Under the pieces are notes generated by a model. That model was given only the letters and a program-made list of their open reading frames with translations, was not told the DNA's origin and searched no databases. This document shows positions 1 through 64,000 of a stretch of DNA of 64,000 nt, piece after piece. The translations under genes and the position numbers were made by a program. The stretch comes from an uncultured Roseovarius sp. (lineage in GTDB: Bacteria; Pseudomonadota; Alphaproteobacteria; Rhodobacterales; Rhodobacteraceae), in assembly GCF_947259555.1 (NCBI RefSeq), contig NZ_CAMYMD010000084.1:62001-126000 (forward strand), read 5' to 3'. Position 1 is the stretch's first letter, and every line of letters starts with the position of its first letter.

Positions 1-1
1 G

Positions 2-973
2 TCGGCCTCGGTCGCGCCGCATGACTGGGTGTTGCATTACTTTGCCGATGACAGCGCGGCGGTGACGCGCAGCTGGTTGCTGACCGGGCTGGTGATGATC
101 CTCGCTGGAGCGGGATTTCTGGTGTCGCAGGTGCGGCGAACACAGCGCATCGGGGCGGCCTTGCGCCGGTCCGAGGCGGAAGAGGCGCAGTTGCGCGAGG
201 CCAATGAGCGGCTGGCAGTAGAGATCGAGGAGCGGCGCACCGCCGAGCGCCGGTTGAAGCGGACGCAAGACGAATTGGAGCGGGCGAGCCGACTGGCCGC
301 CCTCGGGCAGTTGGCGGCCTCGGTCACGCATGAGTTGGGGCAGCCTATTGCCGCGATGCGCAACCACCTGACCGCGGCCGAGATCGGTGGGCAACCGGCG
401 GCGCGGATCATCCCGAGGATCACAGGGATCGTGGACCGGATGGAGGGGATCACCCGGCAGTTGAAGTTCTTTGCCCGCAACGACCGGGAGGAGTTCGGGC
501 CAGTTGATCTGGGGGCCGTGGTGCAGGCGGCGCTGGCGCTGGTAGAGCCGAATATCGCCAAGGTGGGTGTCACGACATCGGTCGATGCGCCAGATGAGCC
601 GGTGCTGGTGCGGGGCAATCAGTTGCGGCTGGAACAGGTGCTGACCAATGTACTGCGCAATGCCGTCGATGCGGTGGAGGATTGTGCCGCGCGGCGGATC
701 AACATCACGCTGGGGCAGGGCGATGGTGCGGGCTGGGTCGAGGTGCGCGACACCGGGCACGGTCTGGGGCAGGCGCGGCTTGACGAGTTGCAGGAGCCGT
801 TCGTGACGACGCGCGAGAGCGGGCGGGGCATGGGGTTGGGTCTTGCGATTTCAGCCAATATCGTCAAGGCACATCAGGGCCGGTTCAGCGCGGATAACCT
901 TGCCCAAGGCGGCGCGATGTTCCGGATCGAGATCCCGCAAGACGGGATGGAGGAGGATTTGAGCGCGGCATGA
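2..973 (+). CDS. dctB: C4-dicarboxylate sensor histidine kinase DctB, 5' partial
   Basis: Membrane sensor kinase that would phosphorylate the adjacent DctD. The frame is open to the left edge, so the gene starts outside the window; the GTG at 29 in the ORF track is internal. The visible part starts at the end of the periplasmic sensor domain, then a membrane segment (SWLLTGLVMILAGAGFLV), a charged linker likely to be coiled coil, the H-box with the phospho-acceptor histidine (SVTHELGQPIAAMRNHL), the N-box (NVLRNAVDAVE) and the G-boxes (DTGHGLG, GRGMGLGLAI). The stop overlaps the dctD start by four bases (ATGA). The DctB name rests on this domain order plus the DctD and TRAP neighbours; the ligand itself cannot be read from the fragment. 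Confidence 0.85.
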   Translation, partial: SASVAPHDWVLHYFADDSAAVTRSWLLTGLVMILAGAGFLVSQVRRTQRIGAALRRSEAEEAQLREANERLAVEIEERRTAERRLKRTQDELERASRLAALGQLAASVTHELGQPIAAMRNHLTAAEIGGQPAARIIPRITGIVDRMEGITRQLKFFARNDREEFGPVDLGAVVQAALALVEPNIAKVGVTTSVDAPDEPVLVRGNQLRLEQVLTNVLRNAVDAVEDCAARRINITLGQGDGAGWVEVRDTGHGLGQARLDELQEPFVTTRESGRGMGLGLAISANIVKAHQGRFSADNLAQGGAMFRIEIPQDGMEEDLSAA

Positions 974-2304
974 GCAGCACCCCCCGTATTCTGATCGTCG
1001 AGGATGACCGCGCGATGCGCCTGTCGCTGATCGACCTGCTGGAGGCGTCCGAGTGGTGTGTCGAGGCGCTGCCGCGTGCAGAGCGGCTGGCCGACCGGCT
1101 GGAGGCGTTTCAGCCGGATGTCATCCTGTCGGATGTGCGGATGCCGGGCATGTCGGGGCTGGACTTGCTGGACAGTCTCGACCGCGAACTGTCGCCGCCG
1201 CTGGTGCTGATTTCGGCGCATGGCGACATAGCCATGGCGGTGGATGCGATGCAGCGCGGGGCCTACAGCTTTGTCGAGAAGCCCTATGAGCCGCGCCGCT
1301 TGCTGAACATCCTGCGCCATGCCGCCGATCAGCACGCGATGCGGCGCACGACGGAGCGGTTGAAATCGCGGCTGATGCAGCTGTCTGGGTTGGACCGGGT
1401 GCTATTGGGGCAGACGCGGGAAACCGTAGGCTTGCGCGAGGAGGTGCTGGACCTGTCGCAAAGCGGGGCGGCGGTGATGCTGCAGGGCGAGACCGGCACC
1501 GGCAAGGAACTGGTGGCGCGGGCGCTTCATGATCTGGGGACGGATGGCGCCGGGCCGTTTCTGGCGCTCAATTGCGCCGCGCTGTCGGCCGAGGGGTTCG
1601 AGGCCGAGATGTTCGGCACCGGGGGCGGGGCCAAGGGGCGGTTGCAGGGCGCGGATGGCGGCACGCTGTTCCTTGATGAGGTTTGCTCTTGCTCGATACC
1701 GGTGCAGGCCAAGCTGCTGCGCGTGATCGAGGACAAGCAGGTGTTGCCGCTCGGGTCGCAGAGCCCGGTGCCGCTGGCGTTTCGGGTGATTTCGGCGACC
1801 AACGAGGAGCCTGAGCAAGCGGTGCGCGAGGGGCGGCTGCGGGCCGATCTGCTCTACCGGCTCAACACCACTATGATTGCCCTGCCGACGCTCAGGCAGC
1901 GGCGCGATGACGTGATGCTGCTGGCGGCGCGGTTTCTGGATGAGTTCGCGCGGGTGTACGAGACCCGCGCACCCGACCTCGCGCCCGAGGACAGTGCCGC
2001 GCTCTTGGCGCATGACTGGCCCGGAAATGTGCGCGAATTGCGCAGCGTGTGCGAACGCCGGGTGCTGAGCGCGCGGCGCGGGGGCGGGTCGATGGCGCAG
2101 GCGCTGCGCCGCGATGCGCTGGCCGATGATGTGCCCGACACGCTGCGCGCCGCCGTTGCGGCGTTCGAGCGGGACTTGATCGCCAAGGCGATCACCGCGC
2201 ATGAGGGAAAGATGGAGGCGGTGGCAGAGGCGCTCGGCATCGGGCGGCGCACGCTGAACGAGAAGATCGTCAAGCTGGGGCTGGACAAGGAGGCTCTGCT
2301 GTAG
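970..2304 (+). CDS. dctD: C4-dicarboxylate response regulator DctD, GAFTGA-less NtrC type
   Basis: Response regulator of 444 residues. It has a receiver domain (phospho-acceptor in ILSDVRMPGMSG, conserved Lys in FVEKPYEP), an AAA+ domain (Walker A GETGTGKE, Walker B GGTLFLDE) and a Fis-type helix-turn-helix at the C-terminus (AVAEALGIGRRTLNEKI). The loop that in sigma-54 activators reads ELFGHxxGAFTGA is shortened to EMFGTGGGAKGRLQGADGGT, so the sigma-54-contacting GAFTGA motif is gone. Rhodobacter NtrC, which works with the housekeeping polymerase, is known to lack this motif as well. I therefore expect DctD to activate dctPQM independently of sigma-54. It is translationally coupled to dctB. 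Confidence 0.9.
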   Translation: MSSTPRILIVEDDRAMRLSLIDLLEASEWCVEALPRAERLADRLEAFQPDVILSDVRMPGMSGLDLLDSLDRELSPPLVLISAHGDIAMAVDAMQRGAYSFVEKPYEPRRLLNILRHAADQHAMRRTTERLKSRLMQLSGLDRVLLGQTRETVGLREEVLDLSQSGAAVMLQGETGTGKELVARALHDLGTDGAGPFLALNCAALSAEGFEAEMFGTGGGAKGRLQGADGGTLFLDEVCSCSIPVQAKLLRVIEDKQVLPLGSQSPVPLAFRVISATNEEPEQAVREGRLRADLLYRLNTTMIALPTLRQRRDDVMLLAARFLDEFARVYETRAPDLAPEDSAALLAHDWPGNVRELRSVCERRVLSARRGGGSMAQALRRDALADDVPDTLRAAVAAFERDLIAKAITAHEGKMEAVAEALGIGRRTLNEKIVKLGLDKEALL

Positions 2305-2310
2305 TCCCCT

Positions 2311-2324
2311 TGCGGATATCCGCA
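2311..2324. promoter_or_regulatory. perfect 14-bp palindrome after dctD
   Basis: TGCGGATATCCGCA is a perfect palindrome seven bases after the dctD stop, in the 121-bp gap before dctP. It could be a weak dctD terminator stem (no T-run follows) or an operator for the dctPQM promoter. No sigma-54 -24/-12 pair is evident in this gap. Confidence 0.3.
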
Positions 2325-2370
2325 GGGCGGCTGCCGGGGCATGTGCGGTTTTCTTCATAGCCATCGTGCC

Positions 2371-2380
2371 GGACATGTCC
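2371..2380. promoter_or_regulatory. palindrome GGACATGTCC upstream of dctP
   Basis: A perfect 10-bp palindrome 46 bases before the dctP start. Its position fits a regulator site for the TRAP operon, possibly DctD, but nothing in the sequence assigns it. Confidence 0.25.
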
Positions 2381-2425
2381 CAAGGTAGCGCCCATCATAC
2401 CGCATGACATCTGGGAGGAGAAACC

Positions 2426-3445
2426 ATGCCGAAATATCTGAGTTACACCGCTGTGGCCGCGATCAGCCTTGCCTTTGCCGGTGAGGCGATGGCAACCGAA
2501 TGGAACGTCTCGCTCTGGGGCAAGCGCCGGGCGTTTACCGAGCATGTCGAGAAGCTGGCCGAATTGGTGAGTGAAAAGACAAATGGCGATTTCACCCTGA
2601 ACATCAGCTATGGGGGCCTCTCGAACAACCGCGAGAACCTTGACGGGATTTCCATCGGGGCCTTCGAGATGGCGCAGTTCTGCGCGGGCTATCACCGCGA
2701 CAAGAACCCGACGATCACCGTTCTGGAACTGCCGTTCCTGGGCGTCGAGACGCTGGAGCAGGAGCGCGCGCTGTCGATGGCGCTTTATGATCAGCCAGCG
2801 GTCAAGGCCGATCTGGCGCGCTGGAACGCGACGCTTTTGATGCCCTCGCCGATGCCGCAATACAACCTTGTGGGTCTGGGCGACGCACCCCGCAGCCTTG
2901 ACGATTTCGAAGGGTTGAGCGTGCGCGCCACCGGCGGCATCGGGGCCGCGATGGAGGCCGTGGGCGCCGTGCCGACCTCGATGTCGGCGACCGAAGTGCG
3001 GCAGGCGATGGACAGCGGCGTGGTCAAGGCCGTGGCCTTTGCCCCGCATGCCCATATGGCATTTGGCACCATAGAGAACGCGAAATGGTGGACCTCGAAC
3101 CTGAACCCCGGTACGGTGAATTGCCCGGTTGTGGCCAATACCGACGCGCTCGACGGGTTGTCGGATGATCATCGCGAGGCGCTGTTGGGCTCGATCGACG
3201 AGTCGCTTGATTACTACATCGACAACTATCAGAACAACACGCTCGAGGCCTGGGGCCCGGCGCTCGAAGAGCGCGGCATCGAGGTGATCAGCTTTGACGA
3301 GGAGTCGCTCGCGAAGTTCGAAAAGGCGGTGGCCGGTCCCGCCGCAGCCGCCTGGATCGAGGACATGGGCAATCGCGGTATTCCCGCGCAGGAGCTCTAT
3401 GACTTCGCCACCGGCAAGCTGGCGGAACTCAAGGGCGGCTCCTGA
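2426..3445 (+). CDS. dctP: TRAP transporter substrate-binding protein DctP
   Basis: Periplasmic solute receptor of a tripartite ATP-independent (TRAP) transporter, 339 residues, the usual size. A signal peptide ends near residue 23 (AFAGEAMA). The body is the DctP family fold, with the region around VRATGGIGAAMEAVGAVPTSMSATEVRQAMDSGVV where the family binds the carboxylate of its ligand; the conserved Arg is in SVRATG. The start is set by a strong GGGAGGAG Shine-Dalgarno. It is followed by a hairpin and then dctQ and dctM. DctBD next door suggests a C4-dicarboxylate substrate, but TRAP receptors vary widely, so the ligand is inferred. Confidence 0.9.
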   Translation: MPKYLSYTAVAAISLAFAGEAMATEWNVSLWGKRRAFTEHVEKLAELVSEKTNGDFTLNISYGGLSNNRENLDGISIGAFEMAQFCAGYHRDKNPTITVLELPFLGVETLEQERALSMALYDQPAVKADLARWNATLLMPSPMPQYNLVGLGDAPRSLDDFEGLSVRATGGIGAAMEAVGAVPTSMSATEVRQAMDSGVVKAVAFAPHAHMAFGTIENAKWWTSNLNPGTVNCPVVANTDALDGLSDDHREALLGSIDESLDYYIDNYQNNTLEAWGPALEERGIEVISFDEESLAKFEKAVAGPAAAAWIEDMGNRGIPAQELYDFATGKLAELKGGS

Positions 3446-3457
3446 GCCTGAGCTTTG

Positions 3458-3492
3458 CGGCCCGTGATGTATGCGTCGCGGGCCGTCTTTTT
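3458..3492 (+). terminator. intra-operon attenuating hairpin between dctP and dctQ
   Basis: A perfect stem CGGCCCG / CGGGCCG with a 14-base loop is followed by TCTTTTT. It lies 13 bases after the dctP stop and ends before the dctQ ribosome-binding site. Its likely role is partial termination, giving more receptor than membrane subunits. Confidence 0.6.
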
Positions 3493-3514
3493 CGACCTGA
3501 GCGGGAGATGCACC

Positions 3515-4147
3515 ATGGCGGGAGCGGCCTCTGTCCTTTCGGACAACAGCACCCTGAGCAGGCTTGATCGCGGCCTCTACCGGATCGAGCGGCAGCTTGC
3601 GCTCTTAAGCGGGCTGGCGGTTTTCTCGCTCATGGTGCTGGCGGTGTTTTCCGTCGGCGGGCGCAACTTCTTCAATCAGCCGCTGCCCGGATATGTCGAC
3701 TGGATCGAGCAGATCATGCCGCTGATTGCCTTCATGGGCGTGGCCTATACGCAGCGCGATGGCGGGCATATCCGCATGGATATCTTCGTCGGGATGTTCA
3801 GCGGCCGGGCGCTCTGGCTGATCGAGTTGATCACGACGCTGGCGGTTCTGGCGCTGATGCTGCTGCTGGTCTGGGGCAGCTGGGCGCATTTCGGGCGCAG
3901 TTTCGATTGGAATGCGCCGCTCTGGAGCCGGGACAGCACCATCGACATCGCCCTGCCGATCTGGCCTGCGAAGATCCTGGCACCGATTGCCTTTGGCGTG
4001 CTGTCGCTGCGGCTGATGTTGCAGGTCTGGGGATTCGGGCGGGCGCTGATCACCGGGGCTGAGCGGCCCGTTGCCGTGCCGCTGATCGAGGATGCCGCGG
4101 CACAGGCCGCGCGTGAGGCCGCGCATGTCAGCGGCCGTGATGAATAA
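3515..4147 (+). CDS. dctQ: TRAP transporter small membrane subunit DctQ
   Basis: Small integral membrane subunit with four expected membrane helices (for example LSGLAVFSLMVLAVFSVGG and LIELITTLAVLALMLLLVWGSW), 210 residues from the ATG at 3515. I prefer this start to the track's 3455 because GGGAG sits just ahead of it, and because 3455 would place coding sequence through the dctP-dctQ terminator hairpin. The family's conserved region near VDWIEQIMPLIAFMGVAYTQRDGGHIRMD is intact. It pairs with DctM, whose start is 13 bases downstream. The C-terminal cytoplasmic tail is Ala-rich and charged. Confidence 0.88.
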   Translation: MAGAASVLSDNSTLSRLDRGLYRIERQLALLSGLAVFSLMVLAVFSVGGRNFFNQPLPGYVDWIEQIMPLIAFMGVAYTQRDGGHIRMDIFVGMFSGRALWLIELITTLAVLALMLLLVWGSWAHFGRSFDWNAPLWSRDSTIDIALPIWPAKILAPIAFGVLSLRLMLQVWGFGRALITGAERPVAVPLIEDAAAQAAREAAHVSGRDE

Positions 4148-4159
4148 GGATGTCACCTG

Positions 4160-5560
4160 ATGGAGCCAATTGATATCGGGCTGGTCGTGACCGGTATGAT
4201 GCTGGTCGTTGTGATCCTGGGCATGCGCGTGGCCTTTGCCGCCGCTCTTGCAGGCACGATCGGGCTGATCTGGATTTTCTGGTCCAAGAAGGGCTATGCG
4301 GGCGACGAATTTTTCTGGGCGCTGACCGTGGCGGTCAAAACTGCCGGTCAGGTGCCGCATTCCAAGGTCAGCTCGCAAGCGCTGAGCCTCATTCCGACCT
4401 TCATCATGATCGGCTATCTCGCCTATTACGCGGGGCTGACCAAGGCGCTCTTCGAGGCGGCGAAACGCTGGATTGCCTGGGTGCCGGGGGGGCTTGCCGT
4501 CTCCACCGTGTTTGCCACGGCAGGTTTTGCCGCCGTGTCGGGGGCGAGCGTGGCGACGGCGGCTGTGTTTGCGCGCATCGCCATCCCCGAGATGCTCAAG
4601 ATCGGCTATGACAAGCGGTTCGCTGCGGGCGTGGTGGCGGCTGGCGGCACATTGGCGAGCCTCATTCCGCCCTCAGCATTGCTGGTGATCTACGCGATTA
4701 TCGTGGAGCAGGACGTGGGCAAGCTGTTGCTTGCCGGTTTCATTCCCGGCGTGTTTTCGGCCTTTGTCTATGCGCTTTTGATCATCGGTCTGGCGCTGAC
4801 CATCAAAGGGTTTGGCCCGCCGGTGGGTGGCTTTACCTGGCGTGAGCGTTTCGTGTCGCTGCCGCCCGCGCTGCCCATCGTGTTCGTTGTCGTGACGATC
4901 ATCTTTTTCGTCTACAACCCATTCGGCGGCGATGCTTGGGGCACACCGACCGAGGGTGGCGCGATCGGCGCCTTTGTGGTGTTCCTGATGGCGCTTTATC
5001 GTGGCATGCGCTGGCCTGAACTGAAGGACGCACTGCTGGAGACGGCGAAGCTGTCGGTGATGATCTTTACCATCATCTGGGGGGTGCTGATCTATGTGCG
5101 GTTTCTCGGCTTTGCCGATCTGCCATCGGCCTTTGCGGATTGGATTACCTCGCTGACGCTGTCGCCGATGCTGATCCTGATCTGCATCCTGCTGGCCTAT
5201 GCGGTGCTGGGCATGTTCATGGACGCGATCGGCATGCTGCTGTTGACGCTGCCGGTGGTCTATCCGGCGGTGATGGCGCTCAATGGTGGGATCAATGTCA
5301 GCGCGGCGGAGAGTGCCTTTGGCATGAATGGCCAGATGTGCGCGATCTGGTTCGGGATACTGGTGGTCAAGATGGCCGAGTTCTGCCTGATCACGCCACC
5401 TATCGGCCTCAACTGTTTCGTGGTGGCGGGCGTGCGCCCTGACCTGAGCGTGCAGGACGTGTTCAAGGGGGTGATGCCGTTCTTTATCGCCGATGCCGTG
5501 ACCATCGCGCTGTTGGTGGGGTTCCCGGCGATCGTTCTATGGCTGCCGGGTCTGGCCTAG
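4160..5560 (+). CDS. dctM: TRAP transporter large membrane subunit DctM
   Basis: Large channel-forming subunit of the TRAP transporter, 466 residues and roughly a dozen membrane segments. It uses an ion gradient to import the DctP-bound ligand across the inner membrane. Family features include the GASVATAAVFARIAIPEM stretch, the hairpin-type SLIPPSALLVIYAIIVEQ and the closing LITPPIGLNCFVVAGV. It is the last gene of the dctPQM operon; I see no strong terminator before motB. Confidence 0.92.
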   Translation: MEPIDIGLVVTGMMLVVVILGMRVAFAAALAGTIGLIWIFWSKKGYAGDEFFWALTVAVKTAGQVPHSKVSSQALSLIPTFIMIGYLAYYAGLTKALFEAAKRWIAWVPGGLAVSTVFATAGFAAVSGASVATAAVFARIAIPEMLKIGYDKRFAAGVVAAGGTLASLIPPSALLVIYAIIVEQDVGKLLLAGFIPGVFSAFVYALLIIGLALTIKGFGPPVGGFTWRERFVSLPPALPIVFVVVTIIFFVYNPFGGDAWGTPTEGGAIGAFVVFLMALYRGMRWPELKDALLETAKLSVMIFTIIWGVLIYVRFLGFADLPSAFADWITSLTLSPMLILICILLAYAVLGMFMDAIGMLLLTLPVVYPAVMALNGGINVSAAESAFGMNGQMCAIWFGILVVKMAEFCLITPPIGLNCFVVAGVRPDLSVQDVFKGVMPFFIADAVTIALLVGFPAIVLWLPGLA

Positions 5561-5583
5561 CGAAGTCCGTAAAACTGGATGTG

Positions 5584-5598
5584 TTAACAGACCGGTAA
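5584..5598 (+). promoter_or_regulatory. CtrA-like site upstream of motB
   Basis: TTAA-cagaccg-GTAA matches the TTAA-N7-TTAA CtrA motif except for one base in the second half. It ends 47 bases before the motB start. CtrA control of motility is established in several Rhodobacterales; use of this particular site is inferred. Confidence 0.4.
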
Positions 5599-5645
5599 GC
5601 CACCCTGTGCTACCCCTTGGATCGGGTGAGACAAAGGTGGTGAGT

Positions 5646-6494
5646 ATGGACGTGCGCAGCAACGCGGCGCCGGTCATCATCAAACGGAAAAAGATCATTG
5701 CAGGCGGCGGGCATCATGGCGGTGCCTGGAAAGTGGCCTATGCCGATTTCGTCACCGCGATGATGGCCTTTTTCCTGCTGATGTGGCTGGTGAACGCGAC
5801 AACCGAGCAGCAACGCAAGGGCATTGCGGATTACTTTAGCCCGACCGTTCCGATCAACCGTATCTCAGGCGGCGGCAACGGCGCCTTTGGCGGAGACAGT
5901 GTTTTTTCGGAAGATGTTCTCGCACAGAATGGTACCGGTGCATCACAGCGTATGTCTACAGAGAGCCGTCAGGCACGTGGTGACATGGGCTTGATGACCG
6001 ATGGCCGGTCCTCTGCAGAGACCACCGCCTTTACTGCGGTAGAAGAGATGCTCAAGGGTGTCAGCGGTGAAAGCATGGAGGCCGCAAAGAGGCTGCGTCA
6101 CGTTGTAACGCGCGTTACTGACGAGGGGCTGGTCATCGAGCTGTTTGATCTGCCCGGGGCGCTGCTCTTCGAGGAGGGGCGTGCCGTTGCGTCGCCCTTG
6201 TTGCAAGAGCTGACAATGATACTCGCCAGAGCCGCCCGCCTCGTGACGAATGACGTGGCACTTGCTGGGTATAGCCGTGCCCGTCCGATCACGCGAGTGG
6301 ATAATTCAGTGTGGGACTTGTCCTCTTCCCGCGCACACCAACTGCGCAAAATGCTTGAGACGGCGAGTGTTGATGGCAAGCGAATGCGTCGCGTCACAGG
6401 GCACGGGGACCGCTCTCCGAGCGTGCCTGACCCGATGGCCCTGCGCAACAACCGCCTTGAGATGATTTTGCTCAGGTCCGATCCAGAGCATTAG
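5646..6494 (+). CDS. motB: flagellar stator protein MotB
   Basis: Stator subunit that anchors to peptidoglycan and forms the proton channel with MotA. From the ATG at 5646 (preceded by AAGGTGGTGAG) it has 282 residues. The N-terminus shows the MotB plug-and-channel signature GGGHHGGAWKVAYADFVTAMMAFFLLMWL, with the channel aspartate in YADF. The C-terminal half is an OmpA/MotB-like domain (VWDLSSSRAHQLRKML, LRNNRLEMIL), but the usual GHTD motif reads GYSR, so the aspartate that contacts diaminopimelate is not evident. motA lies 18 kb downstream rather than adjacent. Confidence 0.9.
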   Translation: MDVRSNAAPVIIKRKKIIAGGGHHGGAWKVAYADFVTAMMAFFLLMWLVNATTEQQRKGIADYFSPTVPINRISGGGNGAFGGDSVFSEDVLAQNGTGASQRMSTESRQARGDMGLMTDGRSSAETTAFTAVEEMLKGVSGESMEAAKRLRHVVTRVTDEGLVIELFDLPGALLFEEGRAVASPLLQELTMILARAARLVTNDVALAGYSRARPITRVDNSVWDLSSSRAHQLRKMLETASVDGKRMRRVTGHGDRSPSVPDPMALRNNRLEMILLRSDPEH

Positions 6495-6509
6495 GAAAGA
6501 TTTTAGCTG

Positions 6510-6524
6510 TTAGTGGGCTGTTAA
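6510..6524 (+). promoter_or_regulatory. CtrA-like site upstream of flgE
   Basis: TTAG-tgggctg-TTAA, one base off TTAA-N7-TTAA, ends 57 bases before the flgE ATG. The spacing resembles that of the motB site. Confidence 0.45.
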
Positions 6525-6581
6525 AGTAACGCGCGTATGTCTGTGTCCCAAGTTTGGTCGACGCAGCAGAAAGGCGCATCC

Positions 6582-7883
6582 ATGACAATTTCTTCTTCCC
6601 TCAATGCCAGTGTCGCAGGATTGAACGCGAATGCAACGCGGTTGGCTACAATATCTGACAATATCGCCAACTCCTCAACTTTTGGCTATCGGAGAATCGA
6701 GGCCGATTTTGAGTCGCTTGTCATATCGGGCAATGGAGGCGGCTATTCGGCCGGCGGGGTTCGTGCCAGCACCCAGCGTCTGATCGATCAGGGCGGTTCG
6801 ATTGTCAGTTCTTCGAACCCGACCGATCTCGCTGTGCGGGACAGGGGTTTTCTGCCTGTGGCGCAGGTCTCGGATCTGACCGTCGCCAATGGCGATCCTC
6901 AAATGTTACTGACAACGACCGGTTCGTTCCGAACCGATTCCGAGGGACGGCTTGTCACCGAGTCTGGTCTTGTTCTTTTGGGGTGGCCGGCGAACCCGGA
7001 TGGAACGGTTCCCGCGTTTTCGCGGGATACCAGTGCCGGGCTGGAGCCGGTTCAGATCAACGTTAATCAGTTGACCGGAGAGCCGACGACCTCTGTCGAC
7101 CTTGGTGTCAACCTCCCCGCGACCGAGACACGGTTCGATAGTACGGGCGATCCTCAGCAGTTGTCCGTCGAGTATTTTGACAATCTCGGAACCTCCGAGA
7201 ATATCTCTCTTGAGTTCACACCGACGATCCCCGCCGACGGTTTGTCGAATGAATGGACAGTGGCGTTGAGGGATTCGGCCCAGAATAACGCGTTGATTGG
7301 CGAATATGTCCTGACGTTCGATGCGAACCGAGACACTGGAGGGACCTTGTTGGATGTGCAGACGATTTCGGGCGGCCCGTATGATCCAACCACCGGAGCG
7401 CTGATCGTCGATGTGGCGAGCGGCCCTATCGAGGTCAGCATCGGGCGACTGGGTACATCAGACGGATTGACCCAACTCTCTGACAGTTTTGCGCCTCTCT
7501 CGATCGCCAAGGACGGATCTCCCGTTGGCAACATGACAGCGGCGGAGGTCGACGCAAACGGATTTGTCCGCGCCTCGTTCGACACAGGTGCAAGCCGTAT
7601 CATCTATCAGGTTCCGCTGGTCGACTTGCCGAATCCCAACGGAATGATTGCCATGGATCAGCAGACATATCGTCCGTCCACGGATAGCGGCACATTCTTT
7701 CTCTGGGACGCCGGGGATGGCCCGACCGGTGACATCGTCGCCTTTGCCCGACAGGAGTCCGCGACCGATGTCGCGGGTGAACTTACCGACATGATACAGA
7801 CGCAACGTGCTTATTCCTCAAATGCAAAAGTGATCCAGACCGTCGACGAAATGTTGCAGGAAACGACGAATATCATCCGCTGA
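6582..7883 (+). CDS. flgE: flagellar hook protein FlgE
   Basis: Structural subunit of the hook, 433 residues from the ATG at 6582, which has an upstream AAAGG and starts exactly at the family N-terminus. It shows the rod/hook N-terminal signature (SSLNASVAGLNANATRLATISDNIANSSTFGYRR) and the matching C-terminal helix (GELTDMIQTQRAYSSNAKVIQTVDEMLQ), which pack as the D0 coiled coil. The track's longer start at 6537 falls between the CtrA-like site and the gene and adds 15 unmatched residues. It is followed by flgK, flgL and flgI on the same strand. Confidence 0.93.
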   Translation: MTISSSLNASVAGLNANATRLATISDNIANSSTFGYRRIEADFESLVISGNGGGYSAGGVRASTQRLIDQGGSIVSSSNPTDLAVRDRGFLPVAQVSDLTVANGDPQMLLTTTGSFRTDSEGRLVTESGLVLLGWPANPDGTVPAFSRDTSAGLEPVQINVNQLTGEPTTSVDLGVNLPATETRFDSTGDPQQLSVEYFDNLGTSENISLEFTPTIPADGLSNEWTVALRDSAQNNALIGEYVLTFDANRDTGGTLLDVQTISGGPYDPTTGALIVDVASGPIEVSIGRLGTSDGLTQLSDSFAPLSIAKDGSPVGNMTAAEVDANGFVRASFDTGASRIIYQVPLVDLPNPNGMIAMDQQTYRPSTDSGTFFLWDAGDGPTGDIVAFARQESATDVAGELTDMIQTQRAYSSNAKVIQTVDEMLQETTNIIR

Positions 7884-7917
7884 AAGCTCGTGCCGAGCCG
7901 TTTTCAAAGGAGTTGCC

Positions 7918-9366
7918 ATGACCTTGTCTGCCGCCCTGTCCAATGCGCTGAGTGGTCTTGCCGCGAGCACACGCACGGCAGATGTCGTTTCCGCCAACCT
8001 TGCCAATGTCCTGACCGAAGGTTTCGCACCCAGGGAGATTGCCCTCTCCTCGACGCGGGACAGTGGCGGCGTGCGTGTCGTTGGGGTTTCACGTCAGGTC
8101 GACGCAGGCCTTTTGGCGGATCAGCGCATCGCCGAGAGCGCGCGCGCGGCGGGAGAAGTGACTGCCGCATTCTCCCAAGCGCTTGAGCGGGTGATTGGAA
8201 CGCCGGATGTCCCTGCGTCGCTTTCGGCCCGTTTCGCCTCATTCGAGGCCGCGCTCGTAACGGCGAGCACACGACCGGAGGATAATAATCGGTTGCAGGC
8301 AGTGCTGCGCGAGGCGCAGGCCCTCGGTGGGCGCATAAATGCGGCAGCGGACGAGATCGGGGATCTGCGAAGTGAGGCGGATCGCAATATCGCGACTGGT
8401 GTCGATACGATCAATTCAAGTCTACGGAGGGTGGTTGATTTCAATGCCCGGATATCGGCCAACTTGTCGCGTGGTGCCGACACGTCGGCGCTTGAGGATC
8501 AGCGCCAGCAGGTGATAGACAATTTGGCCGAGATCGTGCCTGTCCGGCAGGTAGCGCGTGAGAATGGCGCAGTGGCGCTTGTCACGACCTCCGGTGGTTT
8601 ATTGCTTGATGGACGGGCTGTCACGCTCTCGTTCGATCCCGCACCCTTGGTCGCACCGAATATGATGATTGAGAGTGGAGCGCTGTCGGGTATTCGGCTG
8701 GACGGGGTCGACATTCCTGTTGGCGCGGACCGTGGGCCCTTGCAAGGTGGCCGGCTTGGGGCGTTCTTCGACATCCGTGACCGGGCTGCTGTTGAGGTCA
8801 ACGCACAGCTCGATGCGGTTGCGCGCGATTTGATCGAACGGTTTCAGCAAGATGCCGTGGACTCTACGCGTGGGCCTGATGATCCGGGCATTTTTACCGA
8901 TGCGGGCATCCGGTTTGACCCGGTGAATACGCTTGGTGTTGCAAGCCGGCTTTCCGTGAACCGTGCCATTGACCCGCAACAGGGTGGAGAGGTGTTCCGC
9001 ATAAGAGATGGTTTGGGCGCATTGTCTCCCGGGCTGTCCGGCGAGGGGGGCCTGATTGCGGATCTTGGCCGTGCCTTGACGCGAAAGAGCAGCCTGCCCG
9101 GCAGCATACTCGGTACCGGTGCACGCACCATTGCCGGCCACGCGGCAACCTTGATTTCAAGTATATCACAAGACCGGGTCGCGGCTGAGCAAGAGCTGAG
9201 TTTCACCACGGCCCAAGCCGTTGAATTCCGGACCTTGGAGCTGGCGACCGGCGTGGATAGCGATGCCGAGCTACAGCGACTGTTACTGGTGGAGCAGGCG
9301 TTCGGTGCAAACGCCAGGATGGTACAGGCGATCGACGAGATGCTCGACGCTATATTGAGGATATGA
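7918..9366 (+). CDS. flgK: hook-filament junction protein FlgK (HAP1)
   Basis: First hook-filament junction protein, 482 residues. The N-terminal helix (LSAALSNALSGLAASTRTADVVSANLANVLTEGFAPRE) and C-terminal helix (LLLVEQAFGANARMVQAIDEMLDAILRI) are the expected D0 elements of an exported axial protein. A good AAAGGAG Shine-Dalgarno precedes the ATG. The stop overlaps the flgL start by four bases, so the two junction proteins are probably made together. Confidence 0.92.
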   Translation: MTLSAALSNALSGLAASTRTADVVSANLANVLTEGFAPREIALSSTRDSGGVRVVGVSRQVDAGLLADQRIAESARAAGEVTAAFSQALERVIGTPDVPASLSARFASFEAALVTASTRPEDNNRLQAVLREAQALGGRINAAADEIGDLRSEADRNIATGVDTINSSLRRVVDFNARISANLSRGADTSALEDQRQQVIDNLAEIVPVRQVARENGAVALVTTSGGLLLDGRAVTLSFDPAPLVAPNMMIESGALSGIRLDGVDIPVGADRGPLQGGRLGAFFDIRDRAAVEVNAQLDAVARDLIERFQQDAVDSTRGPDDPGIFTDAGIRFDPVNTLGVASRLSVNRAIDPQQGGEVFRIRDGLGALSPGLSGEGGLIADLGRALTRKSSLPGSILGTGARTIAGHAATLISSISQDRVAAEQELSFTTAQAVEFRTLELATGVDSDAELQRLLLVEQAFGANARMVQAIDEMLDAILRI

Positions 9367-10379
9367 AGATGAATTTTCAGACAATCGGTGATCTCGCGCA
9401 ATCTTTTGCATTGCGGCGTCAGGGCGTTGAACTCCGACAGCAGTTGGATCGGCTGGGGCAGGAGCTCGGCACAGGGCGTGTTTCTGATCCGGGGCAACAT
9501 CTCTCCGGCCATCTTTTGCCGCTTGCCGATATTGAGCATGAGCTTGTTGTCTTGTCCGGACATCAGACCGCCGCGCGGGAAGCAACCCTCGATACGGCGG
9601 TCATGCAGGCCGCGCTTGAAAGGGTGCAGAGTGACACCACAGATCTGGCCGCTCACGCCTTGTCGTTGAAGGCCACCGGCAATGTGGCACAACTGAATAT
9701 TCTTGTGATCGAGTCCGAGCAGGTGCTCGCCACTTTGGTAGGTGCGTTGAATACGGACGCGGCCGGTCGATCGCTGTTTGCCGGAGCGCAGACGGATAGA
9801 GCGCCGCTCGCGCCAGCTGACATGCTGCTTTCAGAGCTACGCATTGCTTTGGACGGGGTTAAGGATCGAACAGACCTCCTGACGCGCGTTGACGCTTTCT
9901 TTGAGGGTGCGGCGGGTGGGTTTCGGGCAAACATCTACCGGGGGGCCACGTCCGAGGTCGCTCCTTACCAGCTAGGTTCTGGCGAGTCCGTGGCTCTTAA
10001 TATTCGCGCGGACGATCCGGCGCTACGCGAGGCGCTCAAACATGTCGCTCTGATCGCACTTAGTGCAGATGAGACTTTGCCGCTTGCGGATGCCGAACGT
10101 ATCGACCTTGCATCTAATGCAGGTGCGGGACTTCAGGAACACCAGAATGCTCTCACAGCCTTGCGCGCCAATCTTGGGCTTGCAGAGGGCCGCATCGCCC
10201 AAGCGTCTTCGCGGATCGCCGCGGAAATGACGAGCCTTGAAATCGCGCGTTCAGAAATGGTGTCGGCTGACGCCTTTGAAACAGCGGTCGAACTCGAGCA
10301 GGTTCAGTTGCAACTTGAGACCTTGTATACGGTCACCGCGCGCGCGTCGCGGCTCAGCCTTGTAAACTTCCTGTCATGA
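9363..10379 (+). CDS. flgL: hook-filament junction protein FlgL (HAP3)
   Basis: Second junction protein, 338 residues, related to flagellin at both ends (N-terminal LAQSFALRRQGVELRQQLDRLGQELGTGRV; C-terminal SRIAAEMTSLEIARSEMVSADAFETAVELEQVQLQLETLYTVTARASRLSLVNFL). It overlaps flgK by ATGA, and its own stop overlaps flgI. A second in-frame ATG at 9369 is an equally possible start. The flgKLI order is usual for this bacterial group. Confidence 0.9.
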   Translation: MKMNFQTIGDLAQSFALRRQGVELRQQLDRLGQELGTGRVSDPGQHLSGHLLPLADIEHELVVLSGHQTAAREATLDTAVMQAALERVQSDTTDLAAHALSLKATGNVAQLNILVIESEQVLATLVGALNTDAAGRSLFAGAQTDRAPLAPADMLLSELRIALDGVKDRTDLLTRVDAFFEGAAGGFRANIYRGATSEVAPYQLGSGESVALNIRADDPALREALKHVALIALSADETLPLADAERIDLASNAGAGLQEHQNALTALRANLGLAEGRIAQASSRIAAEMTSLEIARSEMVSADAFETAVELEQVQLQLETLYTVTARASRLSLVNFLS

Positions 10380-11488
10380 GTCTGCGATGTCTCCTGGCTT
10401 GTGTGCTTTTGGGGCTTGGGCTGCACTGCAGTCCGGTCGATGCGAGTCCGATCAGGATCAAGGATCTTGTCGAATTTGACGGCGTCAGGGGAAACGACCT
10501 CGTCGGATACGGTCTTGTTGTCGGATTGAACGGGACAGGCGACGGGCTGCGCAATGCTCCGTTCACCGAAGAGATATTGTCCAATATCCTCGAGCGCCTT
10601 GGTATAAATGTCTCGGGAGAGCAGTTTCGGCCAAAGAATGTCGCGGCGGTGTTTGTTACAGCAGAGCTCCCACCTTTCGCGCGCGCAGGCGGACAGATCG
10701 ACGTCACGATTTCGGCGATCGGGGATGCCAAGAGCCTTTTGGGCGGGACGCTGGTGATGACACCGCTGAATGCGGCGGATGGTCAGATCTATGCGGTGGC
10801 GCAGGGTACGATCATTGCCGGGGGCGCCGCCGCAGAAGGCGATGCGGGAGGCGTCGTGCAGGGCGTTCCGACTGCGGGCGTGATCCCGTCGGGTGCGCGT
10901 GTGGAGCGCGAGATTGAATTTGATTTCTCTGCGCTCGACACGATCCGTCTCGCTCTGAGAGAGCCGGATTTTACGACCGCGGCTCGGATCGAGCGCGCAA
11001 TCAACGGCACGGTCGGGCGGGATGCCGCGCTTATGCTGGATTCTGGAACCGTGCGCCTGACGCTTTCGAGGATGCGTGCGGCCTCGCCCGCACATGCGCT
11101 TGGCCGGATCGAGAACATTCTGGTGGAGCCGGAGCGCAAGGCGCGGGTCGTGGTCGATCAGCGTTCGGGCACGATTGTCATGGGTCAGGATGTCCGTATT
11201 TCGCGCGTTGCGGTCTCACAGGGCAACTTGACCCTGCGTATTCAGGAAGCGCCGCTTGCAGTTCAGCCCAATCCTTTTGCCCAGGGCGAGACTGTCGTGG
11301 TTCCTCGGACGCAGGCTGAGATCGAAGAAGAGCCGGGGATCGGACTTGCCGAAGTACCGCCGGGCACATCTCTGGCAGAGGTCATAGCAGGACTGAACGC
11401 ATTGGGTGTCGCGCCACGGGACATGATCGACATCTTGAAGAGCATCAAGGCGGCGGGTGCCTTGCACGCCGAATTCGTCGTGCGGTGA
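10376..11488 (+). CDS. flgI: flagellar P-ring protein FlgI
   Basis: Periplasmic P-ring subunit, 370 residues, normal for the family. It has a signal peptide (LLACVLLGLGLHCSPVDA) and the family opening RIKDLVEFDGVRGNDLVGYGLVVGLNGTGDGL. The C-terminal segment LAEVIAGLNALGVAPRDMIDILKSIKAAGALHAEFVV is also diagnostic. It is translationally coupled to flgL. The stop codon lies inside a perfect 9-bp hairpin that probably ends the motB-flgI transcription unit. Confidence 0.95.
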   Translation: MSLRCLLACVLLGLGLHCSPVDASPIRIKDLVEFDGVRGNDLVGYGLVVGLNGTGDGLRNAPFTEEILSNILERLGINVSGEQFRPKNVAAVFVTAELPPFARAGGQIDVTISAIGDAKSLLGGTLVMTPLNAADGQIYAVAQGTIIAGGAAAEGDAGGVVQGVPTAGVIPSGARVEREIEFDFSALDTIRLALREPDFTTAARIERAINGTVGRDAALMLDSGTVRLTLSRMRAASPAHALGRIENILVEPERKARVVVDQRSGTIVMGQDVRISRVAVSQGNLTLRIQEAPLAVQPNPFAQGETVVVPRTQAEIEEEPGIGLAEVPPGTSLAEVIAGLNALGVAPRDMIDILKSIKAAGALHAEFVVR

Positions 11489-11516
11489 GCTGCGGATTCG
11501 GGAGGAGGCAGCTCAC
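11485..11516 (+). terminator. hairpin overlapping the flgI stop
   Basis: GTGAGCTGC pairs perfectly with GCAGCTCAC across a 14-base loop. The TGA of flgI is within the left arm. The following TCGGTTG is a poor T-run, so termination may be weak or the hairpin may act as an RNA-protecting end. It lies between flgI and the convergent glycosyltransferase. Confidence 0.5.
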
Positions 11517-11537
11517 TCGGTTGTAGAGCCAGTGACT

Positions 11538-13760
11538 TCAGCCAGCCTCCTCCGTCAGGGCCTCTAGGCCAATACGAACCGCGCGATTTGGGTTTGTTGA
11601 AAGGATATGCGTCCCAAGCGCTTTCGCAAGTCTGTCATGCCCCTTGGCGACGGCGCGCTTGAAAAGCTCGCGTTGATACCGAGGCGAACCACGTCTTGCG
11701 CGCAGCAAGCCATAGTATTCCTCCGAGGTTAGCGTGCCGTTGAGCGCCCCCAGAATGATCGGGCTCAGAATGCCCATTTGGTTGAGCGAACTGCCCAGCC
11801 GATGGCCAAGAAGCGGCGCGCGAAGATGCTGCACGTTGTCATGCGTGAAACGCGCCGCATGGTTGGCGTCAAGCGGTTCATAGGGATCGTAGATGATGGA
11901 AACGCGATTGGCGGCCACACTTACTTTGGCGGCGTCACCGTATCTTCCTGTGAAGTCGCGATCCCAAACAACCTTGTAACGGGTCTCCCAAGGGACGACC
12001 GACTTGTCGACCGTGCTTTGTGGCGAGATGGCCACCACATCGCATCCGGGTGCCGCGGCCGAAAAGGCGCATGCCGCGTAGCCGCCCATCGAGGCCCCGT
12101 AGAAAACGACACGTCTGAACTGCTTGAAAAACCCCTCGTCCCGAAGCGCATCGAATTGCTCATGGACCCAAGGCTCCCGATACCAGGTCCATCCGCCGGC
12201 CAGAACGCCCAACATCGACCAGCCGTGATCCTTGATGAAGCTATAACCCCAGGGGCGGCGGTCCTCGCGTTTGGTCATGGCTATGTCGAGATTGTCGAAT
12301 GTCACCACGAGTGTGTCCGAGGCGCGCGGCATATAAAGAAAACTATGCCCGTTTGCGCCGGGTCGGTACCAGCCCTCCCGACCAGCCAATTGACGTGCGA
12401 TTTCGTGCCACCCGTCCTCCGTGCTGGTGGGTTCCGGCGGCTTGGGTTGCACCCTTATGCGGGTAATTTCGTGCCCGTCTTCCTCGCGCGACGACAACGC
12501 GGTGTTAACGCCGAATTTCTTGAGGAATGGGAAGGCGCCCGATCCCTTGCGGACATCCATGAAAACACGCGTGTCGGAATGCATGCAACGGTCGAGGAAT
12601 TTTCCAAGAAACGGCACATTGTAGCGGTCCCCGAACCCGGCAAGGTTGCATAGCACGTCAACTGGGCGCAGATCGTTCTCATCGCGAATGACCCGGATAC
12701 GGCCCGGGTCCACGTCGTGATCCATGAGAAACTCAGTGTAGCTTTGAAGCCAGCCCTGATCCCCCTCCTTGAACTTGCCGCGCCGATTGCAATTGACCAG
12801 CTGAATCTCACAATCGAACTTGTGATGCAGCGCCAGCATGAAACTACGCGCGCCCCCGGTCAGGTCCGCAGCGACGGAGACGCTTTCGAGATCCAACTCA
12901 TCGATCAACGCACCGTCAAAGGTTGCCTTCCCACGGCCCTTGATCGGCGCAAGCGCCGGGTTGATGTTGTGATCCTGAACAAGCTTCTCCAAATAGGAGT
13001 CTTTGGGTGGCAGGCCATCGTGGATATTACCGAGCTGGCGCTTGTTCGAGGCCCAAAGATGCAGGGCTGTGGTTTCCGGCGTGATCAGCCCTGTGGCGAG
13101 CTCTGCCCGGCGCATGAACTTGAACCGCTCGCGGAACGTGATGGGATAGAACGCGTTCAGCGGTTGCACATGGGCCTCAAGCCCGAGGGCGTGGACGTAA
13201 TGTGTGACCATCATTGGCCCCCAGACGCCCCATGGCTGTTGCGAGACATGCACCGGCTTGCCCTTGGCCGCCTGTTTGCGCATCTGCTCCTGTCTTTTCC
13301 GGGGTAGAAAGGGGGCAATCGCATAGCGGTCGGATGTGAATTCGAGCATTTGTTGCAGGATGTCGCTGTCAGCGGGCAAGCCAAGGACCGCATTGTTTAC
13401 ACGGTGCTCTCCGGGCAGCTCATAGCCCATAACGTAGTCGCTGTCATACTCCATTGGGCGGTGACAATAGACATCGGTGTCAACCCAGATCATGCCGGGG
13501 CATTGGTGAATCATGTGAAGCCGAAACCAATCGGCAAAGAGCGCGTAGCTGTTCTTTTGCTCGTATTTTATGAAGTCATCAGTATCGATGATTTCCCGCC
13601 CATCGCGAAAGATGACGCCCGCGGGCAGGTTCGGGATGGGTTCGTATCCAAAGAGCGTAATCTTCTGGCCACGGTCCACGAATGACTTCAGGCAGAGTTG
13701 CTCCATCCAGCTGAGAGGGCCGCCGATCCAAAGCGTGCCAACCTCGCGTTCCCGTGCCAC
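11538..13760 (-). CDS. glycosyltransferase (GT32-like) fused to an alpha/beta-hydrolase domain
   Basis: 740 residues from a GTG at 13760 with an AGGAG Shine-Dalgarno; the track's start at 13847 has no ribosome-binding site and adds 29 residues. Domain 1 (about 1-270) begins VGTLWIGGPLSWMEQLCLKSF and carries a DxD in MIWVDTDVYCHRP, like polymannosyl/capsular glycosyltransferases. The middle (about 280-440) is unrecognised. The C-terminal part (about 470-740) looks like an alpha/beta hydrolase with nucleophile elbow VVFYGASMGGYAACAFSA. The gene is convergent with flgI and starts the island inserted in the flagellar cluster. It may transfer a sugar and remove or add an acyl group. The fusion and its role are inferred. 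Confidence 0.65.
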   Translation of the reverse strand: MAREREVGTLWIGGPLSWMEQLCLKSFVDRGQKITLFGYEPIPNLPAGVIFRDGREIIDTDDFIKYEQKNSYALFADWFRLHMIHQCPGMIWVDTDVYCHRPMEYDSDYVMGYELPGEHRVNNAVLGLPADSDILQQMLEFTSDRYAIAPFLPRKRQEQMRKQAAKGKPVHVSQQPWGVWGPMMVTHYVHALGLEAHVQPLNAFYPITFRERFKFMRRAELATGLITPETTALHLWASNKRQLGNIHDGLPPKDSYLEKLVQDHNINPALAPIKGRGKATFDGALIDELDLESVSVAADLTGGARSFMLALHHKFDCEIQLVNCNRRGKFKEGDQGWLQSYTEFLMDHDVDPGRIRVIRDENDLRPVDVLCNLAGFGDRYNVPFLGKFLDRCMHSDTRVFMDVRKGSGAFPFLKKFGVNTALSSREEDGHEITRIRVQPKPPEPTSTEDGWHEIARQLAGREGWYRPGANGHSFLYMPRASDTLVVTFDNLDIAMTKREDRRPWGYSFIKDHGWSMLGVLAGGWTWYREPWVHEQFDALRDEGFFKQFRRVVFYGASMGGYAACAFSAAAPGCDVVAISPQSTVDKSVVPWETRYKVVWDRDFTGRYGDAAKVSVAANRVSIIYDPYEPLDANHAARFTHDNVQHLRAPLLGHRLGSSLNQMGILSPIILGALNGTLTSEEYYGLLRARRGSPRYQRELFKRAVAKGHDRLAKALGTHILSTNPNRAVRIGLEALTEEAG

Positions 13761-13979
13761 CTTTGCCTCTCCTAATTTGTACGCGCCCTTGGCGGGCAAC
13801 ATTGGGTTTGTTGCAGGGTAACTGCTCTGAATGCGTTTGTGTATCATCGTGGAGAGAGCGGCATGTAGATTTTACCTCAGGCGTGTCAGTCGCGCCATGC
13901 CGCTTGCCTCAGCAGGGAGGCACACGCTATTATTGTCGTAAAAAGAACCCGCCGCTTAGAGCAGATACATGAGGCAAAA

Positions 13980-14948
13980 ATGAGTAAAGAGACCTATACC
14001 GTCGTCTCGACCATGAAAAACGAGGCGCCTTATATTCTGGATTGGGTGGCTCATTACAAGACACTTGGATTTGACAACATTCTTGTCTGTACGAATGACT
14101 GCACAGACACGACCGTTGATATTCTGGTGCGGCTGCAGGAGCTGGGGTTTGTCACTCAGCACAACACGATCGTGCGAAAGGCCGGTATTCATCGCAGCGC
14201 GTTGCGCCAGGCAAGTCGGCGCTACGATGTCGTCATGGACGCCAAATGGGTGTTTGTCTGTGACGTCGATGAGTATTTGAACGTGCATATGGGCGATGGT
14301 TCAGTCCACGCTCTGGTCGAGGGCTCTGGCCCCGATGCAGACGTGATTTCAGTGCCTTGGCGCATATTTGGCCCGGCTGGTGTCGAGCATTTCGAGGACA
14401 TACCAGTGGCACAGCAGTTCGCAAAGGGTGAGTTGGAGTGGGACGAAACCGCGCGGCCCAACACCGGTAAATTCGTGAAATCTCTCTACACAAATCAGCA
14501 TAAGTTTCAGCGCATGGGGCTGCATGCGCCTGTCTCTCTTGATGAGCATGTGGCCGACACAAAGCGGGTGCTGCCGGGCGGGGCGGAGTATATCGTCAAT
14601 GGCACGCGCACGGACAACCCGCCGCTCTTTACCCATGCCCAGGTCAATCATTACGCGCTGCGTTCGATGGAAAGCTTTCTGATCAAGCGCGCGCGAGGGC
14701 GAGCGAACCATTCGCATCACGTTCTTGGTCAGGAATACTGGGAGAAGTTCAACCTCAACGACGAGACCGACAAAACCATTGAGCGATATCAGGACAAGAG
14801 CGCCGCGTTGCTTGCAGACCTCAAGAGCGACCCGCAATTGGCGGAGCTACACGCGCGAGGTGTTGAGTGGCACAAGCGCAAGGCGGCTTCGATCCGCATG
14901 GACCCGGAAATGGATGAGTTGGTTGCGGCGATATCCGCTGACCTGTAA
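13980..14948 (+). CDS. glycosyltransferase family 2-type protein (Glyco_tranf_2_4)
   Basis: 322 residues, no signal peptide or membrane helix, so cytoplasmic. It opens with the donor-binding strand YTVVSTMKNEAPYILDWVAHYKTLGFDNILVCTNDCTD and has the metal-binding motif in VFVCDVDEYLNV, both typical of this GT-A family. The C-terminal signature NHYALRSMESFLIKRARGRANH recurs in the two neighbouring glycosyltransferases. A GAGG Shine-Dalgarno lies before the ATG. It is transcribed divergently from the GT32-like gene across a 219-bp gap and convergently with the next one. The substrate is unknown; flagellar or surface glycan assembly is my inference from location. Confidence 0.75.
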   Translation: MSKETYTVVSTMKNEAPYILDWVAHYKTLGFDNILVCTNDCTDTTVDILVRLQELGFVTQHNTIVRKAGIHRSALRQASRRYDVVMDAKWVFVCDVDEYLNVHMGDGSVHALVEGSGPDADVISVPWRIFGPAGVEHFEDIPVAQQFAKGELEWDETARPNTGKFVKSLYTNQHKFQRMGLHAPVSLDEHVADTKRVLPGGAEYIVNGTRTDNPPLFTHAQVNHYALRSMESFLIKRARGRANHSHHVLGQEYWEKFNLNDETDKTIERYQDKSAALLADLKSDPQLAELHARGVEWHKRKAASIRMDPEMDELVAAISADL

Positions 14949-14972
14949 CCGACTGAGTACGGCTTGCCTGGA

Positions 14973-17219
14973 TCAATGCGCGGTTTCGCCCTGTAGCTCG
15001 ACAGAAAAGAACCAGTCGTCTTCCGGGTCGCGGGCGACAATCTCGTCCGGGATCACCCCGGGGCCGGACAGAAAGACGTTCGATCCGAAATGTGAATGCA
15101 GGCGCGACAGCTTTTGCATCCGTGGGCTGGTCAATTCCTCGTAAAACCGGCTGTAATTCGCGGTGGCCCGCAACGCTTCGATCTTGTCCTGATGACACGC
15201 GACCGCATGGTGATGCGCTGCGGTGATTTCGGGGTCGCTCATCAGGCGGTTAAGCTCTCTCTGCATCATCGGCAGGCGCGACAGGATGGTGTGATCCTCC
15301 TGATAATTGTTGTTCATGCGAAACCAATAGGCAAGCCCCTGATCGCGGTCGACATGGTTCACTCGCCCCCTATCGCGCTTGACCAGAAAGCTCTCGGCCG
15401 AGCGCACGGCGTAATGATTGAGTTGCACCAAATCATAGCCGTAGGTCTCGATCGTCGAGCGCCAGCCATTGCGGTACATGTCTCTTGGCAGCGGTTGTCC
15501 CGATCCATTGACCCAGTTGATGTCTTCCCAGAGTTGCGGGTTCAGACCCTTGGGGCGGTGCACGCCTAGTTTCTTGAACAGCCCGATATTCTGAAACAGC
15601 GTCTTGAAGCCCCATGCCTGATGCGGCTTGCGCGCGAATTCCGGGGCGCAGCGCAGGAATTGTTCGGTGATCGGGCGATCTGCATATTCATGCAGGTCAC
15701 TATTGCCGAACAACCGCCATGTCATGGCGATCATGTTGGCGTCTGGCACCGCCTCAAAGAGCGCGTCAAGCGTGCCATCGCCAGTCTTGATGTTGATGAA
15801 TTCATCGACGTCGATACAGGTAGACCATTTGGCCTTGAGGATCACCGGCTCTGCCTCGGCCGATTGAAGCGCGGCATGCTGTGGTTTGAGATCCATTTCG
15901 CGAAAGCGGTTCTCGCGGTGTTGCACCAGACCTTTTCGTTCCAGCATCTGGAGCATCGTGTCGGTGCCGTCGGTGCAGTCATTGGTGTAAACTAGGATAT
16001 CGTCAAAGCCTATGGCGCGATGATAGGCGAGCCATTCCAGGATAAACGGCCCCTCGTTCTTCATCGTGGTGACAATGGCGCACCGCCCCCGCCCCGTTGG
16101 TGCGGCATCCGGTTTAATTTCAGGCATGCGAACCGGCTTGTGCCCAAAATGCTCCTGTGATTGCCGCAGGAGCGGAGGATGTTCGATCAGCGAGGTCTTG
16201 GGTACGATCTTGGAAATTGATGCTGTCGGATGGCGAAGGGCCATGTGACGATAGAACCCCCTTGCCCGAGTTTCATCGGGCCGCGCATTCCCCACACGAA
16301 CAAGCCGCCATATCGCATCATCTGGTAGCTTTGCCGGAGCAAGACACCAGCGCTGCCGCCCGCCCTGAGCATCAAACTGAACGCAGATGTGATCTGCAAA
16401 ACGTATCGGATGTTTGTTGCGTACGCGCCACGGGTAACAATGCCGACCGAGTAGCGGGACAAGGCCGCCATCGGCCGCTACGGCGCTATCAAAAATCGTC
16501 TCATCTGTGGGCGCAATGAGATCGTGAACGTCGATATTGGCCACGGCGCGCGCTTGCGCCAGAAAACGCGCGCGTGTGATTTCGTAGTAACTCAGCGTAC
16601 CGAGTGGCGCGTCCCAAGGTGCAGGTGGTGGAATGTCCATCCGGTCCTTTCCAGGTGCTTCGGGCACGCAAAAAGGATGAGCCTCGGCCGGGCTGTCATG
16701 TCTTCCCAACGGCAGATCGCTCGACAGCAGGATGACATGGCATGACACCCCGTGATCCGCCATGCCTTTCCGCAACTCAGGGGCGAATCGTGTGTCCGTG
16801 CCGGGTTTCGCGCGGTCGAGGATGACCGCACCACTCATGCCATGCTCCCGGACATGATAGGTGAGCCAGGTCAGTACCGTTTCCGCATCTTCGCCATTGC
16901 GTACGGCCGCCAATACGTCGGCCCCTTCAAAAAGCTCCTGCTCCTCTTCTGCGGGTGTCACGTCGAGCATACCGAGAGGCGTGTCGAACTGTGCGCGACC
17001 TTCTGGCATCGAGAACGTCAGGATTGGAGCGCCGCCGACGCTCTTTTGCGCGATCAAGGCGGCGCCCTCTGGAGGGATGATCGAGCCCGCCTCAGTTTGC
17101 GATCCGAAAAAAAGCGTGATCATGCGCGCCCCGGCAGCGCGTAGCTCAACAGCGTCAAGCAAGATGATGTCACCCAGTTTCTGGCTCGCCATCCGGCGTT
17201 CTGTTACGTTATCGCTCAT
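14973..17219 (-). CDS. two-domain glycosyltransferase with degenerate N-terminal half
   Basis: 748 residues. The C-terminal half (about 375-748) is an intact GT-A domain: CAIVTTMKNEGPFILEWLAYHRAIGFDDILVYTNDCTDGT, metal motif CIDVDEFINI, and NHYAVRSAESFLVKRDRGRVNH. The N-terminal half (about 100-370) looks like a decayed copy: VLAAVRNGEDAETVLTWLTYHVREHGMSGAVILDRA aligns with the donor strand, and NIDVHDLIAPTDETIFD with the metal motif, where DVDE has become DVHD. It may therefore be a catalytic domain joined to a regulatory or acceptor-binding pseudo-domain. Its ATG overlaps the stop of the upstream glycosyltransferase (ATGA), so both form one unit. Confidence 0.7.
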   Translation of the reverse strand: MSDNVTERRMASQKLGDIILLDAVELRAAGARMITLFFGSQTEAGSIIPPEGAALIAQKSVGGAPILTFSMPEGRAQFDTPLGMLDVTPAEEEQELFEGADVLAAVRNGEDAETVLTWLTYHVREHGMSGAVILDRAKPGTDTRFAPELRKGMADHGVSCHVILLSSDLPLGRHDSPAEAHPFCVPEAPGKDRMDIPPPAPWDAPLGTLSYYEITRARFLAQARAVANIDVHDLIAPTDETIFDSAVAADGGLVPLLGRHCYPWRVRNKHPIRFADHICVQFDAQGGRQRWCLAPAKLPDDAIWRLVRVGNARPDETRARGFYRHMALRHPTASISKIVPKTSLIEHPPLLRQSQEHFGHKPVRMPEIKPDAAPTGRGRCAIVTTMKNEGPFILEWLAYHRAIGFDDILVYTNDCTDGTDTMLQMLERKGLVQHRENRFREMDLKPQHAALQSAEAEPVILKAKWSTCIDVDEFINIKTGDGTLDALFEAVPDANMIAMTWRLFGNSDLHEYADRPITEQFLRCAPEFARKPHQAWGFKTLFQNIGLFKKLGVHRPKGLNPQLWEDINWVNGSGQPLPRDMYRNGWRSTIETYGYDLVQLNHYAVRSAESFLVKRDRGRVNHVDRDQGLAYWFRMNNNYQEDHTILSRLPMMQRELNRLMSDPEITAAHHHAVACHQDKIEALRATANYSRFYEELTSPRMQKLSRLHSHFGSNVFLSGPGVIPDEIVARDPEDDWFFSVELQGETAH

Positions 17220-18262
17220 GGTGCTGCCCCACCTCGTGCCAATCGCATCTGGGCGGCGATGAAGGCTCGGCCATCTTCCGCGCTTGGCGGTGTGCTGCCC
17301 GTCAGAAAGCCGAGCCGAAACGCGAGCCTTAGCGCTTCGACATCCTCCGATAGTGCTTGATACCGCGAGTCGTGCGCCTTGAGGCAGGCCCTGTGGGCGG
17401 TCTCGACATTGGGAAGGCTCATCAAACGCACGACCTCGGCATGCGTCGCCTCCAGCATGGGGAGAATTTCGCCGGCCTCTTCATTGTTCCAGTTGCGCTC
17501 TGCCCAGTAGGACAAACCGATTTCGCGATCCATGTGATTGGGCAAGCCCCGCGCGCGTTTGACCATGAATTCCTCGACCGAGCGAAGGGAATAATGATTA
17601 AGCCATAGGCGGGGCGAACCAGCGGTCGCCCCGTAGAGCGTTATGGCGGCGTCATTGCGTGAGAACCCGTCATTCTGGCGCGCCCCGTCCGGGCCGAGCC
17701 AGCGCGCTGGCTTTCGCGGACGGGCGCGCGGGCGATGCACACCGGGCTGGCGGAATGCAGCTGGGCGGTGCAGGGTCTTGAACAGATGCGCGAGCGGGAA
17801 ATGCAGATCAAATGGCGCGGCTCGGGTGAAACGTTCTGGTGTCAGGCCTGCAGTTCGCCTTTTCTGCCCCCCTGAGCCATAAAGACGCCACGGCAATGCC
17901 AAGGCATCGAATGCACCGGACGTTTTCTCGAAATTCAAGAGCGTTTGCCGAAGCGTATCGTGTGGCGCGCAGATAAACTCGTCGCAATCGAAGAACAGCG
18001 CCCACTCCGCAGTCGTGTAGATGTCTGTATCGCGCAGATGACGCAACGCTTGCCATTGCACCGATTTACCGCCCTTCGGAACGAAAGGCAGATGCACGAT
18101 GCGATCATCCTGAGCGAGCGCGTCGAGGAGCGCGTCACTGCCATCTGTGCAATCATGGCTCAATACCAGCATTCGGTCGAACCCGGCCGCCAGATGGTGC
18201 GCAATCCATTCCACGACATAGGGACCGTCATCGCGCAAGCATGTGATACCCAAAAAGCCCAA
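17216..18262 (-). CDS. glycosyltransferase family 2-type protein (Glyco_tranf_2_4)
   Basis: About 348 residues if the TTG near 18262 is used; it has CAGAGG six bases upstream and puts the protein start right before the family opening GFLGITCLRDDGPYVVEWIAHHLAAGFDRMLVLSHDCTDG. The track's TTG at 18322 has no clear ribosome-binding site. The metal motif is ALFFDCDEFICAP. The C-terminal signature NHYSLRSVEEFMVKRARGLPNH matches the two paralogues in the island. It is translationally coupled to the two-domain enzyme downstream and diverges from the methyltransferase. Function by family only; acceptor and donor unknown. Confidence 0.72.
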   Translation of the reverse strand: MGFLGITCLRDDGPYVVEWIAHHLAAGFDRMLVLSHDCTDGSDALLDALAQDDRIVHLPFVPKGGKSVQWQALRHLRDTDIYTTAEWALFFDCDEFICAPHDTLRQTLLNFEKTSGAFDALALPWRLYGSGGQKRRTAGLTPERFTRAAPFDLHFPLAHLFKTLHRPAAFRQPGVHRPRARPRKPARWLGPDGARQNDGFSRNDAAITLYGATAGSPRLWLNHYSLRSVEEFMVKRARGLPNHMDREIGLSYWAERNWNNEEAGEILPMLEATHAEVVRLMSLPNVETAHRACLKAHDSRYQALSEDVEALRLAFRLGFLTGSTPPSAEDGRAFIAAQMRLARGGAAP

Positions 18263-18391
18263 CGCTATCCTCTGCTCCCTCGCCCAACATCTTTTTTGCT
18301 TGATTATAAGCCGCAACGTCAAACAAAGTCACTCTCGGTACCCGACATATGCAAAAATTCTCGCGTTGCGACCATAAACAGGACCGAGCAG

Positions 18392-19156
18392 ATGATCACA
18401 TTCGACGCAGCGATGCGAGCCCTCGACACGCCTGCGATATCCGACTTGAAGACGACCGCGCTTGACGAGAGCGACATGGTCAACCTTATTCTTCAGCGAT
18501 CCGAGATTATTCGGGATCAACCAAGGTTCAATCGCTATATCCGGGCCTGGACCCGCGGCGATGACACACCTCTGCGAGAGTTGATCGACCAGATGGGGGT
18601 CGAGGAGCTGTCGCGTCGTGCCGCTGCATTCATTTACCTTGAATATCTCGAGCTTCGCTGGATTTTCGAGGACAAGCCGCCAAAAAATATTGCCGATATC
18701 GGTTGCGGTTACGCGTTCTTTGATCTTTTCCTTGCCCGGGATCACGGCTGCGACGTGGCGCTCATTGACCTGGAGAGCAATGAAAACCGGCATTTTGGAT
18801 TTGAGGCAGAAGGCGCGGCTTATTCCAGCCTGAAAGTGGCAAAAAAGCTTTTGACGGATAACAAGGTACCTGAAAAAAAGATTCAGACATTCAATCCTGA
18901 GACGGATGATGTCACGACGATGCAAGAGTTAGATTATGCGTTCAGTTTCATATCTTGCGGGTTTCACTATCCTTGGAGCGCCTATCGCGATTTTTTCAAA
19001 AATTGCGTTGCGCAGGATGGTCGGACGATCCTTGATCTTCGTGCCCGTACGCTAGGTGACGTGATGCTGGAGCTTTCGGAGTTCGGATATGTGCGCGCGC
19101 TCACCAAGGCGGCGAACAACAGCGCGCATCGCGTGATGATCGTCAAGGCAGCCTGA
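18392..19156 (+). CDS. class I SAM-dependent methyltransferase of the glycosyltransferase island
   Basis: 254 residues from the ATG at 18392; the track's longer ORF (from 17945) runs antisense through the glycosyltransferase gene and is not supported there. The SAM-binding glycine motif is NIADIGCGYAFFDLFLARDHGCDVALIDLE, with the acidic ribose-binding residue at the end of the second strand (LIDLE). The motif after that is FSFISCGFHYPWSAYRDFF. No membrane segments. It ends 33 bases from the convergent fliP. A sugar O-methyltransferase acting on the product of the neighbouring glycosyltransferases is plausible but unproven. Confidence 0.65.
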   Translation: MITFDAAMRALDTPAISDLKTTALDESDMVNLILQRSEIIRDQPRFNRYIRAWTRGDDTPLRELIDQMGVEELSRRAAAFIYLEYLELRWIFEDKPPKNIADIGCGYAFFDLFLARDHGCDVALIDLESNENRHFGFEAEGAAYSSLKVAKKLLTDNKVPEKKIQTFNPETDDVTTMQELDYAFSFISCGFHYPWSAYRDFFKNCVAQDGRTILDLRARTLGDVMLELSEFGYVRALTKAANNSAHRVMIVKAA

Positions 19157-19188
19157 TTGCTATCGCATCCACGCACGGTTGGCGTTAC

Positions 19189-19926
19189 TCAGAAATATCC
19201 TCTGACGAGACTTTGCGCGATTAGTGTCCAGCCATCCGCAATGACAAAGAACGCGAGCTTGAACGGCAAGGACACAATCGCTGGCGGCACCATCATCATG
19301 CCCATGGACATCAGGATCGCGGCGACGACCAGATCGATCACCAGAAATGGCAAAAAGATCAGGAACCCGATTTGAAAGGCACGTGAGATTTCCGAGAGCA
19401 TGAAGCTCGGGACGAGAACCGAGAGCGGCGCGTCGGGACTGGCGATGATGCCGGATGCATCCGGTCGAAGCGCGGCCATGGCAGCAAAGGTGTCGCTCTC
19501 CACGCGCCCGAACATGAACTGGCGAAACGGGACCAGCGCGCGTTCGATGGCAAGATCGGCCTCGAGCTCTTCCTGAAGGAGCGGATTGATACCCGTGGTC
19601 CATGCGTCCATGAAAACAGGCTCCATCACGAAATAGGTCAGAAACAACGCCAAACTGACGATCAACATGTTGGGTGGCGATTGTTGGAGGCCGATGCCCT
19701 GCCGCAGGATCGAAAGGACTGTGACCACGAACGGAAAGCACGTGATCATTATGGCCAGCCCGGGCGCGAGGCTGAGAACTGTGATGAGAGCAATAATCTG
19801 TATCGTGCGCGCCGATATCGAGGCGTCATCGCCCAAGGAGATCGAGAGATCCTGTGCCGTTACAGGCACGGTGAAGCCGACTGTGAAGATGACTGCAATA
19901 AACACAGCCGCGAGACTATTCCTCAT
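19189..19926 (-). CDS. fliP: flagellar export gate protein FliP
   Basis: Core membrane protein of the flagellar type III export gate, 245 residues including a signal peptide (FIAVIFTVGFTVPVTAQD), as usual for FliP. Family signature segments are LALFLTYFVMEPVFMDAW and ISRAFQIGFLIFLPFLVIDLVVAAILMSMGMMMVPP, ending GWTLIAQSLVRGYF. It is the last gene of the reverse fliF-fliH-fliN-fliP operon and overlaps fliN by four bases. FliQ and FliR, its gate partners, lie elsewhere in this window. Confidence 0.95.
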   Translation of the reverse strand: MRNSLAAVFIAVIFTVGFTVPVTAQDLSISLGDDASISARTIQIIALITVLSLAPGLAIMITCFPFVVTVLSILRQGIGLQQSPPNMLIVSLALFLTYFVMEPVFMDAWTTGINPLLQEELEADLAIERALVPFRQFMFGRVESDTFAAMAALRPDASGIIASPDAPLSVLVPSFMLSEISRAFQIGFLIFLPFLVIDLVVAAILMSMGMMMVPPAIVSLPFKLAFFVIADGWTLIAQSLVRGYF

Positions 19927-20225
19927 CCGAGACCATCTTGCAGATTGGCAACCTCGGTCAGGCGGACAGCGATCTGGCCTTCCTGATCTCCTTCAACCTC
20001 TTCGAGTTGACCGCGGGCGATCAAGCGTTCGCCGACGTAAAGCTCGACCGCGTCGTCAACCCGACGGTCCAATGGCAGAACCGCGTTCTTGCCAAGTTTA
20101 AGTAATTCCTTGATCAGCGGGCGCGCCTTTCCGACCGAAACCGTGATTTCTATGGGAACGGATGAAAAGGGTGTCTGCAATTCCGATCTGAGCAAGTCTT
20201 TGTCATTGGAAACATCGTCGGTCAT
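19923..20225 (-). CDS. fliN: flagellar switch protein FliN
   Basis: Short C-ring component, 100 residues, essentially one SpoA domain (VPIEITVSVGKARPLIKELLKLGKNAVLPLDRRVDDAVELYVGERLIARGQLEEVEGQIAVRLTEV with a small insertion). FliN forms the base of the switch with FliM, which is not in this window. Four-base overlaps with fliH and fliP indicate translational coupling. Confidence 0.9.
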   Translation of the reverse strand: MTDDVSNDKDLLRSELQTPFSSVPIEITVSVGKARPLIKELLKLGKNAVLPLDRRVDDAVELYVGERLIARGQLEEVEGDQEGQIAVRLTEVANLQDGLG

Positions 20226-20809
20226 GCGACTGCCTTTCTGTTCTCTAGGAAGAAGCCGGATACGGCCTGCTCGATCCGCTTCAATACATCCTGAAGATCG
20301 ACTGAACGCTCGTTCTGACCGATGCGCAGAAATATCTGTCCGCTTGTGAGGGCTGTATCCTCGACAATCTCGAACTCGACATCAGTCAGGTCGGCTGCAA
20401 GCTGATCCAGTATGGGTTTGTCATCCGGACCGACCGAGACCTCAACAGGCTGCCGATCTTGTTGGTCGATCAGGTCATGCAGGATCTCGGTGATGCGAGA
20501 CGACAGTGTTGCATGACAGACAGCAGGCAGGACCGTAGCGATAATTTGCTGCAGTAACGGGTGCATCATGTCCATGACCGAGGTGTGGACTTCTTCATAT
20601 GTGAAAGACAGGTCCTGAAGGTTCTGTGACAGGTCGGCCGTTATCCTGCGGCCATCCTCGATCTGCGATTTCACAGAGTCGTCCCATCCGGCCTGATAGC
20701 CCTTTTCAAATGCTTCGAGGCGTTCCTCTTCCAAAGAGATATCGGTCATAGCCAACGGCGTTCCTTGTGCGATCGGCCCGAAATCATCCAGCAGATGTGA
20801 AATGGACAT
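20222..20809 (-). CDS. fliH: FliH-like flagellar export ATPase regulator
   Basis: 195 residues, soluble, acidic. FliH tethers and regulates the export ATPase FliI at the C-ring. Sequence identity to textbook FliH is low, but the N-terminal EKGYQAGWDDS pattern, the helical middle (about 45-110) and the mixed C-terminal domain (VEVSVGPDDKPILDQLA) fit the family. Position between fliF and fliN is where fliH is found in Rhodobacterales. It overlaps fliF by one base (TGATG). Called with moderate confidence because most of the support is positional. Confidence 0.65.
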   Translation of the reverse strand: MSISHLLDDFGPIAQGTPLAMTDISLEEERLEAFEKGYQAGWDDSVKSQIEDGRRITADLSQNLQDLSFTYEEVHTSVMDMMHPLLQQIIATVLPAVCHATLSSRITEILHDLIDQQDRQPVEVSVGPDDKPILDQLAADLTDVEFEIVEDTALTSGQIFLRIGQNERSVDLQDVLKRIEQAVSGFFLENRKAVA

Positions 20810-22428
20810 CAGGCTTTTTCCTCTTCGCCTTCCAGCCAGCTTCGCAGGATTTCGACCGTCTCGTCCTGGCGATGTTCGATCATGTTACGTAGGCGGGCGA
20901 CCGGATCCTCGGTCTCGTCGCTCATGTGACTCATGGCGGTTAAGCTGCGGTCCGACAGGGCCGTTGCAGAGATGTCGGACAGACCGGTTTCGTCAATGTC
21001 CCTCTCGTCGATCTCGCCCGATATGGGGGCCAGATCACTGTCTGGTGGTCCATCGGCTTGGGGTTGTGCAGTCAGGCGTTCTGGAGATGCCGTCGCGGAA
21101 CGTGCCAGAATTGGCCGCAGGACAAAAAGACCCAGAACCAGAGCGACAACAGCGAGGAATGCAGATTGCAAAAGGGTCAAGACGTCAATCGCGAGCCGAT
21201 CAAGCAGGTTTGCCTCCACCGGAGTTCCCAAGACTTCCACCGGCTCGAATTGCATGGTTCGGATCGTGATTTTGTCGCCGCGCGCGTCATCGAGCCCGAC
21301 TGCAGAGGCCACCAGATCGCGAAGCGAATTCAGTTCTTCCTCTGGTCGGGGTTGAAATACGGGCGCGCCAGCGGCATCGGGCGCGGTCAGGCCGTTGATC
21401 AGGATCGCGACCGTCATTCGCTTGATCGCGCCGGGCTGCTGGACGATTTCGCGCTCGGTACTCGAGACCTCGTAGTTGATGCGTTCTCGCGTTTCGGTGT
21501 TCTCACTGGCCGATGCGCTCTGACCAGCGGCGTCACCGTCGGGAAGGTTTGACGCGACAGTCACATCGCCGCCCTCGTCGGTTGACGTGTTGGCGCGCTC
21601 TTCAGTGTCAGTGCTGATTGCAACGCGCCCCTCGGGATCGAACTTTCTCTCGCGGATGGATTCTGTCCGGGTAACGGTCTGTAACGCCAGTTCCACCACA
21701 GCATTGCCGCGTCCTACACGCGCCTCGAGCAAACGCTCAGCGCGTATCCGCATCGCCTCTGCCCGGTCATCTGTTGTCACTGCCTTGATTTCCTCCATGC
21801 CATTGATCAGACTGCCATCTGCGTCAATGATTGAGACATTCTCGGGCAAAAGCCCCGCGACAGCGGAGGCGACAAGAAACTGGAGCGCACGGGCATGTTT
21901 TGGGCTGATCTCGCCGCCGCGCGCTGTAATGGAGACCGATGCGGATTGGCGAATGTCCCTTTGAAAAGGGTTGGATCCCGCAGACGCAAGGTGCACGCGC
22001 GCACTCTGGATCGCCGGATGAGCGACGATTGTGCGCGCAAGCTCGCCTTCCTTCGCGCGCCAATAGGCTGCGTCGAACATTTGAGAAGTCGTGCCAAAGC
22101 CCGACAGACCGTCAAGCAGCTCGTAACCCCTGGAGCTGGCACTCGGTAGACCGTCGCCGGCGAGGGTCATGCGCAGCTCATCCCGGCGTGCCGAATCGAC
22201 AAAGATGGAGCCACCTCTCACCTCGTACCGCGCACCGCGTTGTTCGAGCGCACCGACAACTTCGCCAGCGGCGCCGCTCTCGAGACCGGCATATAGCAAC
22301 GTCATGCTCGGACTCGAGGTCATGCGAGCAAGCGACAGGACCGCCAGGAATATAACAAACGCGGCGCCGAAAACGATAAGTCTGCTGCGCATGCCAAGAG
22401 AGTGCCAGAGTGTCGTGATCTGCTGCAA
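20809..22428 (-). CDS. fliF: flagellar MS-ring protein FliF
   Basis: 539 residues. Inner-membrane ring on which the motor is built. Two membrane helices flank the periplasmic part (near LIVFGAAFVIFLAVLSLARM and LLQSAFLAVVALVLGLFVL). The ring-building motif region LYAGLESGAAGEVVGALEQRGARYEVRGGSIFV and the EGELARTIVAHPAIQSARVHLA segment are typical. The C-terminal tail (VARLRNMIEHRQDETVEILRSWLEG) is the FliG-binding stretch. It is the first gene of the reverse operon, transcribed from the shared fliF/fliL intergenic region with a CtrA-like site. Confidence 0.95.
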   Translation of the reverse strand: MQQITTLWHSLGMRSRLIVFGAAFVIFLAVLSLARMTSSPSMTLLYAGLESGAAGEVVGALEQRGARYEVRGGSIFVDSARRDELRMTLAGDGLPSASSRGYELLDGLSGFGTTSQMFDAAYWRAKEGELARTIVAHPAIQSARVHLASAGSNPFQRDIRQSASVSITARGGEISPKHARALQFLVASAVAGLLPENVSIIDADGSLINGMEEIKAVTTDDRAEAMRIRAERLLEARVGRGNAVVELALQTVTRTESIRERKFDPEGRVAISTDTEERANTSTDEGGDVTVASNLPDGDAAGQSASASENTETRERINYEVSSTEREIVQQPGAIKRMTVAILINGLTAPDAAGAPVFQPRPEEELNSLRDLVASAVGLDDARGDKITIRTMQFEPVEVLGTPVEANLLDRLAIDVLTLLQSAFLAVVALVLGLFVLRPILARSATASPERLTAQPQADGPPDSDLAPISGEIDERDIDETGLSDISATALSDRSLTAMSHMSDETEDPVARLRNMIEHRQDETVEILRSWLEGEEEKA

Positions 22429-22490
22429 TTGAGTGCCTCCGGATACAGGGCTTTTGCCAAGATTCTGAAGCCATCATTCGTCGATCAGAC

Positions 22491-22505
22491 TTAACATTCG
22501 GTTAG
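22491..22505. promoter_or_regulatory. CtrA-like site between fliF and fliL
   Basis: TTAA-cattcgg-TTAG, one base off TTAA-N7-TTAA, lies in the 123-bp gap between the divergent fliF and fliL genes. It could serve both operons. The motif is close to palindromic, so no strand is assigned. Confidence 0.5.
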
Positions 22506-22551
22506 TTTCTGTCTGCCTATATGAGCGTTGTCTGCAACAAGAGGGCTGAAC

Positions 22552-23058
22552 ATGGCGGAACCGGACAAACCCGAGAACAAACCCGCGAAGACCTCTTTGA
22601 AAAAGCCGCTGCTCGTAGGGCTCGTGCTCGCAGTATTGGGCGGTGGCGGTGGCTATTTTGTTGTTGGATCCGGTATCCTTGCACTTGGTGCCGACATCGC
22701 AGACTCAGGCGAAGATGGGGCGGAAATGGAGCATGCAATACCGGTTGCCGAAATGCCCGACGTCGCGTTCGTGCCAATCTCTCCGCTGGTCGTCTCGGTC
22801 GGTCAGGGCGCCGAGCGTCTACATTTGCGCTTCAGGGCAGAGCTTGAGGTGAAGAGTGCGTTCAAATCAGATGTCGAGGACCTTCAGCCACGGATCGTCG
22901 ATGTCATGAATACCTATCTTCGAGCGCTTAAACTGTCGGATCTCGAAGAGACAAGCGCCCTTGTACGGCTGCGCGCGCAACTCTTGCGGCGCATTCAGGT
23001 GGTGACTGGTGGAGGCCGTATCAATGACCTTCTCATTATGGAATTTGTGCTGAACTGA
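22552..23058 (+). CDS. fliL: flagellar basal body-associated protein FliL
   Basis: 168 residues from the ATG at 22552 (GAGGG upstream); the track's TTG at 22528 is less likely. One N-terminal membrane helix (PLLVGLVLAVLGGGGGYFVVG) is followed by a periplasmic FliL domain (FVPISPLVVSVGQGAERLHLRFRAELEV, ending GGRINDLLIMEFVLN). FliL surrounds and stabilises stators, which fits its operon with the motE-like gene and motA. A second, more divergent FliL-like gene sits at 32521-33006. Confidence 0.9.
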   Translation: MAEPDKPENKPAKTSLKKPLLVGLVLAVLGGGGGYFVVGSGILALGADIADSGEDGAEMEHAIPVAEMPDVAFVPISPLVVSVGQGAERLHLRFRAELEVKSAFKSDVEDLQPRIVDVMNTYLRALKLSDLEETSALVRLRAQLLRRIQVVTGGGRINDLLIMEFVLN

Positions 23059-23069
23059 GGATTGGAGCT

Positions 23070-23480
23070 ATGGAAATGATCGCGGATGTTCTGCTTGTCG
23101 CCGGAGCGGTAGGCGCTGGTTTTTATTGCTACATTCTCGCACGCCGCCTGACACGCTTCAACGATCTCGAAAGCGGTATGGGAGGAGCGGTGGCAGTTCT
23201 CTCGGCGCAGGTAGACGATCTGACCAAGACATTGCATGATGCACGTCACACGGCGGATGAGTCGACACGATCGCTGGAGGCTTTGACGGTGCGGGCCGAA
23301 GATGTCGCTCGGCGATTGGAGCTCTTGGTCGCCTCGATGCACGACCTTTCCGATCCACCGCCAAAGACCGAACCGAAAAGGACTGAGCCGCCAGAGGACA
23401 GATCTGCCGTGGGATCAGCCCAGGCCTCCGGCCCCGTGTTCAAGCGGCATCCGGGCATGGCGAGAGAGGTGTCGACATGA
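23070..23480 (+). CDS. small single-pass membrane protein, flagellar cluster
   Basis: 136 residues; conserved function unknown to me. An N-terminal membrane helix (MIADVLLVAGAVGAGFYCYILA) is followed by a cytoplasmic stretch likely to form a coiled coil (about 30-92, DLESGMGGAVAVLSAQVDDLTKTLHDAR onward) and a Pro-rich, charged tail. The layout resembles PflI/DUF6468 proteins encoded beside fliL in Caulobacter-type clusters, which is a suggestion only. A GGAG Shine-Dalgarno precedes the ATG, and the stop overlaps the motE-like gene by four bases. Confidence 0.6.
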   Translation: MEMIADVLLVAGAVGAGFYCYILARRLTRFNDLESGMGGAVAVLSAQVDDLTKTLHDARHTADESTRSLEALTVRAEDVARRLELLVASMHDLSDPPPKTEPKRTEPPEDRSAVGSAQASGPVFKRHPGMAREVST

Positions 23481-24079
23481 CCCAGCCCGTCAGACGTGGA
23501 AGGCGCGGTCACCCACGTGCGCGCGGTGTTCTTTTCATACTGTCGACATTTCTCATATCTTCAGCACTGGTCCGTGTCGGAGGAGGGGCGGGCCAGGCCC
23601 TGGCACTGGTCTCTTCGGAGGCGGAACCTCCTGTCGAGCAAGCGGTGACAAACGAGAAATGCGAAACGCCTGACGACCTTCAACTTGTGCTCGACTCCCT
23701 TCAGGCGCGTGAAGCCAGGCTTGACGATCGGGAAGCGGCAATGGGAGACCGCCTGCATGCACTCGATATTGCGGAGCAGGAAATAGACCGCAAGATGAGG
23801 GCCTTGATGCAAGCAGAGGATAACCTCCGGCGCATGGTTGCCGTTGCCGAAACGGCGGCTGAAAACGACGTGGCACAGCTTATCAAGGTTTATGAGGCAA
23901 TGAAGCCGAAGCAGGCCTCGGCCGTGTTCGAAGAGATGGATCCCGTGTTCGCTGCCGGATTTCTAGGCCGTATGCGTGCAGATGCGGCCGCCGAGATCAT
24001 GGCGGGCATGTCGCCTGCGGCTGCGCATGGGATCAGCGTCATTCTGGCCGGCCGGAATGCGAATGTTCCAAGGCAATGA
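23477..24079 (+). CDS. motE: MotE-like flagellar protein (MgtE N-terminal-like domain)
   Basis: 200 residues. It has an N-terminal membrane or signal segment (VLFILSTFLISSALVRVGGGAG), a coiled coil (about 75-125, VLDSLQAREARLDDREAAMGDRLHALDIAEQEIDRKM) and a C-terminal helical domain of the MgtE-N kind (LIKVYEAMKPKQASAVFEEMDPVFAAGFLGRMRADAAAEIMAGM). In Sinorhizobium, MotE is a periplasmic chaperone for MotC. No recognisable motC is present; the large protein encoded after motA is a possible counterpart. Coupled to the preceding gene by ATGA. Confidence 0.7.
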   Translation: MTQPVRRGRRGHPRARGVLFILSTFLISSALVRVGGGAGQALALVSSEAEPPVEQAVTNEKCETPDDLQLVLDSLQAREARLDDREAAMGDRLHALDIAEQEIDRKMRALMQAEDNLRRMVAVAETAAENDVAQLIKVYEAMKPKQASAVFEEMDPVFAAGFLGRMRADAAAEIMAGMSPAAAHGISVILAGRNANVPRQ

Positions 24080-24149
24080 CTCTCGGCAAGTCAGCATTTC
24101 TTAATCGGTTGATGCCAATATCCGGCTGGTCACTGCCAGCGAGGAAAAA

Positions 24150-25019
24150 ATGTTCGGAATCATCGGCATTGTCGTTATCTTCATCATGGTCTTTGGCGGC
24201 TACGTGGCCGCCGGGGGCAAGCTTGGGATCATTCTCAAGGCGTTGCCATTCGAGCTCATGATGATCGGAGGAGCGGCTGTAGGAGCATTTTTGATAAGCA
24301 ACGATGGCTCCGCGATTAAACACACGCTCAAAGATGTCGGCAAGGTATTCAAGGGCCCGAAATGGAAACCGCAAGACTACCAGGATCTGCTTTGCCTCTT
24401 ATTCGAATTGATCCGTTTGGGGCGACAGAATCCGATTGCGATCGAAGAGCATATCGAGGCACCTGAGGACTCTGCCATTTTCTCGAAGTATCCGAAAGTA
24501 GTGGCCGATACGGAAGCGATTGCCCTGATTGGGGATACCCTGCGATCCGCCTCCATGAATTATGATGATCCACATCAAGTCGAGGAAGTTCTGGAAAAGC
24601 GAATGGAGGCCAGCCTGCATCACGCGCTCCATTCCAGCCATGCATTGCAAACCATGGCCGATGCCCTGCCTGCGCTCGGCATCGTTGCCGCGGTGCTCGG
24701 TGTTATCAAGACCATGGCGTCCATTGATCAACCGCCGGAAATCCTTGGAAAGATGATCGGCGGTGCGCTGGTCGGCACATTTCTCGGCGTGTTCCTGTCA
24801 TATGGCTTGGTTGGGCCTTTTGCGGCAAAGGTCAAAGACGTGGTTGAGGAAGATGGGCACTTTTACCAACTCATTCGCGAGGTTCTGGTCGCCAATCTTC
24901 ACAACCATGCCACAAACATCTGTATCGAAGTTGGGCGCCAGAACACACCGCATCACAAGCGCCCAAGCTTCATTGCTCTCGAAGACGCATTGAAATCACT
25001 GAAACAGGATGCAGCGTGA
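24150..25019 (+). CDS. motA: flagellar stator protein MotA
   Basis: 289 residues. Ion-conducting stator subunit with four expected membrane helices: GIIGIVVIFIMVFGGYVAAGG at the N-terminus and, after the cytoplasmic loop, ALPALGIVAAVLGVIKTM and MIGGALVGTFLGVFLSYGLVGPFA. The cytoplasmic loop (about 60-175) carries the charged residues that contact the rotor. A GAGG Shine-Dalgarno precedes the ATG. MotB, its partner, is 18 kb upstream at the start of the cluster. The stop overlaps the next gene. Confidence 0.93.
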   Translation: MFGIIGIVVIFIMVFGGYVAAGGKLGIILKALPFELMMIGGAAVGAFLISNDGSAIKHTLKDVGKVFKGPKWKPQDYQDLLCLLFELIRLGRQNPIAIEEHIEAPEDSAIFSKYPKVVADTEAIALIGDTLRSASMNYDDPHQVEEVLEKRMEASLHHALHSSHALQTMADALPALGIVAAVLGVIKTMASIDQPPEILGKMIGGALVGTFLGVFLSYGLVGPFAAKVKDVVEEDGHFYQLIREVLVANLHNHATNICIEVGRQNTPHHKRPSFIALEDALKSLKQDAA

Positions 25020-27259
25020 TGCGGCGTATCGTCTTCGTTGCCGTTCTAATGCTACCGGCCTCGTTTGCTTGCGCCCAATCCATCCGGGTGCGTTCCGGGG
25101 AGCACGAGGGGTTTTCACGTCTCGTTCTCGACATGCCGGCACGTCTGGAATGGTCAAGCGAGCGGCGTGAAGGTGGCGTATCGGTGGTTCTTAAGACTGA
25201 TCGGCCTGAGTTTGATATACGCGGAGTTCATGATCGTTTGACCGAAGGGCGTCTCAAGGAGATCATCGCCCCGGAGGGCCAGAAGCGTCTCGATTTGACG
25301 TTCGCGTGTGATTGTGACGTGAACTTTTTCTGGCACGACAAATCCATGTTGGTCATCGATATTGAGGACAACCCGGTTGGTGCCACGCGCCCGTCCGAGC
25401 GAGAGCTGGTGACCGACGAGGAAAATACCGTGCCGCTAGAGTTCTCTGATGCTTTGCGCCCGATCTCTCGTGCCGTTGAAATGACAACGAAAGCGATCAT
25501 TTCTGGTGCCCAAGAGGGCCTAGCCCGAACTGACTCTGGCAGTGGCTCTCTCCCAGACATGGAAAAGAACCTGATGGCGGAAATGGACCACGCTGCGCGA
25601 CTTGGATTGCTTGAACCATCGATTGTGAAGCAGGCAGAGCGTCGGACGAGATCTGTGCCAGCTCTGAATACGAACGCCGCAGGTCCGAAAATCCAAGGCA
25701 CGTCCTCGCATCATCCATTGCAGAACATGAGGGTTGCACCCGCGGGCGGTCTAGAGCATCTGGTCAGATCCCGAAATCCGGGTGATAGTCGCCATCGCAT
25801 CTTATCGGAGTGTCTTTCCGAGCACCTTGTCGATGTTCCGGCTTGGGGCGCGGATGCGCCTTTTCATGTACAGGTAGGGGCGTTGAATCGGGGCCTCACC
25901 CGCGAATTTGACATGGCGGATCCGGAGGCTATCCTCGCGTTGGCGCGGCTATACGTATTTTTTGGGTTTGGCGCGGAGGCCGCGCAAGTCGTCGCGCTCG
26001 CAGAGCCTTTTACCATCGAGTTGCAGATTGTCGGGGAAATGGCCGCCCTCGTCGATTCTTTTGAGTCAACGCGCGAACATTTGCTTCGGAATGATCTCGG
26101 CTGTGACGGTCCAAGTGTGGTTTGGGCTGCAATTGCTCACCCCACCATCCCGGCAGATCAGCCACTTGATCACCCGGCCATATTGCGATCCTTCGGGGCC
26201 TTGCCCGGGCACTTGCGCCGTCACCTTGGCCCGGAGCTGGCTCGGAAGTTTCTGGAGGCCGGTCATCGGGATACGGCGCATTCGATATTGAGGACCATCC
26301 GATATGCCGAGCCATCCGAGGCACCGGCCAAGGAATTGGCAACGGCGGAACTGGCCTTTGCCAATGGCAAGGATAAACTGGGTGAGGCTGCTCTTGGAGC
26401 CGCGATAGAACATAGCCTAGAGCCATCTGCAAAGGCTGTACTGGCATTGATCGAACGCCGGCTTGGCGAAAATCGACAGGTCCCGTATGACAGTGCGCAA
26501 CTGGCCGGTGCCTACTTCCAGGAACATCGCGGAGAACCCTTCGGGCGCGCGCTTGGCAATGCCTATGTACGGGCGTTGGCGGCGGCGGGGGCATTCGAAG
26601 ACGCATTTTCCGAACTTCGGCGCATCGCTCCCGACCTGATGCAAGCGACGGAAGCCGAGACACGGAATGATCTAGTCAGGCTGTTGGTCGAGCAGGCGGG
26701 AGATATCGACTTTTTGCGTTATGCGGCAGGAGCCCCCTCCGAGCATCTGCGAGTGCTACCTCATGAAACGGCGCTCAGTATCGCAGAACGGCTTTTGAAC
26801 GTTGGACTTGTCTTGGAGGCATCTCAAGTCATGGATCAGGTGAACGCAGGCGTGCAAAGTGAACGGCATAGCCTGATCCTTGCGGAAATCGAATTGAAGT
26901 TGGGGCACCCGCACGCGGCTGAAGCGGAGTTGCTGGGCCTTGTTAGCCCTGAGAGCGCCCGCGCAAAAGCGCGTGCTCGCAGTATGTTGGGGGATTATGC
27001 GGCTGCTGCGGAGTATCTATCCGACTTGGGCGATTCGGCTGAGGCGCAGCAAGCGGCCTGGAGGGCGGAAGATTGGTCCAAACTGGCGCAATCCGATGAC
27101 GAAGTCATCCGGAAACTGGCGGCCTTGGTCGTTGAGGAGGAAACGCCGGATGGCGAGGACCTTCTGGCGCGCAATCTACGCCTTTTGGACCAAAGTGCGA
27201 GTTTGCGAGACGCTCTGGTCGAGCTCCTTGAGAGCCCGTCCTTCGCCACAAGCCCCTGA
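25019..27259 (+). CDS. large exported helical-repeat protein coupled to motA
   Basis: 746 residues from the ATG at 25019, which overlaps the motA stop (TGATG); the track uses a GTG one codon earlier. A signal peptide (RRIVFVAVLMLPASFACA) is followed by a beta-rich domain (about 24-115, IRVRSGEHEGFSRLVLDMPARLEW) resembling AMIN peptidoglycan- or envelope-targeting domains. Then come a Ser/Thr-rich linker (about 120-250) and a long all-helical region (about 270-740) that looks like TPR/SEL-type repeats. I recognise no named family. Tight coupling to motA suggests a periplasmic stator- or motor-associated scaffold, perhaps taking the place of MotC. Confidence 0.7.
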   Translation: MRRIVFVAVLMLPASFACAQSIRVRSGEHEGFSRLVLDMPARLEWSSERREGGVSVVLKTDRPEFDIRGVHDRLTEGRLKEIIAPEGQKRLDLTFACDCDVNFFWHDKSMLVIDIEDNPVGATRPSERELVTDEENTVPLEFSDALRPISRAVEMTTKAIISGAQEGLARTDSGSGSLPDMEKNLMAEMDHAARLGLLEPSIVKQAERRTRSVPALNTNAAGPKIQGTSSHHPLQNMRVAPAGGLEHLVRSRNPGDSRHRILSECLSEHLVDVPAWGADAPFHVQVGALNRGLTREFDMADPEAILALARLYVFFGFGAEAAQVVALAEPFTIELQIVGEMAALVDSFESTREHLLRNDLGCDGPSVVWAAIAHPTIPADQPLDHPAILRSFGALPGHLRRHLGPELARKFLEAGHRDTAHSILRTIRYAEPSEAPAKELATAELAFANGKDKLGEAALGAAIEHSLEPSAKAVLALIERRLGENRQVPYDSAQLAGAYFQEHRGEPFGRALGNAYVRALAAAGAFEDAFSELRRIAPDLMQATEAETRNDLVRLLVEQAGDIDFLRYAAGAPSEHLRVLPHETALSIAERLLNVGLVLEASQVMDQVNAGVQSERHSLILAEIELKLGHPHAAEAELLGLVSPESARAKARARSMLGDYAAAAEYLSDLGDSAEAQQAAWRAEDWSKLAQSDDEVIRKLAALVVEEETPDGEDLLARNLRLLDQSASLRDALVELLESPSFATSP

Positions 27260-27349
27260 GCTTGGCGCATCCTTACCAAATCTCAACACCCGGATTCTAT
27301 GCTGGATGCACGAGTGAAAGAACGTCGTTCTTCGAGGAGATTCCTTGGT

Positions 27350-28120
27350 ATGTTACATAGTAAATCGTGGCCCGGTAACTTGCGGGTGGCTTGCTCTATA
27401 CCCATCAGCAGCGTGGTCCGTCGCCTGGCCGGTTTTTCTGTCATGTGTCTAATGGCGGGCACCGCGGGCGTTCTGTCAGCTTCAGACAGAGCCGTGGTGT
27501 TGAATACCTGCGATGTCGCGGCATATCGCGCATCTATTGCAACAGGAGTCCCTTTGTCCGTGCTCAGGTCGGTGACGCGTGCGGAAACCGGGCGCGGGGT
27601 TCTCGGGGACCTTACGCCATGGCCCTGGACGGTCAACATGGAGGGGGCAGGACATTGGTTCGACAGCAGAGACGCAGCGCTGTCCTATGTCTACGCAGAG
27701 TTTGGACGCGGCGCGCGAAGTTTTGACATCGGATGCTTTCAGATCAACTACCGATGGCATGGCGAAGCCTTTCGGTCCATTGATCACATGCTTGATCCAG
27801 TCTCGAATGCGACATATGCGGCGAAATTCTTGTCGGATTTGCACGAAGAGACCGGAAACTGGTCAATTGCAGCAGGTACTTATCATTCCCGAACTGCTGA
27901 ATATGCCAACGCATACAGAGATCGCTTCGACCGTATTCATGCGCGCCTCGCTGAAACGACAACTCGGCTTCAAAGGGGGGCAAAACAGGCAAAGTCCCAT
28001 TCGCTTTTGGAAGATTCGACCGTCTCCGTTCGATCGCGTGCGCTCGGGTCCTCAGTGCCTAAGGGCGGTGTTGCGGGCTCCGTATTTGGCGATAAGCGCA
28101 GTGCTTTCATAGGTCTCTGA
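27350..28120 (+). CDS. flagellar lytic transglycosylase (SLT domain)
   Basis: 256 residues from the ATG at 27350 (GAGGAG upstream); the track's 27299 has no ribosome-binding site. An N-terminal export segment (LAGFSVMCLMAGTAGVLSAS) precedes an SLT-type lysozyme-like domain: the catalytic glutamate is in SVTRAETGRG and the family motif in DIGCFQINYRWHG. In Rhodobacter sphaeroides FlgJ lacks a muramidase domain and a separate enzyme, SltF, opens the wall for the rod; this gene, placed between the stator genes and flhA, is a good candidate for that role. Confidence 0.8.
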   Translation: MLHSKSWPGNLRVACSIPISSVVRRLAGFSVMCLMAGTAGVLSASDRAVVLNTCDVAAYRASIATGVPLSVLRSVTRAETGRGVLGDLTPWPWTVNMEGAGHWFDSRDAALSYVYAEFGRGARSFDIGCFQINYRWHGEAFRSIDHMLDPVSNATYAAKFLSDLHEETGNWSIAAGTYHSRTAEYANAYRDRFDRIHARLAETTTRLQRGAKQAKSHSLLEDSTVSVRSRALGSSVPKGGVAGSVFGDKRSAFIGL

Positions 28121-28123
28121 AGC

Positions 28124-30208
28124 ATGGCATGGGTTTCTCTAAGGGCGATTTTTCAGCCGACGGTCCTTCTTGCGATTGCGCTCATGGCCGTCATCGTAAT
28201 GATGATCTTGCCCGTCCCGTCATGGATGCTTGACGTGGGGTTGGCAGCGTCTTTCTCACTTGCCATTTTGATTTTCACAGTGACTTTGTTCATCGAACGG
28301 CCACTGGATTTCTCTGCCTTTCCTACAATTCTCCTTGCCTCGCTCATGCTCCGGCTCTCGCTGAATGTTTCATCGACCAAGCTGATCATCGGTGAAGGCC
28401 ACACAGGGACGGATGCAGCTGGCGAGGTCATCGAAGGTTTTGCCAATTTTATTATTGGTGGAAATGTATTCTTGGGGCTCGTCGTTTTCTCGGTTTTGCT
28501 GATCGTGAACTTTCTGGTGATAACCAAGGGTGCAGCACGGATGGCCGAAGTAGGGGCGCGGTTTGCGCTTGACGGCATGCCGGGCAAGCAGTTGGCGATC
28601 GACAGCGATATGTCGGCGGGAGCCATAGATCATCAGGAGGCGAGAGACCGCCGCGAACGCGAACAGCAGGAAACCACATTCTTCGGGTCGCTTGATGGGG
28701 CATCCAAATTCGTCAAGGGCGATGCGGTTGCAGGGCTCTTAATTACGCTTCTGAACTTGTTCATCGGGCTGATGATCGGGATTGTGTTGCATGACATGCC
28801 GGTTGGTCGCGCATTTGAAACCTATACGATTTTGACGATTGGTGATGGCTTGGTCACGCAAATACCGGCTGTGATCATATCCATCGCATCCGCCCTGTTA
28901 CTGGCGCGGGGCGGAAACAAGGGTGCAACCGATCTGACGATCGTCGAACAACTCGGGCGCCATCCGGCCGCACTTGTGACCGTTGCGTTGCTGATGGTGG
29001 TCTTTGCTCTGGTGCCAGGGCTGCCCTTTCTTCCATTCATGATTGGTGGGCTTGTGTTGGGCGCAATCGCATTCTTCAGCTTCAGGCATCGTCGGGACAG
29101 TATGCCATCTACTGATACGGCACCTAGACCCGTGGTGATGCCTGAAAAATCCATGGGAGATATCCTTGAACTTGATGACATCCACGTTGAATTTGCACCT
29201 GATCTGGTCAATATGGTCCTTGATCCCGGCACCGGACTAGAGGCGCGTATCGCCAATCTTCGCCGGTTCGTCGCAACGAGTTATGGTGTTATCCTCCCCG
29301 ATATTCGATTGACCGATGATCCGGGCATGCCGGCTAGCAGCTATGTGATCCGCATACACGGAGTGGAGCAAGCACGCGCTTTTCTGATGGAAAATCATAT
29401 GCTTGCGCTTGATCCAGATCACCACCCTGGGCTCCCGTCTGGCGATACTGTTCAAGAACCTGTCTACGGTGCGCCTGCCCGATGGATACCGGCGCATGAT
29501 CAGGACCATGCTGCGCTCTCGGGCGTCACGCTAGTCGCGCCACCAGAGGTTCTGGCCACCCATTTACTTGAGGTCATACGCCGCAATTTAAGTCGTTTGT
29601 TTACAATGAAGGCGATGCGGCGACTATTGGATGAGATGGCTAACCTGAGTGATCAAGCGCGCGCCGAGGCCAATCGCAAGCTTTTGGAGGAGATGATTCC
29701 GGATCGTGTCTCTCCTGATCTGCTTCATGCGGTGCTGCGCTTGCTGTTGGCCGAGCAAGTTTCGATCCGCAACATGCCTCTTATTCTTGAGGCGATTGCG
29801 GAGGGGCGACACCTTGGCAATCAGCCGGAAATGATCTGTGAGCATGTTCGACAAAGGCTTGGCTTTCAGATGGTCGCCAATATGCAACGAGCGGATGGTA
29901 GCTTACCCCTTATACAACTGGCACCGGAATGGGAGGATACATTCGTCACGTACCAGTCAGATGGCGACCGGGGTCGAATGGATGTCGCTTTACCCCCAGA
30001 TGTATTCAACACCCTGACATCGGCCGTGGCCGAGCAGGTGAAACAGGCCGGTGAAAACGGCGTATCGCCGGTCCTGGTTACCTCAAGCATGCGTCGGAGG
30101 TTTCTGCGAACCATCTTGATAGCGAGAAATCTTACACTTCCCGTAATGTCGTTTGAAGAGATCGGACCCGATAGCAAACCGGCCTTGGTCGGCGTGGTGG
30201 GCGTGTGA
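28124..30208 (+). CDS. flhA: flagellar export gate protein FlhA
   Basis: 694 residues, full length. The N-terminal half has about eight membrane helices and the conserved cytoplasmic FHIPEP-type loop (ITKGAARMAEVGARFALDGMPGKQLAIDSDMSAG). The C-terminal half is the cytosolic docking platform for chaperone-substrate complexes (APPEVLATHLLEVIRRNLSRLFTMKAMRRLLDEM). It begins three bases after the transglycosylase and its stop overlaps fliR. Confidence 0.96.
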   Translation: MAWVSLRAIFQPTVLLAIALMAVIVMMILPVPSWMLDVGLAASFSLAILIFTVTLFIERPLDFSAFPTILLASLMLRLSLNVSSTKLIIGEGHTGTDAAGEVIEGFANFIIGGNVFLGLVVFSVLLIVNFLVITKGAARMAEVGARFALDGMPGKQLAIDSDMSAGAIDHQEARDRREREQQETTFFGSLDGASKFVKGDAVAGLLITLLNLFIGLMIGIVLHDMPVGRAFETYTILTIGDGLVTQIPAVIISIASALLLARGGNKGATDLTIVEQLGRHPAALVTVALLMVVFALVPGLPFLPFMIGGLVLGAIAFFSFRHRRDSMPSTDTAPRPVVMPEKSMGDILELDDIHVEFAPDLVNMVLDPGTGLEARIANLRRFVATSYGVILPDIRLTDDPGMPASSYVIRIHGVEQARAFLMENHMLALDPDHHPGLPSGDTVQEPVYGAPARWIPAHDQDHAALSGVTLVAPPEVLATHLLEVIRRNLSRLFTMKAMRRLLDEMANLSDQARAEANRKLLEEMIPDRVSPDLLHAVLRLLLAEQVSIRNMPLILEAIAEGRHLGNQPEMICEHVRQRLGFQMVANMQRADGSLPLIQLAPEWEDTFVTYQSDGDRGRMDVALPPDVFNTLTSAVAEQVKQAGENGVSPVLVTSSMRRRFLRTILIARNLTLPVMSFEEIGPDSKPALVGVVGV

Positions 30209-30975
30209 CGTCTCTGCCTGCGCTGCTTGACACTGCTCATGAGATGCTTTGGCTGCATGCGCTGGTGTTCTTTCGCATCGCTCCAATCATCGGGCTTTTG
30301 CCCGGATTTGGTGAGCAGTCGGTTCCCATGCGGATCAAGCTGATCCTTGCGCTCGCATTTACGCTGGTCACGTCACCAGCGCTGATGCCTGAGCTTTCTA
30401 AGGTCATCGAAGAGCAGGCGGTCACAGGTCATGCAATACTTGCTGAAACGCTTGTCGGCATCGTGATCGGCATTGGGCTTCGGTTGTTCCTGATGACGTT
30501 GCAAATGGCGGGCTCGATCGCCGCGCAATCGACTTCCCTGTCGCAAATTCTCGGGAGCGCCAGCGTCACGCCGCTTCCGGCCATGGGGCATCTTCTGGTC
30601 ACTGGCGGGCTCGCTCTCATGATGCTTCTCGGGCTTCACTTGCGCGTAGCCGAGCTTATCATACACAGTTACCGGATCTTCCCCGCCACGGAATTTCCAG
30701 CTGTGGAAGCCGTTTCGCAATGGGGTGTGGCGCGCATCGCTCATGCCTTCTCATTTGGCTTCACGCTTGCGGCCCCCTTCGTGCTGGTGTCGGTCCTCTA
30801 CAATCTCACCTTGGGCATCATAAATCGCGCAATGCCACAACTCATGGTGGTTTTCGTCGGTGCCCCGGCCATCACTGCGCTCGCACTTTTTCTCCTCATG
30901 CTTGTCGCTCCGGTCCTCTTGGTGGTCTGGGTTCAGGGCCTTGCGGCGTTCATTGCAAATCCATTTGGTGGATAG
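30205..30975 (+). CDS. fliR: flagellar export gate protein FliR
   Basis: 256 residues with about six membrane helices. It is part of the FliP-FliQ-FliR entry gate. It uses a GTG start that overlaps the flhA stop (GTGA). Family segments are VFFRIAPIIGLLPGFGEQSVPMRIKLILALAFTLV and LAAPFVLVSVLYNLTLGIINRAMPQLMVVFVGAP. flhB follows two bases after the stop. Confidence 0.94.
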   Translation: MTSLPALLDTAHEMLWLHALVFFRIAPIIGLLPGFGEQSVPMRIKLILALAFTLVTSPALMPELSKVIEEQAVTGHAILAETLVGIVIGIGLRLFLMTLQMAGSIAAQSTSLSQILGSASVTPLPAMGHLLVTGGLALMMLLGLHLRVAELIIHSYRIFPATEFPAVEAVSQWGVARIAHAFSFGFTLAAPFVLVSVLYNLTLGIINRAMPQLMVVFVGAPAITALALFLLMLVAPVLLVVWVQGLAAFIANPFGG

Positions 30976-30977
30976 AG

Positions 30978-32066
30978 ATGGACGGGCAGGAAGACGATAC
31001 TGAGAAAACCCATGAGCCGACCCAGCACAAACTGGACGAGGCGCGCAAAAAGGGTGAGGTCGCGCGCTCTGCTGATTTGAACACGGCAGGATCCTATGGC
31101 GGGCTTTTGCTGGCGCTTTTGCTCTTAGGTGGTACAAGCGTTCAGACTGTCAGCGGGAGCCTGATGGTTTTGCTCGACCAGCCGCACCAACTTGCCAATC
31201 TAATTTTTAAAGATGGGCGCGCGTCCTCTGCCCTTGGTGGTCTGCTAGGGCAAGGAATGGGCGGGCTCTCGGTCTTGTTTATCGTACCGGCGCTGGCCGC
31301 GTTGCTCACGGTGTTTGCGCAGCGTAGTTTCGTCGTCGCACCTAGTAAGCTCGAGCCAAAGCTGTCTCGGGTTGACCCTGTTGAAAATGCCAAGAACAAG
31401 TTTGGACCATCCGGTCTTTTCGAGTTTGCCAAGAGCTTTTCCAAGCTGGTTCTTTATTGTGCGTTATTAGGCAGTTTTCTGTCCCATCGCCTTTCGGAAA
31501 TGGCCGGTGCCGTGCACGCGGCACCGGCGATGATAGGCGCTATGATCGGGCAAATAATCATCGAGTTTCTATTGATCACCTTTCTGATCACCTTGGCCGT
31601 GGGTGTGATTGATTATCTCTGGCAGTATTTCGATCACCTGCGTCGGCAGCGGATGTCACATAAGGAAGTGCGCGACGAGATGAAGCAGAATGATGGTGAT
31701 CCCGCCGTCAAACAGCAACGCCGTCGGCGAGGCATGGAAATCGCATCGCAGCAAATGATGGCGGATGTGCCGGGGGCGGATGTGGTGATCGTCAATCCGA
31801 CGCATTTCGCGGTCGCGTTGAAGTGGAGCCGTGCCCCGGGCTCTGCTCCGGTCTGTGTGGCCAAGGGTGTTGACCACATTGCCCTGGCAATTCGCAAGCT
31901 TGCACAGGAACACGGCGTTCCCGTTCAACTTGATCCACCGGTTGCAAGGGCCCTGCATGCCACCACAAATCTGGGTGAGGAAATCGACCCGGACCAATAT
32001 GCGGCGGTTGCTGTGGCCATCCGATTTGCCGATGAAATGAGGCGCAAGACCAGGAGTTTCGGATGA
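30978..32066 (+). CDS. flhB: flagellar export switch protein FlhB
   Basis: 362 residues from the ATG at 30978; the track's longer ORF runs back through fliR. It begins MDGQEDDTEKTHEPTQHKLDEARKKGEVARS, the family N-terminus, followed by four membrane helices. The cytoplasmic domain has the autocleavage site in VVIVNPTHFAVALKW (NPTH), so the switch that changes export from hook to filament substrates should work. The stop overlaps the FliJ-like gene by four bases. Confidence 0.95.
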   Translation: MDGQEDDTEKTHEPTQHKLDEARKKGEVARSADLNTAGSYGGLLLALLLLGGTSVQTVSGSLMVLLDQPHQLANLIFKDGRASSALGGLLGQGMGGLSVLFIVPALAALLTVFAQRSFVVAPSKLEPKLSRVDPVENAKNKFGPSGLFEFAKSFSKLVLYCALLGSFLSHRLSEMAGAVHAAPAMIGAMIGQIIIEFLLITFLITLAVGVIDYLWQYFDHLRRQRMSHKEVRDEMKQNDGDPAVKQQRRRRGMEIASQQMMADVPGADVVIVNPTHFAVALKWSRAPGSAPVCVAKGVDHIALAIRKLAQEHGVPVQLDPPVARALHATTNLGEEIDPDQYAAVAVAIRFADEMRRKTRSFG

Positions 32067-32500
32067 AACGCGATGCCTATGCCGGAATTGTGGGCTTGAC
32101 CGACGCGCTCTATCAAGCGCAGGCGGCACAGCTGCAGGCTCTTTTCGCCGAAGAACAAAGGTTGCGTGCAGAGATCAGTCAACTCGAGTCCGTCCGCTGT
32201 GCCGCCCGTGACGCGCCAAACGAAAGTTTGCTGGGCTATCGTGAAGTCGGAGCTGATCTGATGTGGCAGGGCTTTATCGGCCGGAGAAAGTCAGAATTGC
32301 ATTCTGAACTGGCTAGACTCTTGGGCCGCAAAGGACAGATGACTGTCCGTATGCGCCATGCATTCGGCAAGCATCAGGCGGCTTGCCAACTCTCACAGAC
32401 CGAGACAAATGGCCGGATCGCCCGCCGCATTGCAAAGCGTGCCGGCCTTGTTGATGAGTTTGCGCTGCTGGTGGCGCGGGGCGATCGCGACATCGAGTAG
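32063..32500 (+). CDS. FliJ-like coiled-coil protein after flhB
   Basis: 145 residues, soluble, rich in Arg, Glu and Leu, predicted as a long alpha-helical hairpin (about 12-55 and 70-125). Size, composition and membership of the export operon fit FliJ, the stalk of the export ATPase, which is short and poorly conserved. fliI itself is 5 kb downstream on the same strand. It is coupled to flhB by ATGA. The assignment is structural and positional; I cannot see a diagnostic motif. Confidence 0.5.
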   Translation: MKRDAYAGIVGLTDALYQAQAAQLQALFAEEQRLRAEISQLESVRCAARDAPNESLLGYREVGADLMWQGFIGRRKSELHSELARLLGRKGQMTVRMRHAFGKHQAACQLSQTETNGRIARRIAKRAGLVDEFALLVARGDRDIE

Positions 32501-32520
32501 TGGTCTAGCGGGAAGAACCG

Positions 32521-33006
32521 TCACACGTCCTGCCGGGCGATCTCGGTGATGAGTACCCCTTGCACCGCCTCGCCAAGAATGTTCCGTGCCACGTCAAGCA
32601 ACGAGGCGCGCAGCATATCCATGTTGCGCGCATTCGTGAATGCGCCGTCGAAACCACCTATGTTCGCGTGATCGAAAAGCGCCTGGAGCAAGGCATCGCG
32701 AAGCTTTGGCTCACGCTCATAGACAGCCGAGGCGCTGCCTGGTCCGGTTTCAACACTGAGCGACAGGACCACCATTGCGCCGATCATGTCGCGGTCAACG
32801 ACCGGGACGACGAACTGATTATTGAGTTTGACAATTTCTGTCGGATTCGTATCGGGCGGTGTGTGACCGTGGGACAGGACCTGATCGGTTGTTTCGGTTG
32901 GGGCGTCGTCACCGATATCGGATTCGGATCTTAACATATGTCCCGCACCCGCCCCCGCCACGATCCCGATTAACAGTAGAAAGACTGGCAGTAGCTTTGA
33001 GATCAT
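32521..33006 (-). CDS. second FliL-like protein
   Basis: 161 residues. An N-terminal membrane helix (LLPVFLLLIGIVAGAGAGHML) and an exported FliL-like domain (IVKLNNQFVVPVVDRDMIGAMVVLSLSVETGP, ending GVLITEIARQDV). It differs clearly from FliL at 22552 and lacks its Gly-rich stretch. It is the last gene of the flgB-flgH operon. Two FliL-type proteins in one cluster may act at different stages or on different stators. Confidence 0.75.
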   Translation of the reverse strand: MISKLLPVFLLLIGIVAGAGAGHMLRSESDIGDDAPTETTDQVLSHGHTPPDTNPTEIVKLNNQFVVPVVDRDMIGAMVVLSLSVETGPGSASAVYEREPKLRDALLQALFDHANIGGFDGAFTNARNMDMLRASLLDVARNILGEAVQGVLITEIARQDV

Positions 33007-33030
33007 GGCGTAGGGCCTCCTTTGGCTGGT

Positions 33031-33768
33031 TCAGAAGGGCAAAATGGCATCCAGAACCTGCTGGCCCAGCCTCGGCTGCTGGACGTCGGTAATCTGGCCG
33101 CGCCCGCCATAGGAAATGCGCGCTGCCGCGATCTTGTCATAGGTGATCTCGTTCTTGCGCGAAATATCCTCTGGTCTCACAAACCCGGTGACCAGCAATT
33201 CGCGCAGTTCGAAATTGACCCTTACCTCTTGTGACCCTTGGATCTCCAGAACGCCATTGGGAAGGACCTGCATCACCGTGGCCGCCACGCGCAGTGTCAG
33301 CTCTTCGCTGCGGCTCACCGAGCCGTCGCCGCCGGACCGTCCGGAGGAGTTGAGCCCGACTGCGCGATCGAGACTGGCGCCTTCCGGCAGGTCCTTGTTG
33401 ATCCGTTGCGGCAGCCCGAAAAGGTCCGGGATCGCGAGGGTCTCCGATCCGGAACGGGAACGTTCGGTCGAATTCGATATCTCGGCCTCCTCATCGATCT
33501 CGATTACGACTGTCATGATATCGCCCCTCTGGGCTGCGCGCCGATCCCCCAGCAGGGATTGTTTGCCTCCGCTCCAGAGTGATGCATGTTGCAATGCTGT
33601 TTCTCGTGCGGTTGATAGTGGCAGTCCCGGGTTGAGCATCGCGAGCTGCTCGGTGGAATTCATGGTGGGTGTGAAGCTGGGTGCCTTGCCGATATGGTCC
33701 ATACGCGCGCAGGCGGCGACGGAAAGGATCAGGATCAGGCTGATTGGGAGGCGAAAAGACGGCATCAT
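33031..33768 (-). CDS. flgH: flagellar L-ring lipoprotein FlgH
   Basis: 245 residues. The signal peptide ends in a lipobox (ILSVAAC), so the mature protein is lipid-anchored in the outer membrane. Family motifs are SLWSGGKQSLLGDRRAAQRGDIMTVVIEIDEEAEISNST and EIQGSQEVRVNFELRELLVTGFVRPEDISRKNEI, ending ARISYGGRGQITDVQQPRLGQQVLDAILPF. Together with FlgI it forms the LP-ring bushing. Five bases separate it from flgA. Confidence 0.95.
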   Translation of the reverse strand: MMPSFRLPISLILILSVAACARMDHIGKAPSFTPTMNSTEQLAMLNPGLPLSTARETALQHASLWSGGKQSLLGDRRAAQRGDIMTVVIEIDEEAEISNSTERSRSGSETLAIPDLFGLPQRINKDLPEGASLDRAVGLNSSGRSGGDGSVSRSEELTLRVAATVMQVLPNGVLEIQGSQEVRVNFELRELLVTGFVRPEDISRKNEITYDKIAAARISYGGRGQITDVQQPRLGQQVLDAILPF

Positions 33769-33773
33769 CGTTC

Positions 33774-34193
33774 CTATTGCGAGACCATGATCTGGCCGGT
33801 TGACGTAACGCGACCCGTGATTGTCGCGCGCGAAGTCAGGTTCATCGCCCGGACGCGATCGCCAATGCCCGCCCGTTCCAGTGACCGACCCTCGATCGTG
33901 ATCTGAAGGCCCACGCGCGCGTAGATGAGGGGAACAATCTGATTGCGTTCCACGATGGCAGGTGGGCCTACGTGGGCGGCGCGAACCTGACGCCCGGGAT
34001 AGAGCGCGACGCGCGTTTCCATGCCAATCAGATCGGACAGGACCACGTCACCTTTGCCTGTGTCAGGTTTCAAAAGCAGGTCGCCGGGGCCAAGGATTTC
34101 CTGTGCCCGGATTGTGCGGGTTGCCACGATCATGTCCGCCAGCACTGGGCTAGCCAACATGATAGTAAACGTGAATGCTACCGGAAACCGCAT
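33774..34193 (-). CDS. flgA: flagellar P-ring assembly chaperone FlgA
   Basis: 139 residues, exported (signal peptide ending near SPVLA). It is short, containing only the SAF-like and C-terminal beta domains (IVATRTIRAQEILGPGDLLLKPD; ARVGLQITIEGRSLERAGIGDRVRAMNLTSRATITGRV). FlgA chaperones FlgI during P-ring assembly. It overlaps the flgG stop by one base. Confidence 0.9.
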   Translation of the reverse strand: MRFPVAFTFTIMLASPVLADMIVATRTIRAQEILGPGDLLLKPDTGKGDVVLSDLIGMETRVALYPGRQVRAAHVGPPAIVERNQIVPLIYARVGLQITIEGRSLERAGIGDRVRAMNLTSRATITGRVTSTGQIMVSQ

Positions 34194-34978
34194 CAGCGCA
34201 CCTGCGTGGTCGCGCTTAGCATCTGGTCGGCGGCGGTGATCACCTTGGCATTGAGCTCGTAGCCGCGTTGGGCCTCAATCAGTTCTGTGATTTCTCGAAC
34301 CGGATCGACAGAACTGTCTTCGAGGTAGCCCTGACGCAATGTGCCAAGGCCATCCTGCCCGGCAGTCGTCACATTCGCAGGGCCCGAGGCTTCGGTCTCA
34401 ATAAAGAGATTGTTGCCAATGGCCTCAAGACCTTTTGCGTTGGTGAAACCAGCCAGATTCAACTGGCCAAGCTGTTGTGCTTCGGCAGTATCCTGGAAAA
34501 AGCCGAAAACCTCGCCCTCGGCGTTAATCGAGATGCTGCGCGCATCCTCGGGTATCGTGATCTCCGGGGCGACCGGAAAGCCGTCGGAATTCACGATCAC
34601 CCCATCCGCGGATCGTTTGAGCGCGCCGTCGCGCGTAAAGGCCGCCTGGCCGGAGGGGAGCGTGACTTCAAGATAGCCGCTGCCATCGATGGCGACATCG
34701 AGATCGCCATTTGTCTGCGAGAGTGAGCCTTGGGACAATTGCACCGAAATTGCCGATGGCCGCACCCCGAGCCCGAGCTGGACGCCCGTCGGCAAAACCG
34801 TACCGTCCGCCGCGTTTATGGTGCCGGCGCGCGCGAGTTGCTGGTAATGGAGGTCCGCAAATTCCGCGCGTCGGGCATTGTAGCCCGTGGTCGACATGTT
34901 TGCGAGATTGTTTGAAATCGTCTCGACCCGCATTTGCTGGGCGGCCATGCCGGTGGCGGCGATCTTGAGGATGTGCAT
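34193..34978 (-). CDS. flgG: distal rod protein FlgG
   Basis: 261 residues from the ATG at 34978, preceded by AAGGAG; the track adds six residues. N-terminal signature ILKIAATGMAAQQMRVETISNNLANMSTTGYNARRAEF and C-terminal LTELIEAQRGYELNAKVITAADQMLSATTQVR-like helix (here REITELIEAQ) are classic for the distal rod. It sits between flgF and flgA in the reverse operon. Confidence 0.95.
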   Translation of the reverse strand: MHILKIAATGMAAQQMRVETISNNLANMSTTGYNARRAEFADLHYQQLARAGTINAADGTVLPTGVQLGLGVRPSAISVQLSQGSLSQTNGDLDVAIDGSGYLEVTLPSGQAAFTRDGALKRSADGVIVNSDGFPVAPEITIPEDARSISINAEGEVFGFFQDTAEAQQLGQLNLAGFTNAKGLEAIGNNLFIETEASGPANVTTAGQDGLGTLRQGYLEDSSVDPVREITELIEAQRGYELNAKVITAADQMLSATTQVR

Positions 34979-34992
34979 CTCTTTCTCCTTGG

Positions 34993-35706
34993 TCAACGGA
35001 TGAAGGAATCGAGCGCGGTCATCACGCGCTCGTTTTCCGAGTCGAGAAAGCTTTGGCCCATCTCATAGGCACGCTGCACCTCGATCATGCGGGCGATCTG
35101 ACTGATCGGATCGACATTCGCGCCTTCCAGAAATCCCTGGAGCACGCGGCTTTCGAGGATTGGCTCAAAGCCGCCCGCGCTGCGAAACATCACCCCGTCC
35201 TCGCGGGTCAGCTCAAAGCTCTCGATTGGTCGCACCAAGCCGATCTGAGCGAGGGGGCGCCCATTGTCGCTGAGCGTGCCATCGGGTGATAGCCCGATAC
35301 TCTGCGAGTCGGGGGGTACAAATACCGGAGCCCCGCCCGCGTCGAGCACCCTGTAGCCATCCGGCGTCACCAGATCCCCTTGTGCGGACATGGTGAAATT
35401 GCCCGCACGCGTCAGACGCTCCCCCTCGGGTGTCTCAACGAGGAAAAAACCTTCACCTTCGATCGCCATGTCGAGCGTGCCGCCGGTGTGAACGAGCGGG
35501 CCTTGAAGCATCGAGGTCATCCGCACATTGCCGCGCGCCATGGACAGGGACGGGCCCTCTTGACCGCGTGAGACGAATTCGGAAAAGATCAATCCCTCCT
35601 GACGATACCCGGTGGTCGCCGCATTGGCGATATTATTGGCCACCACCTGCAATTCGCGCAGGAGGCCGGATTGCCGGGTCAGAGTGGTATAGCCTGCGTT
35701 CTCCAT
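34993..35706 (-). CDS. flgF: proximal rod protein FlgF
   Basis: 237 residues. Rod protein with the shared N-terminal helix (YTTLTRQSGLLRELQVVANNIANAATTGYRQEG) and C-terminal helix (ISQIARMIEVQRAYEMGQSFLDSENERVMTALDSFI). Its Shine-Dalgarno AGGAGG is formed by the last Gly-Gly codons of fliQ, so translation of the two genes is linked. Confidence 0.93.
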   Translation of the reverse strand: MENAGYTTLTRQSGLLRELQVVANNIANAATTGYRQEGLIFSEFVSRGQEGPSLSMARGNVRMTSMLQGPLVHTGGTLDMAIEGEGFFLVETPEGERLTRAGNFTMSAQGDLVTPDGYRVLDAGGAPVFVPPDSQSIGLSPDGTLSDNGRPLAQIGLVRPIESFELTREDGVMFRSAGGFEPILESRVLQGFLEGANVDPISQIARMIEVQRAYEMGQSFLDSENERVMTALDSFIR

Positions 35707-35707
35707 C

Positions 35708-35977
35708 TCAACCTCCTGTGATGAGCGGGATCAGCCGATCCTGAAAGAAGGTGACCAGCGTTTGGGTCATGAACCCCATGGTGATCCAGAACACGACAAC
35801 GATCGCGCCAAGTTTGGGCACAAATGTGAGCGTGAGTTCCTGAATCGAGGTCAGAGCCTGAAAGAGCCCGACCACCAGACCAGCCAGGAGCGCGACGGCC
35901 AGGATCGGCAAGGAAATGATCACAGAGATCCAGAGCCCTTCGCGCAGCGTGTCAAAGAACAGAACCTCATTCAGCAT
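35708..35977 (-). CDS. fliQ: flagellar export gate protein FliQ
   Basis: 89 residues from the ATG at 35977, the normal length; the track's 127-residue version reads back into fliE. Two membrane helices (WISVIISLPILAVALLAGLVVGLFQALTSIQE and VPKLGAIVVVFWITMGFMTQTLV) form the helical hairpin that packs into the export gate with FliP and FliR. It starts four bases after the fliE stop, with no strong ribosome-binding site, suggesting coupling. Confidence 0.94.
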   Translation of the reverse strand: MLNEVLFFDTLREGLWISVIISLPILAVALLAGLVVGLFQALTSIQELTLTFVPKLGAIVVVFWITMGFMTQTLVTFFQDRLIPLITGG

Positions 35978-35981
35978 CGGC

Positions 35982-36269
35982 TCAGACCGGCATGCGGAGG
36001 ATTTCCTGATACGCTTCCACGACCCGGTCGCGCACTGTGATCGCGGCCTCGACAGCGAGTTCGGTTTGTGCGAGGGCCTGCACGAGCGCATGCGGATCGG
36101 CCGTGCCAGTCATGGCCGACATTGCAACCTCTTCGCTTTCTTTCAGGGTGGCGGCAAAATCCTTGGCCAGCGAATGAAGCGCCTCGCCCCCTCCGCTCTC
36201 GCCCGTGGCCTCTGTCGCGGCGCGGGACGCGGTGTATTTCTGGGTGGCGCTCAGTCCTGTGATATCCAT
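35982..36269 (-). CDS. fliE: MS ring-rod junction protein FliE
   Basis: 95 residues, all helical. FliE joins the MS ring to the rod and is the first exported substrate. Family C-terminus ALAQTELAVEAAITVRDRVVEAYQEILRMPV is clear. An AAGGAG Shine-Dalgarno precedes the ATG. Confidence 0.93.
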   Translation of the reverse strand: MDITGLSATQKYTASRAATEATGESGGGEALHSLAKDFAATLKESEEVAMSAMTGTADPHALVQALAQTELAVEAAITVRDRVVEAYQEILRMPV

Positions 36270-36281
36270 TCTGGATCTCCT

Positions 36282-36674
36282 TTATCGACGTAACAGGTCC
36301 ATCAGCCCGGCAGACATTTGCCGAACCTGATCGAACATCTTGAGATTGGCCTCATAGCTGCGCTGCGCTTCGCGCGCGTCCGCGATCTCGATCATCAGAT
36401 CCACCGTCGAGCCCTGGTAATGGCCGGTTTCGTCTGCCAGCGGGTGACTGGGGTCGTAGATTTGCTGCGGTGTGCGCCGGTCGAGATTGACGCGGCTTAC
36501 CTCTACCTTGCCATTGCCATTCGAGCGGCCAAACGCCGTTTCGAAAGACACCGTCTTGCGGCGATACCCGGGGGTGTCGGCATTGGCGATATTCTCGGAC
36601 ACGTGGCGCAGGCGCTGTGCCTGAGCCTTGAGGCCGCTGGTTGAGACTGACAATGCGTTGGAAAAATCGCTCAT
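36282..36674 (-). CDS. flgC: proximal rod protein FlgC
   Basis: 130 residues from the ATG at 36674; the track's extra 26 residues are upstream of the family N-terminus. Signature FSNALSVSTSGLKAQAQRLRHVSENIANADTPGYRRKT and C-terminal ADAREAQRSYEANLKMFDQVRQMSAGLMDLLRR identify it. Gaps of 10 and 12 bases to flgB and fliE indicate one transcript. Confidence 0.94.
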   Translation of the reverse strand: MSDFSNALSVSTSGLKAQAQRLRHVSENIANADTPGYRRKTVSFETAFGRSNGNGKVEVSRVNLDRRTPQQIYDPSHPLADETGHYQGSTVDLMIEIADAREAQRSYEANLKMFDQVRQMSAGLMDLLRR

Positions 36675-36684
36675 GACATGCCCC

Positions 36685-37074
36685 TCAGCGACGCCCGATC
36701 GCCGTGCGCAGCACGGTGAGCGAGGATTTGTATATGGCAAGGGCGCGATCATGCTGACGTTTTACATCGACCGACTTGAGCATCTCGGTTTCGAGCGAGA
36801 CCGAATTGCCATTGGGATCGGCTGTGGCGGTCGGGTCGTCGATGGCATCAAAGCCACGATCCGGACCGCGGCCTATCATATGCCCCTCCCGCGTGGCGCG
36901 CGGCAGCAGGGCCGCCGCCTGTGGCTCGTAGAATGACGCAAAGGGCGTGATGTCCCGCGCGGAATACCCGGGCGTGTCCGCATTTGCCATGTTCTGCGAC
37001 ACGATAGCCTGTCGCGCACCGGCATGGCTGGCCATGGCATGCGCCATGCGAAAGATCTCAAGGTTTTCAAACAT
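36685..37074 (-). CDS. flgB: proximal rod protein FlgB
   Basis: 129 residues from the ATG at 37074 (GAGGGAG upstream); the track's start is ten residues longer. N-terminal MFENLEIFRMAHAMASHAGARQAIVSQNMANADTPGYSARDI is the rod signature. It heads the nine-gene reverse operon flgB-flgC-fliE-fliQ-flgF-flgG-flgA-flgH-fliL2, divergent from fliI. A TTAACC half-site at 37108 is the only CtrA-like sequence seen in the 84-bp gap. Confidence 0.93.
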   Translation of the reverse strand: MFENLEIFRMAHAMASHAGARQAIVSQNMANADTPGYSARDITPFASFYEPQAAALLPRATREGHMIGRGPDRGFDAIDDPTATADPNGNSVSLETEMLKSVDVKRQHDRALAIYKSSLTVLRTAIGRR

Positions 37075-37158
37075 CGGGGTTCTCCCTCGATTGGCTTCAA
37101 TCAAGGCTTAACCCTGATTCCTTTAGAAATTGTTTTCAGGAAATGATTGGAGCGTTCG

Positions 37159-38505
37159 ATGATCAGGCAAAACATGGCAGGCCTTCAGGCAGAGATTTCC
37201 GGGCTGCGCGCGACGCGCATGGTCGGACGGGTCATATCTGTGCGCGGCAATGCGTTGCGGATCAGTGGCCTGTCTGATCTCGCCCGGCTCGGCGACCGGA
37301 TCGTCATCCATCGTCGGGCCGGGGGCATACTGGCGGGTGAGGTCATTCAACTGGAGGCGGCCGCGCTATTGGTGCTACCGGATGACGCGCCTGAAGGGGT
37401 GGCCCTCGGGGATCGGGTAATTTTGGGTGACAGGGCCGTGATTTCGCCTGCCGATAGCTGGCTTGGCCGGATCATCGACCCTTTCGGTGAGCCCCTTGAT
37501 GGCCGGCCACTCCTGCGCGGTGCCGGAATACTGCCGTTGCGCGCTGATCCACCACCCCCGGCGCGACGACGTGCGATGGGCACGCGGCTGGAAAGCGGGA
37601 TGGCTGCCTTCAATACGGTGCTGCCCATCGTGCGCGGGCAACGTGTGGGGCTGTTTGCTGGATCGGGTGTGGGGAAAACCATGCTTCTGGGCCATCTGGC
37701 GCGCTACATGCAGGCGGATGTCGTTGTCATCGCGTTGATTGGCGAGCGTGGTCGCGAGCTTCGAGACTTCGTCGAGCATGTGCTGGGACCAGAAGGCATG
37801 CGCCGTGCGGTCATTGTCGCCGCGACCTCGGATCGTTCTCCGCTCATACGCCGGCGCTGTGCGTGGGCGGCGATGGCTGTGGCAGAGTTCTTTCGCGATC
37901 AGGGACGGCAGGTGCTGTTTCTGGCAGACTCGATCACGCGGCTTGCCGAGGCGCATCGCGAGGTGGCGACCGCGGCCGGTGAGATGCCCGTGCTACGCGG
38001 CTTTCCTGCGTCGACGTCGCATTTGATCATGTCGCTCTGTGAGCGCGCCGGGCCGGGAGAGGATGAGACAGGCGATATCACCGCGCTCTTCACGGTGCTG
38101 GTTGCGGGGTCGGACATGGACGAGCCGATCGCGGATATTCTCCGAGGCGTGCTGGATGGCCATGTCGTGCTGGACCGTCAGATCGCAGAGCGCGGGCGGT
38201 ATCCGGCGATAGATCTCTTGCGCTCGGTCTCGCGTAGCCTGCCGCGGGCGGCGAGTGACGAGGAAAATACCCTGATCGCGCGCGCCCGCGGCCTGTTGGG
38301 CAGCTATGCGCGGTCCGAGACCATGATAAAGGCGGGCCTCTATGCCGAGGGCAGTGACCCTGAACTGGATCAAGCGATGCGTATCTGGCCCGAACTGGAT
38401 GGCTTTCTCGCCGAAAAAGAAGCGGTGTCGGCCAAGAACAGCTTTTCACGCCTTTCTGTCATTCTGCGTCGGGCCGGTGCCTCCTCGGGCACGCGGGCCC
38501 GGTAA
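37159..38505 (+). CDS. fliI: flagellum-specific export ATPase FliI
   Basis: 448 residues from the ATG at 37159 with GGAG just upstream; the track begins at a TTG four codons earlier. F1-like ATPase that energises export. The P-loop is GLFAGSGVGKTMLLGHLARYM, Walker B is RQVLFLADSITRLAEAHREVA, and VIALIGERGRELRDFVEHVLG is characteristic of type III ATPases. It is not followed by fliJ; the FliJ-like candidate is upstream after flhB. The convergent terB-like gene ends 11 bases downstream. Confidence 0.94.
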   Translation: MIRQNMAGLQAEISGLRATRMVGRVISVRGNALRISGLSDLARLGDRIVIHRRAGGILAGEVIQLEAAALLVLPDDAPEGVALGDRVILGDRAVISPADSWLGRIIDPFGEPLDGRPLLRGAGILPLRADPPPPARRRAMGTRLESGMAAFNTVLPIVRGQRVGLFAGSGVGKTMLLGHLARYMQADVVVIALIGERGRELRDFVEHVLGPEGMRRAVIVAATSDRSPLIRRRCAWAAMAVAEFFRDQGRQVLFLADSITRLAEAHREVATAAGEMPVLRGFPASTSHLIMSLCERAGPGEDETGDITALFTVLVAGSDMDEPIADILRGVLDGHVVLDRQIAERGRYPAIDLLRSVSRSLPRAASDEENTLIARARGLLGSYARSETMIKAGLYAEGSDPELDQAMRIWPELDGFLAEKEAVSAKNSFSRLSVILRRAGASSGTRAR

Positions 38506-38516
38506 GCTGACCCTGC

Positions 38517-38942
38517 TCAGGCCGTCATGTGGCGTGCTCGTGCGCCCCGCTCGATCGCGGCGGCGTGCAGGCGGTCCAGATCAAGCTCGTAGCGGATTTC
38601 TTCAAGCAGTCGCAATTCGCGTTCATTGAGCGTGCCATCGGCCGCAGCCACGTCGCAGGCAAGCGCGTAGGCCGTCTCATAGAGGCGTTCGGGCAGGTTG
38701 GACCGGATCAGACCAAAAAGGGCGTCAAGGCCGTCCTCGACCGCGAAAAGATCGAATACGGTTTGCGACATCACGCGCAGGCGGTCGAGGTCATAATCGG
38801 CGAACACTGGCAGATTGTTCACAGTACTCTCTATCTTTACGAGTTCGGCCGTGCGCATGTCTTCGTCCGAGGCGGATATGGCAATCATGACCGCCACGAG
38901 GCAATCCTGCGGTGTAAGCGGATGGGGAAGCTGTTCAGACAT
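38517..38942 (-). CDS. TerB-like helical protein
   Basis: 141 residues from the ATG at 38942; the track's 285-residue version extends antisense into lysK. It is all helical with the TerB/DjlA pattern: two repeats with acidic helices, [32 protein letters not shown] and [32 protein letters not shown]. TerB domains are linked to metal binding and membrane complexes; a tellurite role is only a family label. It is convergent with fliI and divergent from lysK. Confidence 0.75.
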
Positions 38943-39062
38943 TCGCTGGCCTTTCGTGGAGGAGCATTGTTGCGGTGCAGAATATTGACTGTTCCGCCCC
39001 CCCGCAATAGGAACCGGCGAAGCCCTGCCGGTGGCCTGACCGGTGCGAGAGGAGACAATCCC

Positions 39063-40637
39063 ATGTCCGAGATGCGCGACGCCGCGATGAATTCGAAAGC
39101 CTGGCCTTTTGAAGAGGCGCGCCGCGTGCTCAAACGGTATGAGAAAAACCCGCCCGAAAAAGGCCATGTCCTTTTCGAGACGGGCTATGGCCCCTCTGGC
39201 CTGCCGCATATCGGCACCTTCGGTGAGGTGCTGCGCACCACGATGATCCGTCGCGCCTTCGAGACGATCAGCGATATCCCCACCCGGCTGATCTGTTTCT
39301 CGGACGATCTCGACGGGATGCGCAAGGTGCCGGGCAACGTCCCCAACCGCGAGATGCTGGCCGAGCATCTGCAAAAGCCGCTAACGAGCGTGCCGGACCC
39401 GTTCGGCACGCACGCGAGCTTTGGCGCGCATAACAACGCCATGCTGCGCCGGTTTCTCGATACCTTCGGATTTGACTACGAGTTCATTTCGGCGACTGAA
39501 TTCTATGCGTCGGGGCAATTTGACGAGGTGCTCTTGCGCGCCGCCGAGCGCTATGACGACATCATGAAGATCATGCTGAAAAGCTTGCGCGAGGAGCGTC
39601 AGCAGACCTATTCGATCTTCCTGCCGCTCCATCCCGAGACGGGGCGCGTGCTCTATGTGCCGATGAAGGAGGTCAATGCCAAGGACGGCACCGTGACCTT
39701 CGACGACGAGATCGGGCGCGAATGGACGCTGCCGGTGACGGGCGGCAATGTGAAGCTGCAATGGAAGCCGGATTTCGGCGCCCGTTGGGCGGCGCTTGGC
39801 GTCGATTTCGAGATGTATGGCAAGGACCATTCGACCAACACGCCGATCTATGACGGCATCTGCCGCGCCCTTGGCATGCGCGCGCCCGAGCATTTCACCT
39901 ATGAGCTGTTCCTGGATGAGAACGGCCAGAAGATCTCCAAGTCGAGTGGCAACGGAATCTCGATCGACGAATGGCTGAGCTATGCCTCGACGGAATCCCT
40001 GAGCTATTTCATGTATCAAAAGCCCAAGACCGCCAAGCGCATGCATTTCGACGTGATCCCCAAGGCGGTGGACGAATATCACCAACAATTGCGCGCCTAT
40101 GCCGGGCAGGACATCACGCAGCGCCTCAACAACCCGGTGCATCACATCCACAACGGCGACGTGCCAGAGAGCCGCATGGTGGTGCCGTTCTCGATGCTCC
40201 TGAACCTCGCCTCGGTTTCGGCCGCGCATGACAAAGAGACGCTGTGGGGCTTCATCCGCCGCTATGCGCCTGAGGCAAGCGCCGAGACCCATCCCGACAT
40301 GGATGCCGCCGCCGGTTACGCGGTGCGCTATTACGAGGATTTCGTCGCCCCCGCCAAGACCTATCGCGCGCCTACAGATCTGGAGCGAGAGGCGCTGACC
40401 GACCTGCGCGATCAACTCGCGGTCTATGACGGGCCGGTGGAGGACGAGGCGCTGCAATCCATCGTCTACGCCGTCGGGCGCGACCGCTTCGATCCGCTGC
40501 GCGACTGGTTCAAGGCGCTTTATGAGGTGTTATTGGGGGCCTCTCAGGGGCCACGTTTCGGCGGGTTCGTAGCACTTTATGGTGTGCAGGAGACGGTGGC
40601 GCTGATCGACAAGGGGCTGGCGGGTGAACTGGCCTGA
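39063..40637 (+). CDS. lysK: lysyl-tRNA synthetase, class I
   Basis: 524 residues from the ATG at 39063, preceded by AGGAG; the track's ORF begins far upstream inside the antisense terB-like gene. It is a class I synthetase with HIGH-type motif [12 protein letters not shown] and KMSKS-type motif [11 protein letters not shown]. The class I enzyme, found in archaea and many alphaproteobacteria, replaces the common class II LysRS. It loads lysine on tRNA-Lys in the cytoplasm. Confidence 0.95.
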
Positions 40638-40702
40638 TCTGGGTCATTGCGCGGTTCTGGTCCGCTTGCTAGGCTTCTAACAGTGCAACAGAGGGGCAAA
40701 CG

Positions 40703-41101
40703 ATGCGGACCATAGCCATCCTGACAGCGGCGGCGCTCGCGGCCTGCGCGCAGACGGTTTCCATGCCGGATGCCAGCGAGGGGGCCGCAATCTATGCCGA
40801 GAATTGCGCGCAATGCCACGGGGCATCGGGTAAGGGCGACGGGCCTTGGGCTGCGGGCATGGTGCCGCCGCCCGCCGACCTTACGAAATTCTCTGAGGAA
40901 GGTACGTTTCCCCGTGCACATGTTCTGTCGGTGATCGACGGTTATGACCGCACAGATCTGCCGGGTAAGGAGATGCCGGAATTTGGCCTGTTGCTCGAAG
41001 GCGATACGGTGCCCGTGGATGTTGGCGATGGGGTGCTGACACCCACCCCCCGTCCATTGGCGGCGCTGATGGCCTATCTGGAGAGCATTCAGAAGCCTTG
41101 A
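40703..41101 (+). CDS. c-type cytochrome, probable lipoprotein
   Basis: 132 residues. A short signal ends in a likely lipobox (AALAACAQ), followed by a single class I cytochrome c domain: haem attachment NCAQCHGASGKGDGP and a probable Met ligand in LPGKEMPEFG. It is likely an exported electron carrier. GAGGGG precedes the ATG. It is a single gene between lysK and a strong hairpin. The partner is unknown. Confidence 0.8.
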   Translation: MRTIAILTAAALAACAQTVSMPDASEGAAIYAENCAQCHGASGKGDGPWAAGMVPPPADLTKFSEEGTFPRAHVLSVIDGYDRTDLPGKEMPEFGLLLEGDTVPVDVGDGVLTPTPRPLAALMAYLESIQKP

Positions 41102-41107
41102 AGACAA

Positions 41108-41133
41108 GTGGCAGGCCATGATCGGCCTGCCAC
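41108..41133. terminator. bidirectional hairpin between cytochrome c and OmpA genes
   Basis: A perfect 10-bp stem GTGGCAGGCC / GGCCTGCCAC with a six-base loop lies seven bases after the cytochrome stop and 21 bases from the convergent ompA-like stop. It has no long T-run on either side but its place and stability suggest a shared terminator. Confidence 0.6.
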
Positions 41134-41154
41134 GTTCTCAACGGCATTAGGCGG

Positions 41155-41817
41155 TTATCGTGCGTTCGGCAGAATCACGATCTCGACACGCCGGTTTTGT
41201 GCTTTGCCTTCCGTGGTCAGATTTGACGCGACGGGCTGGTCTTCGCCGCGCCCGAACGCTCTGAGCCTTGCCGAAGATACGCCGCCGGTCATCAACACAT
41301 CAGCCACGGCATTGGCGCGGCGCTCTGACAGGGTTTGATTGTAGCTCGCCGCGCCATCGCTGTCGGTATGGCCCACGACCTGCACTGTCGTGTCGGGATA
41401 TTTCTGCAAGCTGCGCGCGACCTTGAAGAGATCGTCGCGCAATACGGGCGTGACGTTGAAACTGTCGACCGCGAAAAGGATGTCCTGCGGCATCGTGAGG
41501 ATCAGCCGGTCGCCGGTGTTGACGATCTGAACGTCATTGTCGAGTTGCTGGCGCAGTTCCGCCTCTTGCTTGTCCAGCGCGTTGCCAATCGCCGCGCCAC
41601 CAGCCGCGCCAAGGATGCCACCGATGAGGGCGCCCTTGCCCTTGTCATCGCTGACAATTGCGCCTGTTCCTGCGCCGAGTATCCCGCCCAGAAGCGCGCC
41701 TTGCTTGGTTTTCTGATTGGGGTCCGTCCCGTTGACATAGGCCGGGTCGGTGCACGCGGTTGCCAATAGCAGGGACGCGCCGGAAAGAATGAGAAGGGGG
41801 TTGCGTGCTCGGATCAT
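41155..41817 (-). CDS. OmpA-family lipoprotein with glycine zipper (YiaD-like)
   Basis: 220 residues from the ATG at 41817; a GTG at 41841 would add eight residues. The signal peptide ends in a lipobox (LLLATAC). A glycine-zipper region (GALLGGILGAGTGAIV and GALIGGILGAAGGAAIG) is followed by an OmpA peptidoglycan-binding domain with all key residues: VVGHTDSDGAASYNQTLSERRANAV and NRRVEIVI. It links the outer membrane to the wall. Confidence 0.88.
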   Translation of the reverse strand: MIRARNPLLILSGASLLLATACTDPAYVNGTDPNQKTKQGALLGGILGAGTGAIVSDDKGKGALIGGILGAAGGAAIGNALDKQEAELRQQLDNDVQIVNTGDRLILTMPQDILFAVDSFNVTPVLRDDLFKVARSLQKYPDTTVQVVGHTDSDGAASYNQTLSERRANAVADVLMTGGVSSARLRAFGRGEDQPVASNLTTEGKAQNRRVEIVILPNAR

Positions 41818-41939
41818 GAATTTCGCCTCTTTGATGGACACGCCCGATAGATCGGGATCGACTTGATGATATGCAATAACAACCCCTATCCCAAGGGGTT
41901 TTCAGGGGGAAAGACCAGGAATGGCGCGCAGAAATCCGC

Positions 41940-42773
41940 CTATGCGTCGGCCCTTGCGCTCTCCCATGCGAGGATTGCCCGCTTGACCGGCAGGCCCCAG
42001 TGATAGCCGCCAAGCCCCCCCGATTTGCGCAGGGCGCGGTGGCATGGAATTAGAAAGCTGACCGGGTTGCGCCCCACTGCGGTGCCCACTGCACGCACCG
42101 CGCGCGGGCTGCCGATGGCCGCGGCGATCTCGGAATAGGTGGTGACATGGCCCGAGGGAATGGCGAGCAGCGCCTCCCAGACCTTGATCTGAAAGGGCGC
42201 GCCGATCATGTGCAGCGCGGCCTCCCTCCGCCCGTCGAAGCCCGCCTCGACCCAAGGCGCGATCCTGTCGGGGGCCTCGATATAGGCCGCATCCGGCCAG
42301 CGCGCGCGCATATCGGCCATGGTCGCGGCGTGCCCGAACTCTCCGGCAAAGGCCAGGCCGCACAATCCGCGATCCGTGCCCATGGCAAGCGCCTCGCCGA
42401 ACGGGCTGTCGAACCAACCGTAATGAATGGTCAATCCTGATCCCTTGCGCGCAAACTCCCCGGGGCTCATCGCCTCCCACCGCAGAAAAAGATCATGCAG
42501 CCGCCCCGAGCTCGACAGCCCTGCCGCATCGGCTGTCTCCAGCGTCGTGTAGCGCTGCGCCAGAAGATCCTTGGCATGGCCCAACGTCAGGTATTGTTGG
42601 TACCGCTTGGGCGAGACCCCAACCCATTGCGAAAACAGGCGCTGGAAATGCGCGGCGCTCATGCCCATTTCGGCGGCCAGATCGTTGAGCGAGAGGGTCT
42701 CGTCGCGCCCGTCGATCAATTCGATCGCGCGGCGCATGACATTGAAGTGGTAGCTCTGTTCGAGATCGGTCAT
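41940..42773 (-). CDS. AraC-type HTH / O6-alkylguanine-DNA methyltransferase fusion
   Basis: 277 residues from the ATG at 42773; the track's longer frame is antisense to nth. The N-terminal part is an AraC helix-turn-helix (LSLNDLAAEMGMSAAHFQRLFSQWVGVSPKRYQQYL), the C-terminal part a methyltransferase with the acceptor cysteine in FLIPCHRALRKSGGLGGYHWG. It resembles Ada but lacks the N-terminal methylphosphotriester-repair domain. It repairs alkylated guanine and may regulate repair genes. Divergent from nth. Confidence 0.88.
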   Translation of the reverse strand: MTDLEQSYHFNVMRRAIELIDGRDETLSLNDLAAEMGMSAAHFQRLFSQWVGVSPKRYQQYLTLGHAKDLLAQRYTTLETADAAGLSSSGRLHDLFLRWEAMSPGEFARKGSGLTIHYGWFDSPFGEALAMGTDRGLCGLAFAGEFGHAATMADMRARWPDAAYIEAPDRIAPWVEAGFDGRREAALHMIGAPFQIKVWEALLAIPSGHVTTYSEIAAAIGSPRAVRAVGTAVGRNPVSFLIPCHRALRKSGGLGGYHWGLPVKRAILAWESARADA

Positions 42774-42869
42774 CGCATATCCTGACAGCTTTGCCACAAG
42801 ATAGGCCGGGCGCGCTTGGCGCGCGACCCGAATGTTGCGGATCCCGCCAAATCCCGTCATAGAACGCCA

Positions 42870-43514
42870 ATGGTGCGCCAGCTCGATTATCACACGATCC
42901 GCGAGATCTTTACCCGGTTCGAGGCCGCAGAGCCTGAACCCAAGGGCGAGTTGGAACATGTCAACGCCTACACGCTGGTGGTGGCGGTCGCGCTTTCGGC
43001 TCAGGCGACCGATGTGGGCGTGAACCGCGCCACGCGCGCGCTGTTCCAAATCGCTGACACGCCGGAAAAGATGCTCGCCCTTGGCGAAGACGCGCTGACC
43101 GAGCATATCAAGACCATCGGCCTCTACCGCAACAAGGCCCGCAACGTGATGAAGCTCAGCCGTATCCTCGTGGAGGAGTATGACGGCAACGTGCCCAATT
43201 CCCGTGCGGCCCTTCAATCGCTGCCGGGCGTTGGACGCAAGACCGCCAATGTCGTGCTGAACATGTGGTGGCACTACCCGGCGCAGGCCGTGGATACGCA
43301 CATCTTCCGCGTCGGCAACCGCAGCGGCATCTGCCCGGGAAAGACTGTCGACGCCGTCGAACGCGCCATCGAGGACAATATCCCGGTGGATTTCCAGCGC
43401 CACGCGCATCACTGGCTGATCCTGCATGGCCGCTACACCTGCAAGGCCCGCAAACCGATGTGCGGCACCTGCCTCATCCGTGATCTCTGCTTATTCGAGG
43501 ACAAGACCTTATGA
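42870..43514 (+). CDS. nth: endonuclease III (DNA glycosylase/AP lyase)
   Basis: 214 residues from the ATG at 42870; the track's TTG at 42816 overlaps the region of the divergent promoter. Base-excision repair enzyme for oxidised pyrimidines. Helix-hairpin-helix LPGVGRKTANVVLN with the catalytic lysine, catalytic Asp in VDTHIFRVGNR, and the 4Fe-4S cysteines CKARKPMCGTCLIRDLC are all present. Its stop overlaps the kinase gene by four bases. Confidence 0.95.
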   Translation: MVRQLDYHTIREIFTRFEAAEPEPKGELEHVNAYTLVVAVALSAQATDVGVNRATRALFQIADTPEKMLALGEDALTEHIKTIGLYRNKARNVMKLSRILVEEYDGNVPNSRAALQSLPGVGRKTANVVLNMWWHYPAQAVDTHIFRVGNRSGICPGKTVDAVERAIEDNIPVDFQRHAHHWLILHGRYTCKARKPMCGTCLIRDLCLFEDKTL

Positions 43515-44497
43515 CCAAATATCAGGCCGTCGGCATCGGCAATGCCGTGGTGGACGTGATCAGCCAGTGCGACGACGGATTTCTGGCGCGGATGGGCATC
43601 GACAAGGGCGTGATGCAGCTGATCGGGACCGAGCGCGCCGAATTTCTCTACGAGAACATGACCGACCGGCGGCAGATGCCGGGCGGCTCGGTGGCCAATA
43701 CCATCGCGGGACTGGGTGCACTCGGCCTCTCGACCGGCTTCATCGGGCGGGTGAGCGATGATGCTCTGGGCCACTATTACGCACAGGCCATGGCCGAGGT
43801 CGGCACCGATTTCGTCAACGCCCCGCGCAGCGACGGTGCACTGCCCACCTCGCGCTCGATGATCTTTGTCTCGCCGGATGGCGAGCGGTCGATGAACACC
43901 TATCTGGGGATTTCCACCGAACTGGGCGAGGGCGACGTTTCCGAAGAGGTGGCCGGGCAGGCGGGGCTCCTGTTTCTCGAGGGCTATCTATTCGATAAGC
44001 CCAAGGGCAAAGCGGCGTTCGAGCGCGCGGCGCGCGCGGCGCGGGCCGGGGGTGGCAAGGCCGGTATCACGCTGTCCGATCCGTTCTGCGTAGACCGGCA
44101 CCGCGTCGATTTTCGCGGGCTGTTGCGCGAGCTGGATTACGTCATAGGCAACGAGCACGAATGGTGCGCGCTCTACGAGACCGAGGACCTCGGCGCCGCA
44201 TTGGAGCAGGCGGCGCAGGAAAGCGGGCTGATCGTCTGCACCCGTTCGGGACAGGACGTGGTGCTGGTCGAGGGTGCGGAAACGGTGACGGTGCCTGTGC
44301 AGCGCGTCGAGCCGGTGGACACGACCGGCGCGGGCGATCAATTCGCCGCCGGGTTGCTTTATGGCCTTGCGACACAGCGCCCGCTGGAGGTGGCGGGACG
44401 CATGGGCTGTATCGCCGCCGCCGAGGTGATTGGCCACTACGGGGCCCGCCCCGATGCGGACGTCAAGGCGCTCTTTGCCGCCGAAGGGCTGATCTGA
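43511..44497 (+). CDS. PfkB-family carbohydrate kinase, adenosine kinase-like
   Basis: 328 residues. Ribokinase/PfkB fold with the first signature GGSVANTIAGLGALGLSTGFIGRVSDDALG and the ATP/anion-hole signature PVDTTGAGDQFAAGLLYGLA. Sequence style matches proteins commonly labelled adenosine kinase in Rhodobacterales, but substrate is not readable from the motifs. It is translationally coupled to nth (ATGA) and followed by a strong terminator. Confidence 0.85.
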   Translation: MTKYQAVGIGNAVVDVISQCDDGFLARMGIDKGVMQLIGTERAEFLYENMTDRRQMPGGSVANTIAGLGALGLSTGFIGRVSDDALGHYYAQAMAEVGTDFVNAPRSDGALPTSRSMIFVSPDGERSMNTYLGISTELGEGDVSEEVAGQAGLLFLEGYLFDKPKGKAAFERAARAARAGGGKAGITLSDPFCVDRHRVDFRGLLRELDYVIGNEHEWCALYETEDLGAALEQAAQESGLIVCTRSGQDVVLVEGAETVTVPVQRVEPVDTTGAGDQFAAGLLYGLATQRPLEVAGRMGCIAAAEVIGHYGARPDADVKALFAAEGLI

Positions 44498-44529
44498 GAG
44501 GCGTGCAGCCCGTGGCAGGGTCCGGGTTC

Positions 44530-44552
44530 GAGTATTTTTGCCATAAAGAAAC
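44530..44552 (+). repeat. GAGTATT...CCATAAAGAAAC unit, forward copy
   Basis: 23-base element 33 bases after the kinase stop. It shares 19 of 23 bases with an inverted copy at 44677-44699 (identical ends, a different four-base core). Similar GAGTATTTT words occur at the end of hutH in this window. Confidence 0.55.
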
Positions 44553-44631
44553 ACAAGGGTTTGTTAACCCTGACATGTCATGCTCGAGGTGCGGTACAGG
44601 CTGGAGAGCCGATGACCGTCCATGAAGACGC

Positions 44632-44667
44632 CGCGCCCGGGTGTTGCGTGTGTCAAACCCGGGCGCG
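44632..44667. terminator. strong hairpin in the kinase / enoyl-CoA hydratase gap
   Basis: A perfect 11-bp GC-rich stem CGCGCCCGGGT / ACCCGGGCGCG with a 14-base loop, followed by CATTTTCATGTTT. It lies between convergent genes and is itself flanked by the inverted 23-base repeat pair. The rest of the 258-bp gap holds no gene that I can support. Confidence 0.7.
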
Positions 44668-44676
44668 CATTTTCAT

Positions 44677-44699
44677 GTTTCTTTATGGTTCCAATACTC
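44677..44699 (-). repeat. GAGTATT...CCATAAAGAAAC unit, inverted copy
   Basis: Read on the minus strand it is GAGTATTGGAACCATAAAGAAAC, the inverted partner of 44530-44552. It lies on the far side of the GC-rich hairpin, 57 bases beyond the enoyl-CoA hydratase stop. Confidence 0.55.
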
Positions 44700-44755
44700 C
44701 GGGGTGAATTGGCCGCAGGCCAAGAGGAGCAGCGCCCCTCACGCCACAGACACGC

Positions 44756-45532
44756 TCACTTGTCGCGGAATTGTGCCTCGCGCTTTTCAGCGAAGGCGGC
44801 CATGCCCTCTTTCTGGTCTTCGGTCGCAAAGAGCGAGTGGAACACGCGGCGCTCGAACAAGAGCCCTTCGCGCAGCGTGGTCTCGTAGGAGCGGTTGACC
44901 GCCTCCTTGGCCGCCATCACCGAGATCTGCGATTTCTCAGCAATTTTCTGCGCCGCCGACATCGCCTCTTCCATGAGCTTTTTGGCGGGCACCACGCGGC
45001 TCACCAGACCAGCGCGCTCGGCCTCTTCGGCATCCATGAAGCGGCCCGTCAGGTTCATGTCCATCGCCTTGGACTTGCCCACCAGCCGGGTCAGGCGCTG
45101 CGTGCCGCCCAGCCCCGCGATGACGCCGAGATTGATCTCGGGCTGGCCGAATTTGGCGGTGTCCGAACAGATGATGAAATCGCACATCATCGCCAGTTCA
45201 CAGCCACCCCCAAGGGCATAGCCAGAGACAGCGGCAATGATCGGTTTGCGCACGCGGCAAATCGCGTCGCTGTCATCGGTGAAGAGATCCTCGAGGAAGA
45301 CATCGACGAATCCCTTGCCGCTCATCATCTTGATGTCGGCCCCGGCCGCAAACGCCTTTTCCGACCCGGTGAGCAGGATGCAGCGCACCTTGTCGTTCTT
45401 TTGCGCCTCGCCAAGCGCCTGCGACAGCTCCGACATGAGCTGATCGTTGAGCGCATTGAGGGCATCGGGACGATTGAGTTTGATGAGGGCGACGTGGTCT
45501 TCTATTTCGACGATGATCGTCTCATAGGCCAT
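44756..45532 (-). CDS. enoyl-CoA hydratase
   Basis: 258 residues from the ATG at 45532, where the family begins ([28 protein letters not shown]); the track adds five residues. Crotonase fold: oxyanion-hole segments [12 protein letters not shown] and [18 protein letters not shown], catalytic glutamates in GGGCELAMM and [19 protein letters not shown]. It hydrates 2-enoyl-CoA in beta-oxidation or PHA-related metabolism. It stands alone between mutM and the kinase. Confidence 0.9.
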
Positions 45533-45595
45533 GAAATCAGCTTTCATTTGTTTCCATCAGACCGATTCATTACCACTGTTGGCCGCGCGTTCAAC

Positions 45596-46447
45596 CTATC
45601 TTTGACAGCGCGGACAATAGAAACTGGACCGCCCGGACTGCACAACGCGCCCGATCACGCCCTCACATCCCTCCGTCCGGCACGCCTCGCCCTCGCGCCC
45701 GTAGACGTCGAAACTGTGCTGGAAATAGCCCAATTCGCCATCCGCCTGCCGGTAATCCCGCAGTGAGGAGCCACCTGCGGTGATCGCGTCCAGCAGCACC
45801 TCGCGGATGACGGGTACCAGCCCGCCCGCGCGCCTGCCCGAGATGTTCCCGGCGCGCCTGCGCGGCGAAATGCGCGCGCGAAAAAGCGTCTCGCAGACAT
45901 AGATATTCCCAAGGCCTGCCACGATCCGCTGATCGAGCAACGCGGATTTGATCGGCGTGTTGCGCCCCTTGAGCATCGCCGCGAGATAGGGCGCGTTAAA
46001 ATCGTTGCCCAAGGGTTCCGGCCCCAGTTTTGCCAGCAACGGATGCGCCTCTGCCCCGTCCTTAGGCATCAGGTCCATCGCGCCGAAACGGCGCGGATCG
46101 TTGAAGGTGATCCGCGCGCCATTTTCCATGTCGAGCACCACGTGATCATGCTTTTCCGGTGCGGGGTGGTCATGCACGAAACGCCCCAGCGGATCGCCCG
46201 AGACCAGCATGCGCCCCGACATGCCGAGATGGATGAGCAGCGTCTCGCCCGAGGCAAGATCGGCGAGGATGTATTTCGACCGCCGCCGTAGTATCAGCAC
46301 CCGCTGCCCGGTCAGCCGCGCGGCCATGTCGGGCGGGAACGGCCAGCGCAGATCAGGGCGGTTGACGGCAGCGCGCGCGATCACCTGCCCCTCCATCACC
46401 GGGGCAAGGCCGCGGCGGACTGTCTCAACCTCTGGCAATTCGGGCAT
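45596..46447 (-). CDS. mutM: formamidopyrimidine-DNA glycosylase MutM
   Basis: 283 residues. Removes 8-oxoguanine and FaPy lesions. N-terminus [14 protein letters not shown] supplies the catalytic Pro-2 and Glu-3; the conserved lysine is in [10 protein letters not shown]. The C-terminal zinc finger [27 protein letters not shown] is complete. Divergent from ubiE across 86 bp with a TATAAG-like -10 for ubiE. Confidence 0.96.
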
Positions 46448-46533
46448 TTGGAACCTCGATCAACACAAGCGGCGCATTGTAACCCCCCGTCCGCGCCCTA
46501 TAAGAAGGGCAGGACACAGGAGCGGCAAGGCCC

Positions 46534-47277
46534 ATGAACGAGAAAACCACGCATTTCGGATTTCAGGATGTGCCCGAGTCAGAGAAGGCCGGGCGCGTGC
46601 GAGGGGTCTTTGGCCGCGTGGCGAGCAAATACGACGTGATGAACGATGCGATGAGCCTCGGGATTCACCGCATCTGGAAGGATGCGATGATGGATTGGCT
46701 CGCCCCGCGCACGGGCCAACGCCTGCTCGATGTGGCAGGCGGCACCGGCGATATCGCCTTTCGGTTCCTCAAGCGCGCCGGTCGTGGCCATGCCACCGTG
46801 CTCGACCTGACCGAGCCGATGCTGGACGAGGGGCGCAAGCGCGCCGAGGCGGAACAGATGGCCGACAGCCTCGATTGGGTGGTGGGCGATGCGATGGCGC
46901 TGCCGTTCGAGGACAACAGCTTTGACGTCTACACGATCAGCTTCGGCATCCGTAACGTGACCCGCCCGCAAGAGGCGCTGAACGAGGCGTTTCGCGTGCT
47001 CAAGCCCGGCGGGCGGCTGATGGTGTTGGAGTTCAGTCAGATCCCCAATGAGCTGATGCAAAAGGTCTATGATGTCTACAGCTTCAACATCATTCCGCGT
47101 CTCGGGCAGGCGATCGCCAATGATCGCGACAGCTATCAGTATCTGGTCGAATCGATCCGCAAGTTCCCCGATCAGGAGACGTTTCTGGGGATGGTCCGAC
47201 AGGCCGGCTTCGAACAGGCAAAATACCGCAATCTCAGCGTGGGTATCGCTTGTCTGCATTCCGGCTGGAAAATCTGA
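46534..47277 (+). CDS. ubiE: demethylmenaquinone/2-polyprenyl-6-methoxyphenol methyltransferase UbiE
   Basis: 247 residues. SAM-dependent C-methylation in ubiquinone synthesis. Motif I is [16 protein letters not shown]; the family signatures are [14 protein letters not shown] and [32 protein letters not shown] precedes the ATG. It is followed after three bases by ubiB. Confidence 0.95.
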
Positions 47278-47280
47278 GCG

Positions 47281-48813
47281 ATGCGCGGACCGCATAATAT
47301 CCTGCGGCTGATCCGCACCGGTGCCACGCTGGAACGCACCGGGGCCATGGGCCTGATCATGGACGCGTTCGAGGCACCGCCGCTGGTGCGCGGCACCATG
47401 CGATTTCTCGCCTGGCCGTTTCAGTGGATGGGCTACAAGGGCGACGAGAGAACCCCGCCCGCGCCCCGCGCGCTGACCGCCCTTGGCCCGGCCTATATCA
47501 AGTTCGGCCAGATTCTCAGCACCCGCCCCGATCTGGTGGGCGAGGAGCTGGCCGGGCAATTGCGCGTCTTGCAGGACAAGCTGCCGCCCTTCTCTGTCGA
47601 TGTGGCCAAGGCGAGCGTTACGCAGGAGTTGGGCAATCTGGTTGAAGAGATGTTCGACGATTTCAGCCCGCCTGTCGCAGCCGCCTCGATCGCGCAGGTC
47701 CACAAGGCGCGCCTGCGCGACACCGGCGAGGAGGTCGCCGTAAAGGTGCTCCGCCCGGGGATAGAGAAGGCGTTTCGCCGTGACATAGACGCGTTCTATT
47801 TCGCCGCACGCATGGTGGAGTTGCTGGCGCCCGGTGCGCGCCGCCTGCGTCCTACGGACGTGATCGCGCATTTTGAAGGCGTTGTAACGGGCGAGTTGGA
47901 TCTGCGGCTGGAGGCGGCTTCTGCCTCGGAGTTTGCGGCGAACACTTCGGAGGATGCCGGGTTTCAATTGCCGTCCGTGCAATGGCACCTCTCGTCGCGC
48001 CGGGTGATGACGATGGGCTGGGCCGATGGTCTGCCCCTCGGCGACAATGCGGCGCTTGATGCGGCGGGCCATGACCGCGCCGAACTGGGCGAGCGGGTGC
48101 TGCAGCTCTTTCTCAACCACGCGCTGCGCGACGGATATTTCCATGCCGACATGCATCAGGGCAATCTCAAGGTCGCGGCGAATGGCGATATCATCGCCTA
48201 TGATTTCGGCATCATGGGCCATATCGACGAATATACCCGCCGGGTCTATGCCGAGATCCTCTATGGCTTCATCAAACGCGATTACCGCCGTGTCGCCGAG
48301 GTGCATTTCGAGGCGGGCTATGTGCCCGCCGACCGCGATGTCGACGCCTTTGCCCGCGCTCTGCGCGCGGTGGGCGAGCCGATATTCGGCATGGATGCCA
48401 GCCGGATCTCGATGGGAAGCCTGCTCAGCTATCTCTTCGAGGTGACCGAGCGCTTTGGCATGGAGACGCGCACCGAACTCATCCTGTTGCAACGCACCAT
48501 GGTGGTGGTCGAGGGTGTCGCCCGGAGCCTCAATCCGCAGATCAATATCTGGCAGGTCGCCCGGCCCGTGGTCGAGGATTACATAAAGAAAACGATCGGC
48601 CCGCGTGCCGCATTGCGCGATTTCGGGCGTACCGCAGCCGTGTTGTCGCGCTACGGGCCGCGTCTGCCTGGCCTGGTCGAGGCCGCTCTCATTCGTCAAT
48701 CTGCGCCGCAGCCTACGCAACAGCAAGTGAGCTGGCCCGAGCGCGCGCTTTGGGCCGGTCTTGGCGTGTTGACAGGAGCCGTTGGTGCGGGCGTTGTGGC
48801 GTTTGTGACTTAA
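47281..48813 (+). CDS. ubiB: ubiquinone biosynthesis ADCK-like protein UbiB
   Basis: 510 residues. Atypical kinase-like ATPase needed for ubiquinone assembly at the membrane. The KxGQ motif (GPAYIKFGQILSTRPDL), Ala-rich loop (AAASIAQVHKARL), ExD region (GELDLRLEAASASE), HADMHQGN and the metal-binding IAYDFGIMG are all present. A C-terminal membrane helix (LWAGLGVLTGAVGAGVVAFV) anchors it. Operon with ubiE. Confidence 0.95.
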   Translation: MRGPHNILRLIRTGATLERTGAMGLIMDAFEAPPLVRGTMRFLAWPFQWMGYKGDERTPPAPRALTALGPAYIKFGQILSTRPDLVGEELAGQLRVLQDKLPPFSVDVAKASVTQELGNLVEEMFDDFSPPVAAASIAQVHKARLRDTGEEVAVKVLRPGIEKAFRRDIDAFYFAARMVELLAPGARRLRPTDVIAHFEGVVTGELDLRLEAASASEFAANTSEDAGFQLPSVQWHLSSRRVMTMGWADGLPLGDNAALDAAGHDRAELGERVLQLFLNHALRDGYFHADMHQGNLKVAANGDIIAYDFGIMGHIDEYTRRVYAEILYGFIKRDYRRVAEVHFEAGYVPADRDVDAFARALRAVGEPIFGMDASRISMGSLLSYLFEVTERFGMETRTELILLQRTMVVVEGVARSLNPQINIWQVARPVVEDYIKKTIGPRAALRDFGRTAAVLSRYGPRLPGLVEAALIRQSAPQPTQQQVSWPERALWAGLGVLTGAVGAGVVAFVT

Positions 48814-48828
48814 TTGCAATTTCCCTGC

Positions 48829-48851
48829 AGGCATTGCGCGAACAAATGCCT
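48829..48851 (+). terminator. weak hairpin after ubiB
   Basis: A perfect 7-bp stem AGGCATT / AATGCCT starts 16 bases after the ubiB stop with a 9-base loop. The following TTGAGGGG is T-poor, so this is a weak candidate only. Confidence 0.3.
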
Positions 48852-48930
48852 TGAGGGGGAAACTCGCATTGCCGCGAGAGGGTCTCGCAGGTATTGTCCA
48901 AAAAGCGTTTGATAGCTGATTGGGACGGAT

Positions 48931-51051
48931 GTGAAGTCGATGATGTGCAGATTGCCCAAGGTCTTTGTTGCCCTGTCACTCATGGGGGGAGCGACCGGTG
49001 CCTTTGCTGATGACCTTACGACGACGATCACCAACAATTATGGTACCCCGGGCGGCTTGCTCGATATGCCGACGGCTGAAATGGCGCCCGATGCGCAGCT
49101 CTCGTCCACGATTGCCTATTTCGACGGTTTCAGCAAAACGACTCTGAGCTTCCAACTGGCGCCGTGGTTTACTGCTAGCTTTCGCTATGCCGGAACAGAT
49201 GATTTGTCGCCCAACTTCAGCACATTTTATGACCGTAGCTTTGATGTGCGGCTGCGGCTCTTTGAAGAGACGGACTTCTCACCGGCAATCGCAGTTGGCT
49301 TGCAGGACTTCGTGGGAACCGGTGTGCTGAGTGCGGAATATCTCGTCGCCACGAAATCCTTTCGAAACCTCCGGGTTACGGGTGGCCTCGGCTGGGGGCG
49401 TCTGGGGACGCGAAATTCGTTTGGTGGTGTGGGGTCGCGTACTGCGTTCAACGCGGGCGACACCGGTGGCGATATCAACATCGACAACTGGTTTCAGGGC
49501 GACATCGGTGTATTCGCAGGCTTTAGTTACGACTTTAATGAAAAGCTTTCCTTCGCGATGGAGTACTCGTCGGACGGGTATGAGGAAGAGCAGGCAGCCG
49601 GTATTTTCGACCGCAGCACTGCCGTGAATTTGGGCATAACCTATAGACTGGGGGATCAGGCAAGCCTGCGTGGCTACTTGCTGCATGGCGAAGAGGTCGG
49701 TGTGAACCTGAATTTCGCGATTAATCCCCGCAATATGCCCGTGCCGGGCGGGATGGAGCCCGCGCCGCTTCCGGTGGCGGTGCGTGATCCGGACGCGGCA
49801 CGCGATCTGGGCTGGCAGAATTCGCCAGACACTCGTTCAAAGATCACCAATTCTCTGGATCAGACGCTTGATCGGGACCGGATCGACCTTGTTGGCCTGC
49901 GTCTGGACGGGCGCGCTGCCTATGTTGGTATTCAAAACGAGACATATGACCAGACATCGCAGGCTCTTGGTCGAACGGCGCGGGTGTTGACACGCGTCTT
50001 GCCTGCTTCGGTGGAAGATTTTCACATCACCCTTTACACAAAGAGCATGCCCGCCAGCACCGTCAGCTTCCGCCGAACGGATATCGAGCGGCTGGAACAT
50101 CGCGCAGCTGATCAGGCGCTCGCTGCCGCAACGTTCAGTGACAGCTTGCGGTTTGGCGACCTGCCCGATCCTCTGCCGGGGAAGTTTCCGCGATACGGGT
50201 GGGGTATCACACCTTTCACGAGGATCAGTCTCTTCGACCCGGACAATCCGGCGCGCATCGATGTGGCGCTGCGGTTTCAGGCGCAGGCCGAGTTGGGACG
50301 GGGCTGGGTGGCTCGTGGCGCGACGTCAATCAAGCTCTTTGGCAATCTTGACGAGACGACCCGCGTCAGCACTTCGCGTCTTCCTCGGGTTCGCTCTGAC
50401 GCGGCGCTTTATGCTCAAGAGGACGGGCCAAGACTCGATTGGCTGACATTGACAAAATACCTCCGCATTGCGCCTGATGTCTACGCGCGCGGAACGGTCG
50501 GATATCTGGAGCAAATGTATGCAGGCGCCTCTACCGAAGTCTTGTGGCGGCCCGTAGATAGCCGCTTGGCTATCGGAGCCGAACTCAACTACGTCAGGCC
50601 GCGCGATTTCGACAGCGGTTTTGGCCTGCGCAGCTCTCAGACCGTGAGTGGTGAGATCCCGGACTTCAATGGACATGCGTCGGTCTATTACGATTTTGGT
50701 GGCGGCTTTCACGGTCAACTGGACGCCGGCAGGTATCTGGCGGGAGATTGGGGCGTGACCGTCGCCTTGGACCGCGAATTCGCGAATGGCTGGAAAGTCG
50801 GTGCGTTCGCGACAAAGACCGATGTATCCGCTCAGGACTTTGGCGAGGGTTCGTTTGACAAGGGCATTCGCATTACGGCGCCTCTGTCGTGGATTCTCGG
50901 CAAACCGACGCAGCAGGCACCGACCGCAATCATTCGGTCTCTGACCCGCGATGGCGGGCAGCGGTTGAATGTCAGCGGACGTCTATATGAAACGGTGCGC
51001 CCGTCGCACAAGCGCGAAGCCGCCGCGAGCTGGGGGAAGTTCTGGAGATGA
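48931..51051 (+). CDS. yjbH: YjbH-family exopolysaccharide outer-membrane protein
   Basis: 706 residues with a signal peptide (LPKVFVALSLMGGATGAFA) and a largely beta-barrel-like sequence. The opening NNYGTPGGLLDMPTAEMAPDAQLSSTIAYFDGFSKTTLSFQLAPWFTASFRY is characteristic of YjbH/GfcD proteins thought to export or modify surface polysaccharide. GTG start with GGGA upstream; ATGs at 48940 and 48943 are alternatives. It is coupled to the YjbF-like lipoprotein gene by ATGA. No polymerase or yjbE/yjbG partner is in the window. Confidence 0.85.
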   Translation: MKSMMCRLPKVFVALSLMGGATGAFADDLTTTITNNYGTPGGLLDMPTAEMAPDAQLSSTIAYFDGFSKTTLSFQLAPWFTASFRYAGTDDLSPNFSTFYDRSFDVRLRLFEETDFSPAIAVGLQDFVGTGVLSAEYLVATKSFRNLRVTGGLGWGRLGTRNSFGGVGSRTAFNAGDTGGDINIDNWFQGDIGVFAGFSYDFNEKLSFAMEYSSDGYEEEQAAGIFDRSTAVNLGITYRLGDQASLRGYLLHGEEVGVNLNFAINPRNMPVPGGMEPAPLPVAVRDPDAARDLGWQNSPDTRSKITNSLDQTLDRDRIDLVGLRLDGRAAYVGIQNETYDQTSQALGRTARVLTRVLPASVEDFHITLYTKSMPASTVSFRRTDIERLEHRAADQALAAATFSDSLRFGDLPDPLPGKFPRYGWGITPFTRISLFDPDNPARIDVALRFQAQAELGRGWVARGATSIKLFGNLDETTRVSTSRLPRVRSDAALYAQEDGPRLDWLTLTKYLRIAPDVYARGTVGYLEQMYAGASTEVLWRPVDSRLAIGAELNYVRPRDFDSGFGLRSSQTVSGEIPDFNGHASVYYDFGGGFHGQLDAGRYLAGDWGVTVALDREFANGWKVGAFATKTDVSAQDFGEGSFDKGIRITAPLSWILGKPTQQAPTAIIRSLTRDGGQRLNVSGRLYETVRPSHKREAAASWGKFWR

Positions 51052-51731
51052 CATGTAGATCTTTGCCCCGCGCCGCACTCTTTGGCGCCCTTGTTTTGCT
51101 TGCTGCGTGTTCCAACCAGCGCAGTTCCGAGAATGTCTTTTCAGCGGCTAAGATCCTCCTTGATCAAAGTGGGACGCCGCCTGTTGCGCCTGATCCAAAG
51201 GTCGTCTCGGCGGTCGCACAAGATGCATTGGCCAAGACGAGCGGACCGGTTGCCGTGTACTCGCTGGAGGACCGCAACGCCGTGGCTGTTCTGCGCCCGA
51301 TTGCACGCAACGGCCCACACCAGACATGGGCGTCATATGGCAGTTCTGACCGGCGCAGCGCCTCGACGCGCAACGGCGTGCTGACCTCGACGCGGGGCTT
51401 GGGAAATGATCTCATGTCTTCTCGAATCGAGCCGTTGCTTGCAGTGGTCACCCAGCGTGAAGATGGTGTGGCCACGATTCAACAACGATATCTCGACGGT
51501 GAAAACCAGATCGTGACGCTGAAATCCGATTGCAAGATCACCCGTGCCGGTAGCGAAACCCTCCCTGTCGGCGGACGCAATGTCGCCGTGGTGCGCATGA
51601 CGGCCGAATGTTGGCAGGCTGACCGCAGCGTGACCAATTCCTATCTTGTCGATGGCAACGGCAGAATTGTGCAATCCCGCCATTGGGCCGGTCCGACCAT
51701 GGGCTATAGTGCGATTCAGATCCTGCGCTAA
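51048..51731 (+). CDS. yjbF: YjbF-family lipoprotein
   Basis: 227 residues. The signal peptide ends in the lipobox LVLLAAC. The mature part (ARNGPHQTWASYGSSDRRSASTRNGVLTSTRGLGNDLMSSRI and ending AGPTMGYSAIQIL) matches the YjbF/GfcB group, outer-membrane lipoproteins that act with YjbH in exopolysaccharide production. It overlaps yjbH by four bases. Confidence 0.85.
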   Translation: MTCRSLPRAALFGALVLLAACSNQRSSENVFSAAKILLDQSGTPPVAPDPKVVSAVAQDALAKTSGPVAVYSLEDRNAVAVLRPIARNGPHQTWASYGSSDRRSASTRNGVLTSTRGLGNDLMSSRIEPLLAVVTQREDGVATIQQRYLDGENQIVTLKSDCKITRAGSETLPVGGRNVAVVRMTAECWQADRSVTNSYLVDGNGRIVQSRHWAGPTMGYSAIQILR

Positions 51732-51746
51732 GCGGCGTCGCTCAGG

Positions 51747-52193
51747 TCAGATCAGATATTGTTCATCCGTCGGCGGCGCGCGTCGCCCGGAGATAAAGTC
51801 GAGCGTGGCCTCGCATCGTTCGGCGCGGAAATATCGCTCCAGCACCTGAGCAAAAACGGGCGCCCCATCCGCTGCCTCGAAGAGCGTGGCGCAGGATTGC
51901 AGCTTGAGAGAGTCTATTCCGCCCAGAACCCTCTCGGCGCTTGTGTTCTCGAGTGCGAGCAGCGCCTCGCATGTCTCGATCAGGCGTGGCCCCAGTACTG
52001 GATGTGCGAGATAGGCGCGCGCGTGATCCAGATCTTCGATGGCGAAAGATTTGGCAAAACGCGACCGCCCCAGTCCCTTGACCTGCGGCAGTACGAACCA
52101 CGCCCAATGGGTACGTTTTTCCCCTCTGCCGATCTCTTGAAGGGGCAGGGGCCAGATCTGGTCCTGCGCCTCGACAAACCGCTCCAGATCCAT
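51747..52193 (-). CDS. DUF1810 family protein
   Basis: 148 residues, soluble. DUF1810 pattern: LERFVEAQDQIWPLPLQEIGRGEKRTHWAWFVLPQVKGLGRSRFAKSFAIEDLDHARAYLAHPVLGPRLIE, then GGIDSLKLQSCATLFEAA. Function is unsettled. AAGGGG precedes the ATG. It is convergent with yjbF (15-bp gap) and sits 29 bp downstream of hutU on the same strand. Confidence 0.85.
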   Translation of the reverse strand: MDLERFVEAQDQIWPLPLQEIGRGEKRTHWAWFVLPQVKGLGRSRFAKSFAIEDLDHARAYLAHPVLGPRLIETCEALLALENTSAERVLGGIDSLKLQSCATLFEAADGAPVFAQVLERYFRAERCEATLDFISGRRAPPTDEQYLI

Positions 52194-52222
52194 GGCCTTG
52201 TCCCCTTTTGTTCAATGCTCGG

Positions 52223-53890
52223 TCACTTCAAAATGCCGGGCAAGTTTAGCCCATGTTCGCGCGCGCAATCCAGCGCTATATCGTACCCGGCATCGGCATG
52301 GCGCATGACCCCGGTTGCAGGGTCGTTCCACAGAACCCGTGCAAGTCGCAGGTCAGCCTCCTCGGTGCCGTCGCAGCAGACAACCATGCCCGAATGTTGA
52401 CTGAACCCCATGCCAACGCCGCCGCCATGATGCAGGCTGACCCATGTCGCACCGCTTGCACAATTGAGCAGGGCATTGAGAAGAGGCCAATCGCTGACCG
52501 CGTCAGAGCCGTCTTTCATGCCCTCAGTCTCGCGGTTCGGGCTGGCAACCGAGCCGCTGTCGAGGTGATCGCGGCCAATCACCACCGGGGCGCTCAACTC
52601 GCCGGTGCGAACCATCTCGTTGAAGGCTAGGCCCAGCTTGTGCCGCAGGCCGAGGCCGACCCAGCAAATCCGCGCCGGCAGGCCCTGAAACGCGATCCGC
52701 TCGCGCGCCATGTCCAGCCATTTGTGCAGGTGCGGGTCGTCGATCAGCTCTTTTACCTTGGCGTCGGTCTTGTAGATGTCCTCGGGGTCGCCACTCAGGG
52801 CACACCAGCGAAATGGCCCGATGCCGCGGCAAAAGAGCGGCCGGATATAGGCGGGTACGAAACCGGGAAACGCAAATGCGTCTTCCAGCCCTTCTTCGAG
52901 TGCGACCTGCCGGATGTTGTTTCCGTAATCGAGGGTCGGCACGCCCGCGTTCCAGAAATCAACCATCGCCTGCACTTGCACCCGCATGCTGGCGCGCGCC
53001 GCCCGCTCGACTTTCTTTGGGTCGCTCTCCTGACGGGCCTGCCAATCGGCCACGCTCCAGCCTTGCGGCAAATATCCATGGACCGGGTCATGCGCGCTCG
53101 TCTGGTCGGTGACCATGTCAGGCTTGACGCCGCGCCGCACCAGCTCTGGAAACACATCCGCCGCATTTGCAATCAGCGCCACCGATTTCGCCTCGCCGGT
53201 CTCGCACCAGCGTTCGATCATCGCGAGCGCCTCGTCGAGCGAATGGGTGATTTCATCCACGTAGCGCGTGCGCTTGCGAAATTCGGCGCGCGTCGCGTCG
53301 CATTCCACGGCCAGGCAACAGGCCCCCGCCATTACCGCCGCCAGCGGCTGTGCCCCGCCCATGCCGCCCAGACCGGCCGTCAGAATCCATCGCCCGGAAA
53401 GACTGCCGTCGTAGTGCTGTCGACCCGCTTCGACAAAAGTCTCGTAGGTGCCCTGCACGATGCCCTGCGAGCCGATATAGATCCATGATCCGGCCGTCAT
53501 CTGCCCGTACATCATCAGGCCCTTGCGATCCAATTCGCTGAAATGGTCCCAGGTCGCCCAATGTGGTACGAGATTGGAGTTTGCGATCAAAACCCGAGGT
53601 GCGTCGGGGTGGGTGCGAAAAACACCGACCGGTTTGCCGGACTGCACAAGCAGGGTCTCATCCGCCTCCAGGTCTTTCAATGCCGCAACGATTCGGTCGA
53701 AATCCTCCCATGTCCGCGCGGCGCGCCCGATGCCTCCATAGACCACCAATTCATGGGGGTTCTCGGCTACGTCAGGATGCAGGTTATTCATCAGCATCCG
53801 CATCGGCGCCTCCGTCAGCCAGCTCTTGGCACTGATCTCCGGGCCGGTATCGGAATAGATATCACGCGTGTTGTGACGAGGACCAGTCAT
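52223..53890 (-). CDS. hutU: urocanate hydratase HutU
   Basis: 555 residues. Converts urocanate to imidazolonepropionate with NAD+ as a bound cofactor. Family segments are [44 protein letters not shown] and the C-terminal [25 protein letters not shown]. It is the last gene of the reverse hutI-hutH-hutG-hutU operon, overlapping hutG by four bases. Confidence 0.96.
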
Positions 53891-54681
53891 GTCAGCGCTC
53901 CTTTTCGGGCGAGGGTGTCGATTTCCGTGAGAATGGAGGCGAGATAGGGGCGCAGCTTGTCAGCGCGAGCATGCAGATAAGGCCAGGGCGCGACCTCTTC
54001 CATGTAGGTCGATTGCGCCAGCTCCATCTGGATGGCGTGCCAACCGTCTTCCGGCCTTCCGTAATGGCGTGTGGTCCAGCCGCCTCTGAACCGACCGTTG
54101 AGCACGTGGCTATATCCGTCGGCGGTCCCACAAATCTGCCGAACGGTCTGCTCGATTTCTTTTGCACAGGTCCTGCCGTCGTTGGTCCCGATGTTGAAAT
54201 CCGGCAGCACGCCCTCGAACAGGAATGGAATGCGCGAGCGTATGGAATGGCAGTCATATAACACTGCCACACCATGTGCTTCACGGACACGACCCAATTC
54301 GGCCTCCAGCGCTGCGTGGTAAGGTGCGTGAAACATCTCGCGCCGGTGTTCGACCTCGCCAGCTGACGGAGGGATCTGCCAAATGTCCTGCCCATCGAAA
54401 TCGGTCACAGGCACAAGGCCGGTCGTATTCTGCCCGGGGTACAGGCTTTGACCCGAGGGATCGCGATTGGCATCGATCACATAGCGATGAACCATGGCGC
54501 GCACCGTTGTCACACCACCGAGCAACCCGTCATAGAGCTTGTGAATATTCCAGTCGGTATCCGCCAACGCGCGCCCGCGGTCATTCAGGCGCGCCCGGAT
54601 CTCTGCCGGTACATACGTGCCCGTATGTGGCAGGCCGAGAATGACCGGTCCATCGCCCCGGACAACTTCAACGGGCTTCAT
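53887..54681 (-). CDS. hutG: N-formylglutamate deformylase HutG
   Basis: 264 residues from the ATG at 54681 with AAAGG upstream; the track's GTG at 54696 overlaps the hutH stop. Zinc-dependent hydrolase that gives glutamate and formate. LPHTGTYVP and [17 protein letters not shown] carry probable metal ligands. Together with hutF it defines the formylglutamate branch of histidine degradation rather than the one-step formiminoglutamase route. Confidence 0.92.
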
Positions 54682-54692
54682 GATCATGCCTT

Positions 54693-56270
54693 TCACTGTT
54701 CCCCAAAATACTCAAGATTATCCCCCCGGCTAAGCGCGAGGCTCAGGCCGGATGCGGTGACCAGTTCTCCATTGCGCACCATATCCGCGGCCGCAGCCAG
54801 ATCGGGCGCCAGGTAGCGGTCCGTCTCAAGGGCCGGGATGTCCTGGCGCAGCCGTGCGATCACCTTCTTTAGCGCATCGCTTGTTTGCAGCGGCGCGCGA
54901 TAGCCGATGCCTTGGGCGCCGCAGATTGCCTCGACCCCAAGAATGACGCTCAGGTTGTCATTCATCCGCTTCAGCCTGCGCGCGGCATGTGCGGCCATAC
55001 TTACATGGTCCTCCTGATTGGCGGAGGTCGGAGTGGAATCGGTCGTGCAGGGGTTGGCGAGGTGCTTGTTCTCGCTCATCAGCGCGGCGGTGGTCACCTC
55101 GGCAATCATCATACCCGAATTCAGGCCAGGCTCGGGGGTCAGGAACGGGGGCAGATCGCAACTCAGCGTGGGATCAACCATAAGCGCGACGCGACGTTGC
55201 GAAATCGCCCCGACCTCTGAAATCGCCATGGCGATCTGATCGGCCGCAAAGCCAACCGGTTCGGCGTGGAAATTGCCACCCGACACGATCATACCCCCGT
55301 CCGGGTGACTCGTGTCGACCAGCACCAGTGGGTTGTCGGTAACGGCGTTGGCCTCAATCTCCAGCACCTCGCCTGCGCGGCGCAAGATATCGATTGCCGC
55401 GCCACTGACCTGCGCCTGACACCGGATGCAATAAGGGTCCTGTACGCGCGTATCGTCTTCGCGGTGGCTCTCACGGATGGCGGAGCCCTCCATGAGCGCG
55501 GCTTGGGCGCGGGCGGTGTCGATCTGTCCGGGATGCCCGCGAAGCGCATGGATCTCCGCAACCAGCGGGGCGGTCGATCCCATGATCGCATCCGTCGAGA
55601 GGGCGGCGGTCACCACGCAGGTCTGCGCATTGCGCCAGGCCGTCCAGAGCCCGGTCAAGGCGCAAGCGGTCGAGAATTGCGTGCCGTTGATGAGGGCGAG
55701 CCCCTCTTTCGGCCCGAGGCGGATCGGCGCGAGCCCGGCGCGGATAAGCGCCTCGGCAGCGGGGAGCCGCGCGCCCTTGTGACATGCCTCGCCCGCGCCG
55801 ATCATCGCGGCGGCCATGTGGGCCAGCGGAGCCAGATCGCCCGATGCCCCGACAGAGCCTTGGTCCGGGATGACGGGGGTCACATCTGCGGCGAGCATGT
55901 CTTCGATCAGTTCGATTGTTTGCCATGCCACGCCCGAAGCACCGCGCCCGAGGCTCATCAACTTGAGAACCATCATCAATCGGGTTGTGGCGATATCGAG
56001 CGCCTCGCCGACGCCGCAGCAATGTGACAAGATGAGATTGCGCTGCAACGCGTCGGTTTTCTCGGGGGCAATCTTGACGCTGGCGAGTTTGCCAAACCCG
56101 GTGTTCACACCATACACTGCCGTATGTCCGGACGCCGCGCGTGCGACAAGCGCATGTGCAGCGAGAACAGAGGGCTTGGCCTCCCGGCTCAGTCGAACCG
56201 CGCTGTTGGTGCGCCAGATTGCCTCCAGCGTGGTCAGGCCTACACGGCCCGGTGTCACGACTTCCGTCAT
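54693..56270 (-). CDS. hutH: histidine ammonia-lyase HutH
   Basis: 525 residues. Deaminates histidine to urocanate. The MIO cofactor tripeptide ASG is in [15 protein letters not shown]; the active-site tyrosine is in [11 protein letters not shown]. The last residues, NLEYFGEQ, are encoded by GAGTATTTTGGGG, a word related to the intergenic repeat at 44530, so the gene end seems to have grown into such an element. It overlaps hutI by four bases. Confidence 0.96.
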
Positions 56271-57463
56271 CCTTCACCCCCAAAAATGCGCCTGTGTAGC
56301 GGGTTGAAGCCGATGCGATAGGCCAGCTCGGCCGGTTGCTCGACATTCCAGATCGCCAGATCGGCGCGTTTGCCTGTTTCGATCACGCCGCAGTCGCCCA
56401 TCCCGAGCGCCTGCGCGGCATGCCGGGTCACACCTGCGAGCGCCTCTTCCGGGGTCATCCGAAAGAGCGTGCAGCCCATGTTCATGGTCAACAAGAGAGA
56501 GGACATGGGCGATGAGCCGGGGTTGCAATCCGTGGCGAGGGCCATTGGCACGCCGTGGGTGCGAAACGCTTGGATCGGTGGCACTTGTGTCTCTCGTAGC
56601 GTATAGAACGCGCCGGGGAGGATCACCGCGACGCTGCCCGCCTGCGCGAGCGCTCTGGCGTCGTCTTCGGTGGCATATTCCACATGATCCGCAGAAAGCG
56701 CCCCGTAGCGGGCGGCGAGGCGCGTGCCACCCAAATGGCTGAGTTGCTCTGCGTGCAGTTTGACGGGCAGGCCAAGTTCTTTCGCCTTGTCAAAGACTTG
56801 TGCGATTTCCGCCGGTGCAAACGCGATGCCTTCGCAGAACCCGTCCACGGCATCGGCCAGGCCCGCCGCGTGTGCCGCCTCTAGTGCGGGGATGCATACC
56901 TCGGAAACATACGCTTGCGGATCGTTCTTGTATTCCTTTGGGGTGGCATGTGCCCCGAGGAAGGATGTCTTGATACGAACTTTGCGCTCGTTTTCGATGG
57001 CGCGGGCGACGCGCAGCATTTTCAGCTCTGTCTCGATGTCGAGACCATAGCCTGATTTGACCTCGATGACCGCGGCGCCTTCGGCAATCAGCGCATCTGC
57101 AAAGCGCAATGCATTGGCCAGCAACACCTCCTCGGACGCGCCGCGTGTCGCCAGCACTGTGGAGACAATTCCGCCTCCTGCACGCGCGACGTCTTCATAA
57201 CTCGCGCCGTTCAGGCGCATCTCGAATTCGCCGGCGCGATTGCCTCCATGCACGATGTGGGTGTGGCAGTCGATCAACGCGGGTGTGACCAGGCGCCCGC
57301 CCAGATCTTCTTGCGGGCCGCGATAGTCGCGCGGCAGGTCGGCCTCAGACCCCACCCAGGCGATTTGGTCCTTCTCGATCACGAGGGCGCCATGCTCGAT
57401 CAGGCCGTAGGCGGTGTTTCCCGCCAGCGTCGCCATCCGCGCATTTCTGAATAACATGGCCAT
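56267..57463 (-). CDS. hutI: imidazolonepropionase HutI
   Basis: 398 residues. Metal-dependent amidohydrolase giving formiminoglutamate. Metal-binding [33 protein letters not shown] and [12 protein letters not shown] are the family motifs. It heads the reverse operon, starting 33 bases from the hut operator. A second ATG two codons in is an alternative start. Confidence 0.95.
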
Positions 57464-57495
57464 TGCTTTCTTGATTTCCGAGTCGATTTCTGAAA

Positions 57496-57513
57496 ATTAT
57501 GTCTATACATAAT
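57496..57513. promoter_or_regulatory. HutC-type operator in the hutI-hutF gap
   Basis: ATTATGT-ctat-ACATAAT has perfect 7-bp arms. It lies in the 74-bp gap between the divergent hutI and hutF genes, with a GntR/UTRA HutC encoded after hutF. The TGT-TATACA core resembles HutC operators described in other proteobacteria. It could repress both operons at once. Confidence 0.65.
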
Positions 57514-57537
57514 AATCTGTCAAGACTGGATCATGTC

Positions 57538-58902
57538 ATGCCGCGACTTTGGGCCGCTCAGGCGCTCTTGCCCTCGGGTTGGGCGCGCAATGTATTGGTG
57601 GAAATTGATGAAACGGGGAGGGTCGCCCGCGTCTCACCGGAGGCGCCGCCGGCAGGTTACCGGACCGGTATTCTGCTGCCTGCGCCGGTCAACGCCCACT
57701 CGCACGCGTTTCAGCGTGCGATGGCGGGCCTGACCGAAACACGCGGTCCCGATCCGCGCGACACGTTCTGGACCTGGCGTCAGTTGATGTATCGGTTTCT
57801 GGATCGTCTGACGCCGGAACAAGTGCAGGCCATCGCGGCGCTCGTTCAGATGGAGATGCTGGAGGCGGGCTATTCCACGAATGTCGAATTTCATTACTTG
57901 CACCACCAGCCCGGCGGCGTACCATATGACGATCCGGCGGAAATGGCGCAGCGTATCGCGGCAGCGGCGCAGGAGACCGGGATCGGGCTGACGCTGTTGC
58001 CCGTTCAGTACGAATTCGGTGGCGTAGATCGTCGTCCCTTGGGGCACGGTCAGGTCCGGTTCGGCAATGATCCCGATCAGTTCGCACGATTGGTCGATGC
58101 CTGTGGCGTGGCCCTTCGGGGATTGCAATCTGACGCTCGATTGGGCGTGGCCCCCCACAGCATACGTGCGGTGACGCCCGAGGCCATCGCCGGTGCCGCC
58201 TCGCTGGCCTTGGGTGGCCCGATCCACATGCATCTGGCCGAGCAGCAGGCCGAGGTCGATGAGGTGCACGCCGCGTATGGCGCACGCCCCGTGGAGTGGC
58301 TGTTGGGTCATGTCGATATTTCCACCCAATGGTGTCTTATCCACTGCACGCAGATGCGACCGGAGGAGACGCGCGCGCTTGCCCGCACCGGCGCGGTTGC
58401 CGGGCTATGCCCCATCACGGAGTCGAACCTCGGCGATGGCATTTTCGACGGGCTGCGGTGGATGGATGCGCAGGGCCGGGTCGCCATCGGATCGGACTCC
58501 AATGTCCGGATCTCCCTCGCAGAAGAATTGCGTACGCTCGAGTACTCGCAACGCTTGCGCGATCACTCCCGTGCCGCGTTCGCCACGCCATCGCAGTCCA
58601 CCGGGCGGCGATTGCTGGAGGCCGTTGCCGCAGGCGGCGCGCAGGCTGCCGGTCGCGAGAGCGGGCAGATCGCGCCGGGGCAGTTCGCCGATCTCATGGC
58701 GCTTGACGGCGACCATGTCGATCTGGCGGACCGTAGCGGCGACACTTGTCTCGATATCTGGATCTTTGCCGGTGATGACCATATGGTGCGCGATGTCTGG
58801 GCCGCTGGCCGCCATGTGGTACAGGACGGGCGGCACATCGCCCGGGACAGCATCGTCCACGCCTATGCCAGGGCGATGAAGCCATTGCGGGATGCGCTAT
58901 GA
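57538..58902 (+). CDS. hutF: formimidoylglutamate deiminase HutF
   Basis: 454 residues from the ATG at 57538, where family homology begins (MPRLWAAQALLPSGWARNVLVEI). The track's ATG at 57499 lies inside the operator palindrome and is rejected. Amidohydrolase with metal motif PVNAHSHAFQRAMAGL and a C-terminal metal Asp in IGSDSNVRISLAEELR. It converts formiminoglutamate to formylglutamate and ammonia, feeding HutG. The ribosome-binding site is weak. The stop overlaps hutC by four bases. Confidence 0.93.
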   Translation: MPRLWAAQALLPSGWARNVLVEIDETGRVARVSPEAPPAGYRTGILLPAPVNAHSHAFQRAMAGLTETRGPDPRDTFWTWRQLMYRFLDRLTPEQVQAIAALVQMEMLEAGYSTNVEFHYLHHQPGGVPYDDPAEMAQRIAAAAQETGIGLTLLPVQYEFGGVDRRPLGHGQVRFGNDPDQFARLVDACGVALRGLQSDARLGVAPHSIRAVTPEAIAGAASLALGGPIHMHLAEQQAEVDEVHAAYGARPVEWLLGHVDISTQWCLIHCTQMRPEETRALARTGAVAGLCPITESNLGDGIFDGLRWMDAQGRVAIGSDSNVRISLAEELRTLEYSQRLRDHSRAAFATPSQSTGRRLLEAVAAGGAQAAGRESGQIAPGQFADLMALDGDHVDLADRSGDTCLDIWIFAGDDHMVRDVWAAGRHVVQDGRHIARDSIVHAYARAMKPLRDAL

Positions 58903-59612
58903 CTGAGTTGCAATTCAACAGTTGGCAGACGATTCAGGACGAGGTGCTGCGCCGTATCCACGTGCGTGATTGGCCGCCGGGCGCGGTCATTCCCAACGAG
59001 GCCGATCTGGCGAAGGAATTCGGGTGCGCGCGCGCGACGGTCAATCGTGCCCTGCGCGCCCTTGCCGAGGCCGGTATTCTGGAGCGGCGCCGCAAGGCGG
59101 GCACGCGCGTGGCCCTGCACCCCGTCAGTCGTGCCACCGTGGATATTCCGATCATTCGGCAGGAGATTACCGGGCGTGGGCAAGCCTATGACTATCGCTG
59201 TATGAGCCGGAGCGTGACGCGTCCTCCGTCGCGGGTGATCGATCGGCTTGGTATCCAGGGCGGCGTCGATTGCCTGCACGTGACCGCCTTGCATCTTGCC
59301 TCGGGCGCGCCTTTTGTGTTCGAGGATCGATGGATCAACCTCGCCACCGCTCCTGACGCCGCGGAGCAGAGCTTTGACGCGCTCAGTGCAAATGAATGGC
59401 TGTTGGCCAACATTCCCTATACTCACGGTGATATCCGCTTTGCCGCCGAAGCGGCGTCCGAGCATGATGCGACGGTCCTCGAGACAAGTCACGGTGAGCC
59501 GGTCTTTGTCATGGAGCGGGTGACATGGGATCATGATCGGGCGATCACCTTTGCGCGGCTTTGCTACGCGCCGGGCTATGGAATCGTCACGCGATTCGGG
59601 TCCGCGCCCTGA
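58899..59612 (+). CDS. hutC: histidine utilisation repressor HutC (GntR family)
   Basis: 237 residues. N-terminal winged helix (DWPPGAVIPNEADLAKEFGCARATVNRALRALAEAGILERRRKAGTRV) and C-terminal UTRA ligand domain that binds urocanate in this family. Urocanate would release it from the hutI-hutF operator. Coupled to hutF, so it is autoregulated. Confidence 0.93.
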   Translation: MTELQFNSWQTIQDEVLRRIHVRDWPPGAVIPNEADLAKEFGCARATVNRALRALAEAGILERRRKAGTRVALHPVSRATVDIPIIRQEITGRGQAYDYRCMSRSVTRPPSRVIDRLGIQGGVDCLHVTALHLASGAPFVFEDRWINLATAPDAAEQSFDALSANEWLLANIPYTHGDIRFAAEAASEHDATVLETSHGEPVFVMERVTWDHDRAITFARLCYAPGYGIVTRFGSAP

Positions 59613-59696
59613 GATCTGCTCGCGTTGATGACCATGGACGGGTGCATCTGCTTGGGCTATCAGGCAGGCGATAAAGATCATCGCGAGAGGCACCGC

Positions 59697-61043
59697 ATGT
59701 CCGGCCATAGCCCCCCCACTCCAATGACGTCCCATCGTTGCGGGCCGCTTTCCGGCCGTGCCGATGTTCCCGGCGACAAGTCGATTTCGCATCGGTCTCT
59801 AATCCTTGGAGCGCTTTGTGTTGGTGAGACGGTCATCACTGGATTGCTCGAGGGCGAGGATGTTCTGGATACAGCCAAGGCGATGCGCGCATTCGGGGCG
59901 GAGGTCACATGCGACCCAGAAGGCATGTGGCATGTGCGCGGTGTCGGCGTGGGTGGCTTTGCGGAACCTTCTCAAGTGGTCGACTGTGGCAATTCCGGCA
60001 CCGGCGTGCGCCTGATAATGGGGGCAATGGCGACCTCGCCGATAACCGCGACGTTCACAGGTGACGACAGCCTCAACAAGCGGCCCATGGAACGCATCAC
60101 AGACCCTCTTACGCTGTTTGGCGCGCGCGCGGTGGGGCGCACAGGTGGTCGGCTGCCCATGACAATCGTGGGCGCGACGAGCCCCGTTCCGGTGCGCTAC
60201 GAGGTGCCGGTGCCCTCCGCTCAGGTGAAATCGGCGGTGCTTTTTGCCGGACTTAATGCGCCGGGGCAGACCATCGTTGTTGAGCGCGAGGCGACGCGCG
60301 ATCATACCGAGAGAATGCTTGCGGGGTTCGGGGCCGACATCACCTCCGAGGAGACGAGCGAGGGGCGGATCATCACCCTGACTGGCCAGCCCGAGCTGAC
60401 GCCGCAATCCATCGTCGTCCCGCGCGATCCCTCGTCCGCCGCCTTCCCGGTCTGTGCCGCGCTTATCGTGCCCGGCTCGGACGTTCTCGTTCCGAATATC
60501 GGCCTCAATCCAACGCGGGCGGGTCTCTTCACGACACTGCGCGAGATGGGCGCCGACCTGACCTATGAGAACATGCGGGAAGAGGGCGGCGAACCCGTGG
60601 CGGACCTGCGCGCGCGGTTTTCGCCCGACCTTGTTGGTGTCGAGGTGCCGCCGGAGCGCGCCGCCAGCATGATCGACGAATATCCGGTTCTGTCGGTGGT
60701 GGCGGCTTTCGCACGCGGCGAGACCGTCATGCGGGGCGTCAAGGAATTGCGCGTCAAGGAAAGCGACCGTATCGACGCGATGGCCGAGGGCCTGCGTGCC
60801 GGCGGGGTCGAGGTCGAAGATGGTCCGGACTGGTGGATCGTAACGGGCCTTGGGCATGGCAACGTGCCGGGCGGACAGATCTGCGTCAGCCACCTCGACC
60901 ACAGGATCGCCATGTCCTTTATCGTGATGGGAATGGCGACGAACGAGCCTGTGAGCGTTGACGACGCAAGCCCGATCGCCACCTCTTTTCCGATCTTCGA
61001 AGGTTTGATGGCGCGGCTTGGGGCGGATATCCGGCGGTCGTGA
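59697..61043 (+). CDS. aroA: 3-phosphoshikimate 1-carboxyvinyltransferase (EPSP synthase)
   Basis: 448 residues from the ATG at 59697 with GAGAGG upstream; the track's start is 24 residues longer. Shikimate pathway enzyme. Family motifs [30 protein letters not shown] and the C-terminal [27 protein letters not shown] are present. The segment DKSISHR followed by GNSGTGVRL fits the usual active site. It is 84 bp after hutC on the same strand, so read-through from the hut promoter is possible. Confidence 0.95.
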
Positions 61044-61172
61044 CGTGGTGTCCGCGCAAACCGGCGAGGGATGTCGGTACAGGTGCATTGGCGAATTCCC
61101 GTCGCGCAAAAGAGCGTGATACTTTCGTGAGGCCCATTGTCGATGCGTGAGCCTGCGCCATAGACTCGTAAT

Positions 61173-61865
61173 ATGGATGAAATCAAATCAGGCCACGCTG
61201 TGCCCACGCCCCCGCCTGTCAAAGTCGGGCTCTACAGAAGCGCACTGCGGATCTTCGCGCTTTTGGGGCTCGCCTTTGCCTTGCACGAAATCTTTGTCTG
61301 GGCCGAGGGCTGGATTGCGGCGAACGATTATGGCTGGGCCATGCCTGGCCTGCTGGTCGCGGTTTTGGTGATATACGCGGTCCTGATCGCCATTCCGTTC
61401 GTGCCTGGAATAGAAATCGGCCTGATGGTGCTGGCTGCGGGCGGTTCAGGCATTGCGCCGCTTGTCTGGATTGCTACCGCGTCGGGGCTGACCCTCGCCT
61501 ACATGGTCGGATGCAAAGTGCCCTACACATGGTTGCACCGGGTTCTGCTCGATCTGCATCTGACCCGTGCATGCCAATTTCTGGAACGATTCGAGGCCCT
61601 TCCGGTCGAAGAGCGTGCGGCCTTTGTTCAGGCCTTGCTGCCCCTTCGTCATCTGGGCTGGGTGGTGAAATATCGTTATCTCAATCTGGCTCTCCTGATC
61701 AATATTCCCGGAAATTCAATGATTGGCGGTGGCGGCGGGATCGCCTTTGTCTCGGGGGTGTCCGGCATGTTCCGGGTGCCGTTGGTGATGGTCACAATCG
61801 TGGTTGCAACGGCGCCAGTCCCTCTGGCAATCTGGCTCTTTGGATGGTCGTTTTCCGGATCCTGA
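61173..61865 (+). CDS. VTT/DedA-like integral membrane protein
   Basis: 230 residues with about five hydrophobic segments. The paired re-entrant-like segments FVPGIEIGLMVLAAGGSGIAPLVWIATASGLTLAYMVG and LLINIPGNSMIGGGGGIAFVSGVSGMF resemble the VTT/DedA (SNARE-associated) fold, including the Glu in PGIEIG. The conserved Arg-Gly motif of classical DedA is not evident. Ribosome-binding site weak. Possible lipid or small-molecule transporter or scramblase; function not assigned. Confidence 0.6.
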   Translation: MDEIKSGHAVPTPPPVKVGLYRSALRIFALLGLAFALHEIFVWAEGWIAANDYGWAMPGLLVAVLVIYAVLIAIPFVPGIEIGLMVLAAGGSGIAPLVWIATASGLTLAYMVGCKVPYTWLHRVLLDLHLTRACQFLERFEALPVEERAAFVQALLPLRHLGWVVKYRYLNLALLINIPGNSMIGGGGGIAFVSGVSGMFRVPLVMVTIVVATAPVPLAIWLFGWSFSGS

Positions 61866-61905
61866 GGCATGAGCGTGCCGCGTGATGGCGATTTTCTGAC
61901 GCTTG

Positions 61906-61920
61906 TAGGCTGTCAGCCTA
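61906..61920. other. short hairpin before the RamA-like gene
   Basis: TAGGCT-gtc-AGCCTA is a perfect 6-bp stem with a three-base loop in the 111-bp gap between the VTT-like gene and the RamA-like gene. No T-run follows. It could end the upstream transcript or be an operator. Confidence 0.25.
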
Positions 61921-61976
61921 GCGCCTATGGCTTATGTTCCGCCTCAACCATTTGCGTCAGCATCAGGATACTTCAC

Positions 61977-64000
61977 ATGTCGACCGATCCCCTTGTCGTT
62001 TTTACCCCCTCGGGCAAGCGTGGACGCTTTCCCAAGGGCACACCGGTTCTGACAGTTGCGCGACAGTTGGGGGTCGATCTTGATTCGGTCTGCGGCGGGC
62101 GCGGTATCTGCTCGAAATGCCAGATCACGCCGGGCTATGGCGCGTTTTCCAAGCATGGCGTGACGGTGCATGAGGATGCGCTCTCGGAGTGGAACAGCGT
62201 CGAGGAGCGCTATGACCAGAAGCGCGGGCTGAAGCCGGGGCGGCGTCTGGGGTGCCAGGCGCAGGTCATGGGCGATGTTGTGATCGACGTGCCGGCTGAA
62301 TCCCAGGTCCACAAGCAGGTGGTGCGAAAGGCCGCCTCGGCCCGGGTGATCGCGATGGACCCAGGCACCAAGCTCTATTTCGTGGAGGTCGAAGAAGCCG
62401 ACATGCACGAGCCGACCGGCGACCTAGAGCGGCTGGCGCGGGCGCTCAAGGCTGAATGGGGCATCGACGCCATCCGCGCCGACCTGACGCTGCTCTCGAA
62501 ACTGCAACCGGTGCTGCGCAAGGGCAAGTACCAGGTGACGGTGGCGCTGCATCGCGGCCATGCCGGGGATGCCGCGCAGGTACTGGAAATCTGGCCGGGT
62601 CTGCATGAGGACGGGCTTTATGGCCTCGCCATCGATCTCGGATCGACCACCGTCGCCGCGCATCTGACGGATCTGGTGACCGGTGAGGTCAAGGCGTCGT
62701 CGGGCATCATGAACCCGCAGATCCGCTTTGGCGAAGACCTGATGAGCCGGGTCAGCTATTCGATGATGAACCCCGGCGGCGACAAGGAGATGACGGCGGC
62801 GGTGCGTGATGCCATCAATACGCTGGCCGAGGAGATCGCCAAGGAGGCGGAGATCGACGCAGGGTTGATCGTCGAGACGGTGTTCGTCTGCAACCCGGTG
62901 ATGCACCATCTGCTGTTGGGGATCGACCCGGTGGAACTGGGGCAGGCGCCCTTTGCGCTCGCGACGTCAAGCAGTCTGACCTTGGGTGCCAAAGAGCTTG
63001 ATCTTGCCGCCATCAACCCGCGCGCTCAGGTCTATATCCTGCCCTGCATCGCGGGCCACGTGGGGGCGGATTGCGCCGCTGTGGCACTGTCGGAAGAGCC
63101 GGGAAAATCCGAAGACCTCGCGCTCATCGTCGATGTCGGCACCAATGCCGAGATCCTGCTGGGCGACAAGACCCGGGTGCTGGCTTGCTCTTCTCCCACG
63201 GGGCCTGCTTTCGAGGGTGCGCAGATTTCCAGCGGTCAGCGCGCGGCACCGGGGGCGATCGAGGCCATCCGCATCGACGCCGAGACCAAAGAGCCGCGTT
63301 TCCGCGTCATCGGCTCCGACAAGTGGTCCGACGAGGACGGCTTTGACGACGAGGTGGGCGCGGGCGGAATCACCGGCATCTGCGGATCGGGGATCATCGA
63401 GGCGGTGGCGGAACTGCGCATGGCGGGGCTTTTGGACGAGAGCGGCCTGCTCGGCTCGGCCGAGGCCACCGGCACGGCGCGGATGATCCCCGAGGGGCGC
63501 ACGCATGCCTATCTCATCCATGACAGCACAGAGCATGGCGGGCCGCGTGTGACCGTGACACAGGGCGATATCCGGGCCATCCAGCTTGCCAAATCCGCGC
63601 TTTATGCGGGCGCGCGCTTGTTGATGGACGAGCGTGGTGTGGACAAGGTGGACCGGGTGGTGCTGGCCGGGGCCTTTGGCGCGCATATCTCGCCGCTGCA
63701 TGCGATGGTTCTGGGGATGATCCCCGACGTGCCGCTGGACAAGGTGACATCGGCAGGGAATGCCGCCGGAACCGGTGCGCGCATCGCGCTGTGCAACGTG
63801 GCTGCGCGGCGCGAGATCGAGCGCGTGGTGGGCGAGATCACCAAGGTCGAGACCGCAATCGAGCCGAAATTCCAGGAACATTTCGTCGCCGCCAACGCGA
63901 TCCCGCACAAGACCGACCCGTTCCCGGAACTGGCCAAGATCGTGCCGTTGCCAAGCCCGTCCTTCAACACCCATGGCGACGGCAGCGATGGCGGACGGCG
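61977..64000 (+). CDS. ferredoxin-domain ASKHA protein (RamA/RACE-like, DUF4445), 3' partial
   Basis: 674 codons up to the right edge with no stop, which is why the ORF track misses it. The N-terminus is a 2Fe-2S domain (VCGGRGICSKCQ, then RRLGCQAQV). A linker and an ASKHA ATPase-type domain follow (YGLAIDLGSTTVAAHLTDL, LALIVDVGTNAEILLGD, SPTGPAFEGAQISSG, ITGICGSGIIEAVAEL, VVLAGAFGAHI). Such proteins reactivate corrinoid proteins by ATP-driven reduction. A corrinoid methyltransferase is expected just outside the window. AGGA precedes the ATG. Confidence 0.88.
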   Translation, partial: MSTDPLVVFTPSGKRGRFPKGTPVLTVARQLGVDLDSVCGGRGICSKCQITPGYGAFSKHGVTVHEDALSEWNSVEERYDQKRGLKPGRRLGCQAQVMGDVVIDVPAESQVHKQVVRKAASARVIAMDPGTKLYFVEVEEADMHEPTGDLERLARALKAEWGIDAIRADLTLLSKLQPVLRKGKYQVTVALHRGHAGDAAQVLEIWPGLHEDGLYGLAIDLGSTTVAAHLTDLVTGEVKASSGIMNPQIRFGEDLMSRVSYSMMNPGGDKEMTAAVRDAINTLAEEIAKEAEIDAGLIVETVFVCNPVMHHLLLGIDPVELGQAPFALATSSSLTLGAKELDLAAINPRAQVYILPCIAGHVGADCAAVALSEEPGKSEDLALIVDVGTNAEILLGDKTRVLACSSPTGPAFEGAQISSGQRAAPGAIEAIRIDAETKEPRFRVIGSDKWSDEDGFDDEVGAGGITGICGSGIIEAVAELRMAGLLDESGLLGSAEATGTARMIPEGRTHAYLIHDSTEHGGPRVTVTQGDIRAIQLAKSALYAGARLLMDERGVDKVDRVVLAGAFGAHISPLHAMVLGMIPDVPLDKVTSAGNAAGTGARIALCNVAARREIERVVGEITKVETAIEPKFQEHFVAANAIPHKTDPFPELAKIVPLPSPSFNTHGDGSDGGR

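Follow-up and report, generated by a model that had tools for sequence, protein, structure and literature searches.

The gene that directly follows motA in this Roseovarius locus raises the question of whether its exported product is a part of the flagellar motor and, if so, which one. It lies in a stretch of 64,000 nucleotides from an uncultured Roseovarius sp., referred to here as the window, as a reading frame at 25019..27259 on the forward strand with 746 open codons from the ATG at 25019 and 747 from an alternative GTG start at 25016. The preceding motA (24150..25019, +) encodes a TIGR03818 protein (MotA1 equivalog), shares 92% identity with the closest motA of a named record (Roseovarius metagenome-assembled genomes), and ends with a TGA at 25017-25019 in the junction gcGTGATGcgg. 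Its stop codon overlaps the ATG of the following gene by one base and the GTG by four. The initial annotation, which described an exported protein of 746 residues whose start overlaps motA, agrees with this open frame. Among relatives the overlap with motA is four bases in 83 of 92 cases and one base in 8, and the GTG at 25016 would give the window gene the four-base overlap that is usual in the family.

Upstream of motA, also on the forward strand, are fliL (22528..23058), a pflI-like gene encoding a DUF6468 protein (23070..23480; identified from its position and from homology across loci) and motE (23477..24079), whose product is of the E-ring family, contains an MgtE_N domain scoring above the Pfam cut-off, and has a single cysteine at residue 62. 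The gene under study is followed by a transglycosylase SLT-domain gene (27299-28120), flhA (starting at 28124), fliR and flhB. The SLT gene, possibly a flagellar lytic transglycosylase, is present in many relatives and undetected in others; since many loci showed no such gene beside motK, we rejected it as an essential part of the module. The presumed stator partner is encoded by motB (5607..6494, +; MotB_plug and OmpA domains), which is located apart from this group and is followed by flgE, rather than motC, and then by flgK, flgL and flgI.

Several further genes of the window were observed in passing. A second FliL-family gene (32521-33006, −) adjoins flgH on the strand opposite to the first fliL, and a 145-residue protein of no known family is encoded at 32063-32500, directly 3' of flhB and overlapping its stop codon. 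Inside the flagellar cluster, the stretch at 11538-18322 between flgI and fliP encodes three Glyco_tranf_2_4 proteins (322, 748 and 368 residues) and a 769-residue protein without any Pfam match; these genes possibly serve the synthesis of a surface glycan or flagellin glycosylation. Directly 5' of motB, at 2426-5560, we recognized by eye a TRAP transporter-like set of substrate-binding, small membrane and large membrane subunits.

The order fliL-pflI-motE-motA followed by the gene under study is identical to that published for the Fla2 flagellum of Cereibacter sphaeroides, where the operon fliL2-pflI-motE-motA2-motK has gene ends that overlap or lie close together (PMC10954123). Its last gene encodes MotK (RSWS8N_12065, UniProt Q3IY86), characterized in 2024 as a periplasmic protein of 652 residues and 68.5 kDa with a 24-residue signal, an AMIN-like domain at residues 23-119 and a helical region at residues 260-535 (PMC10954123). 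MotK is required for rotation and not for filaments: in motK mutants, hook and filament levels are normal and paralysis is the only defect. The protein binds MotE and MotB2, MotE is unstable without it, and its localization is polar and depends on MotA2 and MotB2 (PMC10954123). MotK homologues in Roseobacteraceae were noted in the same work, among them Dshi_3259 of Dinoroseobacter shibae, a proposed homologue with an AMIN-like N-terminus (PMC10954123); the window protein comes from the same Roseobacter group. A literature search on Silicibacter FlaB, FlaC and FlaD as candidate names for it returned nothing of use.

For a direct comparison we used the MotK of a locus, L117, that had been picked through gas-vesicle genes in the same family and then through motK in those genomes. 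Its MotK has exactly 652 residues and 68.6 kDa, and its MotE has exactly the published 185 residues and 19.2 kDa, with a cysteine at residue 49, which is, as published, position 20 of the mature protein once a 29-residue signal is removed. Since these lengths, masses and the cysteine position agree, with a difference of 0.1 kDa, we identified L117 as Cereibacter. An alignment of the window protein with this MotK spans 686 columns with 29% identity (E 5e-44), and this full-length homology identifies the window gene as motK. The two proteins also share the gene order, a start codon overlapping the motA stop, a signal sequence (in the window protein recognized from sequence only), an AMIN-like N-terminus, a disordered linker and a helical C-terminal part. 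The window protein is about 95 residues longer (746 versus 652), and its helical region extends to residue 738, whereas C. sphaeroides MotK beyond residue 540 or so is rich in proline and disordered.

We therefore regard the window gene, with high confidence, as motK of a Roseovarius-like member of the Rhodobacteraceae, encoding an exported protein that probably scaffolds the stators between the MotE ring and MotB. The protein belongs to a family that is already published and is not a new kind of part. This revises the initial annotation in two respects, as the protein is no longer uncharacterized, its C. sphaeroides orthologue having been described in 2024, and the suggestion of a new periplasmic motor disc component is supported with regard to a periplasmic motor protein and not with regard to novelty (PMC10954123).

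Structure prediction, one of the checks proposed along with the initial annotation, yielded an AlphaFold2 model from a 67-sequence alignment with a mean pLDDT of 84.7, in which 512 of the 746 residues reach at least 90. The model comprises a β-sandwich (residues 21-117), two stretches of very low confidence (125-175 and 202-262) and a helical part spanning 268-738, in accordance with the AMIN-like domain, disordered linker and TPR-like solenoid initially described. In the window these regions map, on the forward strand, to 25079..25369 for the AMIN-like domain (residues 21-117, with a near-invariant C97-x-C99 and the family signature VRSGEHxxFTRLV), 25391..25804 for the linker (residues 125-262, interrupted by a single predicted helix at 178-194) and 25811..27232 for the solenoid (residues 265-738, with invariant C265 and C362). 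Inspection by eye shows a hydrophobic N-terminus that closes with ACA/Q, resembling a signal-peptidase site.

Modelled alone, the N-terminal domain reaches a pLDDT of 91.4. A Foldseek search of the PDB gave AmiC (4bin, TMq 0.59) as its best match and also returned PilQ (4aqz, TMq 0.60), the two AMIN proteins reported as matches for MotK (PMC10954123). In Pfam (AMIN entries PF11741 and PF24837), the window protein scored 17.4 bits for AMIN-like against a curated cut-off of 27, and 26 of 50 relatives matched below E 0.05; with scores below the curated cut-off, the AMIN assignment rests on the fold. No curated Pfam or NCBIfam model covers the window protein. Weak Pfam matches to TipAS and WYL_3 and a match to ribosomal S13 were dismissed as chance-level, and a coatomer epsilon match of the MotK profile as a generic TPR signal.

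Among 350,542 PDB chains, the best match of the full-length model is 9hmf_K, a chain of the periplasmic scaffold of the Campylobacter jejuni motor (E 2.6e-7 over 823 columns). From its length of 773 residues and the accompanying paper, this chain is most likely PflA, which consists of an N-terminal β-sandwich, an unstructured linker and 16 TPRs, and forms the proximal-disc spokes that position the stators (PMC12222027). The window protein has the same succession of β-sandwich, linker and TPR superhelix, and PflA is connected to FlgY, an E-ring protein homologous to MotE (PMC13023049). However, 9hmf_K and the window protein superpose with a global TM-score of just 0.20, and numerous unrelated TPR proteins come next with E values near 1e-4, roughly two orders of magnitude weaker; the match is thus a good lead and not a proof. 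PflA was not among the matches when PDB sequences were searched with the profile, but its alpha-carbon trace may lack a usable sequence in that library. Papers of 2025-26 place MotK with MotC, PflA and FlcB, and these proteins have been proposed, together with CC_2058, as distant structural homologues (PMC11870540, PMC13023049).

A MotK homologue is found in 83 of 121 genomes of the same family, so that the reading frame is not a chance one; the genome of the window itself has one copy. A close motA is present in 89 of the 121, and the two genes co-occur: 82 genomes have both, 31 neither, one only motK and seven only motA (Fisher p 6e-21, uncorrected for relatedness). In three of these seven, the only motA is divergent, at about 52% identity. 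In 80 named loci fetched by motA, motK lies directly downstream of it wherever the contig reaches, and the order fliL-pflI-motE-motA-motK is kept in nearly all. A plasmid collection contained a single MotK homologue, on a Paroceanicella plasmid.

MotK evolves fast, as its identity among relatives is 23-40% despite 79-92% for MotA. Invariant residues in the 67-sequence alignment nevertheless include G27, H29, R34, C265 and C362, the two cysteines being conserved in all 67 relatives. The pair C97/C99 is complete in 62 of these; the remaining five lack both of its members, and all five retain C265 and C362. Because C97 and C99 are lost as a pair, we predict one disulphide between them and a separate one between C265 and C362. 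Stability of MotE is reported to require a cysteine in both C. sphaeroides and Sinorhizobium meliloti. In the window this residue is C62; across 77 Rhodobacterales MotE sequences, from the window and 76 relatives, 43 have a cysteine in that column, while 34 have no cysteine after residue 25. Given this occurrence in only 43 of 77, details of the MotE–MotK complex vary.

The initial annotation had also proposed a MotC counterpart. An orthologue of MotC, the partner chaperoned by MotE in S. meliloti, would be in keeping with the motE gene upstream of window motK, and MotC and MotK are both exported, TPR-rich partners of MotE in rotation (PMC13023049). Yet a profile of the 67 MotK relatives matched annotated Phyllobacterium MotC with an hhalign probability of only 1.2%, and the MotC gene lies downstream of motB (Phyllobacterium, L141), whereas motK lies downstream of motA. 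Furthermore, MotC has no AMIN domain (PMC13023049), and in C. sphaeroides it is MotE stability that depends on MotK, not the reverse (PMC10954123). We rejected MotC orthology, which we consider very improbable, on the profile comparison and gene position; a very remote common ancestry at the level of fold may exist. In agreement with the initial observation of a motE-like gene and no motC, the Phyllobacterium MotC query had no match at E<=1 in the genome of the window. The same query matched one genome of 337 in the class and was therefore functional. The proposed counterpart holds with regard to place in the motor and partner, and not to orthology: MotK is a functional stand-in for MotC, each being a periplasmic TPR-rich partner of MotE required for rotation, with no detectable sequence kinship.

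The AMIN fold and the SLT gene adjoining motK at 27299-28120 could alternatively point to what is mainly an envelope or assembly factor, one that helps the rod or rings to pass the wall and whose effect on rotation is only indirect. This is improbable given that C. sphaeroides motK mutants make hook and filaments in normal amounts, that MotK there binds MotB2 and requires MotA2/MotB2 for its localization, that in 91 of 92 relatives the start of motK overlaps motA, and that the SLT gene is undetected beside motK in many loci. A gene without any motor role, carried along by the operon, would be compatible with low sequence conservation and with the lack of a curated Pfam or NCBIfam model. We give this reading next to no weight in view of the strict co-occurrence with the motor, the conserved gene order, the invariant residues and an orthologue that is essential for rotation. 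All three alternatives are weaker than that of MotK as a stator scaffold.

As such a scaffold, the window MotK would be exported to the periplasm, where the AMIN-like domain would probably anchor it to the cell wall, presumably by binding peptidoglycan, or to a partner protein. The TPR-like solenoid probably binds the MotE ring on the side of the MS-ring and rotor as well as the periplasmic part of MotB. By bridging the two, MotK may recruit stator units to the motor or hold them open there, and without it the flagellum should be assembled but paralysed. By analogy, the properties described in C. sphaeroides, namely periplasmic location, paralysis on loss, binding of MotE and MotB2, and stator-dependent polar localization, would hold in this strain too, and MotK would be placed like a spoke between the MotE ring and the stators. 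The present analysis itself contributes the homology, the shared gene order, the domain architecture, a fold resembling that of the C. jejuni scaffold chain, and the joint occurrence with motA.

MotK-like proteins also occur outside the family. The MotK profile gave some match in 148 of 337 genomes of the class, the weaker matches being counted as they stand, and we fetched 20 loci from other families, chosen from among the strongest matches. In 18 of these, motE is nearby. The proteins mostly have about 1000-1350 residues, with one or, in many of them, two AMIN-like units at the N-terminus ahead of the same solenoid region. The cysteines C97/C99 and C265/C362 were discarded as a class-wide trait, being lost in these longer relatives, except for C265/C362 in L134. 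A published BLAST search found no similarity between MotK and Caulobacteraceae proteins (PMC10954123). In Caulobacter crescentus, CC_2058 is a large periplasmic protein with an AMIN-like N-terminus, encoded beside motE (CC_2059) (PMC10954123), and its mutant is reported as Mot-minus.

Fifteen of these loci from other alphaproteobacterial families (L121-L131, L133, L135, L137 and L140) have a tandem pair of MotB_plug genes upstream of the MotK-like gene, often with a four-base overlap and without an adjacent motA. The channel aspartate is absent in the first protein of the pair and present in the second in 15 of 15 cases. At other places, each of these genomes encodes a MotA with a good score and another MotB. 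L127 and L137 also have a CheZ gene ahead of the pair. A short search of open papers found no description of such a pair. We tentatively propose, at somewhat less than even confidence, that a stator scaffold is shared across Alphaproteobacteria and that MotK is its Rhodobacterales version, with spokes and MotE ring working elsewhere with a MotB-like hetero-pair, and Rhodobacterales keeping only a single canonical MotA/MotB. The fresh lead is this class-wide neighbourhood and not the window gene.

Since no curated Pfam or NCBIfam model covers the window MotK, proteins of this family are probably still annotated as hypothetical, and a MotK model could be built from the 67-sequence profile. The present assignment moves a hypothetical protein of most flagellated Rhodobacteraceae sampled into a characterized family, and a role in holding the stators can now be tested for it. 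Besides drawing attention to the paired MotB-like proteins, the class-wide relatives add sequence evidence to the structural evidence behind the published proposal that scaffolds of the MotE/MotK type are of ancient origin in Alphaproteobacteria.
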